From: Rhizobium sp. NXC14
GTDB taxonomy: Bacteria; Pseudomonadota; Alphaproteobacteria; Rhizobiales; Rhizobiaceae
DNA length: 64,000 nt
NCBI RefSeq assembly: GCF_002117485.1
Contig: NZ_CP021033.1
Span: 372,001 to 436,000 of the forward strand
Reading direction: 5' to 3'
The position numbers and the translations under genes were made by a program. Shown one piece after another: positions 1 through 64,000 of the stretch. The notes under the pieces are model-generated. The model had not been told where the DNA came from. It saw nothing but the letters and a program-made list of their open reading frames with translations, and ran no database searches. Position 1 is the stretch's first letter. Each line of letters opens with the position of its first letter.

Positions 1-1383
1 GCGATCGAGCAGTTGCGCGTCGCCTTCCATACTCACCAGGATGCTGTGGAGAAGCTCGTCGCGAATTCCGACGCTTTCCTGAAGGGCGAGGAAAAGAACG
101 CAGCTTCGGAAATCGTGACCTGGACGATCTATGCGGGAGCTGCAGGCTTCGGCTCCTTCGCTCTGCTGCTGGCGGGACTCTATCTTCTGCGCCGCCGGGC
201 AATCGTGCCGCTCGATGGCATGAAGGCCTATATGGGCAATCTTGCCGAAGGCGATTTTTCGACCGAAGTTCCCTATGCGAACCGTTCCGACGAGATCGGC
301 GCCATGTCCAAGGCGGTCGCGGTGTTCCGCCATAATGCGCTGGAACGGCAGGACGCGCAGAAGCGGGAAACGGCGCTTCGCGATGCCGAATTCGAGCGCG
401 AGCGCAGCCAGATGGCCGAAAAGGCGGCCGAGGAGCGGACACGCGAAACGGTTATCAACGAGTTGACATATGGCCTGGACCAGCTGTCGCACGGCAATCT
501 TGATTGCCGTATCACGACAACCTTTGCCGCCGCCTATGAGAGCTTGCGCGCCAAGTTCAACGACAGCCTGGATGCTCTTTCCGCCTCAATGGCGGAGGTC
601 GCCCAGACCTCCCGGCAGGTGGGCAGTTCCTCGACCGGCATCACCAATGCCGCCGACAGTCTCGCATCGCGCACGGAGCAGCAGGCGGCTATGCTAGAAG
701 AGGCCACCGCCGCGCTCAAGGAGATGAACGCTAAAACCAATGACGCCTCCCACCATGCCGGCAAGGCGACTGGTATGATGGTCGAGACGCGCAGCAGCGC
801 CGAACATTCGGCAGCCATCGTTCGCGATGCGATCGCCGCCATGCAGAAGATCGAGGGTTCGTCCGCTCAGATCGGCGATATCGTCAACGTCATCGACGAG
901 ATCGCCTTCCAGACCAACCTTCTGGCGCTCAACGCCGGTGTGGAAGCTGCCCGAGCAGGCGAAGCGGGCAAAGGCTTCGCCGTTGTAGCGCAGGAAGTAC
1001 GTGAGCTCGCCCTCCGTTCGGCCAATGCCGCCAAGGAGATCAGATCTCTGATTTCCACGTCATCGTCTCAGGTTTCCACCGGCGTAGAGCTCGTCAACCG
1101 CACCGGCAAGGCGCTAATGGAAATCGAAGGCCAGGTCGAGCAGGTCGCCGGCCTGATCGCCCGCATCGTTTCGGTTTCCTCCGAGCAGGCGGTGGCAATC
1201 GGGGAAATCAATGCCTCCGTCAATGCACTCGATGAGGTCACGCAGCGCAATGCCGCGATGGCCGCGGAAACGGTCTCAGCCTGCCGTGCGCTCGGCGGGC
1301 AGACGCAGACGCTGGAGGGCGTGGTCGGCCGTTTTCAGATCAATGCACCGGCCGGCGGGTCAAGATCGCAGAGAGCCGCCTGA
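1..1383 (+). CDS. Methyl-accepting chemotaxis protein, 5'-truncated by window edge
   Basis: Chemoreceptor that relays ligand binding to a CheA/CheW array at the inner membrane. The reading frame is open from base 1, so the N-terminus (first membrane segment and most of the periplasmic part) lies outside the window. Visible in order: the end of a periplasmic helix, one strongly hydrophobic membrane segment (about residues 35-60) ending in LLRRRAIVP, a HAMP domain ([16 protein letters not shown]), a second HAMP-like linker, and a full signalling domain. The hairpin tip carries the highly conserved [20 protein letters not shown]. The protein ends without an NWETF-type CheR-binding pentapeptide. 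The family call is certain; the ligand cannot be told. Remnants of a second, decayed receptor lie near 60.4-60.65 kb. Confidence 0.95.
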
Positions 1384-1527
1384 CGCGGCTCAGGCGTAAA
1401 TCCTCACGCGGCCGGCGAACCTATTAAGACTTTCGGCGTTTCACGGCAATGGAACATCTCGATCGCGACGCCGCACCTTCGTTGGATCAGGATCGCGCGC
1501 TGCGATCCCAATGCCGCAAGGGTTTTG

Positions 1528-1920
1528 ATGCCAGCCTCTGTCCACAGGGAACGCCTCACGGCGCTCGCACGCGAAAGAATTAGACGCGCTGCCGCGATCG
1601 CTCGGCTCATGGACACCGCAGTAAGATTGCCTTTCGGCGTACGGATCGGCGCAGACTCGGTTCTCGGCCTCATCCCAGCCGTCGGCGACGTTGCCGGATC
1701 CCTCATCGGTCTCTTCATCATCGATGAAGCAAGGCGTCTCGGCCTTCCTGCCCATAAGCTCGCCCGCATGGCGGTCAATCTCGGCGTCGACGCCGCCTGC
1801 GGCACGGTTCCGCTGGTCGGCGATCTCTTCGACGTTTATTTCAAATCTCACCGCCGGAACGTCGGCATCATCCTCGAGCATTTCGGCATCAGCGAAGACG
1901 AGCTGAACCAGCGCCTCTGA
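1528..1920 (+). CDS. DUF4112 domain protein
   Basis: Small protein of about 130 residues of the DUF4112 family, whose function is unknown. It has an Arg-rich N-terminal helix, then a glycine-rich hydrophobic stretch with the family-typical pattern LGLIPAVGDVAGSLIGLFI, and a second copy of the same idea (ACGTVPLVGDLFDVYF). The two P-x-V-GD segments are probably membrane-associated. ATG at 1528 is preferred because AAGGG lies 5-10 bases upstream; a TTG lies one codon earlier. It stands alone between the chemoreceptor gene and the convergent thuB. No regulation is visible. The family assignment rests on the two GD motifs and the length. Confidence 0.8.
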   Translation: MPASVHRERLTALARERIRRAAAIARLMDTAVRLPFGVRIGADSVLGLIPAVGDVAGSLIGLFIIDEARRLGLPAHKLARMAVNLGVDAACGTVPLVGDLFDVYFKSHRRNVGIILEHFGISEDELNQRL

Positions 1921-1948
1921 CGATGCTCGGCCCCTCCGAGGAACCTGT

Positions 1949-2986
1949 CTAAAGCTCAGTCAGGGCGCCGGCCGTCTTGACTGCGTGATCAAGAACAAAT
2001 TGCAGCTTGGCGGCATGGCCGAAACCCGGCTCATCCGGCTTCCCTTTTTCCACGGCGTTTGCAAATCGCTGGAAATTGGTGATGACCGGTTCGACCTCGA
2101 TCTTGCGCCAGATCGCCTTGTCGGCATCGGCGCCTTCGCAGGCCCTGAGGGTCGAACCTTCAGGCGTATGCACCACCTCCAGCGCCCCCTTGTCTCCATG
2201 CAGGCGCAGGCGCAATTCGTTCAGATGGCCGGTTGCCCAGCGCGTTGCATGGATGACGCCGGCCGCACCGTTTTCGAGCTCGGCCATCATCAGGAAACTG
2301 TCATTCGCATCGAGCTCGTATTCGCCGATCCGGTTCCCGGGGCTCTTGTCGAAAACCTTGAGATGCGATGCCGCCGCCTTGACGTCGCTGCCGGCGGCAA
2401 AAACCGCGAAGTCGAGAATGTGGATACCAACGTCGCCCAGTACACCGTTGGAGCCGTGCTTTGTCGACAGACGCCAAAGCCACTGCGACTCTTTGGTCCA
2501 GTCGCCCCAAGCCTTGGACACCAACCAACTTTGGAGATAGGACGCTTCGAAGTGGCGGATTGCGCCGAGACGGCCATCCAGCACCATCTTTCGCGCCGCC
2601 TGCAGCGGCGCCACATTACGATAGGTAAGGTTTACCATCGTGACCTTTCCGGACGCCGCCGCGGCGTCGGCCATCTCCTTGGCCTCGCGGTAGTTGACCG
2701 CCAGGGGCTTCTCGCAGAGCACATGCTTGCCGGCGCCGAGTATCTTCATCGTCGTGGAATAATGCGCTCGATCCGGCGTGACATTGGTCACGGCGTCGAA
2801 CTCCCCCCAGGCAAGGGCGTCATCGAGCGATGTGAAAGTAAGCGGGATGCCATGCCTGAGCGCGAAGGCCCGCAGCCGGACCTCGTCTGTATCGACGGCA
2901 GCAACAATTTTGACGCCGGCGATTTCCGAAAAATTCATGGCATGGGTATTTGCCCATCCTCCGGTTCCGAGAATGATCAAGCGCAT
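1949..2986 (-). CDS. thuB: ThuB, Gfo/Idh/MocA-family trehalose-utilisation dehydrogenase
   Basis: NAD(P)-dependent oxidoreductase of the Gfo/Idh/MocA family, 345 residues and cytoplasmic. The N-terminal Rossmann fold starts with LIILGTGGWANTHAMNF, and the family signature EKPLAVNYREAKEMADAA is present. In S. meliloti, ThuA and ThuB are required for trehalose utilisation and are linked to 3-keto-trehalose formation. The assignment rests on the gene order thuE-F-G-K-A-B with divergent thuR, which is reproduced exactly here. ATG at 2986 is chosen because GAGGAT sits just upstream; an in-frame ATG at 2998 is less well placed. It is the last gene of the operon, 27 bases after thuA. Confidence 0.9.
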   Translation of the reverse strand: MRLIILGTGGWANTHAMNFSEIAGVKIVAAVDTDEVRLRAFALRHGIPLTFTSLDDALAWGEFDAVTNVTPDRAHYSTTMKILGAGKHVLCEKPLAVNYREAKEMADAAAASGKVTMVNLTYRNVAPLQAARKMVLDGRLGAIRHFEASYLQSWLVSKAWGDWTKESQWLWRLSTKHGSNGVLGDVGIHILDFAVFAAGSDVKAAASHLKVFDKSPGNRIGEYELDANDSFLMMAELENGAAGVIHATRWATGHLNELRLRLHGDKGALEVVHTPEGSTLRACEGADADKAIWRKIEVEPVITNFQRFANAVEKGKPDEPGFGHAAKLQFVLDHAVKTAGALTEL

Positions 2987-3013
2987 TTTTATCCTCATGG
3001 TCCTCTATCGAAT

Positions 3014-3799
3014 TCAGCGATAACCGGCTTCGCCGGCCTGGTGCAGTTTCGGGCCGCGTTCGACGATCGGCTCCAATGCCTTTTCCACCGGCACATTTGG
3101 AGCGTCGGCAATGCCAGTCAACGCGCCTTCAGGGTTGTAGGCCCACTTGACGCCGTTGATCAGCACCTTCTGGACGGTGGCGTCGTGATAGGTCGGATAG
3201 GTCTCATGGCCTGGGCGGAAATAGAAGATGTTGCCGGCGCCGCGGCGCCAGGTCAGGCCCGAGCGGAACACTTCCCCGCCCTGGAACCAGGAGATGAACA
3301 CCGTTTCGAGCGGCTCCGGCACCGAGAACTGCTCGCCATACATTTCCTCGTTCTCAAGCTCGAAATGCTCGCCGATGCCGGCGGCGATCGGATGGCGCGG
3401 GTTGATCGTCCACAGCCGCTCGCGCTCGCCCGCCTCGCGCCATTTCAGCGCGCAGGGCGTTCCCATCAGGCGCTTGAAGATTTTCGAGAAATGGCCGGAA
3501 TGCAGCACGAGAAGGCCCATGCCTTCCCAGACGCGTTTGGCGACGCGCTCGACGACGACGTCTGACACCGCGCCGTGATCCTTGTGGCCCCACCAGGTCA
3601 AGACATCGGTTTCGGCAAGCCGGGCTTCGCTCAGCCCGTGCTCCGGCTCCTGCAGCGTCGCCGTGGTGGCGGAGATGGTGGGATCGGTATTCAGTGCATT
3701 GGCGATCGTCGTATGCATGCCTTCCGGATAGATGCCCCGGACGATCGCATTGGTATTCTCGTGAATGTTTTCACCCCAGACAACGGTGCGTATGGTCAC
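3014..3799 (-). CDS. thuA: ThuA, trehalose-utilisation protein
   Basis: ThuA-family protein of 261 residues with a class I glutamine-amidotransferase-like fold. It partners with ThuB in trehalose (and related disaccharide) utilisation. Seen in sequence: an N-terminal VVWGENIHE segment, [14 protein letters not shown], a [14 protein letters not shown] strand-turn, and a C-terminal [18 protein letters not shown], all typical of ThuA proteins. GTG at 3799 is chosen because AAGGAG lies 8-13 bases upstream and the conserved domain begins at once; an upstream ATG at 3847 would add 16 unconserved residues. It follows thuK and precedes thuB in one transcription unit. Confidence 0.92.
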
Positions 3800-3861
3800 G
3801 TCGTTTTCTCCTTGTAGTTGACGCGGATCGAGCTTCGGGAAAGACATCGATGCCTGGAAGA

Positions 3862-4887
3862 TCAGGCTGCCCGCATGGATTCACGTTCGAGCGCCCGGCC
3901 CGACCGGTCGAAACGGTGGATGTGCCCGGCAAGTGGCGCCAGGCCAAGCGTATGGCCCGGCTCATGACGGGCGACGCCGGCCTCCCGCACGACAAGCGGC
4001 TCATCCGCCCCGATATCCAAGTAAACGAAGCTATCGGAGCCGAGGATTTCGGAATGGATGACCGTGCCGCTCCAAACCCCTGACTCGGGCGAGATGCGAA
4101 CATGCTCTGCGCGCACGCCGATCGTATGGCTGTCATAGGGCTGTGCCAGCCCGCCCGACAGGAAATTCATTTTCGGCGAACCGATGAAGCCGGCGACGAA
4201 GACCGAGTTCGGGCTTTCGTAAAGTTCCAGCGGCGTGCCGATCTGCTCGACGACGCCGTCCCTCAGCACGCAGATTCGATCGGCCAGCGTCATGGCCTCG
4301 ACCTGATCATGCGTCACATAGATCATCGTCGTACCGTGCATGCTGCGATGAAGCTTGGCGATCTCAAGCCTCGTCGCGACGCGAAGCGCCGCGTCGAGAT
4401 TGGACAGCGGCTCGTCGAAGAGAAAGACCTTGGGATCGCGCACGATCGCCCGGCCGATTGCGACACGCTGACGCTGCCCGCCGGAAAGCTGTCGCGGCAA
4501 GCGGTCCAGATAGGATGAGAGCTGCAGCATGCCGGCCGCCTGCTCGACGCGCCGGCGGCATTCGTCTCTGTTGCTCCCGGAAAGCTTCATGCCGAACGCC
4601 ATGTTGTCGAAGACCGTCATATGCGGGTAGAGCGCGTAGGACTGGAAGACCATGGCGATCCCTCTCTTCGACGGCGCGTGCCGGTTTACCGTCTCATTGT
4701 CGAAGGCGAGGGTTCCCGAGGTGATGTCCTCGAGCCCGGAGATAAGCCTGAGCAGCGTAGACTTGCCACATCCGGACGGCCCCACGAACACCATGAACTC
4801 GCCTCTGCGGATCTCCATCGTCACGCCCTTGATCACCTCGAAAGCGCCAAAGCTCTTGCGGATGTTCTCCAGTCGGATCTCTGCCAT
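3862..4887 (-). CDS. thuK: ThuK, trehalose/maltose ABC transporter ATPase
   Basis: MalK-type ATPase of 341 residues that energises the ThuEFG importer at the cytoplasmic face. Motifs: Walker [10 protein letters not shown] near residue 37, Q-loop [18 protein letters not shown] signature [14 protein letters not shown], Walker [15 protein letters not shown]-loop [10 protein letters not shown], then a C-terminal OB-fold (TOBE) domain typical of carbohydrate-importer ATPases. ATG at 4887 opens on [14 protein letters not shown] with AAGGA upstream (the open frame extends further but is not coding). It lies 11 bases after thuG and is followed by thuA. Confidence 0.95.
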
Positions 4888-4898
4888 GTCCTTCTCCC

Positions 4899-5728
<830 letters not shown>

Positions 5729-5729
<1 letters not shown>

Positions 5730-6715
5730 CAGCGTTCCTCCCCGCCGAGCTTAACGCGGCCGAACCAGATATAGAGGACGGTGACAGAGGCGATGATAAG
5801 GAAAAGCACCGTCGAGGCGGTGGCGCCATAGGCGAACTTGTCGAAGTCGAACAGGTTCTCGCGCGCCATGACCGACATGGTCTTCGTTTGCGCATTGTTG
5901 GGCGTCAGAACATAGATCAGGTCGAAGATGCGCATCGCATCCAGCATCCGGAAGATCACGGCAACCATGATGGCAGGCCGGATCAGCGGCAGCGTCAGAC
6001 GCCAGAAAACCTTGACCGGATTGACGCCGTCGATCTTGGCCGCTTCATAAATATCTCCCGGCACCATCTGCAGTCCGGCAAGGATCAGAAGCGCCATGAA
6101 GGGCGTCGTCTTCCAGACGTCGACGATCAGCACGGCGACCATCGCCGTTTCCGGATTTGCGGTCCAGGCGATCTTCTCGCTGATCAGGCCGAAGCCGAGC
6201 AAAATATCATTGAGAATTCCGAACTGATCACTGAGCATCCAGGCCCACATCTTGGCCGAGACGATGGTCGGAATCGCCCAGGGAATGAGGATTGCGGCCC
6301 TAACGATGCCACGCCCGACGAACTGCGCGTTGAGCACCAGCGCGACGATCAATCCGAGTATGGTCTCGATCGCGACCGAAAGGAGGGTGAATTTGGCAGT
6401 GTTCCAGACGGCAGTCCACCAGATCGGATCGGCCAGCAGGCCGCGATAGATGGTCTTTCCGCTCTTCAGCGTCACCCACGACAAATAATTGGCAAAGCCG
6501 ACAAACTCAGCATTGCCAAGGTCGTTGAGCGACGCATTCGTAAAGCTGAAATAGATGGTTCTGAACAGCGGCCAGCCCGCGACAACTGCCAGGATCAACA
6601 GCGTCGGCGCCAGAAAAATCCAGGCGGACCGGACGCGCTCGGATCGCAGCTCGGTAGAGGCTCTGAGCTTGGAAACCTTGGGTTCAATTGCTTGTGGAAC
6701 TACGATTTCAGTCAT
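5729..6715 (-). CDS. thuF: ThuF, trehalose/maltose ABC permease (MalF type)
   Basis: Inner-membrane permease of 328 residues. A charged N-terminal tail is followed by the first membrane segment (SAWIFLAPTLLILAVVAGWPL), then five more, and the EAA loop DIYEAAKIDGVNPVKVFWRL. It is the MalF-like partner of ThuG. It begins 66 bases after thuE; that spacer contains a GGACCG/CGGTCC inverted repeat which may lower expression of the membrane subunits relative to the binding protein. Confidence 0.94.
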
Positions 6716-6747
6716 GAAACGCCTTTCCGTTTAGCCCTCCGGAGACT

Positions 6748-6775
6748 GGACCGACGCCCTCTCGGCCGCCGGTCC
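6748..6775 (-). repeat. Stem-loop between thuE and thuF
   Basis: Inverted repeat with a 6-bp perfect stem (GGACCG/CGGTCC) and a GC-rich 16-base loop, in the thuE-thuF spacer. There is no T-tract on either side, so it is more likely an mRNA-stabilising or processing hairpin than a terminator. Confidence 0.35.
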
Positions 6776-6781
6776 CGCTAC

Positions 6782-8044
6782 TCACCAGGCGTCGCCCTTA
6801 AGGGTCGTCAGGTCGGCTTCCAGGAGCTCGAGGTTCTCGGCGGCCGAGCCGCTGCCGGACAGCGTATTGTGCACTGCCGTCCAGAACTTGGAGGACACTT
6901 CGTTGTATTTCACCTTGGCTGTCGCCGAAGGACGCGGCACCGCATCTTGGAAGATGGGTTTCCAGTTGGGCATGAAGGGCTGCGCGGCGGCAATATCCTT
7001 GTCGTCATAAAGGTCGGTCAGTGTCGGCAGATTGGACAGCTCGATGGCGCGAGCCTTTTGCACGTCCTTCGACGCCAGGAATTTGACGAGCGCGATGGCT
7101 GCTTCCTGCTTTTCCGAATATTTCGACACCGCCAGGTTCCAGCCGCCGAGTGTCGAGGATGGCTTGTCGCCGGCGGCCGCAACCGGCAGCGTCATCACGT
7201 CGAACTTGCCCTTCACGGCGCTATCGGCGCCGTTGCCGAGGGAATAGGCATATGGCCAGTTGCGCATAAAGACAGCGTTACCGGTCTGCCAGACACCGCG
7301 CGATTCTTCTTCCTGATAGGCGAGCACGCCGGGCGGCGAAATCGTGCCGATCCATCCCTTGGCGCGTTCGAGCGCTGCCGCCGCCTTCTCGTTGTTGATC
7401 GAGATCGTGCCGTCCGGCTCGACGATCTGGCCGCCCCCCGACGACTTCACCCATTCCAGCGCGTTGCAGGTCAGCCCCTCATAGGAATTGCCCTGGAAGA
7501 CGTAGCCCCAAAGGTCCTTCTGGCCGGCCTGACGCTCTTTATCCTGGACCTCCTTGGCGGTTGCGGCCATCTCGTCCCAGGTCTTCGGCGGCAGCTTGTC
7601 ATATTTCTCGAGCAGGTCCTTTCGGTAAAACAGCGCCGGAGCATCGGTAAACAACGGCAGCGCCACGAGCCGGCCATTGACGGTCTGCGAAGCGATGATT
7701 GACGGGAAGAACTGGCCAGCCACATCTTTGGTGGCCTCCTTCAGATCAATGAACTGGTCGGCAAGCTGCGGCGCCCAGATGACATCGGTCTGATAGACGT
7801 CGATGTCCTTGTTCCCCGCGGCAAGCCACAAGCGATACTGCGAGAACTGTTCGCTGCTCGACGATGGCATGGTGACGAGCTTCACCTGATTGCCGGTCTC
7901 CTTCTCAAAAATCGCGAGCTGCTTGTTCAGGAATTCGACGTTTTTCCCGGTGGTGTTCGCGGCAAACGAAATTTCTGCGGCGTGGATGGGGCCGGCCGCG
8001 AGAGCAAGTCCAATCGCGGATAAGGCCAGAGCAAAGTTTTTCAT
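6782..8044 (-). CDS. thuE: ThuE, periplasmic trehalose/maltose-binding protein
   Basis: Extracellular solute-binding protein family 1 (MalE-like), 420 residues. A clear Sec signal peptide (MKNFALALSAIGLALAAGPI, cleavage after HAA) precedes a mature domain that starts EISFAANTTGKNVEFL. It delivers trehalose-type disaccharides to ThuFGK. ATG at 8044 has a strong GGAGGAG ribosome site. It is the first gene of the operon, and its leader contains an AAATCGATTT palindrome (8064-8073) that may be a ThuR operator. Substrate is assigned from the conserved thu synteny. Confidence 0.94.
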   Translation of the reverse strand: MKNFALALSAIGLALAAGPIHAAEISFAANTTGKNVEFLNKQLAIFEKETGNQVKLVTMPSSSSEQFSQYRLWLAAGNKDIDVYQTDVIWAPQLADQFIDLKEATKDVAGQFFPSIIASQTVNGRLVALPLFTDAPALFYRKDLLEKYDKLPPKTWDEMAATAKEVQDKERQAGQKDLWGYVFQGNSYEGLTCNALEWVKSSGGGQIVEPDGTISINNEKAAAALERAKGWIGTISPPGVLAYQEEESRGVWQTGNAVFMRNWPYAYSLGNGADSAVKGKFDVMTLPVAAAGDKPSSTLGGWNLAVSKYSEKQEAAIALVKFLASKDVQKARAIELSNLPTLTDLYDDKDIAAAQPFMPNWKPIFQDAVPRPSATAKVKYNEVSSKFWTAVHNTLSGSGSAAENLELLEADLTTLKGDAW

Positions 8045-8063
8045 AATCTCCTCCCAGAAATTG

Positions 8064-8073
8064 AAATCGATTT
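8064..8073. promoter_or_regulatory. Candidate ThuR operator in thuE leader
   Basis: TTGAAATCGATTTGG: a 10-bp perfect palindrome AAATCGATTT preceded by TTG. It resembles the TTGAAA half of the better site at 8219-8238 and lies 20 bases upstream of the thuE start. A LacI-family repressor bound here would block transcription or elongation. Confidence 0.45.
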
Positions 8074-8218
8074 GGCAAACGCAACATCGCAGAAGGCTTT
8101 GATGACGTCAAGACACCAAAACCGGCTTCTGGAGGTTGTATTTGTATGATAATAATAGCCATGCTGCGCGGATAAGGGCGTATATCCGGCATCCGCTGCC
8201 GACATTTCAACGTCACAT

Positions 8219-8238
8219 AATTGAAACCGTTTTCAATT
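8219..8238. promoter_or_regulatory. LacI-family operator between thuE and thuR (probable ThuR site)
   Basis: AATTGAAACCGTTTTCAATT is a near-perfect 20-bp palindrome (one mismatched pair, central CG step), the form bound by LacI/GalR regulators. It lies in the 269-base divergent region between thuE and thuR, so one bound repressor could control both directions. ThuR is the obvious candidate because its gene is adjacent. Confidence 0.7.
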
Positions 8239-8313
8239 TGAACTGAATCAGCACTTGCCCGTTGCGCATCATCAACGCATCGTCCATTGATTTCCCGGAC
8301 AAAGAAGACATCG

Positions 8314-9327
8314 ATGAAACTTCGTGAATTTGCAAAGCAGCTTGGGCTTTCTCCGACCACGGTCAGTCGCGCACTTAGCGGCTATCCGGAGGTGAGCGAA
8401 GCCACGCGCGCCCGGGTTGCGAGCGAAGCAATGCGGCTTGGCTATCGCCCCGATATCAATGCCGTGCGCCTGAAGACTGGAAGAGCCGGAGCGATCGGCG
8501 TCATGATGGGGCGTTCAGGAGAAATTCATTTTGCCGAATTCGTGTCGGGGATGGCGCAGCGCCTGGAAACGACCGATACGGATATTCTCATCACACCTAT
8601 TACCGCGCATAATGACGAAGACGAGATCCAGGCGTACCGGCGCCTGGTCGAAAGCCGCCGGGTAGACGCGGTGATCATTCATTCGCCACGCCCCAGAGAT
8701 CCGCGGATCGAAATGCTGAACAGCCTCGGCGTGCCTTTTCTGGTCCACGGCCGCTCGGAGACCGAGCACGTTCATGCCTGGCTCGATATCGACAATGAAA
8801 ATGCCGTGCGCAGAGTGACCGAACACCTGCTCGATCTCGGGCACCGGCGCATCGGCATGATCAATGGCCTGCGTGGCAAAACCTATTCAATCCATCGCGA
8901 ACAGGGTTTTCGGATAGCGCATCAGGAGCGTGGGCTCACCGCAGATCCCAGCCTGATGGTCTGCGATAAATTTTCCGACGAGAGCGGCTTTCGCCACGCC
9001 CGCTCTTTTCTGGAGAGCGCCAATGCCCCGACCGCCATCGTTGCCGGTTCCACCATGACTGCGCTTGGTGTCTACCGTGCCGTCCGTTCGCTTGGGATGA
9101 CGGTCGGACAGGACGTTTCCGTCATCGCCCATGACGACGTCTTCCCCTATCTGACGGCCGAGAATATGGTCCCGTCGCTTTCGACTACACGATCTTCCAT
9201 GCGTGCCGCGGGCGCACGCTGCGCCGAGCTGACACTACAGCTCATCGCTGGCCGCCCCGCAGACGAGATCCATGAATTGTGGCCCGTCGAATTGATCCTG
9301 CGGGAAAGTACCACGCCGCCGCGCTGA
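8314..9327 (+). CDS. thuR: ThuR, LacI-family repressor of trehalose genes
   Basis: LacI/GalR-type regulator of 337 residues. The N-terminal helix-turn-helix begins at residue 1 (MKLREFAKQLGLSPTTVSRA, hinge-proximal LGYRPD), followed by a periplasmic-binding-like sensor domain (IGVMMGRSGE... VIAHDDVFPYLT). ATG at 8314 is preferred over a TTG at 8287 because the DNA-binding domain starts there. It is divergent from thuEFGKAB across two operator-like palindromes, and in S. meliloti ThuR regulates this operon. The inducer is presumably trehalose or a derivative. The gene converges on repC, 44 bases away. Confidence 0.92.
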   Translation: MKLREFAKQLGLSPTTVSRALSGYPEVSEATRARVASEAMRLGYRPDINAVRLKTGRAGAIGVMMGRSGEIHFAEFVSGMAQRLETTDTDILITPITAHNDEDEIQAYRRLVESRRVDAVIIHSPRPRDPRIEMLNSLGVPFLVHGRSETEHVHAWLDIDNENAVRRVTEHLLDLGHRRIGMINGLRGKTYSIHREQGFRIAHQERGLTADPSLMVCDKFSDESGFRHARSFLESANAPTAIVAGSTMTALGVYRAVRSLGMTVGQDVSVIAHDDVFPYLTAENMVPSLSTTRSSMRAAGARCAELTLQLIAGRPADEIHELWPVELILRESTTPPR

Positions 9328-9371
9328 CCGAGCAATCACTCGATGCACGACTGTGCTGCAGCCGAAGTCCA

Positions 9372-10676
9372 TCAGCCGGCATCGCGCCGCACTCCACCAT
9401 TTGCCCGCACCAGCGCCATCAGCATCGGACCGATCGCAAACTCGCCTCTCTCGGTCCTACGGGTGAGATCGCGGAGATAACCGCCGGGCGAATTGATGTG
9501 CCCGCCCCTTTCCAGAATGCAGGCGATCACCGTCGCGGCGTTTTCCGGCCCCATGCCGGCGCAGGCTTCCTCATAGGCCGAGGGGCTGACGCCGAGCATC
9601 GAGCGGACGACCACGGCCGCCGACATCAGGTCGCGCCAATTGCCGATCGTTCCACCCGGCCCATAATCGAGGATTTGCGGACAGGCCTGGAGGACGAGGC
9701 CTAACGGGAAGGATTTCAGCGTCTGTCCCGCCGCCGATTCAGCCGCGCCGGATTTCCTGCCGCTCATTGCGCTGGCCGATGCCGGATGTTTCAATCTTCG
9801 CTCGTCCTGCGGTCCGGCGACCGGGTCGTTATCGGTCGCCGGCTTCGCGCCCTGCTTCGTGTCGAAGCTTGGTTCAAGTTCAGAAGTGGAGTTGGGGTTT
9901 GAATTCTGTTTGTGGCGCTCAGTTTGAGACTCATTGGCGTCTAATTTTTGTAATTTTATATGTCTTTCCAGCAGGTTGACGGCTTCGTCGCGCAGCGGCC
10001 CCATCTCGTCGAGCAGTAAAGCCAATTCCTCGGCCCCCGCGACGCGTGGAATCCTGCGTACGAGACCGTGAAACATCAGCGACATCTGCTCCCAGTCGCC
10101 AGGCACACCTTCCTCGATCGCTGCTGCGATCAGCTTCGAGATATCCCGCCGGCACACGGTGAGGCGCTCCCTGGTCGCCCGGATGAGTTCTCGATCGGCA
10201 ACCACCTCGGCGGCCAGGTTTTCGATTTCGACCGCGCGCGCCAGCAGTGGCGCGACGCTGAAGCCGAACGCCTCACCGATCTCCCCTTCCCTGTCGCGAC
10301 GCGCATAGCGCTTTCCGTTCGGGCTGTCCTTGCGCAGGATCAGGCCAGCCTCGACCAGCACGGCAAGATGTCGCCGCAGCGTCGCCGGCGTCATACCCCG
10401 GGCGCGAAGCGAAAGCTGCGCATTCGAGGGAAAGACGATCAGGCCCTTCTCCTCGGAAATCTCGTCACCGGGATAGAAGGTGAGCAGCGCATCGAGCACC
10501 GTCAGCGCCCGATCGGTCACACCAAGCGCCGGCCGCGCCTCGCAAATCGCCCTGAACAGTTTCCACTTGCTACGTCTTATCCCGGGCTCGATGCTCTCGG
10601 CCAGTTGCTGGCTTGCCAGCATGCCAAGCGACATCGGCCGCCGCCCAAAGGGCGTCGTCACATATCCACTCTCCAT
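9372..10676 (-). CDS. repC: RepC, plasmid replication initiator
   Basis: Initiator protein of repABC plasmids, 434 residues. The N-terminus MESGYVTTPFGRRPMSLGML and the winged-helix DNA-binding region (LTVLDALLTFYPGDEISEEK through MTPATLRRHLAVLVEAGLI) are hallmark RepC sequence. RepC binds an origin that in studied members lies inside its own coding region, and is the only Rep protein essential for replication. A GAAGG ribosome site precedes the ATG. An antisense RNA gene lies in the 154-base repB-repC spacer. A lower-GC patch in the linker (9890-9970) is normal for RepC linkers. Confidence 0.97.
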   Translation of the reverse strand: MESGYVTTPFGRRPMSLGMLASQQLAESIEPGIRRSKWKLFRAICEARPALGVTDRALTVLDALLTFYPGDEISEEKGLIVFPSNAQLSLRARGMTPATLRRHLAVLVEAGLILRKDSPNGKRYARRDREGEIGEAFGFSVAPLLARAVEIENLAAEVVADRELIRATRERLTVCRRDISKLIAAAIEEGVPGDWEQMSLMFHGLVRRIPRVAGAEELALLLDEMGPLRDEAVNLLERHIKLQKLDANESQTERHKQNSNPNSTSELEPSFDTKQGAKPATDNDPVAGPQDERRLKHPASASAMSGRKSGAAESAAGQTLKSFPLGLVLQACPQILDYGPGGTIGNWRDLMSAAVVVRSMLGVSPSAYEEACAGMGPENAATVIACILERGGHINSPGGYLRDLTRRTERGEFAIGPMLMALVRANGGVRRDAG

Positions 10677-10770
10677 TTGCCTTCACCTTCGTTCAGGCAA
10701 AAGAAAACAGTCCACCACTTTGGTGCCTAAGACGCTTGACTGTGATTCGTGGAAATGCGATTCTCGATGT

Positions 10771-10825
10771 GCTTAAGATCTGAGAAGGGCTTCCACGACG
10801 GCGTCGTTGGGGGCCTTTTTCTTTT
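10771..10825 (+). ncRNA. ctRNA (incA-type antisense RNA) between repB and repC
   Basis: Small counter-transcribed RNA expected in all repABC operons, where it represses repC and causes incompatibility. Seen: on the strand opposite to rep, TTGACT (10736-10741), 17 bases, GATTCT (10759-10764), then about 45-50 bases ending in a strong terminator hairpin (10788-10815) and T5. The implied length (about 50 nt) fits known family members. The start point is estimated from the -10 position. The -10 is a weak match, so the promoter is less certain than the RNA's 3' end. Confidence 0.75.
10788..10825 (+). terminator. Intrinsic terminator of the repABC antisense RNA
   Basis: A 12-bp stem (GGCTTCCACGAC with GTCGT-T-GGGGGCC, one bulged T and two G-U pairs) around a GGC loop, followed by TTTTTCTTTT. 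The same hairpin on the opposite strand lies in the repC mRNA leader. Confidence 0.8.
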
Positions 10826-10830
10826 GCGCG

Positions 10831-11832
10831 CTACGCTCCTCTGTGCTTTTTGAACTCCTGGAACAGAACCTGTAGCCGTTCCTGGACAAATTGGTCGAAA
10901 CCGGGCGCAGTCTTGCCGTCGAAGACAAAGGTTGCGCCGGATGCTGTTTTTTTAACGGTCACCGGCACGCCGCTGACCTCGGATTTGACGACTGCCGGCT
11001 TCGATGCCGCGGCCTTTTTCTTTGCCAGAACGAATGCCCGGTGAAACCGCTCGTCGCTCGTCATCTTCCGCGCGTCGTCCGCGGACAACTCCGCGATGAT
11101 CTTCTCGACATCGGCATTTTCGAGCTGCTCGCCGAGTTCCAGCCATCGCCGCCGGCCAATATCAGGCGCAGCACCTATGGCGTTGATGAGCGCCAACGGC
11201 ACCTGCCGTATCACGATCAGCATCCTCGACAGCGCCGCCTTGTCGACGCTCAGCGCCGCCATGATGACGTCGCGGGCAAAGCCGCGTTCCTCGAGCCGCG
11301 ACGCGAAGAGCGCGCGCTCGATATACGAGAGATTGGTGCGGGCGCTGTTTTCCTGGCCTTGGCTGACGACCAGCTGGCCGTCGGTCAGGTCACGGACGAC
11401 CGCGCGGACTCTGATGCCGATCTCTCTCGTGGCTGCCAGGCGGCGATGGCCATAGGCGACCTGATAGCGGCCTTTGGCTTCCGGATGCGGACGCACGAGG
11501 ATCGGGACCTGCTGCCCATGCTCCCGGATCTGTTCGACCAGCTCGGCGAGCTCGCCAGCATCGATCGCCAGGCGATCGCTGACGAAAGACGCGTCGATCA
11601 GGCCGGGATCGAGCTCGACGATCATCTGGCCCGCGGCAAGCTGCCGCTCCAGCTCGCTGGCGCGCTCCATCTTCTCGGTGATGTTGCCGAGTGTCTTGGT
11701 AATGCCGCCGACCGGCCCGCCACTGCGCTCCTGCGGCACGAAGCCGGCAATCGGACGATTTTCGCGCGGCGCGACCGCTTCCGCCCTTGCCGGACTCGGT
11801 GCGGAAAATTCGATCAGGTTCTTGCGCGCCAT
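10831..11832 (-). CDS. repB: RepB, ParB-like plasmid partition protein
   Basis: Centromere-binding partition protein of 333 residues. It begins MARKNLIEFSAPSPA as typical RepB and contains the ParB/Spo0J N-terminal domain: the box VRPHPEAKGRYQVAYGHRRL, GQENSARTNLSYIERALFA, then the helix-turn-helix ALSVDKAALSRMLIVIRQVP. ATG at 11832 is chosen over one at 11880 because GGAAGGAG lies just upstream and the longer form would run back into repA. The start is separated by a single base from the repA stop, so the two are probably translated together. I could not find a convincing parS site nearby. Confidence 0.96.
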   Translation of the reverse strand: MARKNLIEFSAPSPARAEAVAPRENRPIAGFVPQERSGGPVGGITKTLGNITEKMERASELERQLAAGQMIVELDPGLIDASFVSDRLAIDAGELAELVEQIREHGQQVPILVRPHPEAKGRYQVAYGHRRLAATREIGIRVRAVVRDLTDGQLVVSQGQENSARTNLSYIERALFASRLEERGFARDVIMAALSVDKAALSRMLIVIRQVPLALINAIGAAPDIGRRRWLELGEQLENADVEKIIAELSADDARKMTSDERFHRAFVLAKKKAAASKPAVVKSEVSGVPVTVKKTASGATFVFDGKTAPGFDQFVQERLQVLFQEFKKHRGA

Positions 11833-11833
11833 C

Positions 11834-13027
11834 CTATCTCCTTCCCCAGGTGGAGCGAATATGCGCTTCGATCTCACCATTCACGAGGTTCAGCGACTCC
11901 AGCGCCCGATCATAGGTTCCGCGTGTGAATTGCGAGCGCTCGACTTCGTAGAGTGTCTGCTTGGTGACGCCTGCATCGGAAACGGCCGTCGATTTCACCA
12001 TCGCGTTGTGGAGCATGCGATTGCCGAAGATCGCCCGCATGAAGCCGGTCATCTGGCTTTGCGGCCCGTCATTCGGTTCGAACCGCGTCACAAGATAGCG
12101 CATCCAGTCATAGCTGGTGCGCCCGCCGGCCTTCTCGACGACAGACATGAGTTCACTGGTCATCGTCAGGAACTGCGACATCGACATGACGTCGAGCATT
12201 TGCGGATGAACCGTGATCAGCACCGAGGTCGCGGCGCAGAGCGCCGACATTGTCAGGAAGCCGAGCTGCGGCGGGCAGTCGACGACGACGATGTCGTAAA
12301 GGCTCTCAATATCGGTCAGCACCTCGCCGATGCGGGCAAAGAACATCGTCTCGGCCCTACCCGACGTCATGGCCTTCGGTGTCTCGTGCTCGAATTCCAT
12401 CAATTCGAGATTGCCGGGAATGAGATGCAGGTTCGGCGTATAGGTGGCGCGCACGATGTCGGCGATCGGGCGCGGATCGTCATAGCGGATCGCGCCGTAG
12501 ATCGTTTCGCCCACACCGACGTCGAATTCCGGCTGATGGCCGAACAAAGCAGACAGGGACGCCTGCGGGTCGAGGTCAACGGCAAGGACGCGGTAGCCCC
12601 GGAGCGCCATGAATTGCGCGAAGTGGGCCGCGGTCGTGGTCTTGCCCGAGCCGCCCTTGAAATTCATCACGGAGACGATCTGGAGCTTTTCGCCCGGCCT
12701 GCGGGCCGGCACATATTTCGGCGTGCCGTTCCGCTCGTCGAGGACCCGGCGGATCCGGTCCATGTCGGTTGCGCTATAGAGCCGTCGACCGTTTGCCAGC
12801 GGATCCGGACCATGGCCATCAGCGGCCACCTGCCGGAGATAACCTTCGCCGATGCCGATGAAGGCCGCAGCCTCCGCCGGAGAAAATGTCCTGATCGTCT
12901 TCTGCGACAAAGGGGGAAAGATTTTCGCCTGATGCTGCTGAAGTTGATAGGACAACTCCTGCGCATCTGTTGCCAGAAGTGACGGGAGATGCTCTTGATC
13001 GTCTTGGAGAGCGAGCCTCGGCTGCAT
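11834..13027 (-). CDS. repA: RepA, ParA-like partition ATPase and operon repressor
   Basis: ParA-family ATPase of 397 residues. The N-terminal region has a MerR/HTH-like segment (FSPAEAAAFIGIGEGYLRQV) used for autorepression. Then come a deviant Walker A motif (FKGGSGKTTTAAHFA, near residue 124), the Walker A' region VLAVDLDPQAS, and Walker B DIVVVDCPPQLG. It segregates the plasmid together with RepB and represses repABC. It is first in the operon. A GGGAAA ribosome-site-like stretch precedes the ATG at 13027. Two TGCGCA-centred repeats upstream may be its operator. Confidence 0.97.
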   Translation of the reverse strand: MQPRLALQDDQEHLPSLLATDAQELSYQLQQHQAKIFPPLSQKTIRTFSPAEAAAFIGIGEGYLRQVAADGHGPDPLANGRRLYSATDMDRIRRVLDERNGTPKYVPARRPGEKLQIVSVMNFKGGSGKTTTAAHFAQFMALRGYRVLAVDLDPQASLSALFGHQPEFDVGVGETIYGAIRYDDPRPIADIVRATYTPNLHLIPGNLELMEFEHETPKAMTSGRAETMFFARIGEVLTDIESLYDIVVVDCPPQLGFLTMSALCAATSVLITVHPQMLDVMSMSQFLTMTSELMSVVEKAGGRTSYDWMRYLVTRFEPNDGPQSQMTGFMRAIFGNRMLHNAMVKSTAVSDAGVTKQTLYEVERSQFTRGTYDRALESLNLVNGEIEAHIRSTWGRR

Positions 13028-13544
13028 ATTGGTTTTCCCAAATATCTGCGCAATTTTGAACGAAAGCGCCTCAGTTGCGCAGTTACTATATGCCGCGATT
13101 CGTGGCTGGATTACAAACGCTTAACCAAAACACCCATCAGAGCCAGTAAAACGGGCTCCGAAACCTTGAGGTTTGGCGGATTGGACGGCGGTGATTGGCA
13201 CCGCCCGCGATGCCGACGGGCAAGGCCTCCATTCTCGTTATGATCTGGAATTCATTGCGTTTTTGCGGCACGCTCCCGCGGCACAGACAGGCTCAAGGTA
13301 ACCGTAGCCGTTCATCCTTCAGGTTTTGTTGCCGTTGATCAGCACGACACATCAAAGCGTCGTGCGGTTCGAGAATGCGTGGGCTTTCCGTCTTGCTGTT
13401 CGTACGGCAAACCGGCAATTTCACCGCGGCGATGGGCGATCGCTTTCGTCCAAATAGCGTCGGCCAACGCCACCTTTCGGCGGTATACCGATGGTCATGA
13501 CACTATGTCCTTGATGAGCAGCCGACAATCCGCTTGGCTGCTTC
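13028..13544. other. repA upstream region without genes
   Basis: A 517-base stretch between repA and the convergently placed sugar permease operon end. No convincing coding frame was found. It must hold the repABC promoter: on the minus strand TATAGT (13084-13089) is a possible -10, but no good -35 sits at the right distance. Two TGCGCA-centred sites lie at 13047-13052 and 13076-13081. An inverted repeat GCAGCC/GGCTGC (13518-13541) just after the permease stop lacks a T-tract. Confidence 0.6.
13047..13081. promoter_or_regulatory. Paired TGCGCA sites upstream of repA
   Basis: Two hexamer palindromes TGCGCA, 29 bases centre to centre, in related contexts (ATCTGCGCAATT and AGTTGCGCAGTT), lie 20-54 bases upstream of the repA start. 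In this position they could be the RepA/RepB autoregulatory operator. The match is by position and repetition only. Confidence 0.35.
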
Positions 13545-14594
13545 TTAGTCCCGGTTAGCAACCACCGGCAGGCTTCCTTCGTTTGGAAGACGGGATTCAG
13601 TCTGCCGTGCGGCGGAGACGAGGCGTCGCTTTGCGCGGATCGAATGCCATTGTTGGTCGATCAGGACGCCGATGAGAATCACACCACCCATGACGGCGAA
13701 GTTCAGCGACGAGGGAATGCCGAGCAGGTTCACAAGGTTTTGCAACTCCTGCAGTAGGACGGTACCCAGCACGACCCCGACGATCGATCCCTCACCGCCA
13801 CGGAGTGAAAAGCCGCCGAGCACGGCGGCGGCAATCGCGTAAAGCTCGTAGAACTGGCCATGGCTCGCCGGCGAGATCGAGCGCGTATACATGGCGAAAT
13901 AGATCGCCGAAAGCGCCGTAAGCAGTCCGCAGATGACATAGGCCGTCATCATCAAACGGTCGGTCCGGATACCTGAATAGCGAGCAGCCTCTTCGTTCTT
14001 TCCAATCGCGTAAAGATAACGTCCGAAGACAGAGCGATGAAGCACCAGCCACATGGCTACGGCAATGACGACCATGGCAATGAAGGTGCTCGGAATGCCA
14101 TAGAACCGCCCCGCGGTCAGAAACTCAAGCTGCGGAAAATTCTGACCGAAGGCAAATCCCGCCGTTCCGTCGGCCGTATAGAAGCGCGCCGCCCCGCGAT
14201 AGATCAGGAGACCGCAGAGGGTGACGACGAAGGGCTGCAAGTTGAGCCGGGTGATGAGCCAACCGTGGACGGCGCCTATGACTGCGCCGAGCAAGAGAAT
14301 GAGCGGTAACGCCAACGTCCAGGGCATATCTTGAACGGCAATGAAATCGACGAACAGTACGCCCAGAAGCGCTACGAGCGAGCCCACCGAAAGCTCGATA
14401 CCGCCCGTAATAATGACAAAAGCTTGCCCCATCGACAGGATCCCGAACAGGCCGATCAGGTTGGCGGTGTTCGCAAGGTTGATCGGCAGCAAGAAGCGCG
14501 GGTTGATGATGGCGACGACGACGCCGACAACGATGATCAAAAGCAGCAGTCCAAGATCTTTCTTGATCATTCGAGACCCATCCCCGATACCCAT
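13545..14594 (-). CDS. Sugar ABC transporter permease (RbsC family)
   Basis: Ribose/xylose-type inner-membrane permease of 349 residues (341 if it starts at the second ATG, 14570, where the hydrophobic domain begins with MIKKDLGLLLLIIVVGVVVA). There are eight or more membrane segments with family-typical GIELSVGSLVALLGVLF, TLCGLLIYRGAAR and YAIAAAVLGGFSLRGGEGSI. It is the third gene of an ATPase-permease system and ends 0.5 kb from repA. The substrate is unknown: no catabolic enzyme accompanies the transporter. Confidence 0.93.
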   Translation of the reverse strand: MGIGDGSRMIKKDLGLLLLIIVVGVVVAIINPRFLLPINLANTANLIGLFGILSMGQAFVIITGGIELSVGSLVALLGVLFVDFIAVQDMPWTLALPLILLLGAVIGAVHGWLITRLNLQPFVVTLCGLLIYRGAARFYTADGTAGFAFGQNFPQLEFLTAGRFYGIPSTFIAMVVIAVAMWLVLHRSVFGRYLYAIGKNEEAARYSGIRTDRLMMTAYVICGLLTALSAIYFAMYTRSISPASHGQFYELYAIAAAVLGGFSLRGGEGSIVGVVLGTVLLQELQNLVNLLGIPSSLNFAVMGGVILIGVLIDQQWHSIRAKRRLVSAARQTESRLPNEGSLPVVANRD

Positions 14595-14608
14595 AATGGC
14601 CGCAGCCG

Positions 14609-16150
14609 CTATTTTACGCTTTTGCCGACAGCAAGCAAAAGGACGCTTTCCTGACTGAATTCGTCCTCTTCGAGAATGCCGGCGATCTGGCCCTCGTGCA
14701 TGACGGCGATGCGGTCAGAAACGCCAATCACCTCTTCCATGTCGCTGGAGATCATCAGGATCGCGACACCGGCATCGGCAAGCGCTCGCATCAGGCCGTA
14801 GATTTCATTCTTCGCGCCGATATCGATGCCGCGTGTCGGCTCATCGAAGATCATTACCCTCGGACTCATCGACAACCATTTAGCCAGAACCACCTTCTGC
14901 TGGTTGCCACCGGACAGAGTGCCGGTTCGCGTCGAAACGGAGGGCGCTTTGATACCGAGACGAACACGCTGCTTTTCAGCGGCCTCGATCTCCCGTTCAG
15001 CGGAGACCATGAAGCGACTTGAAATCCTGGGAAGATCGGCAAGGGTGATGTTCTGGGCGATCGGAAGATCAAGAAGAATGCCATTGCGCTTGCGATCCTC
15101 CGGCACCAGAAAGATGCCGCGGGCGACAGCGTCCCGAGCAGAACCGATCGCAATTTGGCGTCCGTCCTGCAGAATGGCTCCCCCGTAACTCCGGTCGATG
15201 CCGAAGAGTACCCTTGCAAGCTCGGTGCGGCCAGATCCGACGAGGCCTGCAAGCCCCAGGATTTCTCCGTACCTGATTTCCAGGTCAACGGGGCGGCTGG
15301 GATAGGCCTCGGTGCGCACACCATTTACCTTCAATGCGACCGGGCCTGGCGAACGCTGCGGTTTTGCCGTCCGGGCCGCGAGCAACCGGCCGATCATCAG
15401 CTTGACCATCTGATCATGGCCAATGTCCTTCTTGGCGAGCGTACCGACGAGCGTGCCATCGCGCAATACGACTACCCGGTCCGCTACGCGCTCAACCTCG
15501 TGGAGACGGTGCGAGATGAAGATCACACTGATACCATCCGCTTTCAGCGATTTGATGATGTTCAGGAGCCGCTCGGTTTCGGCCAGGGGCAGGCTGGACG
15601 TGGGTTCGTCGAAGATGACAAGCCTGGCCTTGATCGACAGTGCCTTGGCGATTTCCACCATCTGCTGTTCGGCGAGGGAAAGCGCCGCAACGGGTGTATC
15701 GGCGGAAAAATGTGCCCCTACACGCTTCAAGAGCGGGGTCACCATCTCGCGAAGCCGAGCGCGATCGACAAACTTGAAAGGTCCCGCTTTCAACGGCTCA
15801 CGGCCCAGGAAGATATTGGCGGCGACGTCGAGATTGTCAAAAAGGTTGAGTTCTTGATGCACAAAAGCGATGCCGGATGCGATGCTCGTCTCCACGGTGA
15901 GGTGGCGAAGCTCTGCGCCATCGAGCAGGATCGTGCCCCGATCCGGAGCGATCACGCCGCCAAGAATATTCATCAGCGTCGATTTTCCGGCCCCGTTCTC
16001 GCCGACCAAGCCGATGACCTCTCCCGGCACGATGTCGAGCGACAACCCGTCAAGCGCCACGACGCCTGGAAAAGTCTTGCCAACGCCGGAAAGCGAAAGG
16101 AACGGCGTTGCAGGCGCGTCCGGTGACGGGATGTCTGAGCTATGATTCAT
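14609..16150 (-). CDS. Sugar ABC transporter ATPase, double domain (RbsA family)
   Basis: Tandem-ATPase subunit of 513 residues. Domain 1: Walker A GLVGENGAGKSTLMN, signature LSLAEQQMVEIAKAL, Walker B RLVIFDEPTSSL. Domain 2: a degenerate Walker A (GLAGLVGSGRTELARVLFG) as usual for this family, signature LSGGNQQKVVLAKWL, and Walker B MIFDEPTRGIDIGAKNEIY. It energises the RbsC-type permease 14 bases downstream. It is preceded by a GC-rich stem-loop (16191-16215) that separates it from the binding-protein gene. Confidence 0.95.
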   Translation of the reverse strand: MNHSSDIPSPDAPATPFLSLSGVGKTFPGVVALDGLSLDIVPGEVIGLVGENGAGKSTLMNILGGVIAPDRGTILLDGAELRHLTVETSIASGIAFVHQELNLFDNLDVAANIFLGREPLKAGPFKFVDRARLREMVTPLLKRVGAHFSADTPVAALSLAEQQMVEIAKALSIKARLVIFDEPTSSLPLAETERLLNIIKSLKADGISVIFISHRLHEVERVADRVVVLRDGTLVGTLAKKDIGHDQMVKLMIGRLLAARTAKPQRSPGPVALKVNGVRTEAYPSRPVDLEIRYGEILGLAGLVGSGRTELARVLFGIDRSYGGAILQDGRQIAIGSARDAVARGIFLVPEDRKRNGILLDLPIAQNITLADLPRISSRFMVSAEREIEAAEKQRVRLGIKAPSVSTRTGTLSGGNQQKVVLAKWLSMSPRVMIFDEPTRGIDIGAKNEIYGLMRALADAGVAILMISSDMEEVIGVSDRIAVMHEGQIAGILEEDEFSQESVLLLAVGKSVK

Positions 16151-16190
16151 TGCCTGTCCATGACTGCGGGTGCTGCGGCAAGAAACATTT

Positions 16191-16215
16191 CGCGGCGGGG
16201 AGTACCCCCGCCGCG
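16191..16215 (-). repeat. Strong stem-loop between binding-protein and ATPase genes
   Basis: A 10-bp perfect all-GC stem CGCGGCGGGG/CCCCGCCGCG with loop AGTAC, 9 bases after the binding-protein stop. On the transcribed strand it is followed by AAATGTTTC rather than a T-run. It is probably an mRNA 3'-end stabiliser or partial terminator giving more binding protein than membrane subunits. Confidence 0.65.
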
Positions 16216-16223
16216 AGAGGGAA

Positions 16224-17186
16224 TTACTTTCCAGCCATGGCCTTCAGGTTAGCGGCATATTTATCGACGTCATCCTTGCCGATGATCACTGTCGGAATGA
16301 TGATCAAGCCGTTGCTGGGAATACCGGACTTGTCGCCCTTGAGGTAGGCGGCCATCAGCTTCATCCCCTGATAAGCCCATTCGAATGGCTGCTGCACGAC
16401 GGTTGCCGCGACCGTGCCTTCTTTGACGCCTCCGAGCGTGATCGGATCGTCGTCAAAGCCGACGACAGTGATCTGACCAAGCTTTCCGGCGTCGCGCAGC
16501 GCCTCATAGATGCGTGGCGTGTTATAAGAGTAGAAGCCGACCATGCAGGTCACGTCCGGGCTGGCCACCAGAGCATCCTCGACATTCTTTTTTGCGCGTG
16601 TCTGGTCGATATCGTCGCCGCGCACATCTGTCAGCTCGATCTTCGTGCCCTTAAGTCCGTCCTTCATACCCTGAATGCGTTCCTTGGCGTTATCGGCGCC
16701 GAGGAGCCCGACAAAACCGATGCACTTGCCGCCATCCGGCATTGCCTTCTTCGCGATTTCGGCTGCCTGCAGACCTGCGTCGATATTGGATGAGCCGATA
16801 TAAGCGACGCGGTTGGTCTGCGGCGCGTCGCTGTCGGTCGTGAAGAGAGCTGTTTGTGAGCCGATCTTGTTCAAGCCCTCGGTCTGGGTCTTGGGGTCGA
16901 CTGCGGAAACCATGATCCCCTTGACGCCAGCACTGACAAGGTCTTCCATCAGGCGCTGCTGGATGGCTACCGATGCCTGTTCAGGGTACTTGAGCTCCAG
17001 TTGGTAGTCAGGCAATTCGGCCTGGGCTTTCTTCACGCCTGCTTCCGCGGCTTTCCAGAAGTCAGACGCTCCGTTGACAACGAAAGCAAGGGTCGGCTTA
17101 TCGGCGGCATAAGATGCTGCAAGTGGCGCCGCGCTCACTATCAGCCCGGCAAGGAACAAGGCTGCATTCCATTTCAGCTGTTTCAT
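16224..17186 (-). CDS. Periplasmic sugar-binding protein (RbsB family)
   Basis: Type I periplasmic binding protein (Peripla_BP_4) of 320 residues. The signal peptide runs through LFLAGLIVSAAPLAASYA, and the mature part starts ADKPTLAFVVNGASDFWKAA. Conserved ligand-domain segments include KGIMVSAVDPKTQTEGLNKI, FTTDSDAPQTNRVAYIGSSN and VVGFDDDPITLGGVKEG. It is first in the three-gene transport operon, divergent from a LacI regulator. The ligand is probably a monosaccharide or polyol, but nothing here identifies it. Confidence 0.93.
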   Translation of the reverse strand: MKQLKWNAALFLAGLIVSAAPLAASYAADKPTLAFVVNGASDFWKAAEAGVKKAQAELPDYQLELKYPEQASVAIQQRLMEDLVSAGVKGIMVSAVDPKTQTEGLNKIGSQTALFTTDSDAPQTNRVAYIGSSNIDAGLQAAEIAKKAMPDGGKCIGFVGLLGADNAKERIQGMKDGLKGTKIELTDVRGDDIDQTRAKKNVEDALVASPDVTCMVGFYSYNTPRIYEALRDAGKLGQITVVGFDDDPITLGGVKEGTVAATVVQQPFEWAYQGMKLMAAYLKGDKSGIPSNGLIIIPTVIIGKDDVDKYAANLKAMAGK

Positions 17187-17510
17187 GGCATACCTCCCGA
17201 GGGCCGCGGTCGCGCAGGCCCGTTTGCGATATACGGCCGGCCAAATGCGCGCCCCCTCCTAGGGCCGTCGCAGAGCGACTAGGCATTGTTTCCGATCGCC
17301 CCCTGACGGTATACAAGAATCTTAATTAGTAAATAGTATTATCAATGCGCATCAAAACATTTCATCCGGGAAGGGTTCGAATGAAGTTTTCCGCCAATGA
17401 CGACCAAGAATTTCAACCCCTAACGTGATTGCCATCACTTTCGGACAAGTGCTAATATTTATTATCAAAAAAATGCCTGTTACACTCAGAATCGGAGAGC
17501 GTTCCCGCGA
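17187..17510. promoter_or_regulatory. Divergent control region of the RbsB-type transporter and LacI gene
   Basis: A 324-base AT-rich intergenic region. It holds GTGATTGCCATCAC (17425-17438), which has the GTGA-N6-TCAC layout of CRP/FNR-type sites, and the inverted repeat TAATA-TT-TATTA (17453-17464), 46 bases before the regulator start, a possible autoregulatory operator. A second AT-rich tract (17320-17345) lies nearer the transporter. No site can be tied firmly to a protein. Confidence 0.5.
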
Positions 17511-18614
17511 ATGCGTAAGCCCAGGACCCCAAAGAAGCCTGCAATAGAAAAGCCGGCCCGCGTGACGATGATGGACATAGCCGCGGCGGCCGGCTGCTCA
17601 CAGGCGGCTGTTTCCTTCGTGCTCAACGACACGCCCGGCACCCGCATCTCACAGCAGACTCGCGACCGCGTATTGGAGGCGGCGCGCGCCCTAGGCTACA
17701 TGGGGACAAGCTATACCATGAAGGCCTCTTATTCGGGCCTGGACAACGTGGTCGGTTTCGCCGTGGATCAGCTCGCTACCAGCCCGGAAGCAATTGTGGC
17801 GATTGAGGGCGCCCGCCAAGCCTCTTGGAACACGGGCAACGTGTTGTTGGTTACCCAGACGCTGGGTGATCCCGTCATGGAGCCAAAAGCAATCAGGGCC
17901 CTGACGAACGGGGGCATATCCGCACTCATATATATGACAATCTATACCAGAGAGGTCCAACTCCCCTCTTATGTCTGTGAACTCAACATCCCGACGGTAT
18001 TGTTGAACTGCTACACGGCGGATCATGCCTTTCCAGCCGTAGTGCCAAGTGAAATCGCCGGAGGCCAGAGCTCCACCCGGCATCTGATCACGCACGGCCA
18101 CCATCGCATCGGAACGATCACCGGCGAGATTTGGATGCAGGCTGCGCAAGACCGGCTGACGGGATACCGCCGTGCGCTTGCGACCGCGGATATACCCTTC
18201 GATCCGGAATTAGTCATTGAAGGCGACTGGTCGGCCGGTGCCGGCTATGCCGCTACGATGAAATTGCTTGCGTTGAAAGAACCGCCGACCGCGATCTTCT
18301 GCCAGAACGACCGCACTGCCGTGGGATGCTACGAAGCGCTTAAAGATGCCGGGCTGCGCATACCCCAGGACATGTCGGTCGTCGGTTATGACGACGAAGA
18401 AATTTCGCGACACCTCGTACCGGCACTGACCACTTCGGTCCTTCCCCACCTCGCCATGGGTCAGTGGGCAATTGAACATCTCAACCTGCAGACCATGCGT
18501 GGCAAGCGCTATCCAATTACGAAGCTGGAATGCTCTTTGGTCAATCGTCATTCCGTCGCTGCGCCGAGGACCAAGGCCCGGCATATCTTCGATGGCGCGC
18601 ATGGGCCGCGATAG
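17511..18614 (+). CDS. LacI-family transcriptional regulator
   Basis: LacI/GalR regulator of 367 residues, slightly longer than usual because of a basic N-terminal extension (MRKPRTPKKPAIEKPA) before the helix-turn-helix VTMMDIAAAAGCSQAAVSFV. The sensor domain follows (VVGFAVDQLATSPE, VGYDDEEISRHLVPALT). It is divergent from the RbsB-type transport operon and is therefore its likely regulator. The presence of VSFVL rather than VSRAL in the recognition helix suggests an operator unlike that of ThuR. The inducer is unknown. Confidence 0.92.
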   Translation: MRKPRTPKKPAIEKPARVTMMDIAAAAGCSQAAVSFVLNDTPGTRISQQTRDRVLEAARALGYMGTSYTMKASYSGLDNVVGFAVDQLATSPEAIVAIEGARQASWNTGNVLLVTQTLGDPVMEPKAIRALTNGGISALIYMTIYTREVQLPSYVCELNIPTVLLNCYTADHAFPAVVPSEIAGGQSSTRHLITHGHHRIGTITGEIWMQAAQDRLTGYRRALATADIPFDPELVIEGDWSAGAGYAATMKLLALKEPPTAIFCQNDRTAVGCYEALKDAGLRIPQDMSVVGYDDEEISRHLVPALTTSVLPHLAMGQWAIEHLNLQTMRGKRYPITKLECSLVNRHSVAAPRTKARHIFDGAHGPR

Positions 18615-18813
18615 ACTGGAGGGTCGAGCCGGCGCAGCACTGCACGGATGGAGCATGATCCCGCGTCTGGGTCTGCATCATTCTCTAGTTATTCAATAGG
18701 CTTCATCCTTTGGTGCGAAGACCAAACCGGCCGACAGTGTTGGAGCCGTCGCAAAAGCTTGAGCCGCCGCTGCAGGAGATTTGTTGAAATCTGCCGTCAC
18801 GCAGGTCTTCGCC

Positions 18814-19218
18814 TCACGAACTGGGCGCTATCAATTTCAACGAGGGGAAATAGCTGCGATAGCGGCCGCCATCTCGCGTCAGGAGCGGCAGCTGCTGCAC
18901 GGCGGCATGAGCGCCGATGAAGAAATCGGCAAGCACGCCGGTACGCGTACCGCCTGCTTTGCGATATTGCGTGAAAACCTTGCCGGCGAGAAACAAAGCG
19001 GATCTCGGCATCGGCGTCATCTCGAGGACGGCCTGTTCAACAAAGGCCTCCAGCGCCTCGATCCTGTCGTATCGAACCGCAAGTTCGGCATAGACTACAT
19101 CGTTAATGAGGAGGGGGCCCTCGATACTCGCGGCTTCCAGCTGCGCAATAGACCAGTCCGACCATTCCGGGTCGTCGGTTACGAGGTCTAGGAGCACATT
19201 GGTATCAACAAGGGTCAC
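18814..19218 (-). CDS. vapC: VapC-type PIN-domain toxin
   Basis: PIN-domain ribonuclease of 134 residues. The four acidic residues of the active site are present in order: VDTNVLLD, YAELAV, ADFFIGAHA and LTRDGGRY. VapC toxins cleave tRNA or rRNA and are held inactive by the cognate antitoxin. The start overlaps the antitoxin stop by 4 bases, the standard arrangement. Its position between the rep region and accessory genes fits a plasmid-stability role. Confidence 0.9.
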   Translation of the reverse strand: MTLVDTNVLLDLVTDDPEWSDWSIAQLEAASIEGPLLINDVVYAELAVRYDRIEALEAFVEQAVLEMTPMPRSALFLAGKVFTQYRKAGGTRTGVLADFFIGAHAAVQQLPLLTRDGGRYRSYFPSLKLIAPSS

Positions 19219-19448
19219 GTTTCGCCGCGCGTTAAAGCCATGATAGCGTCGGTATCGAGGCCCTTGCCGGCATGGCCGCGCAGTTTCTCAAAGCGGCTCG
19301 CCGGCCGCTTCTTGTCGGCGCGCGTCAGAACCACACTGCCGTCGGCAGCACGATGAAAATCGACCTGGCTGCCAGGAACGATGCCGAGCATGTCCCGTAC
19401 AGGCTTCGGAATGGTCACCTGCCCTTTCGCAGTAACGGTGGTGGTCAT
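19215..19448 (-). CDS. vapB: VapB-type antitoxin, AbrB/MazE swapped-hairpin domain
   Basis: Small antitoxin of 77 residues. The N-terminal AbrB-like DNA-binding domain TVTAKGQVTIPKPVRDMLGI is the classic form. A C-terminal tail (ASRFEKLRGHAGKGLDTDAI) would wrap the toxin. ATG at 19448 is chosen because the domain begins at once; an in-frame codon at 19475 adds nine residues. It binds and represses its own promoter with the toxin in known systems. It overlaps vapC by 4 bases. Confidence 0.88.
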   Translation of the reverse strand: MTTTVTAKGQVTIPKPVRDMLGIVPGSQVDFHRAADGSVVLTRADKKRPASRFEKLRGHAGKGLDTDAIMALTRGET

Positions 19449-19852
19449 AGCGAGCGCCTTTGTAATACTCTCCAAGAAGAAGGTATTACTTCATTCGGCA
19501 GAATTCAAGATGGCCGCTAAGCCTCCATCGATCGGTAGAGCCACTCGGAGAGCTTCTGGGTCGTCGACGGCCGCTGACGCCATTGGCGTCGGCTCCGTCG
19601 TCGTGGCGGCCTCCTCTTTGCGTCATCCTCGTGCTTGCGCCGACGGAGAATGACCTGACCGCCGAGCGCATCCCATCATGCCTGAGGTCGAACGTCCGAG
19701 ACGCAAGGCATAGTGAAGCCAGCCCAAAGTTTAGGATGCCTCATCGGAAACACCAAAGACTACGCCGGGGTCCGAAAAATCGGCTCCATTCCCGCGCAAT
19801 GCATGGATTTCCATGAGTTGCGGTTGTGGTGCGGCAAGATTACGGTTTCAAT
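19449..19852. other. Spacer between toxin-antitoxin pair and histidine kinase
   Basis: About 400 bases with no supportable gene. Open frames here have arginine/serine-rich translations, lack ribosome sites and match nothing I recognise. It should contain the vapBC promoter on the left and the kinase promoter on the right; neither is clear by eye. Confidence 0.5.
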
Positions 19853-22800
19853 ATGAGCGCGCCGGCCCCGAAATGGAAAACAACTGCTGTAGGAAACACT
19901 GACGATCCCCAGGCTTTGCCTGTCCGGCCGGAGCGGTTGATGGAGAGGGTCTGGTTGCACCGCCCGCCATTCCCGCGTCTCGGGCTTTTCTTCCTCGCCT
20001 ATGTGCTCGCCTGCGGCTTCGCCCAAGCTCTGGCGATCGTGCCTGGAACCGGCATTTCCATCTGGCCGGCGAGCGGGCTTTTCATCGCAACGCTCATTCT
20101 CAGTTCCGGATACAGCTGGCCCTGGTGGGTTCTGGGCGGCTGCCTGGCGGAGATGTTCAGCAATGTCCTGTGGTTTCACAGTCCACCGCTCGCCGCATTC
20201 CTGATCTATATCGGCAACGCTCTGGAAGCGGTGGTGGGAGCCTGGCTCGTGAACCGCACGCTGCAGCGGCCGGTGCGGCTGGAAAGCCTGCAGGAAGTGC
20301 TCGCTTTCGTCGCGCTCGGCGCCGGGATTGCTCCGATCGTCAGCGCGACCATCGGAAGCGCAACGCTGGCGTGGTTTAGCATCCTCTCGCAATCCTTTGC
20401 GACGGCATGGCCTCTCTGGTGGATCGGCGATGCGACCGGCGTTCTCATCGTGGCGCCGCTGGCGCTCGTCGTGCTCCACAGCTGGCGGGGCAGACTGCAG
20501 CTGTCGACCACGCAATGGATGGAGGCTTGCGTTCTCGGCCTCATCTTTCTCGCCATCGCCGCGCTTTCCCTGAGCGGCTACCTTCCGTTCGCCTATATCA
20601 TCATGCCGCCTCTTCTGTGGGCGGCGGTCCGCTTCGAGTTCAAGGGCGCGGCAATATCGCTCGTTCTGCTGGCACTGATTACGGCGGTCTTCACGATAAC
20701 CGGCGCCGGTCAATTCGCGGGCGATCCGGAGTCCCAGAAGCACAAGCAGATCATGCTGCAGCTTTTTCTGGCCATCTCGGCGCTTTCGGCGCTCATCGTC
20801 GCGGCCATATCCCGCCAGCATCAACTGGCGTCGCTTTCGTTGCGACAAAGCGTTGACGCATTGCGCGAACGGGAGAGCGAGCTATCGCAACTGGTGGACA
20901 TGGTTCCGAGCCACGTCTGGCGTCTGACGCCCGCGGGCGAGCCGACCTTCTTCAACAAGCGCATGGTTGATTTCCTCGGCCTTGACGTGGCCGATGCCGA
21001 CAAGCCGGATATGAGCCGGCTGGAAGCAGTCCTTCAAGCCATCATTCATCCCGATGACACCGCGGCGTTGAGAGAGTCGCTCAGCCATTGCCTCGTCACG
21101 GGCGAGAATTTCGCCATGCGGTATCGGCTGCGCCGCGCCGACGGCGTCTATCGCTGGATGTCGAGTCGCGCCGAGCCGATGCGCGATCAGGCGGGAAGCA
21201 TCGTTCAGTGGTACGGGCTTTGTCACGATATCGACGATCAAGTCCATGCCGAAGAGACGCTGCGCCGGAGCGAACAGCAGTTGCAGCAGATGATCGACGC
21301 CGTTCCTGTCCGCATCTGGAGCGTGGAGCCGGCGGGCGGATCAATCTACTTCAACAAACGCTATCAGGATCACTTCCGCGCCGTCATCGCCGATTTCGAC
21401 GCCGACGGCGAACCCCGCATCGACGAGTTGCTGCAGCAACTGATCCATCCCGATGAGGCGCCCGACGTTCAGCGCACGCTGCGCAAATGCTTCGAAAGCG
21501 GCAGCGGCACCGCGATGCGGTTTCGCTGGCTTGAAAAGGACGGCGTCTATCGCTGGGCGGAATGCAGGGTGGAGCCGCGGCGGGACGACGACGGCAAGGT
21601 CGTGCAATGGTACGGCGTTTCCCTCGATGTCGACGAAGAAGTGCGTGCGCTCGAGGCACTACGTGACCGCGAGCGCGAACTGTCACAGCTCGTCGACATG
21701 GTTCCGGTTCACATTGCCCGCATGGCGCCGAATGGCGAGCCAACCTTCTTCAGCAGGCGCACCCTGCAATCCATCGGGATGGATGATGTCGCAGCCTGGG
21801 ACAAACCCGATCTCAGCCGTTTGGCGGTGCTCATCGGAGCAACCGTGCATCCCGACGATGGACCTCGCATGCGCGAGGTGCTCGGTCGTGCGCTCGCGAC
21901 CGGCGAGCCCTATACGATAAAGTATCGCCGACGCCACGCCGACGGTGCGTATCGGTGGATGGAGGGGCGCGCAGAGCCGTTGCGGGATCAAAATGGAACT
22001 ATCGTGCAATGGTATGCCGCTGCGGTCGATATCGATGACGAGGTGCGAGCGCAACAGGCACTGCGCGAGCGGGAACGGGAGCTGTCGCAGCTCGTCGACA
22101 TCGTCCCGAGCCTTCTCTGGCGCTTGAATGCGGATGGCGAGCCAACTTTCTTCAATAAGCGGCTGATCAATTTTCTCGGCCCGGACATTGCAAACCCAGA
22201 AAAGCCCGGCATGAACCGGCTGTCCGCCATAATAGAAGCCGCCATCCATCCCGACGATGCGGAGAGCCTTTCCGAGGCGCTGAAGCATTCCTTCGCCACC
22301 GGCGAGCGTTTCTCGAAGCAATATCGCCTGCGGCGCGCTGACGGCGTCTATCGCTGGGTCAGAGGCAGCGCCGAGCCGCTCAGGGACGAGAGCGGGCAGA
22401 TCATTCAGTGGTATGGCCTGACGCATGACATCGACGATCAATTGCGCATCGAGCAAGAGTTGCGCGAGAGAGAGCGTTCGCTTTGGCAGATCGTTGAAAC
22501 GCTGCCGGCAATGATCGATTGCGCGGCGCCGGATGGGGAGCCGGTCTATCGCAATCCTCAGCTGCGCGACTTCCTCGGATACAGGCTCGAAGCGCTTGAT
22601 GGAACGGGAAAAAGCCGGCTGGACGGCACGCTCGATGCCGGCGTCCATCCCGACGACGTGGCAGGGGTCAAGGAGAACTACGCCCATTCATTGCGCACCG
22701 GTGAGCCCTATGCGCGCAGGCATCGCCTGCGGCGGTTCGATGGCGAATATCGCTGGGTCGAGACGCGCGCTGCGCCGATGCGCAATGCCGAAGGCGCCAT

Positions 22801-23578
22801 CGTCCAATGGAATGTCATCTGCCTCGATATCGACGGCGAGGTTCGGGCGGAGGAAGATCTGCGTCAGGCGCGAGAGGGTCTCGCGCGAGCGAGCCAGGTC
22901 GCGAGCCTTGCCGAGCTTTCGGCCTCCATCGCCCACGAGGTGAACCAGCCGCTCGCTGCCGTCGTGGCAAACTCACACGCCTGCCAACGCTGGCTCATGG
23001 CCGAACCGCCGAACATGGAGCGTGCCCAAAGGACAATCGAGCGCATCATTCGGGACGCCAACTCGGCCGCGGATGTCGTCAGCCGCATCCGCGCCCTGTT
23101 CAAACAATCCGCAGACAGGAGGGTTCATACGACGATGCCAGACATCGTCAACGAAGGGCGCAACCTCATGGCTGACGAGATGGCGCGCCGTCACGCCCGC
23201 ATGGTTTTGCAGATCGACGGCAACCTCCCGCCGATCTCCGTCGATCGCACCCAGATCCAACAGGTTCTAATCAATCTCATCCGTAATGGCATGGAGGCAA
23301 TGGAGGCCATTGCCGGCGACAGGGTGATCGAGGTGCGCGTGCGTCACATCGGCAATGCCGTACAGACGGAAGTCAGCGATCATGGCCAGGGGATTGAGTT
23401 TCCCGAAAAAATGTTCGAGCCGTTCTTCACGACCAAGGAAGACGGCATGGGCATGGGCCTGGCGATCTGCCGCTCGATTGTCGAACTGCATGGCGGACGG
23501 TTGTGGGCGGAGCAGAACAATCCGCGCGGGGCAACGTTGATCTTCACATTGCCCATTGAAACACAGGTGGCGTCATGA
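19853..23578 (+). CDS. MASE1 / five-PAS sensor histidine kinase
   Basis: Very large membrane sensor kinase of about 1240 residues. Order: an N-terminal MASE1 integral-membrane sensor (about residues 45-320, eight hydrophobic segments), five tandem PAS/PAC modules starting near residues 335, 470, 600, 735 and 870, then a HisKA domain with the H-box SIAHEVNQPLAA, N-box INLIRNGMEAM, G1 SDHGQGIEF, F/G2 FFTTKEDGMGMGLAI. The PAS modules are unusually alike (ERELSQLVDMVP, GEPTFFNKR, YRWMSSRAEPMRD repeated), showing internal duplication. ATG at 19853 is preferred to GTG 19826. Its stop overlaps the next gene, so it is coupled to the response regulators. The signal is unknown. Confidence 0.93.
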   Translation: MSAPAPKWKTTAVGNTDDPQALPVRPERLMERVWLHRPPFPRLGLFFLAYVLACGFAQALAIVPGTGISIWPASGLFIATLILSSGYSWPWWVLGGCLAEMFSNVLWFHSPPLAAFLIYIGNALEAVVGAWLVNRTLQRPVRLESLQEVLAFVALGAGIAPIVSATIGSATLAWFSILSQSFATAWPLWWIGDATGVLIVAPLALVVLHSWRGRLQLSTTQWMEACVLGLIFLAIAALSLSGYLPFAYIIMPPLLWAAVRFEFKGAAISLVLLALITAVFTITGAGQFAGDPESQKHKQIMLQLFLAISALSALIVAAISRQHQLASLSLRQSVDALRERESELSQLVDMVPSHVWRLTPAGEPTFFNKRMVDFLGLDVADADKPDMSRLEAVLQAIIHPDDTAALRESLSHCLVTGENFAMRYRLRRADGVYRWMSSRAEPMRDQAGSIVQWYGLCHDIDDQVHAEETLRRSEQQLQQMIDAVPVRIWSVEPAGGSIYFNKRYQDHFRAVIADFDADGEPRIDELLQQLIHPDEAPDVQRTLRKCFESGSGTAMRFRWLEKDGVYRWAECRVEPRRDDDGKVVQWYGVSLDVDEEVRALEALRDRERELSQLVDMVPVHIARMAPNGEPTFFSRRTLQSIGMDDVAAWDKPDLSRLAVLIGATVHPDDGPRMREVLGRALATGEPYTIKYRRRHADGAYRWMEGRAEPLRDQNGTIVQWYAAAVDIDDEVRAQQALRERERELSQLVDIVPSLLWRLNADGEPTFFNKRLINFLGPDIANPEKPGMNRLSAIIEAAIHPDDAESLSEALKHSFATGERFSKQYRLRRADGVYRWVRGSAEPLRDESGQIIQWYGLTHDIDDQLRIEQELRERERSLWQIVETLPAMIDCAAPDGEPVYRNPQLRDFLGYRLEALDGTGKSRLDGTLDAGVHPDDVAGVKENYAHSLRTGEPYARRHRLRRFDGEYRWVETRAAPMRNAEGAIVQWNVICLDIDGEVRAEEDLRQAREGLARASQVASLAELSASIAHEVNQPLAAVVANSHACQRWLMAEPPNMERAQRTIERIIRDANSAADVVSRIRALFKQSADRRVHTTMPDIVNEGRNLMADEMARRHARMVLQIDGNLPPISVDRTQIQQVLINLIRNGMEAMEAIAGDRVIEVRVRHIGNAVQTEVSDHGQGIEFPEKMFEPFFTTKEDGMGMGLAICRSIVELHGGRLWAEQNNPRGATLIFTLPIETQVAS
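20863..22860 (+). repeat. Five tandem PAS-encoding repeats inside the kinase gene
   Basis: Five consecutive units of about 390-410 bases, each opening with a run coding for RE-x-ELSQLVDxVP and closing with YRW...AEP-RD...IVQWY. Units 1, 3 and 4 are the closest to one another; units 2 and 5 have diverged. This is internal gene amplification and a potential recombination substrate. Confidence 0.85.
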
Positions 23579-24216
23579 CGGCGGACGACCATATTGTCTT
23601 CATCGTCGATGACGATGAACGCATTCGCGAGGCGCTCGGCGAGCTGCTGGACTCGCATGGCATACGCGCCATCGCCTTCGAGTCGGCCTGCAACTATGTG
23701 AAAGCGGACAAGCCGGATGTTCCCGCCTGCCTCATCCTCGATATCGAACTTCCCGATATCAACGGCCTCGACCTGCAGAGGCAGATAGCCGACGGCGATC
23801 ATCCGCCGATCGTTTTCATCACCGGACATGGCGATATCCCCTCCTCCGTGCGCGCCATCAAGCGCGGCGCAGTGGATTTCCTGACGAAGCCGTTCAGCGA
23901 CGAGCACCTGATGACAGCAATCCAGGCAGCGATTGCCGAGGATCGGGAAAAGAGGACCGAGCGCGCCGAACTCGGCATGCTGAGGCAACACTATCTCGAC
24001 CTGACACCGCGTGAACGCGAGGTGTTGCCGCTCGTCGTCAGCGGCCTTCTCAACAAGCAGGCGGCGGCAGAACTGGGGATCAGCGAAGTCACGCTGCAGA
24101 TCCACAGAAGAAACGTGATGCAGAAGATGGCGGCGGCATCGCTCGCCGACCTCGTGCGCATCGCGGAGAAACTGGAAATACCGATAACCCACTCGCGCCG
24201 GGTGGGAGGGAATTGA
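23575..24216 (+). CDS. FixJ/NarL-type response regulator 1
   Basis: Response regulator of 213 residues. The receiver domain has the acidic pair VDDDERIREAL, the phospho-acceptor Asp in LILDIELPD, Thr in FITGHGDIP, and Lys in FLTKPFSDE. A C-terminal LuxR/FixJ helix-turn-helix follows (LTPREREVLPLVVSGLLNKQ). The start overlaps the kinase stop in an ATGA arrangement, so it is the likely direct partner of the PAS kinase. Output is presumably transcription activation. Confidence 0.93.
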   Translation: MTADDHIVFIVDDDERIREALGELLDSHGIRAIAFESACNYVKADKPDVPACLILDIELPDINGLDLQRQIADGDHPPIVFITGHGDIPSSVRAIKRGAVDFLTKPFSDEHLMTAIQAAIAEDREKRTERAELGMLRQHYLDLTPREREVLPLVVSGLLNKQAAAELGISEVTLQIHRRNVMQKMAAASLADLVRIAEKLEIPITHSRRVGGN

Positions 24217-24218
24217 AC

Positions 24219-24596
24219 ATGAACAAGACAAGACATGTCGTGGCAATTGTCGATGACGATCCAAGACTTCTTGAATCGATGAGCGACCTTCTGGAATCGG
24301 CGGGCTATGTCGCCCGCGGCTTCTCGTCGGCAGGCTCGCTGCTCGTCAACGGGCTGTCGGACCTCGATCTGCTCATCACCGATATCGGAATGCCCGGCAT
24401 CGACGGCTTCGAACTCCGCGATCTCGTCAGGAAGTCACGCCCGGAGCTGCCGGTTTTCCTGATTACGGGCCGCCACGAGATCGCAGATCAGGGCCGCGCT
24501 CAAGGCGCCGGCGGATTCTTCCGCAAGCCATTCGATGCCCAGGCCCTGATCGCGGCCATCGCCAATGCCTTACACAAATCGAGAAATGGAGGGTGA
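24219..24596 (+). CDS. Single-domain response regulator (receiver only)
   Basis: Stand-alone CheY-like receiver of about 125 residues: VDDDPRLLESM, phospho-acceptor in LLITDIGMPG, FLITGRHE, and Lys in FFRKPFDAQ. It has no output domain. ATG at 24219 is chosen because GGGAGG lies at good distance; a TTG at 24213 is too close to it. It may act as a phosphate sink or phosphorelay intermediate between the kinase and the two DNA-binding regulators on either side. It is one base from the next gene. Confidence 0.9.
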   Translation: MNKTRHVVAIVDDDPRLLESMSDLLESAGYVARGFSSAGSLLVNGLSDLDLLITDIGMPGIDGFELRDLVRKSRPELPVFLITGRHEIADQGRAQGAGGFFRKPFDAQALIAAIANALHKSRNGG

Positions 24597-24597
24597 C

Positions 24598-25290
24598 ATG
24601 AGGGTTGACCAGCCGTTTGTTCGTAGATCGGCGCCCTTGTCAGCGCAGCGTGAACGTGAAGAGGATCAGCCGCTCGTCATGATCGTGGACGACGACGCAT
24701 CCATTCGCGAGGCGCTGTCGGAGCTGATCCTGTCGGCCGGTTTTCAGCCGGTCAGCTTTGCTTCGACGCGCGAACTGCTCGACGCGGATATATTGAACAG
24801 ACCCGGCTGCCTGATCCTCGATGTGCGCATGCCGGGGGCAAGCGGTCTCCATCTGCAGAGCCATCTGGCCGAGAACGGCATTGCCAAGCCGATCATCTTC
24901 CTGACCGGCCATGGAGATATCCCGATGACCGTCCAGGCGATGAAAGCCGGCGCCGTGGATTTCCTCACCAAGCCTGCGCGGGATCAGACGCTGCTTGATG
25001 CCGTAACCGCCGCCATTTCAATGGACGGCGAACGACGAGCGGAAGCGGCGATCGCCAATCGCAATATCGAACGGCTGGAGACGCTGACGCAGCGCGAACG
25101 GGAGGTTCTGCACGAAGTGGCACGCGGGCGCCTAAACAAGCAGATCGCCTTCGACCTTGGCATCAGCGAAGTGACGGTCAAGCTGCATCGCAGCAACGTC
25201 ATGCACAAGATGGAGGCCGCCTCTATCGGCGAGCTGATCCGGGCCTGGGAAACATTGCCAGTGCAGATGCGTCAGGCGGGGGCGCGTTAG
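24598..25290 (+). CDS. FixJ/NarL-type response regulator 2
   Basis: Response regulator of 230 residues with a 20-residue basic/polar N-terminal extension, then a receiver (VDDDASIREALSEL, LILDVRMPG, FLTGHGDIP, FLTKPARDQ) and a FixJ-type helix-turn-helix (LTQREREVLHEVARGRLNKQ). It closely resembles response regulator 1 in both domains, indicating duplication within the locus. GGAGGG precedes the ATG. It is the last gene of the four-gene signalling operon. Confidence 0.93.
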   Translation: MRVDQPFVRRSAPLSAQREREEDQPLVMIVDDDASIREALSELILSAGFQPVSFASTRELLDADILNRPGCLILDVRMPGASGLHLQSHLAENGIAKPIIFLTGHGDIPMTVQAMKAGAVDFLTKPARDQTLLDAVTAAISMDGERRAEAAIANRNIERLETLTQREREVLHEVARGRLNKQIAFDLGISEVTVKLHRSNVMHKMEAASIGELIRAWETLPVQMRQAGAR

Positions 25291-25399
25291 CTTTTAATCA
25301 AGGCGCCAAGAACGCCGGCTGTCCATTTGATGCACGCCGTATCCGATTCACGCCAAAAAAGACGATTCGGCGCCATCAATGGGTTTCGGCCCCGCACGC

Positions 25400-25415
25400 T
25401 TGCGTTATCTCTAAA
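25400..25415 (-). promoter_or_regulatory. NolR-consensus-like site upstream of the nolR-like gene
   Basis: On the minus strand TTTAG-N9-AA, which fits the published NolR consensus (A/T)TTAG-N9-A(T/A). It lies 57 bases upstream of the ArsR-family start and could be autoregulatory. The consensus is loose, so a chance match is possible. Confidence 0.3.
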
Positions 25416-25471
25416 TTAAAGTTCGGGGATATGACACCGTACCGCTTCGGTTCCCCATAGGAGATCTCGCC

Positions 25472-25825
25472 TTGAACAATCAATCGTCCGTCGCGCCTTC
25501 CCCTAAAACCAATGCCTTCGACACCGAAGCAATCTTCCTGTCGGCCATCGGGAATTCCAAACGGCTTCACATTCTGCATCTGTTGAGCGAAGGAGAAATG
25601 TCCGTAACCGTACTGGCTGACGAAGTGGGATTGAGCCAATCTTCGACGTCTCAGCATCTGGCAATTCTTCGAGACCAGGAACTCGTGCAAACACGAAGGG
25701 CTGCGCAGACGATCTACTATTCACTTCAATCTGACGGGGTCAGGGCAATGCTCGATACGCTCGCGGACATCTTCGGATCGCATCGCCGTACGGCGGCAGA
25801 ACGTGCCCGAGCCGTCCGCACCTGA
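25472..25825 (+). CDS. NolR-like ArsR-family regulator
   Basis: Winged-helix regulator of 117 residues. The HTH region GNSKRLHILHLLSEGEMSVT, VLADEVGLSQSSTSQHLAIL and the wing TRRAAQTIYYSL are strongly similar to NolR of rhizobia, a repressor of nodulation and other genes. No metal-binding cysteines (ELCVCDL-type) are present, so metal sensing is unlikely. The start is a TTG at 25472 with AGGAG upstream. It stands alone between the signalling operon and the nitroreductase. It is probably a paralogue of NolR rather than NolR itself. Confidence 0.85.
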   Translation: MNNQSSVAPSPKTNAFDTEAIFLSAIGNSKRLHILHLLSEGEMSVTVLADEVGLSQSSTSQHLAILRDQELVQTRRAAQTIYYSLQSDGVRAMLDTLADIFGSHRRTAAERARAVRT

Positions 25826-25951
25826 CGCCAATGGCGGAACGCTGATCTTGCCGCTCATGATTGGTCTCCAATTCTGCTGACATGCCCTTCGACCGCATCG
25901 ATCGCTGATGTACGTTTGATATACGCCTCCTAGACCACGGTGTGATTACGC

Positions 25952-25968
25952 CTCCATTGCGAATGGAG
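25952..25968. promoter_or_regulatory. Inverted repeat upstream of nitroreductase
   Basis: CTCCATT-GCG-AATGGAG, a perfect 7-bp inverted repeat with a 3-base spacer, 53 bases upstream of the nitroreductase start. It could be an operator for a redox or ArsR-type regulator; no match to a known site. Confidence 0.35.
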
Positions 25969-26020
25969 ATAATGAACCACATCGGGAACGGAACGAACGG
26001 CCTGGCGCATGGAGGCGATC

Positions 26021-26686
26021 ATGGACGTATATGAGGCAGTCACAAGCCGACGGTCGGTGCGCGGATTTAAAGACCAGCCTGTGGCGATGGAAATACTTGA
26101 GCGGGTGCTGGCTGCCGCGGCATGGTCCCCGTCAGGATCGAACATCCAGCCGTGGAATACCTACGTGATGACCGGCGCGCCGCTGGCCGAACTCAAGACA
26201 TCAGCCGTCGAGCGCGTGGCGCATGGCGACGCCTGGGACAAGCGGCAGTATGAGATGTACCCCTCCGTGCTGAAGCCCCCCTACGGCGAGCGCCGCTCCG
26301 CCTTCGGCAAGGAACGCTACAGCGCGCTCGGCATTGCGCGCGAGGACTGGGAGGCACGCCAGCGGGCAGCAATCGCCAACTGGAACTGCTTCGGCGCGCC
26401 AGCCGCTCTGTTTTGCTACATCGACCGCGATCTTGGCCTACCTCAATGGGCCGACGTCGGCATGTATCTGCAGACCGTCATGTTGCTGCTTCGCGCCGAA
26501 GGACTGCACAGTTGCCCGCAGATGGCATGGTCGCAGGTTCGCGAGACGGTCGCCGAGGTACTGTCGCCGCCCGATGGGCTGATCCTCTTCTGCGGCATGT
26601 CGATCGGCTACGAAGACCCTGCGGTAAGTTACGCCCGTACGGGCCGCGCCCCACTGGCCGAGACGGTCACGTTTATCGGCGAATAG
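26021..26686 (+). CDS. Nitroreductase-family flavoprotein
   Basis: FMN-dependent nitroreductase of 221 residues. The N-terminal FMN-binding motif SRRSVRGFKDQPV is followed by WSPSGSNIQPWNTYVMTG and the late CGMSIGYEDP segment characteristic of the family. Such enzymes reduce nitroaromatics, quinones or enones with NAD(P)H. ATG at 26021 is chosen because GGAGG at 26011-26015 would serve it; that motif overlaps an upstream ATG at 26009. A second flavin reductase follows 83 bases downstream, suggesting a redox-stress pair. Confidence 0.9.
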   Translation: MDVYEAVTSRRSVRGFKDQPVAMEILERVLAAAAWSPSGSNIQPWNTYVMTGAPLAELKTSAVERVAHGDAWDKRQYEMYPSVLKPPYGERRSAFGKERYSALGIAREDWEARQRAAIANWNCFGAPAALFCYIDRDLGLPQWADVGMYLQTVMLLLRAEGLHSCPQMAWSQVRETVAEVLSPPDGLILFCGMSIGYEDPAVSYARTGRAPLAETVTFIGE

Positions 26687-26769
26687 TTGCTTGGACCCAA
26701 AGGACAGAGACCCCGTCGAGAATTCCGCGTATGATATGTCCTTTATCATGCGGGATACTGGAGAACGCC

Positions 26770-27342
26770 ATGACCACGCATAAAGTAGGCTATCTTATCG
26801 GCAGCCTCGCCAAGGGTTCGATCAACCGCAAGCTCGCCAAGGCGTTGGTGCGCGTCGCCCCGCCGGAACTTGAAATGTCAGAGATATCCTTCAAGGACCT
26901 GCCACTCTACAGTTACGATTACGACGCCGATTACCCTCCGGCCGGCAGGGCATTCAAAGCGGCGATCGCGGCCGTCGACGCCGTGCTGTTCGTCACTCCC
27001 GAATACAATCGATCCATCCCCGGCGGGCTGAAAAACGCAATCGACTGGGCGAGCCGCCCCTACGGCACCAACTCGTTCACACGCAAGCCGTCTGCGGTGA
27101 TCGGCACCTCGCCGGGCGCGATCGGCACAGCCGTCGCCCAGCAGAATCTGCGCAGCGTGCTTAGTTTTTGCAACTCTCCGCAGATGAATGCTCCGGAAGC
27201 CTACATTCAATTCACCCCGGGGCTGATCACCGATGACGGCGAGGTCACGAACGAGAGCACCGCCGATTTCCTGCGCACGTTCATGCGGGACTTCCATGCC
27301 TTCGTCGCAAGGGTTCGCTCAGTGCTGCCGAAAGACGCTTAG
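26770..27342 (+). CDS. NADPH-dependent FMN reductase / quinone reductase
   Basis: Flavodoxin-like reductase of 190 residues. The FMN phosphate loop is at the N-terminus (IGSLAKGSINRKLAKAL), with the hallmark VTPEYNRSIPGGLKNAIDWA. It reduces flavins or quinones with NADPH in the cytoplasm. The start at ATG 26770 begins the domain directly. It forms a probable pair with the nitroreductase upstream and converges on the ABC ATPase at 27523. Confidence 0.9.
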   Translation: MTTHKVGYLIGSLAKGSINRKLAKALVRVAPPELEMSEISFKDLPLYSYDYDADYPPAGRAFKAAIAAVDAVLFVTPEYNRSIPGGLKNAIDWASRPYGTNSFTRKPSAVIGTSPGAIGTAVAQQNLRSVLSFCNSPQMNAPEAYIQFTPGLITDDGEVTNESTADFLRTFMRDFHAFVARVRSVLPKDA

Positions 27343-27522
27343 ACAAGCGGAGAGTGAACGAGCGGAGTTGACGTCAATCGAGCCGGCACCGACAGCCTGA
27401 GACAGGCGATCGGCAAACCCTTTCCGCACGCGTGGGTAGCATTCGTGTATTGACCCTTCGGCAAGGGCAGGTGGTCTTGTTCACGTTGAGCAAAACCGCT
27501 GCGGACTTTAGCCGGAATTGTT

Positions 27523-28464
27523 CTACAGCCGATTGGCGCGCAACAAGGTGGCTCGCGACAGATATCCCGCAAGCGTCCCATCGGATGACCTGACATGGAG
27601 GCCCGGCATCTCGCCGGAGAGGATGAGCGCCAAGGCCTCGTGAACCGTGGCGTCAGCGGCGATCTCGGCATCGCCGTTGGACGGTTCCGGCGCGGTCATG
27701 ATCGTCGATACAGCAATCAAACTCAGCCGCTTTATGGCTCGGTCAGGGCCGAGGAAGTTCTCGACGAATTCGTTGACGGGACGCGCAAGAATTTCCTGCG
27801 GTCTATCATATTGGAGAAGGCGGCCATCCCGCATGATCGCGATGCGATCGCCCATCTTGATGGCCTCGTCGAGATCATGCGTGACGATGACGACGGTCTT
27901 CTTCACCTTCCTCAGAATATCGCGGAATTCGTCCTGAAGCCTAACACGGGTGATCGGATCGATCGCGCCGAACGGTTCGTCCATCAGCATGATTGCGGGG
28001 TCTGCTGCGAGCGCACGCGCGAAACCGACGCGCTGACGCTGCCCGCCCGACAATTCGTGCGGCAGGCGCTGCCGCATGACGGCCGGATCAAGGCCGACGA
28101 GATCCAGGAGCTCGTCGACGCGGCGATCGCTGCGCGCCTTGTCCCAACCGAGAAGCCGCGGGACGGTCGCGACATTGCGTGCGATTGACATATGCGGAAA
28201 CAGACCGACCTGCTGGATGACATAGCCGATGCTGCGGCGGAGCTCCTTCTGATCGACCCGGGCTATATCTCTTCCGTCAACCAGCACGCGTCCCGCCGTC
28301 GGCGTTTCCAACTGATTGATCATCCGCATGGTCGTGGTCTTGCCGCAGCCAGAAGGACCAATCAGGGCAACCGTCGTGCCGGTCTCGATCAGCAGATCGA
28401 GATTGTCGACCGCATGCGGGCCGCTTCCGTCGTATTTCTTGGTAACATGATCGAGATGAATCAT
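27523..28464 (-). CDS. Quaternary-amine-type ABC transporter ATPase (OpuCA/ProV-like)
   Basis: ATPase of 313 residues. Walker A GPSGCGKTTTMRMI, Q-loop VIQQVGLFPHM, signature [15 protein letters not shown], Walker B IMLMDEPFGAIDP, H-loop VTHDLDEAI. The GAIDP and MRMINQLE wording is typical of the glycine-betaine/choline/proline-betaine class. The C-terminal 100 residues look like a degenerate CBS region (TVHEALALILSGEMPG). It is the last gene of the 11-gene minus-strand run starting at 38.2 kb. ATG at 28464 starts MIHLDHVTKKYDG; it lies 22 bases after the preceding permease. Confidence 0.93.
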   Translation of the reverse strand: MIHLDHVTKKYDGSGPHAVDNLDLLIETGTTVALIGPSGCGKTTTMRMINQLETPTAGRVLVDGRDIARVDQKELRRSIGYVIQQVGLFPHMSIARNVATVPRLLGWDKARSDRRVDELLDLVGLDPAVMRQRLPHELSGGQRQRVGFARALAADPAIMLMDEPFGAIDPITRVRLQDEFRDILRKVKKTVVIVTHDLDEAIKMGDRIAIMRDGRLLQYDRPQEILARPVNEFVENFLGPDRAIKRLSLIAVSTIMTAPEPSNGDAEIAADATVHEALALILSGEMPGLHVRSSDGTLAGYLSRATLLRANRL

Positions 28465-28486
28465 CCTGATATCCGCTTTCGGCCGC

Positions 28487-29122
28487 TCAGCGCCGTTGAG
28501 TGAAGAGGCGCTCCAGGGTGCCGAAGGCCAATTCCGCAAAGATTGCGAGCAGGGCTATTGGCACCGCTCCGACGAGAAGGCGCGGCATGTTCATGATCGC
28601 AATGCCGGCATTGATGAAATCGCCAAGCCCGCCGCCGCCGATAAAAGAGGCTAGCGCCGCCCCACCGATGACCTGGATGGCGCTCGTCCTGACGCCCGAC
28701 AGAATCGCGGGAACGGCCAGGGGAAGTTCGATCTCCCACAGCATCTGCCCCGAGCTCATGCCCATTCCATCCGCCGCATCGATCACCGAGGCGTCGATCT
28801 CGCGGATGCCGATGATCGTGTTCAACAATAGCGGCGGCACGGCCAGGACGATGAGGGCGATCACGGACGGCAGCAATCCGATGCCGAGAAAGGGCATCGT
28901 CGCCGACAGGATCGCAAGGCTGGGGATGGAGCGCAAGGCGCCGGCAATATTGACCACCGCAAAGGCGGCGCGCGGTGCCCGTGCGACGACAAATCCGAGC
29001 GGCACCGCGATGACAAAGGCGATGCCGAGCGATAGGACGCACATCAGAAGATGGCGATTGAAAGCCGTGAGGAAGGTACCGGAATTGTTGAAGATCCAGC
29101 TGAATGCATCGATAACGATCAT
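28487..29122 (-). CDS. Quaternary-amine-type ABC permease 1
   Basis: OpuCB/YehW-like permease of 211 residues with five to six membrane segments. The EAA-type loop ASVIDAADGMGMSSGQMLWE and the family-typical GGAALASFIGGGGLGDFINAG are present. It overlaps the second permease by 4 bases. The two small permeases form a heterodimer with the ATPase at 27523. Confidence 0.93.
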   Translation of the reverse strand: MIVIDAFSWIFNNSGTFLTAFNRHLLMCVLSLGIAFVIAVPLGFVVARAPRAAFAVVNIAGALRSIPSLAILSATMPFLGIGLLPSVIALIVLAVPPLLLNTIIGIREIDASVIDAADGMGMSSGQMLWEIELPLAVPAILSGVRTSAIQVIGGAALASFIGGGGLGDFINAGIAIMNMPRLLVGAVPIALLAIFAELAFGTLERLFTQRR

Positions 29123-29751
29123 GCTACCTTCCCTCCGCTGCGCCGGCGCAGCAGCTTTTCGAGCGAGGCAAAACAGTAGTCGGCAAAGAGCGCCAGAAAC
29201 GACGTCAGCAACCCGCCTGCGATGATCTTTTCAGGAAAGCGCTGGTCGATGCCTTCGAAAATTATGACGCCGAGCCCGCCGGCATTGATATAGGCGGCAA
29301 CAGTCGCAATGCCGATGACCGTCACCATGGCGATGCGAAGCCCGCCGACGATATAAGGCACTGCCAGCGGCAGTTCGACTTCCCAGATCCGCCGCGCCGT
29401 GCCGTAGCCCATGCCATCGGCGGCCTCCAATATGTCACGCGGAATAGCCTGAAATCCCATGCCGATATTGCGGATCAGGATCATCAGCGAATAGGCGGCA
29501 AGACCGGTTATGGCGGGTGCCGCGCCGATGCCCATGATGGGAATGAGAAGCGCAAACAGCGCCAGGCTCGGCACCGCAAACAGGATACCAGTGAAGATGA
29601 CGATCACGGCAAAGCTCCGCGGCCGCCTTGCCGCCCATATCCCGACGATCAGCGAGATCACCAGGGCAATGCCAACCGAGGAAAAAACGAGATAGAGGTG
29701 CTCCAACAGTGCTTCGAATAGCCGGTCGAGATGTTTAGGGACCCATTTCAT
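29119..29751 (-). CDS. Quaternary-amine-type ABC permease 2
   Basis: Second OpuC-type permease, 210 residues: an N-terminal MKWVPKHLDRLFEALLEHLY, then membrane segments, the loop RDILEAADGMGYGTARRIWE, and YINAGGLGVIIFEGI. ATG at 29751 is chosen because upstream in-frame sequence has no similarity to the family. It follows the PhnD-like gene by 37 bases and overlaps the next permease. Confidence 0.92.
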   Translation of the reverse strand: MKWVPKHLDRLFEALLEHLYLVFSSVGIALVISLIVGIWAARRPRSFAVIVIFTGILFAVPSLALFALLIPIMGIGAAPAITGLAAYSLMILIRNIGMGFQAIPRDILEAADGMGYGTARRIWEVELPLAVPYIVGGLRIAMVTVIGIATVAAYINAGGLGVIIFEGIDQRFPEKIIAGGLLTSFLALFADYCFASLEKLLRRRSGGKVA

Positions 29752-29788
29752 CGTCGAGACCTCCGCATCGGGGCGCTCTTTCGCCTGT

Positions 29789-30607
29789 CTACCATGAGAT
29801 CCCCAATCTGCGATCGGCGTCGTCTGCTCTCTGCGGCAGAATATCGTAGGCCGAGGGAACGACCGTTGAGAACCGCTTGAGGCCGAGCTGCACCAGAACC
29901 GCCGCTCCCTCAGCCGTTCCATGCAATGTCACGAGGCTTTGCTGCAACGCTGCGGCGACGCCCGACGGCAATGTCTGCGAGGCAACCAGCAGCGGCGCCG
30001 GAAGCGGTTCGGTCGTCGCCAGAATACGCAGACCATCGATCGCATCGGGTTCGTGCATCCGCAACAATTGGAAGGCGTAAGCGTCGATCGCACCCGCATC
30101 GATCCTGCCGTCCTTGAGGGCGGCGACGATGCCCGACGGGTTGAGCAGCGGTCCGACCGTCATGCTCTGCTTCATTTTCCCGGCAAACCGGTCGGCAAGG
30201 AAAGAACGCGCTGCGTGATAGCCCGATTGGGAATCGCGCACAGTCCAGCCCCAGCGTGCCGCTGCGAGATCCTCCACAGCGTTTACCGGCCCGGTGGAGG
30301 CGACGAGAATGTGGCTGGCGTAGAGCGGCTGGTCCAAAGACCATGCCTCGCTCGAGACGGGTGCGGCAAGCACCGTCGGTCGCGCAGCCTCGGGCATGTG
30401 CGAAAACGGATAGCCGCACATGAAGACCGCTCCCATGTCCGGCCTCGCCCACAGCTCCGACAACGGTGCCGGTGCTGCGTGAGCGATGATCTCGAGTTCG
30501 ATGCCGGACTGCAGACTGACCTGCGCAAACAGCGCATCCCACAGGCCGCGAATGCACGGACTGAGATTATACATTCTCGAACAGGCGATCGGCTTGGACA
30601 ACACCAT
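29789..30607 (-). CDS. PhnD/SsuA-like substrate-binding fold protein without signal peptide
   Basis: A 272-residue protein with the fold of phosphonate/phosphite-type binding proteins: MGAVFMCGYPFSHM, WTVRDSQSGYHAARSFLADR, DGRIDAGAIDAYAFQLL, and TTEPLPAPLLVASQTLP match the usual landmarks. No signal peptide is visible, so it may be cytoplasmic: a ligand sensor, a carrier or an enzyme-like orphan domain. It is embedded in the betaine-type transport operon, 5 bases after the cyclodeaminase-like gene. A start further upstream that would add a signal peptide is not available without overlapping that gene. Confidence 0.8.
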   Translation of the reverse strand: MVLSKPIACSRMYNLSPCIRGLWDALFAQVSLQSGIELEIIAHAAPAPLSELWARPDMGAVFMCGYPFSHMPEAARPTVLAAPVSSEAWSLDQPLYASHILVASTGPVNAVEDLAAARWGWTVRDSQSGYHAARSFLADRFAGKMKQSMTVGPLLNPSGIVAALKDGRIDAGAIDAYAFQLLRMHEPDAIDGLRILATTEPLPAPLLVASQTLPSGVAAALQQSLVTLHGTAEGAAVLVQLGLKRFSTVVPSAYDILPQRADDADRRLGISW

Positions 30608-30612
30608 GGCAA

Positions 30613-31617
30613 TTATGCGAACCGCAGCCGTTGGCCGATGTTCATCTCTCTTGCCTTGTCGACCATGGCGGCGCCGAGCGCCACATCGGTGGTGCTGAGG
30701 CCGCGGTGCCAGAACAGGATCGTCTCCTCATCGCTCTCGCGGCCGGGCTTCCTGCCGCAAATGATCTGGCCGATTTCGGCGTGCAGGTTCTCGGCCGTCA
30801 CCTTGCCCTCGTCGACGTGACGGCGAAGCGCCCCGAAAGGCTTGCCGGGGCCGCATTGTCCCCAATCGTCGACGACGACCTTGTCCATGATGTCCGTGAG
30901 ATCGAATTCGAGTGCGCTCATCGTGCCATAGGGCACAACGAATGCTCCCTTCTTGACCCATTCGGTCTTGAACAGCGGCGCCGGTTCCGGCAGGCGGCTG
31001 GCCTCGACCATGATGTCGGCGTCCTTGAGGCAATCCTCCCAATTGTCGGTAACGACGATCTTCTTGCCGAGATCGGCCTCAAGACGCTTGGCGAAGGCAT
31101 TGCGGCTTTCCGGGCGGCGCGAATGCACGCGGATTTCCTCGAAGTCGAAGAGATGGTCGAGAAGTCGGACATTCCAGTAAGAGGTTCCGCGCGCACCGAT
31201 ATGACCGAGCACCCTGCTGTCCTTGCGAGCGAGATATTTCGCGCCAAGAGCGGTGACGGCGCCGGTGCGCATGTCGGTGATGGCAGTCGCGTCGATGATG
31301 GCCTTCGGCACACCCGTATTCGGGTCGAACAGGTTGAGGACCGCAAGCTCCGAAGGCAGGTCCACCTTGTAGTTGTCGACGAAGTCGCCGACGACTTTGA
31401 CGCCGGCATAATTCAGCGCTTTGACATAGCCGCGAAGCACATTGAAATGGCCTTTGTCGGAGCTCTCCGGCACAAGATGAACCCGCGGCTCGATGACGGT
31501 TTCACCCCTGCCCTGCGCATCCAGCGCCTTCGACACCGCATCGAGAATCTCGTCATTGGTCAGCCCCAGCGCCTTGGCATCGAGGGCGTTGAGATAATCG
31601 ATCCAGATTTCCTGCAT
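30613..31617 (-). CDS. Ornithine cyclodeaminase / mu-crystallin family enzyme
   Basis: NAD(P)-dependent enzyme of 334 residues. The dinucleotide region is unusual, GHIGARGTSYWNVRLL in place of GxGxQA. DATAITDMRTGAVTALGAKYLA and the catalytic-site neighbourhood DDWGQCG are recognisable family features. Members convert ornithine to proline or reduce imines/ketimines; others act in ectoine and opine pathways. Here it accompanies a betaine-type transporter and a lyase homologue, so it probably handles the amino-acid-derived substrate or a product. ATG at 31617 is chosen on domain start. Confidence 0.88.
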   Translation of the reverse strand: MQEIWIDYLNALDAKALGLTNDEILDAVSKALDAQGRGETVIEPRVHLVPESSDKGHFNVLRGYVKALNYAGVKVVGDFVDNYKVDLPSELAVLNLFDPNTGVPKAIIDATAITDMRTGAVTALGAKYLARKDSRVLGHIGARGTSYWNVRLLDHLFDFEEIRVHSRRPESRNAFAKRLEADLGKKIVVTDNWEDCLKDADIMVEASRLPEPAPLFKTEWVKKGAFVVPYGTMSALEFDLTDIMDKVVVDDWGQCGPGKPFGALRRHVDEGKVTAENLHAEIGQIICGRKPGRESDEETILFWHRGLSTTDVALGAAMVDKAREMNIGQRLRFA

Positions 31618-31700
31618 TTCCCGCTTCTCCACATTCCTGCCCGCTGCCGACCGGACGGATTTTCGAACAACCCCTTGAAAGGATCGCCGCCCCAGACCGC

Positions 31701-31720
31701 GGCCGGATGGATATCCGGCC
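31701..31720 (-). repeat. Stem-loop after the betaine-type binding-protein gene
   Basis: GGCCGGAT-GGAT-ATCCGGCC: a perfect 8-bp stem with tetraloop, 15 bases after the binding-protein stop and before the cyclodeaminase-like gene. No T-tract follows. It is likely an mRNA processing or stabilising element. Confidence 0.6.
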
Positions 31721-31735
31721 ACGGGGGCATGACAA

Positions 31736-32623
31736 TCATTTCGGCAGCAGGCCGTTTTCCTTCAAGAAGTCGACCGCCACGTCCTTGGCTTCCTCGTGAT
31801 CGGTCTCGACCTTGGCATTGAGGACCCGCATTTTCTCATTGTCGAGATGGGAGCCAACCGCTTCCAGCAGTTCGGCAACCTTCGGGTTGGCCTTGAGCAC
31901 GTCCTGGCGAACAACGGGCGCCACGTAGTAGGGCGGAAACAGACCTTTGTCGTCTGCCAGCGGCACGAGGTTCTTCGAGCCGATCTGCCAGTCGGTCGCT
32001 GCACCGTTGGCAACGTCGATGTCCTTTTGTTCCAGCGCGTCGTAACGAAGACCAAGCTTGGCGAACTGCTTGAACTCCTTGAACTCGGCGTCGTAGACGC
32101 GCTTCAGACCGGGCAGGCCGTCGGCGCGATCGGGAAATTCAGCACCGCCGCCGAAGACCAGTGTCTTGGAGACCTTGGCGAGATCCGACAGGCTCTTCAG
32201 ATTGTTGGCCTGCGCCGTTTCCTGCCGGACGACGATGACATAGCCGTTGTTGATGCCGCTCGGCTTCAGCCATGTGAGGTTGAATTGCTTGGCGTAGAAG
32301 TCCTTGACCTGGGTGTAGACCTTGTCGGCATCGGTCGACATCTCGCCCTTGACGACAGACGCGAGCGCCGTCCCGGTATATTCCGGATAGAGATCGATCT
32401 CGCCGGCCACCAATGCCTGATGCGCAATCAGCGTGCCGCCGAGATTGATCTTGCGCTCGACCGTGAAGCCGGCGTTTTCCAGAACGGCTGAATACATTTC
32501 AGCGAGGATGAACTGCTCGGTGAAATTCTTGCTGCCGACCTTGATAGTCTCTGCGGATGCAGACTGGAACATGACGGCTGCGATGATGCCGGCTGCAAAT
32601 ATGCCCTTTGTCCAATTTTTCAT
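31736..32623 (-). CDS. Quaternary-amine-type periplasmic binding protein (OpuCC/OsmX-like)
   Basis: Binding protein of 295 residues with a Sec signal peptide (KGIFAAGIIAAVMFQSASA). The mature N-terminus ETIKVGSKNFTEQFILAEMY, NLGGTLIAHQALVAGEIDLY and PEYTGTALASVVKG are hallmarks of the choline/glycine-betaine OpuBC/OpuCC class. The aromatic residues that would cage a trimethylammonium group cannot be placed without a structure. ATG at 32623 is chosen because GAGGGA lies 6-11 bases upstream; the ATG two codons earlier is too close to it. Substrate: a quaternary amine or compact amino-acid betaine, unproven. Confidence 0.92.
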   Translation of the reverse strand: MKNWTKGIFAAGIIAAVMFQSASAETIKVGSKNFTEQFILAEMYSAVLENAGFTVERKINLGGTLIAHQALVAGEIDLYPEYTGTALASVVKGEMSTDADKVYTQVKDFYAKQFNLTWLKPSGINNGYVIVVRQETAQANNLKSLSDLAKVSKTLVFGGGAEFPDRADGLPGLKRVYDAEFKEFKQFAKLGLRYDALEQKDIDVANGAATDWQIGSKNLVPLADDKGLFPPYYVAPVVRQDVLKANPKVAELLEAVGSHLDNEKMRVLNAKVETDHEEAKDVAVDFLKENGLLPK

Positions 32624-32737
32624 AATCATTCCCTCTTGTTGACTTTTCAATGAACGAACCGGCGGCATCCCCAGAATAACCGTCGGCATGACCGGTCGGC
32701 GCCCTGCCCTTCTTGGTGGGGCAGTGGCGAACCGGGC

Positions 32738-34243
32738 TTATTGCGGGCCAAGCCCGATCAATGCGGCGATCGTCGCAAAATCCGGCCCCTGCGCGCGGTC
32801 CTCTTCAAGCGCCGGGACGTGGCTGCGGACGAATGCATAGGCCCCGGCCGATCCCTTGCCCAATTCGCCTGAGACGCCGCGCAGCTCGAGGGCCTGTGCC
32901 GAGGCAATCAGTTCGATGGCGACGAGATAACGCAGGCGCTCGACGATCGCCTGCGTCTTTGCCAAAACGCTCGGGGCCATCGACGCCTGATCTTCGACAC
33001 CATCGGCGACCGGAAGGGGCGAGAGCGAAACTGGCATGGCGAGATGACGGATTTCGGCTTCCATGGCCGAGACGGTCTTTTGCACTGTCGCAAAACCGGT
33101 CCGGCTCTGGCCCATCGGGGTCAGGAAGCGTGGAAGGTCGGACATGCCAGGCGACATGATCTTCATGATCCGATAGGCGGTGCCTGCCGCACAATGCGCC
33201 ATCGCCTGCCCCAGCCGTTCCCAGGCGAGGACAAAAGCGGTCATGTCGAAATTGCCATGCGCAAGAATGACGCCCTCTGAGGCGATGACGACAGGATTGT
33301 CGCTGGAGCTGACGAGATCTATCTCCGTCGCCTGCCTTGCCTCATCGATCGCATGCCTCAACGCACCCCAGACCTGCGGCGTGCAGCGGTAGCTCAATGG
33401 ATCCTGGAGACGTCTTGCGGCATCGGCGGCGAGCAAGGAGCTTCCCGAAAGCAACTCCATCAGCTGAGCGGCGACGCGGCGCTGCCCGAAGGCCGGTCTC
33501 GCAGCCAGAGCGCGGTCGTCGAAGACGCTGACATTGGCCCTGAACGCTTCGAAATTAACGGCAATCGCCTTCAGAGACCAATCGAAAAGCCGCTCGATAT
33601 CCTCAAGCGCCAAGCAGGCGAGGCCGATGGAGAGGCTGTTGGCCACGACAAGCGCATGCCCGTCCTTCGGCGCCAATTCGAGAGGTTTCAGGCCGGCCCT
33701 TTCCAGGGCGATGCCGGCCGGCAGCACTTCGCCGCCAAGCTCGATCTCGCCGAAGCCGAGAAGCGCCCGGCTCATATGGGCAAGCGGAGCCAAATCCGCA
33801 GCACCGATCGAGCCCAATGACGGGACGACAGGATGGACACCTGCGTTGATGGCGGCGATCAGACCACGGAACACGTTCAGCGAAATGCCGGAACCGCCCG
33901 CCGCCATGCCGACTGCCCTGACGGCCATCATCGCCCGCACGGATTCCTGGGCAAGCGGCTTTCCGACGCCGACCGCGCGGGCTTGCGGCACACGCATCTG
34001 AAACGCCACCAGATCTTCCGTTGCAAGTCGTGTATCGACCCCCGCTCCCAGTCCCGTCGTCAGGCCGTAAACCGGCAGATCCCTTTCCGTATAGCGATCG
34101 ACGACGGCGCGCGCCGCCATAATCCGGGCCTCGACCTCGGCGGAGATTTCGATCCTGGCGTGACGACGGGCAATTGCCGCGATGTCCTCGACCGTCGGTG
34201 GCGACGCGCTGAAGGTGATCGATGGAGAATGGGTGGCGCTCAC
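32738..34243 (-). CDS. Histidine/aromatic ammonia-lyase homologue lacking the MIO triad
   Basis: HAL/PAL superfamily protein of 501 residues. The early active-site Tyr region is present (VYGLTTGLGAGV) and so are downstream landmarks (QDPLSYRCTPQVWGALRHAI, SSSDNPVV). The segment that in histidine ammonia-lyase reads G-A-S-G-D-L-A-P is here GSIGAADLAPLAH (about residues 144-156). The Ala-Ser-Gly triad that cyclises to the MIO electrophile is replaced by Ala-Ala with a one-residue deletion, so MIO cannot form. It may be a cofactor-free lyase for substrates with a better leaving group, as described for ergothionase. The start is a GTG overlapping the regulator stop (GTGA). Confidence 0.88.
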   Translation of the reverse strand: MSATHSPSITFSASPPTVEDIAAIARRHARIEISAEVEARIMAARAVVDRYTERDLPVYGLTTGLGAGVDTRLATEDLVAFQMRVPQARAVGVGKPLAQESVRAMMAVRAVGMAAGGSGISLNVFRGLIAAINAGVHPVVPSLGSIGAADLAPLAHMSRALLGFGEIELGGEVLPAGIALERAGLKPLELAPKDGHALVVANSLSIGLACLALEDIERLFDWSLKAIAVNFEAFRANVSVFDDRALAARPAFGQRRVAAQLMELLSGSSLLAADAARRLQDPLSYRCTPQVWGALRHAIDEARQATEIDLVSSSDNPVVIASEGVILAHGNFDMTAFVLAWERLGQAMAHCAAGTAYRIMKIMSPGMSDLPRFLTPMGQSRTGFATVQKTVSAMEAEIRHLAMPVSLSPLPVADGVEDQASMAPSVLAKTQAIVERLRYLVAIELIASAQALELRGVSGELGKGSAGAYAFVRSHVPALEEDRAQGPDFATIAALIGLGPQ

Positions 34244-35007
34244 TGCTTCTCTCCGAGAATGGCGACGGGCTTCGAAGGACCCTTGGTGGACCGCGCTTCC
34301 AGCCGATATTGCGCGCCGGGATAGTATAACAGCGCGCAGGTCACGACGGCCTCGCCCGACCAGGTCCTTCGAAAGACGCGCAGGCAAGGGTGATCATTCT
34401 TCAGGCCAAGATATTTGCGGATCGTCGTGTCCGGTTTGACGGCCTGGACGATATGTTCGAACGCCGTTATCGGCGCCACCTTCGTCAGATATTCGTTCGG
34501 CGTCATGCTGCTGAAATCGGTCGACAGATAGTCTGGCGCGACCAGCGGATTGACGTAGCGCTCCTCGACCTGAATGGGCTGGTCGTTTTCCAGGTGCACG
34601 ATCAGCGAATGCATCACCTCAGCGCCGAGGGTCAGTTCGAGCGCGTCGGCAACATTGGCATCCGCCTTCATCAAACCGGCCTGGACAACCGCCGCCTTGT
34701 GCGTGTGACCCCGCTCCAGTATTTCGTCGGCTATGTTGCGAATTTGAAGCAGATCGACGTCAAGGTGCTTTGGCGACACGAAGGTTCCGATGCCGGCGGA
34801 TCGCTTGAGGACACCCTCGAACATCAACTCCCGCAGCGCCCGGTTCGCCGTCATGCGGCTGACGCCGAATGCCGCCACCAGTTCGCTTTCGGAAGATACC
34901 CGGTCTCCCGGCTGCAGCTTGCCCTCGGCAATCTCGGCCAGGATCTGCTCCTTGATCCTGATATATTGGCGCGCCTCGCTGGCGGCCGGCTTGACCGCTT
35001 TCGTCAT
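34240..35007 (-). CDS. HutC-like GntR regulator with UTRA domain
   Basis: GntR/HutC-family regulator of 255 residues. The winged helix is near residues 12-80 (QILAEIAEGKLQPGDRVSSE, FGVSRMTANRALRELMFEGV), followed by a UTRA ligand-binding domain (MHSLIVHLENDQPIQVEERY, TWSGEAVVTCALLYYPGAQY). HutC proteins bind urocanate and control histidine catabolism. Here the regulator sits inside a run with a HAL homologue, so its effector may be an unsaturated acid. Its likely operator is the palindrome at 38228-38241. It overlaps both neighbours by a few bases. Confidence 0.93.
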   Translation of the reverse strand: MTKAVKPAASEARQYIRIKEQILAEIAEGKLQPGDRVSSESELVAAFGVSRMTANRALRELMFEGVLKRSAGIGTFVSPKHLDVDLLQIRNIADEILERGHTHKAAVVQAGLMKADANVADALELTLGAEVMHSLIVHLENDQPIQVEERYVNPLVAPDYLSTDFSSMTPNEYLTKVAPITAFEHIVQAVKPDTTIRKYLGLKNDHPCLRVFRRTWSGEAVVTCALLYYPGAQYRLEARSTKGPSKPVAILGEKQ

Positions 35008-35855
35008 GACAGCCTCGCCATGCCATTGTCGAGGATGGTCACGCCCCGGGAAGCAACGATCCCCCGGAAGCGAATTTCAGCGTCGTTGCGCCACATCTGC
35101 AGGGTGATCGTTTCTCCGGGAAAGATCGCTGCGCTGAACCGCGCCGCGATCGCGCTCAAACCGGCAGCCATCCCTGGATCGATGGCGGCGATGATGGCGT
35201 AGCCCGCATAACCGAAGCTGCATAGCCCATGCAGGATCGGCCGATCGAAGCCGCTGCTGCCCGCTGCCCGTGGGTCGACATGCAGCGGATTGCGATCGCC
35301 GTTCAGGCGATAAAGCAGCGCGGCGTTACCGGGGATGTCGACGTTGAATTCGACGTCAGGCTCTCTGTCCGGGACTTTGGACAGAGGTTCAGGCGCTAAT
35401 CCCGCCGAACCGCAGCCACCGTCGCCGCGGCAGGCGTTCGTCTGCACGATCGTCGCGATCGGCTCGTCACCGTCCACGGTTGCGATCATGCGCTCGAAGC
35501 TGACGAACATGGCTTTCTCAACGCCGCGATCGACCACTGACAAGACGCGCGACCGGGAGATCAGCGGCACATCGAGAGGGACCGGCCGGTGGATCGCCAG
35601 GCGATGTTCGGAATGCACCAGACGCGCCCAGTCGACACCCGTCTGCTGCATCCAGGGGCCCGGATGCGCCACGATATTGGCAAGCGTCGGTGCAGTGACC
35701 AGATCGCGTTCGTAGACGTAGTTCAACGCGTTTTCGTCGAGCGGGTTGGTGCCGTAGCCGACCGACAGGGCGTAGAGGATGGCATCCCTTGCGGTGACCA
35801 CATGCGTCGCTTGCGGCACCGGGAAATCGAGAATGGATTGGGCCGACAGCGTCAC
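35004..35855 (-). CDS. MaoC-type (R)-specific enoyl-CoA hydratase
   Basis: Double hot-dog hydratase of 283 residues. The C-terminal half carries the hydratase-2 active-site block DRNPLHVDPRAAGSSGFDRP followed by ILHGLCSFGYAG, with the Asp/His pair in place. The N-terminal half resembles that of peroxisomal hydratase 2 (YALSVGYGTNP). It adds water to a trans-2-enoyl-CoA. The start is a GTG overlapping the SDR stop (GTGA). Together with the CoA-transferase and dehydrogenase it makes a short beta-oxidation-like module; no thiolase is present. Confidence 0.92.
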   Translation of the reverse strand: MTLSAQSILDFPVPQATHVVTARDAILYALSVGYGTNPLDENALNYVYERDLVTAPTLANIVAHPGPWMQQTGVDWARLVHSEHRLAIHRPVPLDVPLISRSRVLSVVDRGVEKAMFVSFERMIATVDGDEPIATIVQTNACRGDGGCGSAGLAPEPLSKVPDREPDVEFNVDIPGNAALLYRLNGDRNPLHVDPRAAGSSGFDRPILHGLCSFGYAGYAIIAAIDPGMAAGLSAIAARFSAAIFPGETITLQMWRNDAEIRFRGIVASRGVTILDNGMARLS

Positions 35856-36658
35856 GATGCGGCTCCGCTGGATGCCACGGGTTTGCGAATGCCACCGGAC
35901 AGGCGGATGCCGCCGTCGACGGAAAGCAATTCGCCAGTGACGAAGTCTGCCCCCTGAACAAGCCAGACAATCGCGCCGGCAACGTCTTCCGGCGTTGCGA
36001 CCCGGCCGAGCGGCGCGGATTCCGAAAATCGCTTGGCAATGGCGCCATAGGCATCCGGCCCGAGCGTATCGCGCATCCAGCGCGTATCGATGATGCCGGG
36101 GCAAACCGCGTTCACCCGGATATCGGGACCGCAGGTGCGCGCTAGCGCCAGGGTCAGCGCATTGAGCGCGCCCTTGGAGGCCGTATAGGCAAGCGAACTG
36201 CCGCCGCCGGTAAAGGCAACGTTGGATGAGACATTGACGATCGCACCGCCGCCGCTGTCACGCATCGCAGGCACCGCCGCCCGGCACATCTGGTAGGCCC
36301 CGATGACATTGACGCCGAAAACACTCTGAAAATCCTCTGCCGACAATGTCTCGAGATCGAAAGGATCCGATTTGACCGTCGTTGCGGCATTGTTCACCAG
36401 GGCGTCGAGCCGCCCCCACCGTTTAACGGCCGTCGCAACCATCCGGCGGCAGGCCGCATCGTCGGCAACATCGGCCTGGACGATCTCGACCTGCGCGCCC
36501 AGGCTGCGGCAGATATCGGCCGTTTCATCGGCCTCTTTCTTGCTGCGGCTGTAATTGACCACCACCCGGGCACCGCCCTCGGCGAACTGCTTCACGCATG
36601 CGGCCCCGACGCCTGTTGCCGAGCCCGTGACGATGATGACGGCTCCATCGATTTTCAT
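35852..36658 (-). CDS. Short-chain dehydrogenase/reductase
   Basis: Classical SDR of 268 residues: cofactor motif TGSATGVGAA near residue 11, NNAATTV, catalytic Ser in VNVSSNVAF, YTASK (Tyr and Lys), PGIIDT, and the C-terminal GELLSVDGGI. Asn-Tyr-Ser after the second strand suggests NADP or mixed cofactor use. By context it is a candidate 3-hydroxyacyl-CoA dehydrogenase acting after the MaoC hydratase. Its start overlaps the CoA-transferase stop (ATGA). Confidence 0.92.
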   Translation of the reverse strand: MKIDGAVIIVTGSATGVGAACVKQFAEGGARVVVNYSRSKKEADETADICRSLGAQVEIVQADVADDAACRRMVATAVKRWGRLDALVNNAATTVKSDPFDLETLSAEDFQSVFGVNVIGAYQMCRAAVPAMRDSGGGAIVNVSSNVAFTGGGSSLAYTASKGALNALTLALARTCGPDIRVNAVCPGIIDTRWMRDTLGPDAYGAIAKRFSESAPLGRVATPEDVAGAIVWLVQGADFVTGELLSVDGGIRLSGGIRKPVASSGAAS

Positions 36659-38205
36659 GGGGCAGAGACCTTCATTGCGTGGGTGGAAAACAGGCGCGCA
36701 TCCATCTGTTTCAGCTGGTCCGACACCGCGACGCCCTTCGGCAGGCGGTCGAGAACGTGGGCGGCGAGATCGATGCCGGGGGCAAACTCCGTCAGCGTCA
36801 GGCAGCCGTCGATCACCTGAAAGACCGCCCGCTCGGTGACGACGAGCTGTGTCTGCCCTTCCGACGCAAAGGCCGGGCTCGAACTGATCTGGTCGACGTG
36901 GTCGACGATCTTGCAAACTCTGCCGTCCCGGATGATGTCGAGCCTGCGGTCGGCAACCGCAATTTCCGCGCCGCCAGCCGAAAACGCGCCGAGATAGACA
37001 ACACGCCTCGCCGTCTGCGAGATGTTGGTGAAGCCACCGACGCCAACGATGGAATTGTTGAAGCGGCTGACATTGACCGCACCGTACCTATCCACCTCGG
37101 CCATGCCGAGAAAGGCGATATCGAGGCCGCCGCCGTCGTAAAAGTCGAACTGCGAAGCCTGTGGGACGATCGCGGTCGGATTGACGGCAGCGCCGAAGGA
37201 TAGTTCCTCGGCCGGCACGCCACCGATTACGCCGGATTCGATCGTCACCGTATAATCGTCAAATCCCTCTTCGCTGGCGATACGGCCGATCCCGGCGGCA
37301 ATGCCAATGCCGAGGTTGATCGTCGGGCGATGGAGCGGCGCCAGCTCCAGGAAGGCGCGGCGCTGAATAATCTTATCGGCCGACAGCGGCGCCGGCTGCA
37401 GACGGCTCGCCGCCATGCGGACGCGCCCGGTATAGGCGATATTGTCCTTCTCGGCGAAATTGACGCCGTGCTGGGCCGGATTTTCGCAGATGACAACATA
37501 ATCGACCAGCGCCGCCGGGATGCGAACATCGCCCGGCGGCAGCGAGCCACGCTCCGCAATCCGCTTGACCTGCACGACGACGATACCGCCGGAATTTCGG
37601 CCTGCTTGTGCCATGGCAAGCACGTCGAGGGGAAAGGCTTCGTCCTCGAGGGTGATGTTGCCGTCTTCGTCGGCCGTCGTACCGCGCAAAAGCACGCAGT
37701 CGAGCGGCATCGAGGGATAGAGCAGCCATTCCTTGCCGCGCAACGACACACGCTCGACAAGCGCGCGCGGCGTCGTCGCATTCATACGGCCGCCGCCATG
37801 CAGCGGATCCATGAAAGAACCGAGCCCGATATGGGTGATCACCCCAGGCTGACCGGCGGCAATCGCTCGATAGAGCTGGGCGATAACGCCTTGCGGCCAG
37901 CAATGCGCTTCGATCTTTTCCTCGATCGCCAGCCTGCCAAGGCGCGGCGTTCCTCGCCAGCCCCCGGCGATCACGCAGGCGACGAGCCCTTCATAGCCAA
38001 AATGCCCCATGCCGCGCGTCTGACGATCGCCCGTGCTGGCAGCAAACAAGAGCGTGAGATTGCGGGGTTTTCCAGAGGCGACGAAACGCTCCTCCACCGC
38101 AGCCGTGATGGCCTCGGGGTGGCAGAATCCTCCAAAACCCGAAGCAGCGACCGTCATCCCGTCTTCGAGGAGATCCGCAGCCTGCTGTGAAGAGATGACC
38201 CGCAT
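36655..38205 (-). CDS. Acyl-CoA:carboxylate CoA-transferase, fused alpha-beta (propionate CoA-transferase type)
   Basis: Family I CoA-transferase of 516 residues with both halves in one chain. The N-terminal half has VAASGFGGFCHPEAI and HIGLGSFMDP; the C-terminal half contains the catalytic Glu in TVTIESGVIGGVPA and INLGIGIAAGI. It moves CoA from acetyl-CoA or similar to a short or unsaturated acid. It is the first gene of the run. ATG at 38205 is chosen; a TTG six codons upstream is possible. A palindromic operator lies 23 bases upstream of the start. Confidence 0.93.
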   Translation of the reverse strand: MRVISSQQAADLLEDGMTVAASGFGGFCHPEAITAAVEERFVASGKPRNLTLLFAASTGDRQTRGMGHFGYEGLVACVIAGGWRGTPRLGRLAIEEKIEAHCWPQGVIAQLYRAIAAGQPGVITHIGLGSFMDPLHGGGRMNATTPRALVERVSLRGKEWLLYPSMPLDCVLLRGTTADEDGNITLEDEAFPLDVLAMAQAGRNSGGIVVVQVKRIAERGSLPPGDVRIPAALVDYVVICENPAQHGVNFAEKDNIAYTGRVRMAASRLQPAPLSADKIIQRRAFLELAPLHRPTINLGIGIAAGIGRIASEEGFDDYTVTIESGVIGGVPAEELSFGAAVNPTAIVPQASQFDFYDGGGLDIAFLGMAEVDRYGAVNVSRFNNSIVGVGGFTNISQTARRVVYLGAFSAGGAEIAVADRRLDIIRDGRVCKIVDHVDQISSSPAFASEGQTQLVVTERAVFQVIDGCLTLTEFAPGIDLAAHVLDRLPKGVAVSDQLKQMDARLFSTHAMKVSAP

Positions 38206-38227
38206 GACGATCTTTGTTTCCAACCGA

Positions 38228-38241
38228 CCTGTATATACAGG
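38228..38241. promoter_or_regulatory. HutC/GntR-type operator before the CoA-transferase operon
   Basis: CCTGTATATACAGG is a perfect 14-bp palindrome with the TGTATATACA core typical of HutC-subfamily GntR regulators. It lies just upstream of the first gene of the minus-strand run, which encodes a HutC-like protein. It would control the whole set from 38.2 down to 27.5 kb. Confidence 0.75.
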
Positions 38242-38305
38242 CTAACGGCCGATCGTTTGGAAGGCAACCGGAATCTTTGCCGGTATTTTAGGCAGATCGC
38301 CTCGA

Positions 38306-39385
38306 TCAGCCGATGTCAAGCAGCCCCATCAAGCAAAACCCAAGAGCCGCCAGAGCCAGAAGTGACAGCGCCGCCGCTGCAAGGACCCGGCCGCCGGCAC
38401 GGGTGATGGATCTCACATTGACGGAGAGACCTAGCGCGGCCATGGCGGTGACGGTGAAGGCAGCGGAGACAGCCGACATCCCGGCCAGCAGCGGCGCCGG
38501 GATTGCGTCGAAGGAGCGAAGCGCCGCCATGGCTGCAAAGCCGAGGATGAACCATGGCAGAAGATGGCGGAGATTGACTGCGGAGCCACCGGGACGGCGG
38601 CGATGAACTGCGCCGAGCACAAGAATGACGGGTCCGAGCATCATCACGCGGATCAGCTTGACGAGCGTGCCTACCTGGGTGCTGACGGCTCCGGCAGAGG
38701 CTGTGGCTGCCAACACCTGCGGCACGGCATAGGCTGTCAGCCCTGCGAAAACGCCATATTGTACGGCGCTGAGCCCCAGGACCAGATGCAGAAGCGGCAG
38801 CGCCAGCACCGCACCAACGCCGAGCAGCGCGGTAAAGGCTATCGAGGCAGCGATATCCTCCGGTTTCGCGCCGATGACAGGTGCTGCAGCGGCAATCGCT
38901 GAATTGCCGCAGATCGAGTTGCCGCAGGCAACCAAGGTCGCTAGGCCGGTCGACAGCCCCAATAGCCGCGCGAGCAGAAAGCTGCCGGCCAGGGACAGAG
39001 CAACCAGGACGGCAATTCCGCCGACAAGCGGCAATCCGGCCTGTCGGATGGCAGCCGTGCTGAGCGAGGCGCCCAGCAACACGACGGCAATCTCGAGCAG
39101 CGTCTTGGCGGCGAAGTTAATGCCTGGAGTGAAAGTCTGCGGAAGACGGATCGAGGAGCGCACGGCAATGCCAATTAGAATGGCCAGCACGAGGCTCTCT
39201 ATCCAGTGCGCGCCGAACATCATCATCTGCAACCGCTCGACTAACTGCGCAATGATCGCGACTGCCGCGCAAAAGAAAAGTCCCGGCAGGACAGCAGGAA
39301 GCGACGGGGAACGTGAGACGGAAACGAGCATGGGCAAGACCTTGCGGAATGCTTCACTGTCCCATACTCGATTGTCGCCTTCCAT
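38306..39385 (-). CDS. YeiH/UPF0324-family membrane protein
   Basis: Integral membrane protein of 359 residues with about ten hydrophobic segments. Family landmarks are ILIGIAVRSSIRLPQTFTPG, LLGASLSTAAIRQAG and LVACGNSICGNSAIAAAAPV. The family is annotated as putative sulfate/sulfite exporters (YeiH in E. coli, next to the LysR gene yeiE). Here too a LysR gene is divergent, 46 bases away. The start may be at 39385 or at the second Met (MLVSVSRSPSLPAVL). Confidence 0.9.
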   Translation of the reverse strand: MEGDNRVWDSEAFRKVLPMLVSVSRSPSLPAVLPGLFFCAAVAIIAQLVERLQMMMFGAHWIESLVLAILIGIAVRSSIRLPQTFTPGINFAAKTLLEIAVVLLGASLSTAAIRQAGLPLVGGIAVLVALSLAGSFLLARLLGLSTGLATLVACGNSICGNSAIAAAAPVIGAKPEDIAASIAFTALLGVGAVLALPLLHLVLGLSAVQYGVFAGLTAYAVPQVLAATASAGAVSTQVGTLVKLIRVMMLGPVILVLGAVHRRRPGGSAVNLRHLLPWFILGFAAMAALRSFDAIPAPLLAGMSAVSAAFTVTAMAALGLSVNVRSITRAGGRVLAAAALSLLALAALGFCLMGLLDIG

Positions 39386-39431
39386 TGAATAGTTTAATAT
39401 AGTTCATTCGGTGAAATCGAACGATTGCGTC

Positions 39432-40355
39432 ATGACCTTCGAACAGCTCTCCATTTTCATAGCGGTTGCCGAACGCGAGCACCTGACCAACGGCGCCTCG
39501 GCGATCAGCCTCACGCCATCAGCCGTCAGTTCGGCCATCCGCAATCTCGAGGCCTCCTATGGGGTCCAGCTTTTTCACCGTGTCGGACGGCGCATAGAGC
39601 TGACATATGAAGGGCGGGTGTTTCTGGGGGAGGCAAGAGCCACTCTCGCACGCGCAAGAGCCGCAGCGCTCGTCTTGTCCGATCTCGGCGGCCTGCAAAA
39701 GGGTGAGCTCGTTGTTTTTGCCAGTCAGACGATCGCAAGCTATTGGCTGCCAGCGATGCTGATGCGTTTCAAGACCCGCTATCCGGGCATCGACCTGAAG
39801 CTGGTGATCGGCAATACGGCCATGGCGGCAAAAGCGGTTCTCGATGGATTGGCGGAAGTCGGTTTCGTCGAAGGCAGCGTTGATGAGCCGGCACTGAATG
39901 TTCAGCCGCTTGCCAAGGACGAACTCCTTGTCGTTGTCGGTCCGCGCCATCCCTGGGCGCGTGGCAAACCGATTGCCCCGGCGGAGCTGGTTTCGGGCAC
40001 AAAATGGGTCATGCGGGAAAAGGGGTCCGGAACCCGGTCGGCTTTCGAGGCGGCGATTTCCAATCTTGGCATTGGCTCCGGAGATCTGACTGTCGCGCTT
40101 GAGCTGCCATCGAACGAAGCCGTCATATCGGCAGCAAGAGAAGGCCTCTGCGCAACGGTCGTTTCCGGAGCCGTGGCCGCGCCGCTCTTGACGCAAGGTC
40201 TGTTGGTAAAGGCGCGTTTTCCCTTGCCGTCCCGCCAGTTTGCAATCCTGCGGCACAAACAAAGACACTCCAGCCGTGCCTCGTTGGCGCTGGAAACGAT
40301 TTGCCGCGAAGACAGAGCTGCCGAAGTCCAAAATCGCGATGACTGGGTCCTCTAA
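39432..40355 (+). CDS. LysR-family regulator (YeiE/CbbR-like)
   Basis: LysR regulator of 307 residues. The helix-turn-helix is near the N-terminus (LTNGASAISLTPSAVSSAIR, LEASYGVQLFHRVGRRIELT), followed by an effector domain beginning KGELVVFASQTIASYWLPAM. ATG at 39432 is preferred; a GTG at 39411 adds seven residues. It is divergent from the YeiH-like gene and so is its probable regulator. YeiE in enterobacteria responds to sulfite; whether that holds here is unknown. Confidence 0.92.
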   Translation: MTFEQLSIFIAVAEREHLTNGASAISLTPSAVSSAIRNLEASYGVQLFHRVGRRIELTYEGRVFLGEARATLARARAAALVLSDLGGLQKGELVVFASQTIASYWLPAMLMRFKTRYPGIDLKLVIGNTAMAAKAVLDGLAEVGFVEGSVDEPALNVQPLAKDELLVVVGPRHPWARGKPIAPAELVSGTKWVMREKGSGTRSAFEAAISNLGIGSGDLTVALELPSNEAVISAAREGLCATVVSGAVAAPLLTQGLLVKARFPLPSRQFAILRHKQRHSSRASLALETICREDRAAEVQNRDDWVL

Positions 40356-40417
40356 CATGCGAGATGTTGGAGAATGCCATCATCAGGCATAAGGTCGGTC
40401 TCGCCTGATGACCAGGG

Positions 40418-40445
40418 AAAAGGCTGCTGCCATGCGGCAGCAGCC
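40418..40445 (-). terminator. Intrinsic terminator of the transporter/dehydratase operon
   Basis: GGCTGCTGCC-ATGC-GGCAGCAGCC, a perfect 10-bp stem with tetraloop. On the minus strand the hairpin is followed by TTTTCCC. It lies 27 bases after the stop of the enolase-superfamily gene. Confidence 0.88.
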
Positions 40446-40471
40446 TGTCCCGGTTCTTTCGAGCGGCGCCT

Positions 40472-41659
40472 CTAAGCGAAGGCGTAAGAGCCATCCGGCC
40501 GCTTCGGCACACGCCGCTGCCAGTGGATATAGCCTTCCTCCTCCATTGCCTTCTCGTCCATCTCGACGCCCCAGCCGGGCCGGTCGGGGCGCAGCTCGAG
40601 ATAGCCGTTCTTCGGCAGATAGGGATCGACCACATAGCGGGTTTCCCCCTGCCGCTTCTCGATATCGAGGCCGCCGTAGACATAGGCTTGGCCCTTTGGC
40701 AGCCGGTATTCGAGGATGCGGAAGTTCTGGGCCGCGGCCGAAAAATGCACATTGACCGCCGTCGCCAGCGGTCCCATCGGGTTGTGCGGAGCAACGCCGA
40801 CGAAATAGGCTTCGGCAAGCGTGGCGATGCGGCGCATTTCGCTGATGCCGCCGACGACGCAGATGTCGGGCTGGATCAGATCGGCGCCCTTGACCTGCAG
40901 CAGCCGCAGGAATTCGTTCCTGTTATAAAGCGACTCGCCGGTGGCCAGCACGCAGTTGAGCCCCTGTTTCAGATCGCCCCAGGCATCGATATTCTCCGGA
41001 CGCAGCGGCTCTTCGTAGAACAGCGGATCATAGGGCGCCAGCGCATTGCCGAGTTGCCTTGCGGCGATCGGTTCGAAAATCTTGGCATGAGCGTCGAAGG
41101 CGATCTCATATTCGTCATTCACCGTCTCGCGCAGCGAGCGGAAATAATCGGCCGAGGCTTTCACGACATTCCCCCAACGATGGGAATGCATGTCGATACG
41201 CCAGGGGCTGAGTTTGAAGGCCGTGAACCCCCATTCCTCTTTCAGGCGATCGAACTCGTCGCGAGCAGCGGGCGCGTCGGGGGCGGTATAGACCCCGGCA
41301 TAGACCTTGATGCGGTCGCGCACCTCGCCACCCAGCAGCTTGTATACGGGAACATTCGCGGCCTTGGCCGCCAGATCCCACAGGCAATGGTCGAGCGCCG
41401 AAATCGCGGCAAGGCCGAGTGCGCCCGGCGGGAAGCGGCTTTGCTGGATCAGCAGGTTGACGAGATAATCGACGCGTGTCGGGTCCTGGCCGGAGAGAAA
41501 GCCATAGAGATAGTCGAGCAGCGGCGGCAGCGCCTTATCAGGACCGTGGTTGTAGCATTCGCCCCAGCCCGTCAACCCGTCGTCCGTGTCGAGTGCGACG
41601 ATTACGCGGGGACGGTCCTTGTCGCGGGTCATGAACACCCGCATCCGGTCGATCTTCAT
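40472..41659 (-). CDS. Enolase-superfamily sugar-acid dehydratase (mandelate racemase group)
   Basis: Mandelate-racemase/muconate-lactonising family enzyme of 395 residues, closest in wording to D-galactonate/mannonate-type dehydratases. Metal ligands appear in order: Asp in FDAHAKIF, Glu in YEEPLRPEN, Glu in ATGESLYN; a catalytic His is in VAPHNPMGPL. The N-terminal capping domain DTDDGLTGWGECYNHG is complete. Given uronate dehydrogenase, lactonase and KdgD-like genes across the divergent region, it may dehydrate galactarate or glucarate, but exact substrate is not readable. It is last in the minus-strand operon and followed by a strong terminator. Confidence 0.9.
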   Translation of the reverse strand: MKIDRMRVFMTRDKDRPRVIVALDTDDGLTGWGECYNHGPDKALPPLLDYLYGFLSGQDPTRVDYLVNLLIQQSRFPPGALGLAAISALDHCLWDLAAKAANVPVYKLLGGEVRDRIKVYAGVYTAPDAPAARDEFDRLKEEWGFTAFKLSPWRIDMHSHRWGNVVKASADYFRSLRETVNDEYEIAFDAHAKIFEPIAARQLGNALAPYDPLFYEEPLRPENIDAWGDLKQGLNCVLATGESLYNRNEFLRLLQVKGADLIQPDICVVGGISEMRRIATLAEAYFVGVAPHNPMGPLATAVNVHFSAAAQNFRILEYRLPKGQAYVYGGLDIEKRQGETRYVVDPYLPKNGYLELRPDRPGWGVEMDEKAMEEEGYIHWQRRVPKRPDGSYAFA

Positions 41660-41671
41660 CAGTCTGTCCTT

Positions 41672-41839
41672 CTAGCGATTGAAATAGCAGTAGCGCGCCA
41701 CGCGTGTCTGCACGTAGACCTGCTCGTTATAGGTTTCTGGATTGTAGGAACCCGAGGTCTCCGGCACCGGCACGGAGACATTGCCGCCGCTCGGCTGACC
41801 GACATGCATGAGAAAAGTTCTGATGCCGGTGATCTTCAT
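41672..41839 (-). CDS. Small 55-residue frame resembling an enolase-superfamily N-terminus
   Basis: Reads [20 protein letters not shown] then a Tyr-rich tail ending RVARYCYFNR. The first 14 residues match the start of mandelate-racemase-family dehydratases, but the remainder does not continue into a barrel. The start overlaps the ATPase stop (ATGA) and the stop is 12 bases before the full dehydratase, so it is well placed for translation. It may be a truncated duplicate of a dehydratase gene or a retained small peptide. No function can be assigned. Confidence 0.6.
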   Translation of the reverse strand: MKITGIRTFLMHVGQPSGGNVSVPVPETSGSYNPETYNEQVYVQTRVARYCYFNR

Positions 41840-43557
41840 CGCTGCGAGCTCCCGTTCCTCAGACTGTCTGGAGCGACATAGCGGAAGCGCCGCGAATGAT
41901 CGCGGTCGCGTGGATCGGGGCGCGGAATGGCTGATATGAGCGCTTGCGTGTAGGCGTGCTCGGGCGTGCGGCAGACCTTTTCCGCTTCGCCGATTTCGAC
42001 GAGCTGGCCCTTGTACATGACGCCGACGCGGTCGCACATGTAGCGGATGACGCCGATGTCATGACTAATGAAGATATAGGCAAGCCCGAGCTGATCCTGC
42101 AGACGCATCAGCAGATCGAGCACCTGCGAGCGCACGGAGACGTCGAGCGCCGAGGTCGCCTCGTCGGCGACGATGACGCGGGGGTTGAGCGTAATGGCGC
42201 GGGCAATGCCGATACGCTGGCGCTGACCGCCGGAGAAGGCGTGCGGATAGCGTTCGCGCGCCCTCGGATCGAGGCCGACCTGCTCCATCAGATGGCAGAC
42301 GCGCTCGTCCAGCGCCCGTCCCTTGGCGATACCGTTGACGAGCAGCGGTTCGCCGATGATCTGGGAGACGGTCATGCGCGGATTGAGGGAGCCGAAGGGA
42401 TCCTGGAACACCATGCGCAATTCGCGGCGCGCGGCGGCAAGCGTCTGGCCTTTTGCCATTGCCAGGTCGATGATGCCGCCATCGGCCCGGCGATAGAGAA
42501 TCTCGCCGGCTGTCGGATCGATCAGCCGCATGATCGAGCGGCCCATGGTCGTCTTACCGGATCCGCTCTCCCCGACGATGCCGAGGGTTTCGCCCGGCAG
42601 CAGCGAAATGGAGACGTCGTCGAGTGCTTTTACCTCGCCGAAATCCATCGAAAGATTACGCAATTCCAGGATCGGCGCCGCCGTCCGATCGAGCGGCGCC
42701 CGCGCCAGGCGAATCTCGGCCTTCTGCTCAAGCTTCAGCACGGAGCCGATCAACATGCGGGTATAATCGTCTTTCGGAGCGTGAAAGATCTGCTCGACCG
42801 GTGCATATTCCTTGGCAACGCCATTGTGCATCACAAGCACATCGTCGGCGATCTGCGCCACGACGCCCATATCATGGGTAATGAAGAGAACGGCCATGCC
42901 GTTGGCCTTCTGCAGCCGGGCGATCAGGTCCAGAATTTCGGCCTGCGTCGTCACGTCGAGGGCCGTGGTCGGCTCGTCGGCGATCAGCAGCTGCGGCTTG
43001 CAGGCGAGCGCCATGGCTATCATCGCGCGCTGGCGCATGCCGCCGGAATATTGGAAGGCATATCGATCCAGCGCTTTCTCAGGCGCGGGAATTTCAACCT
43101 GTTTGAGCAGCGATATGGCTTCCGCTCGCGCTTCGGCCTTGCTCATCCTGGTGTGAAGGCGAAGCGCCTCGATAATCTGGTTGCCGACAGTATGGATGGG
43201 CGACAGCGACGACATCGGCTCCTGGAAGATCATGGCGATATCGCGGCCGCGGATCGCCCGGATCTGGCGTCCGCGCGGATTGAGGCTGGCTAGATTGATC
43301 GAGCCGCCCTTCGGGTGATTCAGTGTGATCGAGCCGCCGGCGATGCGACCGGGCGCATCGACGATCTGCAGGATCGAGCGCGCCGTCACCGACTTTCCGG
43401 ATCCGCTTTCACCGACCACGCAGAGCGTCTTGCCCGGCTCTATTGTAAAGGACAGGTCGTTGACGGCGCGAAAGACGCCGGTGCGCAGCGGGAACTCGAC
43501 GGTGAGGTTCTTCACTTCGAGCAGCGGCCTGCCGGCAATGGGAACGATGTCGATCAT
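41836..43557 (-). CDS. Oligopeptide-family ABC transporter ATPase, fused DppD-DppF type
   Basis: Double-ATPase of 573 residues in which the two ATPases usually encoded by separate genes are joined. Half 1: [18 protein letters not shown], signature [35 protein letters not shown]. Half 2: [18 protein letters not shown], signature [35 protein letters not shown]. An oligopeptide-transporter C-terminal region follows each. It drives the permeases just upstream. In rhizobia this class also imports sugars and oligosaccharides, which suits the uronate context. Confidence 0.94.
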
Positions 43558-43564
43558 GCCGGCC

Positions 43565-44686
43565 TCATTTGTTGTAGGGGTCGGCCGCGTCGCGCAGACC
43601 GTCGCCGAGGAGATTGAGCGCCATGACGGCGACCACGACGGCGCAGCCCGGCAGGAATAGCCAGGGCGCCGTGGCGATCGAACGAATGTTCTGGGCCTCG
43701 CGCAGCAGCACGCCCCAGGAAATGGTCGGCGGCTGCAGCCCGAGCCCTAGGAAGGAAAGAGAGGTTTCGGCCAGAATCATCGCCGGCACTGCGAGGGTGA
43801 TCGACGCGATAATGTGGCTGGCAAAGCTCGGCAGCATGTGGCGAAAGATGATGCGGCCTTCGCGAACGCCATCCAGTCTGGCGGCAGCGACGAATTCCTC
43901 GGTGCGCAACGACAGGAAACGACCACGAACGACGCGGGCAAGCTGGGCCCAGCCGGTCAGCGACAGGATGATCGTGATCATCATATATTGCAGCGTCGCC
44001 GGCCAATCCTGCGGCAGGGCTGCAGCCATGGCGAGCCAGATCGGTATCGTCGGCAGAGACAGCACGAAATCGATCACACGCTGCATGAAGAAATCGATGC
44101 GGCCACCGTAATATCCGGAGATACCGCCGATCACGATGCCGAGCATCAACGACAGGAAGACCCCGACGAGGCCGATCGACAGCGACACCTGCGAACCCTG
44201 CACCGTCCGGCTGAAGACATCGCGGCCAAGCCGGTCGGCACCGAAGAGAAGCAGCGGCGTCGTCTTGTCGGGCGAGGCGATCAGATGGATGTTGGTGTTG
44301 AACAGGCCAAATACGGAATAATCATAGCCACGCCCGAAGAACTGGACATCGATCCGCTTCGTCGTGTCTTCCTTGAAGATGGCGGCGAGCGTTTCTGGAT
44401 CGCGGGTCAGCTTCATCGGATAATAATGCAGGCCGAACGAAAACCCGTTCTCGGTATCGATCAGATGCACTTTCTGCGGCGGGTGAAAGGTCGCGCGCGC
44501 ATTTTGCAAGTTCGGATCGTTGATGGCGAAGAAGCCGGGAACCAGTGCAACGATGTACATCAGCACGGTAACGACGAGCGCCACCATGGCCAGTTTGTGG
44601 CGGCGAAAAGCCCACCAGATCAGCTGCCACTGCGATGCGACGGCGGCGCGGTCCGGCTGAATATTTGTAACGGCGATGTCGGCCAT
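43565..44686 (-). CDS. Oligopeptide-family ABC permease (DppC type)
   Basis: Permease of 373 residues, longer than usual because of a soluble loop of about 130 residues after the first membrane segment (FSFGLHYYPMKLTRDPETLA). Core features: FGADRLGRDVFSRTVQGSQV, GGISGYYGGRIDFFMQRVID, the EAA-type loop AAARLDGVREGRIIFRHMLP, and C-terminal LNLLGDGLRDAADPYNK. It lies 7 bases upstream of the ATPase gene and 9 bases after the DppB-type gene. Confidence 0.94.
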   Translation of the reverse strand: MADIAVTNIQPDRAAVASQWQLIWWAFRRHKLAMVALVVTVLMYIVALVPGFFAINDPNLQNARATFHPPQKVHLIDTENGFSFGLHYYPMKLTRDPETLAAIFKEDTTKRIDVQFFGRGYDYSVFGLFNTNIHLIASPDKTTPLLLFGADRLGRDVFSRTVQGSQVSLSIGLVGVFLSLMLGIVIGGISGYYGGRIDFFMQRVIDFVLSLPTIPIWLAMAAALPQDWPATLQYMMITIILSLTGWAQLARVVRGRFLSLRTEEFVAAARLDGVREGRIIFRHMLPSFASHIIASITLAVPAMILAETSLSFLGLGLQPPTISWGVLLREAQNIRSIATAPWLFLPGCAVVVAVMALNLLGDGLRDAADPYNK

Positions 44687-44695
44687 ATCGGGCTC

Positions 44696-45697
44696 CTATT
44701 CCAACCGGATGCGGGGATCGACCAGCGCAAGCAGGATGTCGCTGATCAGAGAGCCTATCAGCGTCAGCGCGCAGATCAGCAGAACGAAGGCGCCCGCCAG
44801 ATACATGTCCTGGGCCATCAGCGCCTGCAGCAGCAAGGGCGCCGCCGTCGGCAGGTTGAGAACGATGGCGACGACAACCGAGCCGGAGATGAGATTGGGC
44901 AGCAACCAGGCAATCGTCGAGATGAACGGGTTGAGGGCGATCATCAAAGGATATTTCATCAGCAGTCGGAACTCCGAGAGCCCCTTTGCCCGCGCCGTCG
45001 TCACGTAGGGCTTCGGCAGTTCGTCAAGCATATTGGCGCGCATCACGCGGATGAGGCTCGCCGTCGAGGACACGGCAAGAATGATGACGGGAAGCCAGAG
45101 ATGCGAGAAGAGATCGCCCATCTTTGCAAAACTCCAGGGCGCATTCTCATATTGCGGCGAAAACAGCCCGCCGACATCCTGGCCGAATTCGACCGCCGCG
45201 ACATACATCAGCACCAGCGCCAGCAGGAAGGACGGAACGGCCAGGCCGAAGAAGGTGAAGGCGGTGAAGAAGTAGTCCCCAATCGAATATTTGCGGACGG
45301 CGGAAAAGACGCCGATCGGCAGCGCGATTGCCCAGGTGACGATCAATGTCGAAAGAGCGAGAACCAGGGTCAGCGCCATACGCTCCCAGATCAGGTCGGA
45401 CACCGGCTGCTGCCATTCGAAGGAAATGCCGAAGTCGCCGCGCGAGAGGATGCCCCAGATCCACTTGAAATATTGGATGAGCATCGGGTCATCGAGTCCG
45501 AAGCGTTCGCGCAATTGTGCCGCGGTGTTCTGATCGACGATTTCGTTGGAAGCCGCCAGCGTCGCAATGTAGGTCGTGACGTAGTCACCCGGCGGCAGCT
45601 GGATCAGCACGAATGCGAGGAAGCTGACGGCAAAGAGCGATGGAATCATCCACAACAAACGTTTGGCGATAAAGACCAGCATGGGCGCCTCTTGCAT
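44696..45697 (-). CDS. Oligopeptide-family ABC permease (DppB type)
   Basis: Permease of 333 residues starting MLVFIAKRLLWMIPSLFAVS after a possible five-residue extension. The conserved LPPGDYVTTYIA, RFGLDDPMLIQYFKWIWGIL, TARAKGLSEFRLLMKYPLMI and C-terminal LISDILLALVDPRIRLE are family landmarks. It pairs with the DppC-type permease. An intrinsic terminator lies between it and the binding-protein gene, so its expression is probably reduced relative to that gene. Confidence 0.94.
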   Translation of the reverse strand: MQEAPMLVFIAKRLLWMIPSLFAVSFLAFVLIQLPPGDYVTTYIATLAASNEIVDQNTAAQLRERFGLDDPMLIQYFKWIWGILSRGDFGISFEWQQPVSDLIWERMALTLVLALSTLIVTWAIALPIGVFSAVRKYSIGDYFFTAFTFFGLAVPSFLLALVLMYVAAVEFGQDVGGLFSPQYENAPWSFAKMGDLFSHLWLPVIILAVSSTASLIRVMRANMLDELPKPYVTTARAKGLSEFRLLMKYPLMIALNPFISTIAWLLPNLISGSVVVAIVLNLPTAAPLLLQALMAQDMYLAGAFVLLICALTLIGSLISDILLALVDPRIRLE

Positions 45698-45760
45698 TGA
45701 GTACCGCCCTCCTGGCCTTACCGGCTCTCATCGCCCGCAGGCATCTCGGAAGGCGAACCG

Positions 45761-45789
45761 AATAAAGCGCCGTACCGTCGGTACGGCGC
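45761..45789 (-). terminator. Intra-operon terminator after the binding-protein gene
   Basis: GCGCCGTACC-GTC-GGTACGGCGC, a perfect 10-bp stem with 3-base loop. On the minus strand it is followed by TTTATT. It starts 10 bases after the binding-protein stop and precedes the DppB-type gene, so it is probably an attenuating terminator. Confidence 0.8.
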
Positions 45790-45798
45790 TCGATCAAA

Positions 45799-47736
45799 TC
45801 AGCTCGTGAAGGTGAACTGCTGCGGCATCGCAGGTCCCGGATTGGGCCAGGACCAGCTATCCGGCTGCTTCTCGGGAACATTGCGCAGATTATTGCGGAT
45901 GATGCCGAAGCCGCCGACGGCGAGGCAAAGTCCGACAGTCTCGAATTCCTCCGCCGCGATGTCGAAGATCTGCTTCATGATTGCGCCGCGCTTGTCGAGA
46001 TCGGCCGTCGAACGCGCTTCGTCGAACAGCTTCATGCGCTTCTTTTGGCTTTCCGGCGGCTCCTCGCCACGCGCACCGTTGGATGTGTACCAGAGCGTCC
46101 ACGGAATGGCGTAACGCGAACCCTGCGGATGGAAGGCGAAGAAATCACGCGGGTCGAGCATCGGATCGAGACCACCCGGCCCCGGCCACACCTGCGCATC
46201 ATGGGCATTGTCGTCGCCGCGGGTATAATAGAGCGCCCGCTCGATCGTATTGACCTTCATGTCGATGCCAATCTGCGACCAATGCGTCTTTACCAGCTCC
46301 AGGGCATCGACGAGATCGGGATAAAGCGTCGGAATGACGTCGACCGAGAAGAACACCTTTTGACCGTCCGGCCGAAGGCGGAAGCCGTCGGGCCCCTTTT
46401 TGTAGCCAGCCTGATCTAGCATCGCGCCGGCTTTATCGACGTCATATTCGGTGAATTGCCGAGCGTATTTCTCGTGATACCAGGGATGGGTGGGACGTGG
46501 CCCCGCCTGATAGGGCTCGCTTTGGCCGAAATAGACGATGTCGATCAGTTCCTGGCGATTGATGCCGATCGAGAGCGCCTGCCGGAACGATTTGTCGGCA
46601 AACATCTTGCGCAGGGCAGGATCTTTATGGGTGATGTTGAAATAGATCTGGCACTGCTGCGAGGCGGAAGGAACGAGCGTCAGCAGTCGATAATCGCCCT
46701 TCTGCATGTTCTGGGACAGCGTCGGCTTGTTCGCCAGCACGCTGATGTGACGTTCCTGGATATCGATCTTTCCGGAGATGACGTTCAGCATCAGCGATTC
46801 GACATCCTGCGAGATGCCGAAGTTGATCTCATCGATGTAGGGAAGCTGGTTGCCTGCTGTATCGACCTGCCAGAAATAGGGGTTCCGGGCCATGACGACG
46901 CGCGTGGCGCCGCCGACATAGGGCTCCTTGACGACCCAAGGATCGAGCGTCGGCTTGTCGACATTGCCCCAGCGCGTCGGGATCTCGATATCGCCGCAGC
47001 GGCTGCGGAAGAGCTCCGTCCAGCTGGTAACGCCAGCCTTCTTCGCATCGGCCTCGATGTTGGGATTGTACTTCGGCAAGAACTGGCTGCAGTAATGCTT
47101 CGGGAAGAGCGTCGGATGCTGGCCGAGCGGCGTGGCGAGATTTTCGAGATAAAGCGCGTTCGGCGCCGCGAAGGTGAACTTCACCGTATAATCGTCGATC
47201 TTCTCGACAGTAACCGGCTTGCCGGCAACGGAGAGCTGCGACGGTGTCGCGCTGTAAAGTTCGGTGTTCTTGACGCAGTCTTCGATCGCAAAAACGATGT
47301 CGTCGGCCGTGAAGGGTTGGCCGTCGGACCAGCGCACACCTTCGATCAGATGGAAGGTGAATTGCGTCGCGTCGTCGCTGACCTCCCAGCGCTCGGCAAG
47401 GTTCGGCTGCACGGCGGTGAACTCCAGATTCCAGCGCACGAGGCTCTGGTTGCCGACCATGCGCAGGATGCCGTTGTGGTCGGATGAGCCGCGCAGGCCG
47501 CGGCGCAGCGTGCCGCCATAGGTGCCGACCTTCTCGAACGGCGTGACGACCATCGGCTTCTTCGGCAGGCGCTCGGTAAGAGGCGGCAGTTTGCCGTCTT
47601 TGACCAGCTGAGCCAGCGCAGGCGCTTCGCCGCCAGCCGCGAAGGCGCGACCGGCGATGGACAATGCTGCAGCACCAGCCATGCCGCCGAGAACGGCGCG
47701 GCGGGTGACACCGCGAGACAGAAATTCATTGGGCAT
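45799..47736 (-). CDS. Periplasmic binding protein, oligopeptide/oligosaccharide family 5, Tat signal
   Basis: Family 5 solute-binding protein of 645 residues, about 100 longer than classic DppA. The N-terminus has a twin-arginine motif (GVTRRAVLGGMAGAAALSIA) and cleavage near AFAAGG, so export is probably by Tat in folded form. Family segments: PNLAERWEVSDDATQFTFHL, EGVRWSDGQPFTADDIVFAI, and KSFRQALSIGINRQELID. Long members of this family often bind oligosaccharides, and a uronate or oligogalacturonide ligand would fit the neighbours. First gene of the minus-strand operon. Confidence 0.93.
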   Translation of the reverse strand: MPNEFLSRGVTRRAVLGGMAGAAALSIAGRAFAAGGEAPALAQLVKDGKLPPLTERLPKKPMVVTPFEKVGTYGGTLRRGLRGSSDHNGILRMVGNQSLVRWNLEFTAVQPNLAERWEVSDDATQFTFHLIEGVRWSDGQPFTADDIVFAIEDCVKNTELYSATPSQLSVAGKPVTVEKIDDYTVKFTFAAPNALYLENLATPLGQHPTLFPKHYCSQFLPKYNPNIEADAKKAGVTSWTELFRSRCGDIEIPTRWGNVDKPTLDPWVVKEPYVGGATRVVMARNPYFWQVDTAGNQLPYIDEINFGISQDVESLMLNVISGKIDIQERHISVLANKPTLSQNMQKGDYRLLTLVPSASQQCQIYFNITHKDPALRKMFADKSFRQALSIGINRQELIDIVYFGQSEPYQAGPRPTHPWYHEKYARQFTEYDVDKAGAMLDQAGYKKGPDGFRLRPDGQKVFFSVDVIPTLYPDLVDALELVKTHWSQIGIDMKVNTIERALYYTRGDDNAHDAQVWPGPGGLDPMLDPRDFFAFHPQGSRYAIPWTLWYTSNGARGEEPPESQKKRMKLFDEARSTADLDKRGAIMKQIFDIAAEEFETVGLCLAVGGFGIIRNNLRNVPEKQPDSWSWPNPGPAMPQQFTFTS

Positions 47737-48102
47737 CGATTCCTCCCCTTTATGCCGGTACAGGCTATTCCCGGCTGGTGCGGCGGGCTCCCGACCGCCA
47801 TTTTGCGCCCTCCTCGGCGCTAGGACGAAACCATAGACACGTTCTCAAATGATTACAAGAGTTGACAGATAATTACAGATTCTATAGCGATACAATATCG
47901 AACCAGGCGCCAAGCCATTGGACGTTCTACCGTGACTGGCAGATGAAGCTCAAGCTGTCAGATGCTGTAAACGGGTTTTATCACGGCCGGCGACGGGGCG
48001 ACGCCATGCCGGCGCATGGTCTGGAAGGCATATCTGGCTTCTATTCGCCGGAAGAGCCGATGGGCGTGAATTTGCCACTTGGCGGGAGAGAAAAGAGCGA
48101 TA
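47737..48102. promoter_or_regulatory. Divergent control region of the uronate transporter and GntR genes
   Basis: A 366-base region. A minus-strand promoter candidate reads TTGTAA-N17-TATGGT (47858 down to 47830) and serves the binding protein. A plus-strand TTGACA (47862-47867) faces the regulator; its best nearby -10 (TATAGC) has only a 15-base spacer. Direct repeats ATGATTACA (47849-47857) and ATAATTACA (47869-47877), 20 bases apart, overlap both and are candidate GntR sites. Confidence 0.5.
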
Positions 48103-48816
48103 ATGTCGTTTGCAGTCGATGCCGTTTCGACCCGGGGCGCAACACGCTTCAGCGATATCATCTACGAGAAGATCGTGGAAATGATCGCGGACGGCCATTT
48201 TCCGGTTAACGAGCGGCTGCCGTCGGAAACAAGGCTAGCCGCCGATTTCGGCGCCTCAAGACCCGTCGTGCGTGAAGCGCTCGAACGCCTGAGGGCCGAT
48301 GGTCTCGTCGTTTCACGCAAGGGCTCCGGTTCCTATGTCCGGCAACGGCCGGATTCGTCGATGCTGAAAATGGTTCCGGTCGGCTCGCTCGCCGATGTCC
48401 AGCGGTTCTTCGAATTCCGCGCCGGCCTCGAGGCCGAAGCTGCAGAGCTTGCCGCGCGAAACTGGCAGCCGGCCGACAAGGAGCGGATCACCGAGGCGCT
48501 TCTTGCCATCGAGCAATGTCTGAAGAACGGCGAACTCGGCGCCGACGAAGACCAGGCCCTGCACGATGCGATTGCGATGGCGACGGGCAATCAGTTTCAC
48601 ATCACCGTGCGCGAATGGTTCAAGCCGCATTTCGCCATCGGCCATTCCGTAACGCGAAGCCTGAGCCTGAAGCGGACCCCGGAGCAGATCCGCAGCGTCC
48701 AGGACGAGCATGCGGTGATCGTCGAGGCGATCTTCGCACGGCGGGAAACCGAAGCGCACGACGCGATGAAGAGACACATACTGAATGCGCGCGCCCGCAT
48801 GTTCCAGGGGGTTTGA
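48103..48816 (+). CDS. FadR/UxuR-type GntR regulator (FCD domain)
   Basis: GntR-family regulator of 237 residues: winged helix (IYEKIVEMIADGHFPVNERL, FGASRPVVREALERLRADGL) and an all-helical FCD effector domain (FFEFRAGLEAEAAELAARNW, DQALHDAIAMATGNQF, IRSVQDEHAVIVEAIFARR) with the metal-binding Asp/His pattern. This subgroup contains UxuR/ExuR and other uronate regulators. ATG at 48103 is chosen. It is the first gene of the plus-strand arm and probably represses both arms until a uronate-pathway metabolite is present. Confidence 0.92.
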   Translation: MSFAVDAVSTRGATRFSDIIYEKIVEMIADGHFPVNERLPSETRLAADFGASRPVVREALERLRADGLVVSRKGSGSYVRQRPDSSMLKMVPVGSLADVQRFFEFRAGLEAEAAELAARNWQPADKERITEALLAIEQCLKNGELGADEDQALHDAIAMATGNQFHITVREWFKPHFAIGHSVTRSLSLKRTPEQIRSVQDEHAVIVEAIFARRETEAHDAMKRHILNARARMFQGV

Positions 48817-48837
48817 GCGACAATGGGAGGAACGACG

Positions 48838-49668
48838 ATGAGACGGATCGCGATGACGGGCGCCGCCGGACGTGTCGGGACGCTGCTGCGCCCGTTTCTC
48901 CGGCAGCATTTCGAGCATCTCAGCCTCATCGACATTCATGAGCCCGAGGAACTGGCCGAGAATGAGAGCTTCGTCCGTGCCGATCTGTCGAAGCTCGACG
49001 AGGCCACGGCCGCTTTGCGCGGTGTCGACGGGGCCATTCATCTTGCCGGCATCGCCAGCGGAGTCGACATGAATGCCATTTTGCAGGCCAATGTGCTCGG
49101 GACGTACAATCTCTACGAGGCGGCTCGGATCAACAAGGTCGAGAGGATGGTCTACGCCTCGAGCAACCATGCCACGGGTTTTTACCCGCGCGGCCAAGTC
49201 ATCTCGCCGCTCGATCCCATGCGGCCGGACAGCCCCTACGGACTGTCAAAATGCTGGGGCGAACTGGTGGCGGGTCTCTATTACGACACATCGGGCATTC
49301 GCTCCCTTTCCATCCGCATCGGCAACGCCGGCACCTACCCGAACAGCGAGCGCTCGATCGCGATCTGGATCAGCGCCCGCGATCTGGCGCAACTGGTGCT
49401 GATCGGCCTCACCCACCCGCAGATCGCCGCAACGGTTGTTTACGGCGTTTCCGATACCGACACGAAATGGTGGGACAATGATCTGGCGACACGGCTTGGT
49501 TACCAGCCGCAGGATCGGCCGCGTGATCACGCCCGTATCGAGGACCGAGCGGAGGGGCGGGTCGCCCTTGCATTCCAGGGCGGCGGTTTCTGCGAATTCA
49601 ATCACGACGGCAACATCCGCATGCGCGATGCCGAGGGCCTCGTCAAAGACCTGGAGAAAATCTCGTGA
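48838..49668 (+). CDS. Uronate dehydrogenase-like NAD-dependent oxidoreductase
   Basis: Extended-SDR protein of 276 residues: MRRIAMTGAAGRVGTLLRPF at the start, GAIHLAGIASG, NLYEAARINKVERMVYASSN, catalytic YGLSKCWGE (Tyr-x3-Lys), and WWDNDLATRLGY late in the chain. This matches the pattern of Agrobacterium Udh, which oxidises galacturonate/glucuronate to the aldaro-lactone with NAD. ATG at 48838 is preferred because GGGAGG precedes it; an ATG at 48823 overlaps that site. The stop overlaps the lactonase start, indicating coupling. Confidence 0.87.
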   Translation: MRRIAMTGAAGRVGTLLRPFLRQHFEHLSLIDIHEPEELAENESFVRADLSKLDEATAALRGVDGAIHLAGIASGVDMNAILQANVLGTYNLYEAARINKVERMVYASSNHATGFYPRGQVISPLDPMRPDSPYGLSKCWGELVAGLYYDTSGIRSLSIRIGNAGTYPNSERSIAIWISARDLAQLVLIGLTHPQIAATVVYGVSDTDTKWWDNDLATRLGYQPQDRPRDHARIEDRAEGRVALAFQGGGFCEFNHDGNIRMRDAEGLVKDLEKIS

Positions 49669-50552
49669 CGGCGCCCCGGCTCATCGAGCCGAAGGCTCGT
49701 TCGGTCCTGCAGCAACCGCTGACGGTCGGTGAATCGCCCGTGTGGGACGAGCAGACCGGCGCTCTCTGGCTCGTCGATATCCTCGCGCCGGCGGTGGTCC
49801 GGTGCTCGGCAGACGGCAAGGTGGAGCGCTTCGACATGCCTTCCGCGGCCGGTAGTCTTGGACTTTGCCGCGACGGCCGGATCGTTGTCGGCCTCCGGAC
49901 CGGCGTCCATCTCTTCGATCCCGTGTCTCGTGATCTCCAATTTTTGTGCGATCCGGTCGGACGCGAGATGATCGGCCGCCTCAACGACGGCAAGGTTGGG
50001 CCGGATGGCCACTTCTGGGTCGGCTCGATCAGCGAGGCCAAGCCGCAGGTGAATGACGCGGCGCTCTTCCGTGTCGGGCCGGATGGCAGCACGCGGACCG
50101 CGGCAACGGGGCTGACGAGTTCCAACGGCCTTGCCTGGTCGCCGGACGGCCGGCGGATGTATCACTCCGACAGCCGGCAGTGCTTCCTCCAAGTCTTCGA
50201 TTTCGATTCCGAGACGGGCGAACTCGGCGAGGCTCGGCAGCTGCGCAGTTTCACCGAAGAGCAAGGCCGTCCCGACGGGGCGACCACCGATCGCGACGGG
50301 TTCTATTGGAGTGCCGGCGTCTCTGCCGGTCGTCTCAACCGGATATCGCCCGAAGGCGAAATCGTCGAAATCTACATTCTGCCGGTCGCAGCGCCGACAA
50401 TGCCGTGTTTCGGAGGGCCTGATTTCAGGACCCTCTACGTCACGAGCCTGTCGACAGACCGCACCGGACGTTTCGAGGCTGGCACGGTCATCGCCTTCGA
50501 CGTGGATGCGGAGGGCCTGCCGCCTTTCCGCTTCGCCAAACAATCATCCTGA
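49665..50552 (+). CDS. SMP-30/gluconolactonase-family lactonase
   Basis: Six-bladed propeller lactonase of 295 residues. Metal and active-site landmarks: GESPVWDEQTGALWLVDILA near the N-terminus, NDGKVGPDGHFWVGS, SNGLAWSPDGRRMYHSDS and FGGPDFRTLYVTS. It would hydrolyse the aldaro-lactone made by the uronate dehydrogenase. The start codon is GTG and overlaps the previous stop (GTGA). It is followed 22 bases later by the KdgD-like gene. Confidence 0.92.
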   Translation: MTAPRLIEPKARSVLQQPLTVGESPVWDEQTGALWLVDILAPAVVRCSADGKVERFDMPSAAGSLGLCRDGRIVVGLRTGVHLFDPVSRDLQFLCDPVGREMIGRLNDGKVGPDGHFWVGSISEAKPQVNDAALFRVGPDGSTRTAATGLTSSNGLAWSPDGRRMYHSDSRQCFLQVFDFDSETGELGEARQLRSFTEEQGRPDGATTDRDGFYWSAGVSAGRLNRISPEGEIVEIYILPVAAPTMPCFGGPDFRTLYVTSLSTDRTGRFEAGTVIAFDVDAEGLPPFRFAKQSS

Positions 50553-50574
50553 TGGAAAGCGACGGGGGAGAAAA

Positions 50575-51519
50575 ATGAGCATCGCGATCATGCGCAAGGC
50601 GCTCAGGGGCGTGTCGGGCGTTCCCGTCACGGCTTATGACGCCGGGGGCGAAGTCGAGCCCCGGATTACCGCGAAGGTTTATGAACGGGTAGCCGCGGCC
50701 GGCATTCACAACATCGTCGCAGCCGGCAATACCGGGGAATTCTATGCCCTGACGCCGCAGGAGATCCGGATCGTCCACGAGGCGGCGGTTTCAGGCGTCG
50801 ACGGCCGCGCGCCGGTGACGGCGGCGATCGGCCGGTCGCTGCGCGAGGCGATAGGCATGGCCAGGGATGCAGCCGCGATCGGCGCCTCCGCCGTGATGTC
50901 GCATCAGCCCGTCGATCCTTTCGCGGCACCATCGGCCCAGATCGATTATTTCTGCAATCTCGCCGATGCTTCCCCCCTGCCGCTCGTCGCCTATGTCAGG
51001 GCCGAAGGTTTCAGCGTCGCCGAGATCGTCCGCCTCGCCAACCACGGCAATATTGCCGGCATCAAGTTCGCCACGACTGATCTGATGCTGCTGTCGCGGG
51101 CGATCCCCGCCGCCGATCCGAATGGCGCGCTATTCGTCTGCGGCCTGGCGGAGAGCTGGGCGCCGACATTCACCGCAGCCGGCGCGCGCGGCTTCACCTC
51201 AGGCCTCGTCAACGTCGCCCCGAAGCTTTCGCTCGCCGTCCACGAAGCGCTTGAGAAAGGCGATTTCGCCGCGGCGAGAGCGATCGTCAACAAGCTTGAA
51301 CCCTTCGAGCGGATGCGCACCAAGTTCCGCAACGGCGCGAACGTCACCGTCGTCAAAGAGGCCGTCACCTATTCCGGCCTCGATGCTGGCCCGGTGCGCG
51401 TGCCGGGATTGACGCGGCTAGACGCGCAGGATCGCGACGAGCTGCATCGGCTGCTTCGCGGTTGGGAGGCCGAGGGCGACATTCAAACGGACTGGCGGGA
51501 CGTCAAGGCAGCGGGCTGA
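50575..51519 (+). CDS. DHDPS/KdgD-family dehydratase or aldolase
   Basis: (Beta/alpha)8 lyase of 314 residues of the dihydrodipicolinate synthase superfamily. Schiff-base Lys is in GIKFATTDL, the conserved Tyr in PLVAYVRAEG, and the carboxylate loop in AAGNTGEFYALTPQE. In this context the best candidate activity is 5-dehydro-4-deoxyglucarate dehydratase (KdgD), giving 2-oxoglutarate semialdehyde; 2-keto-3-deoxy sugar-acid aldolase is the alternative. A GGGGGAG ribosome site precedes the ATG. Last gene of the plus-strand arm. No semialdehyde dehydrogenase follows. Confidence 0.9.
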   Translation: MSIAIMRKALRGVSGVPVTAYDAGGEVEPRITAKVYERVAAAGIHNIVAAGNTGEFYALTPQEIRIVHEAAVSGVDGRAPVTAAIGRSLREAIGMARDAAAIGASAVMSHQPVDPFAAPSAQIDYFCNLADASPLPLVAYVRAEGFSVAEIVRLANHGNIAGIKFATTDLMLLSRAIPAADPNGALFVCGLAESWAPTFTAAGARGFTSGLVNVAPKLSLAVHEALEKGDFAAARAIVNKLEPFERMRTKFRNGANVTVVKEAVTYSGLDAGPVRVPGLTRLDAQDRDELHRLLRGWEAEGDIQTDWRDVKAAG

Positions 51520-51921
51520 ATTCGAACATCATTCCCGCACCCCTATACGCATGGGCTGCCGGCTTCCCTGCCGAAGATCGAGTATCCGCCGGCCCGACTG
51601 CCGATCCTGAAGCGCGATCCCGATTTCGCAGTGGAGCCGCGTCGCCATCATGGAAACGGGTGAGATCGTCGAACAGGTCGATATTGAAGCCTTGTGAAAG
51701 GCGCGGTCGAACATCCCTATTCGCAACGCTTGCTGCGGGCGAGCCGTATGTATGGTCGGGTCTAGCTCTCCTCCTCTTCCAGAGAAAAGCTGGCAGTCCG
51801 CTTCAGCCTCAGTGCACAGTCCCCAATGGTCACCGCCCGCGTAGCTCCATAGTGCCCTCAGTTTTTTGTGAAGAGGTGCCGGCATCGAGAGACAACCAGA
51901 GTGACACTTGACCCGCGCACA
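51520..51921. other. Spacer with possible decayed coding sequence
   Basis: About 400 bases without an intact gene. Between 51550 and 51710 short in-frame pieces read like protein (LPKIEYPPARLPILKRDPDF in one frame, VAIMETGEIVEQVD in another), as if a gene had been frameshifted. I cannot name its family. The rest shows nothing I can interpret. Confidence 0.3.
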
Positions 51922-53115
51922 ATGTATCAATGCGATCATTACCGCGAAGCTGTCACCCGCTTCGATCAAAATTCTTATCGGGCGTATTCTCAGCCCCAAT
52001 ATTCGAAAGGCGTCATTCTCGTGCCTGCCCTCGTTCTTCCCAGCCGCCCTTTATCGCTTGCACCTGATGTGATCTCCACGCCGCGGGCTTACTTCTGGGC
52101 CACTCCCGTCATCGCGGCACTGGCGGTGTTTATAGTCACCTGGCAAGCGCCCGGCGTCATCAGGGATTTTCAGATCAGCCAAAATCCGTTGGCCCTTGAG
52201 AATGGTGACGTCCAAAGCGGGAGATGCACGACACGCAAGCTCTTCTTTACTGACTGTGAGGCGCGCCTCGTCTACAATTACGACGGCCGCAAATACGACA
52301 CGGAAGCCGAAGTGATGTTCGTCGATTTTCATACCGGCGACTATGAAACCGGCGTGGTGATCTCGGCCGATCATCCGGAATTGGCGACAATGAGCCTCGG
52401 TCTTGACAAGCTCTGGAACCGGATCATAACCCTCACCGTATTTGCCCTGTTTCTTGGCAGCATGAGCCTTGGAACACTGTTCCAGGCCCTGCGGATATGG
52501 AGGGTCAAACGGCATCTGCGCCAGCCGGCGTTCTTGGATACCATACCGGTGGAAATTGCTGCGTTTCATCGCAAGCGCAACATTCTTTCCGTCACCTACA
52601 ATGACAAGATCGCCAACGGTCGGACTGGTCGATCAGCCTACACCCAGATGAAGGGAGGTCAGGAGCCTTTGATTGTGGGGGAGGCAAACGGCAAAGCCGT
52701 GGGCTTGGCGGTCCGGCATGGCAGGACAGCGCTGCCAGTGCTTCTGGATGATCGTCTGCAGCGTATCGGGCTGACGGATGACGAGCGAAAGGTTGCGCTT
52801 GCGCAATTCTCCCAGCTCGGCGGTGGCCAGACTGTGCCGGTCTTGATCGGCAAGCGCGGAAAAACGATGTCAGTCGCGGGCCGGCTGCGGCTGTTTTTCG
52901 GCACCCTCCTCTTGATCCTGGCCGGCTTCATCGGTTTCTGGCTTTGGTATGTGACGAGTGCCAGCACACCTTTCCAGTCGCCGGGGATGGATATCAACAA
53001 TCTCATGCCGACACCATTGAACAAATGGGGATGCATTCAATTGCGGAAGCGGTTCGGCCAGGATCGAGCTCCGTTCGGATGCGTTGCTGACGATTACACA
53101 AGCTGGAAATACTGA
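51922..53115 (+). CDS. Membrane protein of unknown function
   Basis: A protein of up to 397 residues with three membrane segments: near the N-terminus (AYFWATPVIAALAVFIVTW), mid-chain (IITLTVFALFLGSMSLGTLF) and C-terminal (LFFGTLLLILAGFIGFWLWY). Between the first two lies an extracytoplasmic domain with a Cys pair (GRCTTRKLFFTDCEARLVYN) typical of DUF3592-like layouts. Two further Cys occur after the last segment. The start is uncertain: ATG 51922, or GTG 52021 where the recognisable sequence begins. No operon partner; function not recognised. Confidence 0.7.
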   Translation: MYQCDHYREAVTRFDQNSYRAYSQPQYSKGVILVPALVLPSRPLSLAPDVISTPRAYFWATPVIAALAVFIVTWQAPGVIRDFQISQNPLALENGDVQSGRCTTRKLFFTDCEARLVYNYDGRKYDTEAEVMFVDFHTGDYETGVVISADHPELATMSLGLDKLWNRIITLTVFALFLGSMSLGTLFQALRIWRVKRHLRQPAFLDTIPVEIAAFHRKRNILSVTYNDKIANGRTGRSAYTQMKGGQEPLIVGEANGKAVGLAVRHGRTALPVLLDDRLQRIGLTDDERKVALAQFSQLGGGQTVPVLIGKRGKTMSVAGRLRLFFGTLLLILAGFIGFWLWYVTSASTPFQSPGMDINNLMPTPLNKWGCIQLRKRFGQDRAPFGCVADDYTSWKY

Positions 53116-53178
53116 AGACAGGCCGGGCCTCCCGCTCGCGCTCAACCTGACGGACACTGGCGCAGTTTGGCCAGCATA

Positions 53179-53290
53179 GAGCGCCGTGCGTCCTTCGGAC
53201 GCACGATGGACGCTCTAATACTATAGAACAACGCATCGTGTTTTCCGAAAACCGATTCCGCCTTTCGAACCTATGCGCTGATGCAGCGCA
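53179..53290. repeat. Rhizobium-type intergenic palindromic repeat (RIME-like)
   Basis: A nested hairpin: outer arms AGAGCG/CGCTCT and inner perfect stem GTGCGTCC-TTC-GGACGCAC (53186-53204). This is followed by GCATCGTGTTTTCCGAAAAC and a closing ATGCG. The arrangement matches the mosaic repeats common between genes in Rhizobium. It lies between two unrelated genes. Confidence 0.65.
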
Positions 53291-53370
53291 GGATGGTTCA
53301 CATCGGCAGCGTTAGGGTCGAATCCGCACCTGGCCGCGCACGCGCGGCCGTTTTTGCGAGGATGCGAGAG

Positions 53371-54288
53371 ATGAAGACGAAGGCGGCTGTCGCCAATGCC
53401 GGAAACCTGATCATGACGGGCGTCGTGCTGATGCTGCTCGGCGATCTGCTGTTTGCCCTGAATGATGCGATGGGCAAATGGCTGGTGGCAAGCTTTGCCG
53501 TCGGCCAGGTGCTGGTGATCCGCTCGGTCGGCGCCTTCATCGTCCTGGGGCCGATGATCCTGCGGCAAGGGCCAATGGCCCTCCTCCGCGTCGAGCAGAA
53601 AGGCTTGCAGTTCATGCGGGTCGTCCTGGCGACCGGCGATGTCGCGCTGTTCTACGCGGCCGTCGCCTATCTGCCGCTCGCCGATGTCATGACCTTCTAT
53701 ATGGCGGGGCCGATCTATATTGCGGCGCTCTCGCATTTCTTTCTCGGGGAAAAGATCGGCTGGCGCCGCTGGCTCGCCGTTCTGGTTGGCTTCGCCGGCG
53801 TCGTTATCGCACTGCGCCCTTCGACGGCGATGCTGTCGCTTCCCTCTCTCTTCGGCCTCGCCGGCAGCTTTTCCTTCGCGCTGTCACTGGTGATGAGCCG
53901 CTACCTTCGCTCGACCAGCGACACGACGCTGGTGACATGGCAAACGGTCGCCGCCCTTGCCACCGGCATCGTGCTCAGCATCGGCAACTGGCAGCCGGCA
54001 ACATCAATCGATTGGGCCGGCATGCTGCTGCTCGGCATCGTCGCCACCTGCGCGCATCTGCTCATCACCCGCTCGCTCAAGCTCGCGCCGGCGTCGCTGC
54101 TGGCGCCGCTGCAATATACGCTGCTGCTCTGGGCGATCGTACTGGGCTACATCTTCTTCAATGACATTCCCGATGCGCAGATCATCGTCGGCGCCGCAAT
54201 CATCGTCTTTGCCGGTCTTTTCATCTTCCACCGGAAGAACCTGAAGGAGACGGTGCCGTCGGAAGCCGTCCCCCCGGACGGGCACTGA
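53371..54288 (+). CDS. EamA/DMT-family transporter
   Basis: Drug/metabolite transporter of 305 residues with ten hydrophobic segments in two EamA repeats. Repeat 1 starts LIMTGVVLMLLGDLLFALND; repeat 2 starts LFGLAGSFSFALSLVMSRYL. FLGEKIGWRRWLAVLVGFAG is the conserved end of repeat 1. Probably exports a metabolite or amino acid; the substrate is unknown. ATG at 53371 is chosen; an ATG three codons upstream is also possible. It stands alone after the RIME-like repeat. Confidence 0.88.
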   Translation: MKTKAAVANAGNLIMTGVVLMLLGDLLFALNDAMGKWLVASFAVGQVLVIRSVGAFIVLGPMILRQGPMALLRVEQKGLQFMRVVLATGDVALFYAAVAYLPLADVMTFYMAGPIYIAALSHFFLGEKIGWRRWLAVLVGFAGVVIALRPSTAMLSLPSLFGLAGSFSFALSLVMSRYLRSTSDTTLVTWQTVAALATGIVLSIGNWQPATSIDWAGMLLLGIVATCAHLLITRSLKLAPASLLAPLQYTLLLWAIVLGYIFFNDIPDAQIIVGAAIIVFAGLFIFHRKNLKETVPSEAVPPDGH

Positions 54289-54551
54289 CAAACCGGATCG
54301 GCGTCTTGCCGGGAAGGATCATCTTGCTGGCGCCGTTCCGGCGGGCAAGGACCTAATATTCGACTGTCGTCAGCACGTAACACCCTTTTGTTTTGTCCGA
54401 TACGGACTGGACAAGCGTCCTCGGTTCAAGACAGATTGTTCTGCCCGTCACGAGAGCCGCGTCTCCGGATAAATACGCCTTCTCGGCCCTCGTCACATGC
54501 CCGGGACATCGAATTCATCGATTGACCTTCAACCAAGGCTAGGAAGGCGTC

Positions 54552-55520
54552 ATGAGTTTCAACAACAGCCAAAGTGCATCAAGATCTGCAGGCCGCGGAC
54601 GGCGGCAAGCGCCCCTGCTCGTTCGCATAATGTTCTGGGCTGCAAAGGCTGTCTTCTGGTTAGCGTTTCTGCTGGCGACCATATGGGCCTCTCTCGCGCT
54701 ATTTTATCGTCTGCCTGTTTCCCTGCCGATCCGACAGGTCGCAGCAGGAGTCCTCGCATCGGTCGGTGTAGCCGCGGCAGTTTCCATAATCTGGAAGCCA
54801 CGCTCCTTGGTTATCCTTCCTTTCGTCCTATGCTTTGCAGGCATCGCCGTGTGGTGGAACTCAATCAAGCCGCCGGTGACGGCCGACTGGGCGGGAGACG
54901 TCGCCAGGCAGGTGACAGGCACGGTCAACGGCAACATCCTCACGCTGACCAATGTCAGAAATTTCACCTGGAAAACGGATGGCGGTTTTGTGGAGAAATG
55001 GGAGTCGCGCACCTACGACCTGAACACGCTCAGGAGCCTCGATTTGTTCATGTCATATTGGGCAGGGCCCGAGATGGCACACATGATCCTGAGTTTCGGG
55101 TTCGATGACGACCAATACCTGGCATGGTCGATCGAAGTGCGGAGGACGGCGGGGGGCAAATTCTCTCCGATCGGCGACCTCTTCAAAAGCAATCCCCTCG
55201 TCATCATCGCGGCCACCGAAAGCGACGTCATTCTTGTTCGATCCAACATACGCGGCGAGGACGTTCAGCTTTTTCGCATGGGCGTTCCGCCGGCCAATGC
55301 CACTCGCCTTCTCCTGCAATATGTGAGCGATGCGAACACGCTCGCCGAACACCCGCGCTTCTACAACTCGCTCACTACCAACTGCACCACGACTGCCGCC
55401 AAAATGATGCGGGCCGTCGGCGCTGCATTTCCGTTCGATTGGCGGCTGATCGTGAACGGTTACCTTCCGGAATTCGCCTATGACCGGAAAGCACTCGACA
55501 TGAAGCTACCTTTTGAGTAG
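54552..55520 (+). CDS. DUF4105 domain membrane protein
   Basis: A protein of 322 residues: a basic N-terminus, three closely spaced membrane segments (residues about 23-105), then an extracytoplasmic domain with DUF4105 landmarks: MAHMILSFGFDDDQYLAWSI, IRGEDVQLFRMGVPPANATR, and the Asn-Cys motif FYNSLTTNCTTTAAKM. The Cys and an upstream His suggest a papain/NlpC-like fold and possibly hydrolase activity on a lipoprotein or envelope component; that is inference. AGGAAGG lies upstream of the ATG. Not in an operon. Confidence 0.85.
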   Translation: MSFNNSQSASRSAGRGRRQAPLLVRIMFWAAKAVFWLAFLLATIWASLALFYRLPVSLPIRQVAAGVLASVGVAAAVSIIWKPRSLVILPFVLCFAGIAVWWNSIKPPVTADWAGDVARQVTGTVNGNILTLTNVRNFTWKTDGGFVEKWESRTYDLNTLRSLDLFMSYWAGPEMAHMILSFGFDDDQYLAWSIEVRRTAGGKFSPIGDLFKSNPLVIIAATESDVILVRSNIRGEDVQLFRMGVPPANATRLLLQYVSDANTLAEHPRFYNSLTTNCTTTAAKMMRAVGAAFPFDWRLIVNGYLPEFAYDRKALDMKLPFE

Positions 55521-55697
55521 TTGAAAGCGGCGGCGCATATCGCCGCACGGGCAAAAGGTGCCGGCGCCTCCGACGATTTTTCGAAAGTGATCCGTGAGGG
55601 TGTGCCTTCACCGGGCGATTGAACAGCGCATCGGCCTGAAAATCCGAATCGATGGCATGATGCCGCCCGAAATCGCTGAGACATTCGCCGTCATGCC

Positions 55698-56945
55698 CTA
55701 ATCCTCAGCCCCGGGAGGCTCCCAGCCGAAGACGCTGCGGCCGCCGAAATCGGCGGATTGGCGGAATTCGCCGGCGATGATCTCTTTGAGATCGGGACCC
55801 GTGACATAGCGTTCCATCTGCCGCGATTGCTCGTCCAGGCGCTTCAGCGCCTGCAGCTCCTCTTCACGCCCGAGCCTGCCCTTCAGCACCGCCGATTTCA
55901 TCACGCCGATCGTTTCGTCATAGACCTTGAGCGGTACCGGGAAGGGATGGCGATCCTTGCCGCCATGGGCGATCGAGAAGCGCGCCGGGTCGGAAAAACG
56001 GCAGGGCGCGCCGTGTACCACTTCCGCCACCATCGCCAGCGCCTTCACCGTCCGGGCGCCGACGCCTGGAACGAGGAGCAACTCCTGAAAATCCACCGGC
56101 CCGCGGTCGGCCGCTGCCGCCAGATTTCCATGCAGGCGACGCATGTGGACATCGCTCTCGCGCACGTCGTGATGAGCGGGCATGATGAGATGCGGCAGCA
56201 TCGGCTGTGCAGCGGGTTCGGGCGCCGGCTCCTCCACACGCATCAGCGCGGCCGCCTCGCGGATGATTCTGTCGGGGCCGAGGGTCGCGAGCAGATCCAG
56301 CTGGCCGCGCCGCGAGCGCTCTGCGCGTTTGTCGGCGAGATTGACGATTTCGCCCTGACTTCTGCCTTCAATTGCTGCATGCGGCGAGTCGACGAAACTT
56401 TCGAGCCCTTCGGAGAGCCAGTGATAACGCCGCGCCTGCCGTCTGTCACCGTTCATGCCCTGCTGCACCACCACCCAATGGCCGTCATCGGCGACGATGA
56501 AGCCGTGAAGATAAAGGTCGAAGCCGTCCTGAAGCGCGGCGCTGTCGACCTTGGCGATGAGGCGGCTCGTCGTCGCAAGCCCCTCGCCGTCGAGACCGAC
56601 GCGCTCGCCGATCGAGACGAGCTCCTGCGGGGTTCTGCGTGAATGCGCCCCGCGTCCGCCGCAGACATGCAGGCCGAGCTCACCGGCGCGCGGCTTCAGC
56701 CCGCGCTTCAATGCACCGAGAACGCTTGTCGTAATGCCGGAGGAATGCCAATCCATGCCCATGACCGCGCCGAAGGACTGGAACCAGAAAGGGTGGGCGA
56801 GCCGGCGCAGGAATTCATCGCGGCCATAATGATGAACGATTGCTTCTGTGATCAGCGTTCCCAGCCGCGTCATTCGGTCGCCAAGCCAATGCGGCACGCG
56901 TCCCCCGTGAAGGGGAAGGTCGGCACTGCCTGCTCGTCGTGACAT
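55698..56945 (-). CDS. DUF763 domain protein
   Basis: A protein of 415 residues of the DUF763 family (found in archaea and bacteria, function unknown). The N-terminal region RAGSADLPLHGGRVPHWLGD, RLAHPFWFQSFGAVMGMDWH and VCGGRGAHSRRTPQELVSIG are its signatures. A helix-hairpin-helix-like stretch (LLLVPGVGARTVKALAMVAE) suggests DNA contact. ATG at 56945 is chosen at the domain start; longer starts add unconserved sequence. It is divergent from the phospholipase D gene. Confidence 0.9.
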   Translation of the reverse strand: MSRRAGSADLPLHGGRVPHWLGDRMTRLGTLITEAIVHHYGRDEFLRRLAHPFWFQSFGAVMGMDWHSSGITTSVLGALKRGLKPRAGELGLHVCGGRGAHSRRTPQELVSIGERVGLDGEGLATTSRLIAKVDSAALQDGFDLYLHGFIVADDGHWVVVQQGMNGDRRQARRYHWLSEGLESFVDSPHAAIEGRSQGEIVNLADKRAERSRRGQLDLLATLGPDRIIREAAALMRVEEPAPEPAAQPMLPHLIMPAHHDVRESDVHMRRLHGNLAAAADRGPVDFQELLLVPGVGARTVKALAMVAEVVHGAPCRFSDPARFSIAHGGKDRHPFPVPLKVYDETIGVMKSAVLKGRLGREEELQALKRLDEQSRQMERYVTGPDLKEIIAGEFRQSADFGGRSVFGWEPPGAED

Positions 56946-57050
56946 TTCTTTTCCTACATTTTCTATGCCCGTCCGCCCCGGCAGCAGCGTCCTGATCGGA
57001 ACCGCGCGAAATTTCAGGCGTTTGCATTCAGTCAAATCGCAGAGGCAAAC

Positions 57051-58586
57051 ATGACCGCATTTCAAACCATGTCCGATCAACCGTACCTAACCCGAACAAA
57101 AGCGCAACATCCGAGCGGCGAAAAAGAGGGATCTACGGCATTGCGGCTCCAGGGACGTGCGGACAAAGCCGCCTTTCTGATCAATGGCAACACATATTTC
57201 GCCGAAGTCTCGCGGGCGCTGCGGCAGGCCCGCCGCAATGTGTGGATCATTGGGTGGGATTTCCATCCCAATATTCGGATGGAGCCCGAAAAGTCCGACG
57301 AAACCTTGGCCGACCTGCTGCATGCGCTGGCAGCGGAAAATCCCGAGCTCGAAATTCGCATCCTTATCTGGGCGCTTGGGCCGATCTATTCGGACAAATC
57401 GATCGATCTGCTTCGAAAGAAGAATTTTCCCAGAAATGCCAGAATCGATTTGCGTTTTGCTCTTCAAGGGGCGCTGCGCGGCTGTCATCACCAGAAGCTC
57501 GTCTGCATCGACGACGCGGTCGCCTTCATCGGCGGCATAGACTTGACGGCACGACGATGGGATACGAGGCGCCATCGTGCCAGAGACAGGCTGCGGCGCG
57601 ATCCCGAGGGCGCCCCTTACGACCCGCTCCACGACGTGCAGGCAATGGTCACGGGTGACGCCGCCCGGCTGATCGGCGATATCGCCAGGCGGCGCTGGGA
57701 GGAAGCCACCGGCGAAAAGCACCTGGCGCTCGCCGACAACATGCCGTTCGCCTGGCCGGATACCCTTTCCGTTTCGCTGCGGGACGTCCCTGTGGGTTTC
57801 GCCCTGACAGAGCCGGCGACCACCTGGCGTAGCGGCATCAGCGACGGCATCGCCTCGACCTTGGAGATCATCGCCCGAGCCCGGCGCCAGCTCTACATCG
57901 AGGCGCAATATCTCGCCTCCTTCCGGGTTGCCGACGCCATCGCCGCACGATTACAGGAAAGGGACGGGCCGGAGGTGGTCGTCATCTGCACGCGCAGCTC
58001 TCACGGACTGATCGAAAAGCTCGTCATGGGCGGCAATCGCGACCGTGTCATCCGCCGCCTCAAACGCGCCGATCGCGCCAACCGCCTGCGGGTCTACTAC
58101 CCCGTCGTGCCCGGGCCGAAAGTGCCGGGGCCTGAAGCCCCCCGGCAGTCAGCGCAGGCGGACAGCGAAGTTGAGGTGCTCATCCATTCGAAACTGATGA
58201 TCGCCGACGACGAGCTGGTCCGCATCGGCTCTTCCAATCTCAACAATCGTTCGGAAGGGCTTGATTCGGAATGCGATCTGCTGTTCGAGGCTGTAAACGC
58301 AGACCATCGTCGCGCCATTTCGGAGCTGCGCGATCGGCTGCTGGCGGAATATCTCGGGACGGCCCCCGAGACTTTTGCCGTCGCCTTCGGGCGAAGCGGC
58401 TCGATGATCGGGGCGATTGACGCGCTGAACGGCGGCGCTCGTGGCCTCAGGGAATTTGCCGTCGAATTGTCAGGCAGCATCTCGCCGATCACCGGCACCG
58501 CGATCTTCGACCCGGCCCGGCCCTTCCTCCTCTTACACCGACTGGGCCTCGGCGCTCTCGTCCGCCTCTTCACCCGCACGGCTTGA
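57051..58586 (+). CDS. Phospholipase D / cardiolipin synthase-family protein
   Basis: PLD-superfamily enzyme of 511 residues with two catalytic HKD motifs: HHQKLVCIDDAVAFIGGIDL (about residue 148) and IHSKLMIADDELVRIGSSNL (about residue 380). There are no N-terminal membrane segments, so it resembles ClsB (YbhO) of E. coli more than ClsA. It would make cardiolipin or act on phosphatidyl substrates at the membrane. The 3' end overlaps the convergent UPF0104 gene by 54 bases. With the endonuclease/exonuclease/phosphatase gene at 59.6 kb the trio mirrors ybhN-ybhO-ybhP. Confidence 0.93.
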   Translation: MTAFQTMSDQPYLTRTKAQHPSGEKEGSTALRLQGRADKAAFLINGNTYFAEVSRALRQARRNVWIIGWDFHPNIRMEPEKSDETLADLLHALAAENPELEIRILIWALGPIYSDKSIDLLRKKNFPRNARIDLRFALQGALRGCHHQKLVCIDDAVAFIGGIDLTARRWDTRRHRARDRLRRDPEGAPYDPLHDVQAMVTGDAARLIGDIARRRWEEATGEKHLALADNMPFAWPDTLSVSLRDVPVGFALTEPATTWRSGISDGIASTLEIIARARRQLYIEAQYLASFRVADAIAARLQERDGPEVVVICTRSSHGLIEKLVMGGNRDRVIRRLKRADRANRLRVYYPVVPGPKVPGPEAPRQSAQADSEVEVLIHSKLMIADDELVRIGSSNLNNRSEGLDSECDLLFEAVNADHRRAISELRDRLLAEYLGTAPETFAVAFGRSGSMIGAIDALNGGARGLREFAVELSGSISPITGTAIFDPARPFLLLHRLGLGALVRLFTRTA

Positions 58587-59492
58587 GCGCCGGAAGATGA
58601 GTTCGATGCTCAGGAGAAGCGACGTGCCGAGCGCCAGCGGGATGAAAAAATAGGCGCAGCGGAAGGCGATCAGCGCACCGATCGACGCCTGCTGCGGCAC
58701 GACATGGGAGACGGTCGCCTCCAGCACGCCGAGACCGCCGGGGACATGCGTCGCAAGGATCGCCGAATTGGCCAGCACGTAAGCCGTAACCGACCGGAAA
58801 AAAGCAACGTCGCCGAAGGTCGAAAGCATCTGGTGCAGGCAAGCGGACACCAGCATGAAGTTGACTGTCCCGACGCCCACCTGCGCCACGGCGATCGAAA
58901 AGCGTGGCAGTTGAAACGACCAGCGCCAAAGCCGCAGCTTGCCGCGGACGAAAAACGCCAGGCCCGCATAGACCACAGGCACGATCAGGGCCAGCACCCC
59001 GAAGATGCGGGCGCTTCCCGCATCGACGCGCATGAGGCGTGCCGCGTCGGAAGGATTAATGATCAGCGCAAGGCCGCCGAGCGTGACGAGCCCAAGTCCG
59101 ACGGTGACGCCGCAAAACAGGATAATCTTCGCCACGTCCTCCGTCGTCAGCCCCCAGCGCGAATAGTACCGATAACGGAAGGCGCCGCTGCTCAGGCCGG
59201 CAAAGCCGATATTGTGGCCGAGCGAAAGGCTGATGAACGATGCCAGCACGATTTTGCGATAGGGCAAGGATTTGCCGAGCGAACGGATCGCCAGGAGATC
59301 AAAACAGCTGAGGCAGAGATAGGATGCCGCCACGAAGACGAGCGCCGTGAGGAACGTCGAAAGAGGAATGCTTCGAACCGATTGAACGATCTCATCGAGG
59401 CTATATTGTTGGAAGATCCGGTAGAGAAGAAAGACCGCAAGACAAAGGGCAGCCACGAGCAGTCCGTTCATGATAATGCTTTTCAGGCTCAT
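58533..59492 (-). CDS. UPF0104 / lysylphosphatidylglycerol synthase TM-region family protein (YbhN-like)
   Basis: Integral membrane protein of 319 residues with eight or so hydrophobic segments: the N-terminal VAALCLAVFLLYRIF, then LVFVAASYLCLSCFDLLAIR, FAGLSSGAFRYRYYSRWGL, and ILATHVPGGLGVLEATV, which is the hallmark motif. Equivalent to YbhN. It may act in lipid flipping or transport alongside the PLD-family enzyme. The C-terminus is acidic, and its last 54 bases overlap the convergent PLD gene. Confidence 0.9.
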   Translation of the reverse strand: MSLKSIIMNGLLVAALCLAVFLLYRIFQQYSLDEIVQSVRSIPLSTFLTALVFVAASYLCLSCFDLLAIRSLGKSLPYRKIVLASFISLSLGHNIGFAGLSSGAFRYRYYSRWGLTTEDVAKIILFCGVTVGLGLVTLGGLALIINPSDAARLMRVDAGSARIFGVLALIVPVVYAGLAFFVRGKLRLWRWSFQLPRFSIAVAQVGVGTVNFMLVSACLHQMLSTFGDVAFFRSVTAYVLANSAILATHVPGGLGVLEATVSHVVPQQASIGALIAFRCAYFFIPLALGTSLLLSIELIFRRSSRAGEEADESAEAQSV

Positions 59493-59608
59493 CGATCATC
59501 CATTTTAAAAGTGCGGGCGACAGGCCCTATCATCCGGAACGATCAAATGAGTTCCGTGTTCCCCCGGGGGAAGAAAACCTCCCGCGCGATCAAGCTTCCA
59601 ACGGGCCC

Positions 59609-60337
59609 ATGCCGGATAAATCAATCAAATTGCTCACTTATAACGTGCACAGCTGCATCGGCAGCGACCGGAAACTCGATCCCGGCCGCATCGCTTCCGT
59701 CATCGCCGCGACGGAGGCAGATATCATTGCGCTTCAGGAGGTCGACGTCGGCAGGCGCAGGACCGGCGGCATCGACCAGGCGCACGTGATCGCTTCGCTC
59801 TTGAAGATGCAGGCGCATTTCCATCCGGCGCTGTCGATTGCCGAAGAACAGTACGGCGATGCGATCATCACCGCCCTTCCGACAGGCGCGATCAAGGCAG
59901 GCCCCCTGCCCTCCGTCGGCGAAGCCCGGGGCGCGCTTTCCGTCGAAGTCACGGCGGGCGACAGGAAGCTGCTCGTCGTCAACACCCATCTCGGCCTTCG
60001 CGGCCGCGAACGGATCCGGCAGATGACGACGCTGCTCAATTCCGGCTGGCTGCACGGCACGGCAGAAGCGCCCCTTCCTGCCGTCCTCTGCGGCGACTTC
60101 AACTCCATTCCCTCTTCCGCGAGCTACCGGCTCGCCGCGCGAACGCTGAAGGATGCGCAACTCACCGGGCCTGGCGCGCCGAGAGCGACCTTTCCCTCCC
60201 GCTATCCGCTGATGCGCCTCGACCACATCTTCGTCACCGACGACCTCGTCGTGAAAAAGGCGGTCGTTCTGGAAAACCGCCTGACGCGGATCGCCTCGGA
60301 CCATCTTCCACTGCTGGCAGAAATCGGTTTTGCCTGA
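59609..60337 (+). CDS. Endonuclease/exonuclease/phosphatase-family protein (YbhP-like)
   Basis: Metal-dependent phosphoesterase of 242 residues. All family motifs are present: LLTYNVHSCIG, ALQEVDVGRRR, VVNTHLGLRGRER, LCGDFNSIPSS, LDHIFVTDD and SDHLPLLAEIGF. Probably acts on phospholipid head groups or a nucleic acid; the genomic link to a PLD-family gene and a UPF0104 gene favours a lipid role. Divergent from UPF0104 with 116 bases between. Confidence 0.92.
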   Translation: MPDKSIKLLTYNVHSCIGSDRKLDPGRIASVIAATEADIIALQEVDVGRRRTGGIDQAHVIASLLKMQAHFHPALSIAEEQYGDAIITALPTGAIKAGPLPSVGEARGALSVEVTAGDRKLLVVNTHLGLRGRERIRQMTTLLNSGWLHGTAEAPLPAVLCGDFNSIPSSASYRLAARTLKDAQLTGPGAPRATFPSRYPLMRLDHIFVTDDLVVKKAVVLENRLTRIASDHLPLLAEIGFA

Positions 60338-60428
60338 TCGCTCCGCCGCGCCTGAGCGGCATGCCCTGATATGCGGTGGAAAACGACGTTGAACCCTTAT
60401 CGGGGCTACATGTGAAACGGATATTTCA

Positions 60429-60652
60429 CGCAATGGCGCACGTGTCGTTCGCGAAACGAGCGAAGTGCTCGACAGCATCTCCGCTAAAGTGGTCACCGCA
60501 TCCGAGCAGAGATGACGCAGCAGAATGCCGCCATGGTCGCAGAAACCGGTGCGGCGCCGAAGGAACTTGCCGATGAGACCAGAACGCTTCTGCGGCTGAT
60601 CGACCAGTTCCAGCTGGATGAAGCCAGCGCAGGCTGCGTTGCCGCCGCTTAG
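60429..60652 (+). pseudogene. Decayed chemoreceptor C-terminal remnant
   Basis: From 60512 one frame reads MTQQNAAMVAETGAAPKELA then LLRLIDQFQLDE and stops at 60652. This is the typical C-terminal end of a methyl-accepting chemotaxis protein signalling domain. Just upstream, in another frame, RETSEVLDSISAKVVTASEQ continues the same helix, so at least one frameshift separates the two parts. The rest of the receptor, including the hairpin tip, is missing. Confidence 0.7.
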
Positions 60653-60695
60653 AGCGATGCTCCGTCTTGTTGCGATGCTCAAACGTGTGCGGGCG

Positions 60696-60947
60696 TCAGT
60701 GGCGGCTGTAGAGCGGCGGCGCCACGTCTTCCTCGGCGAGTTCCGGGTAGAGATGTCTGCGCGTGCGGGCGAGTGCTTCCGCCTCCCGGCGGTTCCGCTC
60801 CAGCAACGTGGCAGTAACGTCCTTGTACGGTTCGCCCTCCGATACGGCGACGCGGACAGTTCCGCCCTGCGAGAGGAAGTCGCAGAACGATCGTACCGAG
60901 CGAAGACGCGTCGTAATCTCGACATAGCGAGCGTCGTGTCCAGCCAT
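60696..60947 (-). CDS. Small conserved-looking protein, function unknown
   Basis: An 83-residue protein starting MAGHDARYVEITTRLRSVRS with a strong GGAGG ribosome site 6 bases before the ATG, which supports the start at 60947. It has no membrane segment or Cys; its middle is helical and charged (LLERNRREAEALARTRRHLY). No family recognised. Confidence 0.65.
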   Translation of the reverse strand: MAGHDARYVEITTRLRSVRSFCDFLSQGGTVRVAVSEGEPYKDVTATLLERNRREAEALARTRRHLYPELAEEDVAPPLYSRH

Positions 60948-61063
60948 GTTTGCCTCCGTTAAAATGGTAGATGTCACGAACACTTCGGCGAGATGATGGC
61001 GTCCCTTCCATGGTGAAGAAACCGACGCGCGATCTCACCCAAACCCATCCGTGCCTGCTGCCA

Positions 61064-61576
61064 TCACCGCCGGGCGAGCTTTCGATTCATCGCAGCGACG
61101 GCCAAGGGTAACGCCGTTGTCACCACGCTTCCCCAAGGCAGCCGTCTCAGCCCCCTTGTGATGACGAAGGCACCCGCCATCGCGCCGGCGAGCTTCAGCC
61201 ACGGTTGATCGCCGAGCTGGGCATGGGCGCTGGAATCAGCCCAACGGACGTTTTCGGTGACAACCGCCGCGGCCTGGCGTCTGATTCCATGAAGGCGAGC
61301 GCGAAGGATTTCGAGTTCCCACTTCAATTCCTGCAGTCGGCTTTCCAGGATCTGCTCCCCGGAAGTCGGCACCGATTCTGCCACGTGATTTTCGGGCGGT
61401 GCTGACGCATCTCCGCCCAATGTGGCAAAGTAGGCGCGGTATTCGGCCTCGCTCGCGAACCCCTCACGCCGAACGAGATCCGGATTGATGGTTGGTTCTT
61501 CTCCATTCGGCATTGAAGCGGCGGCATCGCCGCGATCATTTTCGGCGCCGAAGGCGGCGGCCTCATCCTTGATCAT
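61064..61576 (-). CDS. Small protein with C-terminal hydrophobic anchor, function unknown
   Basis: A 170-residue protein. The N-terminal half is acidic and disordered in look (Asp, Glu, Pro-rich), the middle is a predicted coiled coil (ILESRLQELKWELEILRARL), and the C-terminal 45 residues contain two weak hydrophobic stretches (LKLAGAMAGAFVITRG and WGSVVTTALPLAVAAM). Layout recalls YqjD/ElaB-like membrane-anchored ribosome-associated proteins, but that is only a resemblance. GGAACC-rich upstream sequence gives no clear ribosome site. Confidence 0.65.
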   Translation of the reverse strand: MIKDEAAAFGAENDRGDAAASMPNGEEPTINPDLVRREGFASEAEYRAYFATLGGDASAPPENHVAESVPTSGEQILESRLQELKWELEILRARLHGIRRQAAAVVTENVRWADSSAHAQLGDQPWLKLAGAMAGAFVITRGLRRLPWGSVVTTALPLAVAAMNRKLARR

Positions 61577-61669
61577 GATGCGTCTCCCATTGGTTCCTTT
61601 CGGCAGAACGTTCGATGGTTCAAATTGATCCGTCCGCCGTCAGGCTGGCGGCCATCCGCATCGCGGCTG

Positions 61670-62806
61670 TCACCGGGACGCCGCGCTGAAGCGCTCAGGG
61701 CGGAAGTCGGAAAGCAGCGGATGGCGGCGGCCCATGGCGATCTCGTCCGCCAGCAGTTCGCCGGCGATCAGGCCAAGGGTGGCGCCGCTATGGCTGAAGG
61801 CGACGAAATAACCCGGAATCGATGACAGCTCGCCGAAAACCGGCTCGCCATCACCCGGAATCGGTTTCGGACCGACCCCATAATCTTCGATCTCAAGGAC
61901 CGGATTGCCTTCGAGGACTCTCGACGCCTCTCGCAGCAGTCCCTGCAGCGTCGATTGCCTGACATTGTAGCTGCCGTCGGGGTTGGCGCTCACCTCTTCC
62001 TCCGACCAGGCGGAATCGAGTGCGAAGCCGCCATTGGGCATCGGTCGAATGGCGATGCGCGGGGTGTTGAGCACGGCCTTCAGCGGGTGGCTGATCGGCT
62101 TTGTCCTGACAAGAAGGGCGATGGGTGTCGAATCCTCGATCTGCTGGCCAGCCTCAGCAACAATTGCGGGAACCTTGCTGCCTGCAGCAAGTAGCACGGC
62201 GTCGGCGTCGTAACGCGCGCCGTCCGCCGTGATTACGCCGTGGGCGCGCCCGTTGCTGACATCGACCGCCGCGCGTCCGGCATCCGTGATGATCTCGCCG
62301 CCAAGCGCACGGAATTCTTCCGCAAGCCTGCCGATCAGAGATGGAAGATCGACCCACCCCTCCCCCGGGTTGAAGATTGCGCCTTGCGGCGTCACAGCGC
62401 TCGGGTCGACGCCGGGCGTCACCGCAGCGATCTTCTCCGGGGTGAGCCATTGAGCGTGATAGCCGAGGTCACGTTCATGGTCGAAGATTTCGGCGATCTC
62501 ATTGCTGGCGTCGTCCGCATCCCAGGTCAGCCCGCCGTCAAAGCGCAGCCATGAGGCATCGGGGTATCGAGCAGCCAGCGTGCGATAGCGGTCAATGCCT
62601 GCCAGACGCAGCCGGTGATAGGCATCGGAGCGTTTTCGCGCCGAGTTCAGCCAAGCGAGAGATCGGCCGGAGGCACCGTTGGCAAGCGCGCCGTCATTGA
62701 CAAGCAGTGTATCAACCCCGAGTCGAGCCAAATGGAGCGCAGTCGAGACGCCGAAAATCCCGCCGCCGACGACAACGACCTTCGAAGGTTTGGTGTAAGC
62801 ATTCAT
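61670..62806 (-). CDS. FAD-dependent oxidoreductase, DAO family
   Basis: D-amino-acid-oxidase/glycine-oxidase-type flavoenzyme of 378 residues. The N-terminal dinucleotide motif VVVVGGGIFGVSTALHLARL is followed by family segments GASGRSLAWLNSARKRSDAY and VFGELSSIPGYFVAFSHSGA near the C-terminus. It oxidises an amino or imino acid at the C-N bond. It lies 65 bases downstream of the amino-acid ABC permease-ATPase fusion on the same strand, so that transporter probably imports its substrate. Confidence 0.9.
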   Translation of the reverse strand: MNAYTKPSKVVVVGGGIFGVSTALHLARLGVDTLLVNDGALANGASGRSLAWLNSARKRSDAYHRLRLAGIDRYRTLAARYPDASWLRFDGGLTWDADDASNEIAEIFDHERDLGYHAQWLTPEKIAAVTPGVDPSAVTPQGAIFNPGEGWVDLPSLIGRLAEEFRALGGEIITDAGRAAVDVSNGRAHGVITADGARYDADAVLLAAGSKVPAIVAEAGQQIEDSTPIALLVRTKPISHPLKAVLNTPRIAIRPMPNGGFALDSAWSEEEVSANPDGSYNVRQSTLQGLLREASRVLEGNPVLEIEDYGVGPKPIPGDGEPVFGELSSIPGYFVAFSHSGATLGLIAGELLADEIAMGRRHPLLSDFRPERFSAASR

Positions 62807-62871
62807 GTCGGGTACCCTATTCCTGCTCTTGTTTGATCGAACCGAATTGCGCGCGTTGAAGGCCTGGCGCC

Positions 62872-64000
62872 TCAGAGAACTTCCGCAAGGAAGCGCTTCA
62901 GCCGCTCGCTTTGCGGATTGTCGAAAATCTGCTGCGGCGAGCCGGCTTCGATGATACGGCCCTCGTCCATGAAGACCACTTGGTCGGCCACGCGGCGGGC
63001 AAATCCCATCTCATGCGTCACGACGGCCATGGTCATGCCCTGACGGCCGAGCGTCGCCATCAGGTCGAGCACGCCCTTCACCAATTCGGGATCTAGCGCG
63101 CTCGTCACCTCGTCGAACAGGATGACCTCCGGATCCATGGCCAGCGCCCGAGCGATCGCGACGCGCTGCTGCTGCCCGCCGGAAAGGCCCGCCGGCCGGT
63201 GATCTCCGCGCGCGGCCAGACCGACATCGGCCAGGCGCGCCTCGGCGACGCGTCGCGCCTGCTGCCTCGGCATCTTTTTGATCTTCGTCAGCGCAAGCAT
63301 GACGTTTTCGAGAGCGGTGTGATCGGGAAACAGGTTGAAGTGCTGGAACACCATGCCGACCCGGCGACGAAGCTTTTCCGGCCTTATTGTCAGGATGCTT
63401 TCGCCGTCGAGCCGTATGTCGCCACCCTTCGGCTCGACAAGCCTGTTCATGCAACGCAGCAGCGTTGATTTTCCTGAGCCGGAAGGGCCGATGATGCAAG
63501 TGACGGTTCCGGCGGGGATATCGAGATCGACACCCTTGAGTACCTCGAACTCGCCGTAGGACATGCTCAAATCCCGGATTTGCAGGGTACCGCCCCTGAA
63601 ATGCCGGTGATCGCAGCTCGCGACGTCGACGATGGAGTGGGGACCGGCTGCCGCCGCAAGCTCGCTCACCTCGACCAATCCGCTCGCAGGACTGGGACCG
63701 CGCCCCTGCTTACCCAATCGCAGCCTCGCATCGATATAATTGACGAAATGGGTCAGCGGCACGGTGATCACGAGGTAGAAAACGCCTGCCAGCAGCAGCG
63801 GCGACAGATTGCCGGTCACCACCGCCTGGTCTTGCCCAACGCGGAATATCTCCCGCTCGGAGGCGAGCAATCCGAGGAAATAAACGAGGCTCGAATCCTT
63901 GACGTTGCCGATGAACTGGTTGACCAGCGCCGGCAGTACGCGCCTGATGCCCTGCGGTATGACGATCAGGCGCATGCCTTGCCCGTAGCTCATGCTGAGC
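62872..64000 (-). CDS. Polar-amino-acid ABC transporter, permease fused to ATPase, 5'-truncated by window edge
   Basis: Open to the window edge, so the true start lies outside. The N-terminal visible part is the end of a HisM-type permease (MRLIVIPQGIRRVLPALVNQ, then NVKDSSLVYFLGLLASEREI, one further membrane segment). A linker of about 50 residues joins it to a complete ATPase: Walker A IGPSGSGKSTLLRCMN, Q-loop VFQHFNLFPDHTALENV, signature LSGGQQQRVAIARAL, Walker B VILFDEVTSALDPEL, H-loop VVTHEMGFARRVAD. Usually these are separate genes. It is followed on the same strand by a DAO-family oxidoreductase. Confidence 0.93.
   Translation of the reverse strand, partial: LSMSYGQGMRLIVIPQGIRRVLPALVNQFIGNVKDSSLVYFLGLLASEREIFRVGQDQAVVTGNLSPLLLAGVFYLVITVPLTHFVNYIDARLRLGKQGRGPSPASGLVEVSELAAAAGPHSIVDVASCDHRHFRGGTLQIRDLSMSYGEFEVLKGVDLDIPAGTVTCIIGPSGSGKSTLLRCMNRLVEPKGGDIRLDGESILTIRPEKLRRRVGMVFQHFNLFPDHTALENVMLALTKIKKMPRQQARRVAEARLADVGLAARGDHRPAGLSGGQQQRVAIARALAMDPEVILFDEVTSALDPELVKGVLDLMATLGRQGMTMAVVTHEMGFARRVADQVVFMDEGRIIEAGSPQQIFDNPQSERLKRFLAEVL

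Follow-up and report, generated by a model that had tools for sequence, protein, structure and literature searches.

Which compound is handled by the eleven-gene operon that lies in the window analysed here, a stretch of 64,000 nucleotides of Rhizobium sp. NXC14? An earlier note had proposed import of a betaine, elimination of its amine to give an acrylate, and CoA activation, hydration and oxidation of the product. The reading that we tentatively prefer, nearly as likely to be right as wrong, is that the operon is a satellite of the histidine utilisation (hut) pathway for an alpha-trimethylammonium imidazole amino acid, i.e. a histidine betaine such as hercynine or ergothioneine, acting through elimination of trimethylamine.

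Layout and gene products

Eleven ORFs were found on the minus strand between 27523 and 38205, none with an internal stop, so the single-strand gene set described previously was borne out (Table 1). Start codons were assigned from the pRL12 annotation. The statement that most stops and starts overlap held for five of the ten junctions, each with a 4-base overlap (CoA-transferase/SDR, SDR/MaoC, MaoC/HutC, HutC/lyase and permease/permease); at the other five, 5 to 118 bases separate the genes.

Table 1. Features of the operon, with its genes in order of transcription, and of its surroundings (window coordinates).
Feature	Position	Strand	Basis
CoA-transferase, two-domain, YdiF-like, 516 aa	36655..38205	-	NCBIfam and PDB matches, best 2ahu (YdiF); start per pRL12 homologue
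Short-chain dehydrogenase/reductase (SDR), 268 aa	35852..36658	-	PF13561/PF00106
MaoC-type hydratase, 283 aa, GTG start	35004..35855	-	PF01575 and PF22622
HutC-like GntR/UTRA repressor, 255 aa	34240..35007	-	TIGR02018; 52% identity to the genome's own hut-locus HutC
MIO-less lyase, 501 aa, GTG start, Arg at HAL position 83	32738..34243	-	PF00221; PDB sequence/fold match 6s7j; active-site alignment
OpuAC/ProX-type periplasmic binding protein, 310 aa	31736..32668	-	PF04069; PDB matches
Ornithine cyclodeaminase/mu-crystallin family protein (OCD), 334 aa	30613..31617	-	PF02423
PhnD-like protein, 272 aa	29789..30607	-	PF12974
ABC permease	29119..29751	-	PF00528
ABC permease (second)	28487..29122	-	PF00528
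ABC ATPase, ProV-like, 313 aa	27523..28464	-	PF00005; TIGR01186
Predicted HutC operator CTGTATATACAG in operon promoter	38229..38240	.	match to the canonical site TGTA-N2-TACA, as given in an excerpt of PMC12977541
YeiH-type membrane protein, possible associate	38306..39385	-	PF03601; relative's annotation: putative sulfate exporter
LysR-type regulator, divergent from YeiH gene, possible associate	39411..40355	+	translation; relative's annotation

The lyase has the HAL-family fold (PF00221 and fold comparison) and reads GSIGA-ADL where HAL has GSVGASGDL, which confirms its earlier description as MIO-less. An Ala-Ser-Gly triad was seen in none of the 63 readable rows of an alignment of 65 related lyases (L083 and L117 were unreadable at the MIO site; L104 is distant, at 27% identity). 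A standard HutH was ruled out, given the missing triad and a score of 376.4 bits against the TIGR01225 cut-off of 539.15. The pRL12 copy of the lyase is annotated hutH. By sequence and fold alike the best PDB match was ergothionase 6s7j (TM 0.94), and together with the active site this supports the suggested MIO-less elimination, as chemistry of the ergothionase kind.

A quaternary-amine-class transporter, also expected from the earlier note, was borne out by Pfam, NCBIfam and PDB matches, the ATPase scoring 311.1 bits with TIGR01186, below the cut-off of 326.6. EgtUC was among the PDB matches of the binding protein (163-167 bits). By mapping of its motifs GSKNF and EYTGT onto an excerpt of PMC9732360, the binding protein apparently has Phe and Tyr at the positions of EgtU Gly244 and Phe293. 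The EgtU signature thus seems to be absent, which counts against the preferred reading.

The OCD protein has the superfamily fold and PF02423, the fold comparison resolving the superfamily only. It scored far below the cut-off of every NCBIfam model listed and did not reach the equivalog cut-offs of ornithine cyclodeaminase proper. Its top structural matches include SbnB, tied with AlaDH and a P2C reductase, and imine reductases are among its solved relatives. The segment PYGTMSALEFD aligns with NAIGADGPGKQELD of AlaDH at what may be the equivalent of the catalytic Asp of ornithine cyclodeaminase. The invariance of Arg64, His306 and Arg307 across 22 rows may point to an anionic ligand. The nearest solved proteins to the PhnD-like protein are of AioX/ArrX type; CGxP and DSxSG are invariant in 7 rows, and no signal peptide was seen by eye.

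Distribution and a possible hut connection

The gene set recurs in other Rhizobiales and beyond, as the earlier note required of a real pathway. Among 61 genomes, this one included, the 20 with OCD were the 20 with the lyase, and the two genes were adjacent in each. The operon lies on a plasmid, and in 59 of 75 matching plasmid records at least 80% of the 10.7-kb stretch is matched at a single place; together with the adjacency in 20 of 20 genomes this indicates conservation beyond chance. Related OCD loci were taken as the best 80 of 551 relatives, a sample leaning to close relatives; a script chose the ORFs, many of which were named on inspection of their translations. In these 80 the recurring core was a lyase (counted at ≥36% identity over >400 bases) adjoining OCD, often with the PhnD-like gene. 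The CoA-transferase, SDR and MaoC genes occurred together in 20 of the 80, always with the lyase. Lyase and OCD also turned up in loci lacking this trio, as a pair on their own, beside luciferase-like genes and within hut clusters, and two-gene OCD-lyase units lie among housekeeping genes. In L100, L101 and L116 lyase, OCD and PhnD-like genes stand together with hutU, the hutU of L100 and L101 being closest to true urocanase, and in L089 the operon lies behind hutU-BCCT-lyase-hutI-hutG.

Occurrence is nested. In 289 genomes of the class, all seven lyase genomes had OCD (p 1.6e-9), 18 of 19 OCD genomes had HutU (p 1e-10; 17 over cut-off, p 2.7e-9) and 16 had MttB (p 1.6e-9; 15 had both), all p-values ignoring phylogeny and genome size. 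At the cut-offs used no lyase was found without OCD, unlinked copies included. The HutU exceptions were G344, with a partial gene, and G298, with none. Urocanase exceeded its cut-off in all 38 OCD-locus genomes searched, drawn from 40 of the best 80 of 551 relatives. Against the preferred reading, the lyase was missing from 17 of those 80 OCD loci and from 12 of the 19 OCD genomes in the class sample. Of 19 OCD loci from 18 other genomes of that sample, only 1 had a lyase in the stretch. The idea of an obligate dependence of OCD on the lyase was dropped after a check of 31 OCD genomes (G375 and G098 look like one genome), where many of 30 lyase-family loci, three of them unreadable at the MIO site, were MIO-type HutH or had GS(A/V)GY.

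The control, homogentisate dioxygenase (HmgA), was not clean. It was over cut-off in 5 of 19 OCD genomes (p 0.06), in 6 with the split gene of G298 (p 0.02), and at E 1e-3, mostly as weak partial matches, in 13 against 6.0 expected (p 7e-4). Other associations in the class sample were HutU with MttB (37 against 16 expected) and HmgA with HutU (21 against 9.2). This recount slightly lowered our confidence in the preferred reading and slightly raised that in co-regulation alone, considered below.

The HutC-like protein scored 282.6 bits with TIGR02018, above the cut-off of 220, and 233.7 with a second HutC model, NF011575, below its cut-off of 424. It is equally similar to the hut-locus HutC in the DNA-binding part (37/75 identical) and the effector part (83/166). 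A perfect predicted operator, TGTATATACA, lies at 38230-38239 in the operon promoter, and 23 bases separate its extended form in Table 1 from the CoA-transferase ATG. The stretch picked out in the earlier note ended at 38241, which happens to take in this extended form. In the 6.69-Mb genome exact TGTATATACA occurs in three places: this promoter, the promoter of the true hut locus, and the interior of an ORF. Over 100 loci 31 copies were counted against 0.37 expected from base composition; exact boxes were present in 25 of the 35 loci that have a HutC-like gene and in 1 of the 65 that lack one, many of these loci being close relatives and so not independent. A box lay ≤50 bases from the CoA-transferase match in 19 of the 20 trio loci, the twentieth having a one-mismatch site. 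Exact boxes were absent from type C and type D loci and from 10 of the 35 HutC-like loci, which speaks against the preferred reading. The earlier remark that this is not a standard hut locus is right locally, there being no hutU, hutI or hutG, and incomplete: an operator common to the hut promoter, and OCD tracking urocanase, make the operon look like a hut satellite.

Proposed pathway and competing explanations

In the preferred pathway the betaine would be imported by the ProX/OpuC-type ABC transporter and attacked by the lyase, a HAL catalytic frame without MIO, which would expel trimethylamine to leave a urocanate-type acrylate; trimethylamine would be a good enough leaving group for MIO to be dispensable. 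OCD, with the PhnD-like protein where present, may turn the acrylate, or the betaine before elimination, into a form acceptable to hut. Urocanate or an analogue would release HutC-like repressors from TGTATATACA, coupling induction of the operon to that of hut. The CoA-transferase, MaoC and SDR proteins of the type A subset would form an accessory branch that perhaps handles acrylates rejected by HutU. Of the betaines put forward previously, stachydrine, trigonelline and carnitine, none of them histidine-type, are not favoured; ergothioneine stays a candidate, and hypaphorine enters only through a competing scheme. One difficulty is that OCD would have no job were hercynine the sole substrate, since the lyase product would already be urocanate. 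Another is that the genome may already provide for both substrates: its chromosome carries an ergothioneine-type route (cluster L121), opening with a MIO-less lyase, and a further lyase without MIO lies in its hut region.

A job for OCD would be supplied by a special case of the preferred reading, with overlapping probability, in which the substrate is ergothioneine and OCD acts as a desulfurase that depends on NAD(P)H, turning either ergothioneine into hercynine or thiourocanate into urocanate, with the sulfur leaving through the YeiH-type protein. Taken jointly this is possible but doubtful. It would account for the pairing of OCD with different lyases and for the need for hut, and it fits the imine reductases among OCD relatives and the YeiH gene adjoining the operon in Rhizobium, Aminobacter and Aureimonas. 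Also in its favour, a thiourocanate desulfhydrase of gut bacteria is reported, from other work, in an excerpt of PMC13405746. Against it, no OCD-family member is known to us to act on a thione, and among the best 80 of 551 relatives only 13 of the 63 loci with a lyase gave a YeiH match, those of Aminobacter (L079) and Aureimonas (L086) among them. The apparent lack of the EgtU signature and the separate chromosomal route speak against this case too, and against ergothioneine as sole substrate, which we keep as a competing explanation only. That OCD and its PhnD-like partner perform a new reaction, NAD(P)H-dependent sulfur removal from the 2-thioimidazole of ergothioneine or thiourocanate, giving a second aerobic ergothioneine route that joins hut at urocanate under a HutC switch, we regard as rather unlikely.

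The CoA-thioester backbone was rejected as the main idea because the trio is in 20 of the 80 loci and lyase and OCD recur without it. Its surviving form, a non-imidazole aromatic betaine (e.g. hypaphorine) yielding an acrylate for the CoA-transferase, MaoC and SDR enzymes as main route, is improbable to a like degree: the presence of all three in the lyase operon, here and in those 20 loci, and the gene overlaps among them and their neighbours argue for it, yet lyases 75-78% identical occur where the trio was not found (e.g. L055, L059-L062), the HutC operator and urocanase co-occurrence go unexplained, and no thiolase was found among the Pfam and NCBIfam matches of the eleven genes. Slightly less likely still is that OCD and the PhnD-like protein serve a separate amino-acid or methylamine pathway merely co-regulated with the lyase. 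By eye, many genomes have OCD on its own or next to peptide-type ABC, TTT or TRAP genes, and the PhnD-like gene adjoins DMGDH-like ORFs in L184, L185 and L188; this has to be set against the two-gene OCD-lyase units and the failure to find an OCD-less lyase in the 289 genomes at the cut-offs used. We give little credence to an opine-like N-alkyl amino acid as substrate, with OCD adding or removing the N-substituent. SbnB, which handles N-substituted glutamate, and the invariant Arg and His residues of OCD would suit it, but the transporter type, the BCCT neighbour in L089 and MttB in 16 of 19 genomes point to quaternary amines, and without MIO a secondary amine is hard to expel.

If the preferred reading is true, histidine utilisation in soil and root bacteria has an accessory layer, made up of MIO-less betaine lyases that pass as histidine ammonia-lyase in annotations and that release trimethylamine from histidine betaines. 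A subfamily of OCD proteins and a family of PhnD-like ones, whose current names are generic or misleading, would also be placed in a pathway. The gene set is testable in Rhizobium johnstonii 3841, a standard laboratory strain. No paper with the prefixes pRL12073/74/75 was found in the PMC papers searched, nor, in titles and the starts of abstracts, one on these genes or a hercynine lyase.

Comparison with known systems

The binding protein is of the OpuAC/ProX class, like that of the EgtU ergothioneine ABC transporter, and by motif seems to differ in the Phe and Tyr noted above, which the excerpt of PMC9732360 gives for glycine-betaine ProX at these positions. From SbnB, AlaDH, P2C reductase and BhcD of its family OCD is set apart by its own motifs GHFN-LRG and WHRGL.

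An ergothioneine route with a thiourocanate hydratase was reportedly described by Beliaeva et al. (2021) and Muramatsu et al. Cluster L121 matches this route, which, like the pathway proposed here, starts with a MIO-less lyase. Unlike the operon it has urocanase-like, S-Me-THD-like, amidohydrolase and M20 proteins, and neither OCD nor a PhnD-like protein is among the ORFs listed for its stretch. The eleven genes include no urocanase-like hydratase; one is found elsewhere in the genome (G000:C1). With the hut pathway the operon shares the lyase family, a HutC regulator above an NCBIfam cut-off, the operator and the presence of urocanase in 18 of 19 OCD genomes, but its lyase lacks Ala-Ser-Gly and hutU, hutI and hutG lie outside it.

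The lyase itself is closest to ergothionase, the ergothioneine trimethylammonia-lyase of Treponema denticola (6s7j). Both have the HAL fold without MIO, a one-residue shortening at the MIO site, equivalents of Tyr53, Arg283, Phe329 and Glu414, and Leu at 280. They are 31-32% identical, and at position 83 the His of ergothionase is replaced by Arg in all 18 rows aligned (G011 and G030, of the 20 lyase genomes, are absent from this alignment), a difference that counts against the preferred reading. The lyase described here is partnered by OCD, PhnD-like and HutC genes, a setting that may differ from that of ergothionase.

Gene content and neighbourhoods of the operon

The earlier note's eleven genes were borne out, since the ORFs are real, lie on the minus strand and are stop-free when read from the window. 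Pfam and NCBIfam assign to them an ABC ATPase, two permeases, an OpuAC binding protein, a PhnD-like protein, an ornithine cyclodeaminase/mu-crystallin family protein (OCD), an aromatic amino acid lyase, MaoC, SDR, a YdiF-like CoA-transferase and a GntR/UTRA regulator that scores above the NCBIfam TIGR02018 (HutC) cut-off. The window is a portion of the 889-kb contig G000:C4 in a Rhizobium-type genome. The operon is spread more widely than the first reading of the sequence could know. R. johnstonii 3841 has the genes in identical order on its plasmid pRL12, with the lyase (RL_RS36655) annotated as hutH and the regulator as hutC, and 59 of 75 matching plasmid records have a single place spanning at least 80% of the operon stretch. 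The closest named lyase is from R. leguminosarum and the closest plasmid record from R. lentis. A nitroreductase relative was seen close to the operon in loci L041, L043 and L048 and not in L042.

Coordinates of features in the window and in loci (L) or contigs (C) of the own genome (G000) and other genomes
Locus	Position	Strand	Feature
Window	19826-23578		1250-aa ORF
Window	23575-25290		Three successive response-regulator-like ORFs behind the 1250-aa ORF
Window	26009-27342	plus	Nitroreductase-like and FMN-reductase-like ORFs
Window	27523-38205	minus	Eleven-gene operon
Window	38229-38240		CTGTATATACAG, predicted HutC site in operon promoter
L121 (G000:C1:340001-360000)	3115-10786		Chromosomal cluster with MIO-less lyase (GSIGCADI)
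L122 (G000:C3)	18597-20000		MIO-less lyase, GS(A/V)GY at MIO site
L089 (Salinicola)	3398-5032		MIO-less lyase, GS(A/V)GY at MIO site
L023	273-1823		MIO-less lyase, GS(A/V)GY at MIO site
L183 (G344:C211)	764-13269		Three lyase-type ORFs clustered with PhnD-like gene
G169:C516	235-1704		Arg83-type lyase
G169:C516	2049-3557		Divergent MttB-family gene

Among 61 genomes, own included, the same 20 contained OCD (E 1e-60 or better) and the lyase (E 1e-80 or better, a cut-off of our own), and the two were near neighbours in each. OCD proteins were 62-97% identical and lyases down to 34-48% between groups. Four neighbourhood types were recognised in this genus-level set: type A, arranged as in the window; type B, lyase-OCD-PhnD-like without a transporter; type C, a bare OCD-lyase pair flanked by housekeeping genes; and type D, OpuAC-permeases-ATPase with two luciferase-like monooxygenases, OCD and lyase. 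In type D loci L035, L036, L106, L111, L112, L117 and L119 the monooxygenases, possibly for trimethylamine or sulfur oxidation, precede OCD and lyase, and in L036 a PhnD-like protein follows these two. By eye, the OCD-lyase pair of L037 (G054:C82) adjoins glycine-cleavage- and dimethylglycine-dehydrogenase-like genes.

Of 551 named relatives the best 80 were considered. The lyase was within the stretch in 63 of these loci, at most 1.5 kb from OCD in 60 of the 63 and accompanied by a PhnD-like gene in 48. The complete trio of CoA-transferase, MaoC and SDR was found in only 20 of the 80, every one a lyase locus, which makes the CoA genes an accessory of type A. The earlier note had proposed betaine breakdown through CoA thioesters. 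The first step of that chemistry is plausible; the CoA steps are unproven and probably peripheral.

The lyase and its relatives

Among solved structures, Treponema denticola ergothionase was the best match of the lyase both by sequence (269 bits versus 240 for HAL) and by predicted fold (mean pLDDT 91.1; TM 0.94 to ergothionase and 0.92-0.94 to HAL). The MIO site reads GSIGA-ADL, against GSVGASGDL in HAL and SSIGE-GDI in ergothionase, so the triad is missing; Ala-Ser-Gly occurred in 0 of 63 readable lyase rows (65 rows from the best 80 of 551 named loci). Equivalents of Tyr53, Arg283, Phe329 and Glu414, residues with roles in HAL, are retained. In the genus-level set all 18 paired lyases carry Arg in place of His83. 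Six Betaproteobacteria lyases among the 65 rows (L099, L101, L102, L113, L116 and L120) retain His83. The L101 lyase, from Bordetella, has a signal-peptide-like N-terminus as judged by eye.

Other lyases were also seen. The L121 cluster further encodes urocanase-like, S-Me-THD-like, amidohydrolase and M20 proteins, in agreement with the published ergothioneine route. A second MIO-less lyase group, with GS(A/V)GY and a candidate for hercynine lyase, occurs in hut regions; a BCCT transporter accompanies it in Salinicola, and in L023 it is joined by a quaternary-amine-type ABC set that lies behind a HutC box. The lyase-type ORFs of L183 are 29-36% identical to the L101 lyase and all have a signal-like N-terminus by eye. 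In translations read by eye, dimethylglycine-dehydrogenase-like ORFs adjoin PhnD-like genes in L184, L185 and L188, the last with an MttB-like ORF as well. In G169 the Arg83-type lyase adjoins an MttB-family gene and OCD is on a different contig.

The predicted HutC operator

Overlooked in the first account was a predicted HutC operator in the operon promoter; the canonical site is given as TGTA-N2-TACA in a 2026 HutC paper (PMC12977541). The exact 10-mer occurs three times in the 6,686,318 bases of the own genome: here, in the hutI-hutF gap at the true hut locus, and inside an ORF on another contig. Across 100 loci there were 31 copies versus 0.37 expected from base composition, and of the 35 loci that carry a HutC-like gene 25 had the box, versus 1 of the 65 that do not. 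That one is Salinicola L089, where the 21 kb covered showed no HutC-like gene and boxes precede hutU as well as the lyase operon. Against the link, the exact box was missing in the other 10 HutC-bearing loci and in types C and D. Allowing up to three mismatches gave 2 sites in the window versus 3.1 expected, which leaves the argument to the exact site together with its position and recurrence. The genome's two HutC proteins resemble each other to the same degree in the DNA-binding part and in the effector part.

Association with hut genes

Genes for urocanase (hutU), lyase, OCD and the PhnD-like protein are clustered in L100, where hutH is absent from the stretch, and in L101 and L116; in L107 and L110 hutU is near OCD with no lyase. 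The L100 and L101 urocanases score 953 and 990 bits against Pseudomonas urocanase. For 40 named OCD loci, 38 genomes were searched, and all 38 had urocanase over cut-off.

In a sample of 289 genomes from the class, OCD was found in 19, urocanase in 76 (75 over cut-off), MttB family genes in 61, the lyase in 7 (E 1e-126), and PhnD-like genes in 10 at 218 bits or more and 35 at E 1e-30. All 7 lyase genomes had OCD, unlinked in 5 (other contig or 1.6 Mb apart), and 12 of the 19 OCD genomes had no operon-type lyase. A urocanase match was present in 18 of the 19 (association p 1e-10, uncorrected for phylogeny and genome size; 17 over cut-off), MttB in 16 and both together in 15, while OCD occurred in none of the 189 genomes having neither. 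OCD was also present in 9 of the 10 genomes with PhnD-like genes at 218 bits or more.

The control, homogentisate dioxygenase (HmgA), was over cut-off in 35 of the 289 and in 5 of the 19 OCD genomes (p 0.06), 6 when the split gene of G298 is added (p 0.02); counting all weak matches at E 1e-3 gave 13 versus 6.0 expected (p 7e-4, all likewise uncorrected). Given that the control is also associated with OCD, part of the signal is a general tie among catabolic genes in larger genomes, but the urocanase signal is stronger. The nesting of lyase within OCD within hut genomes, together with MttB, is what would be expected if OCD acts on something histidine-derived and quaternary. No precedent for the OCD/PhnD-like dependence was found in the literature searched; both lyase and hut pathway belong to known kinds.
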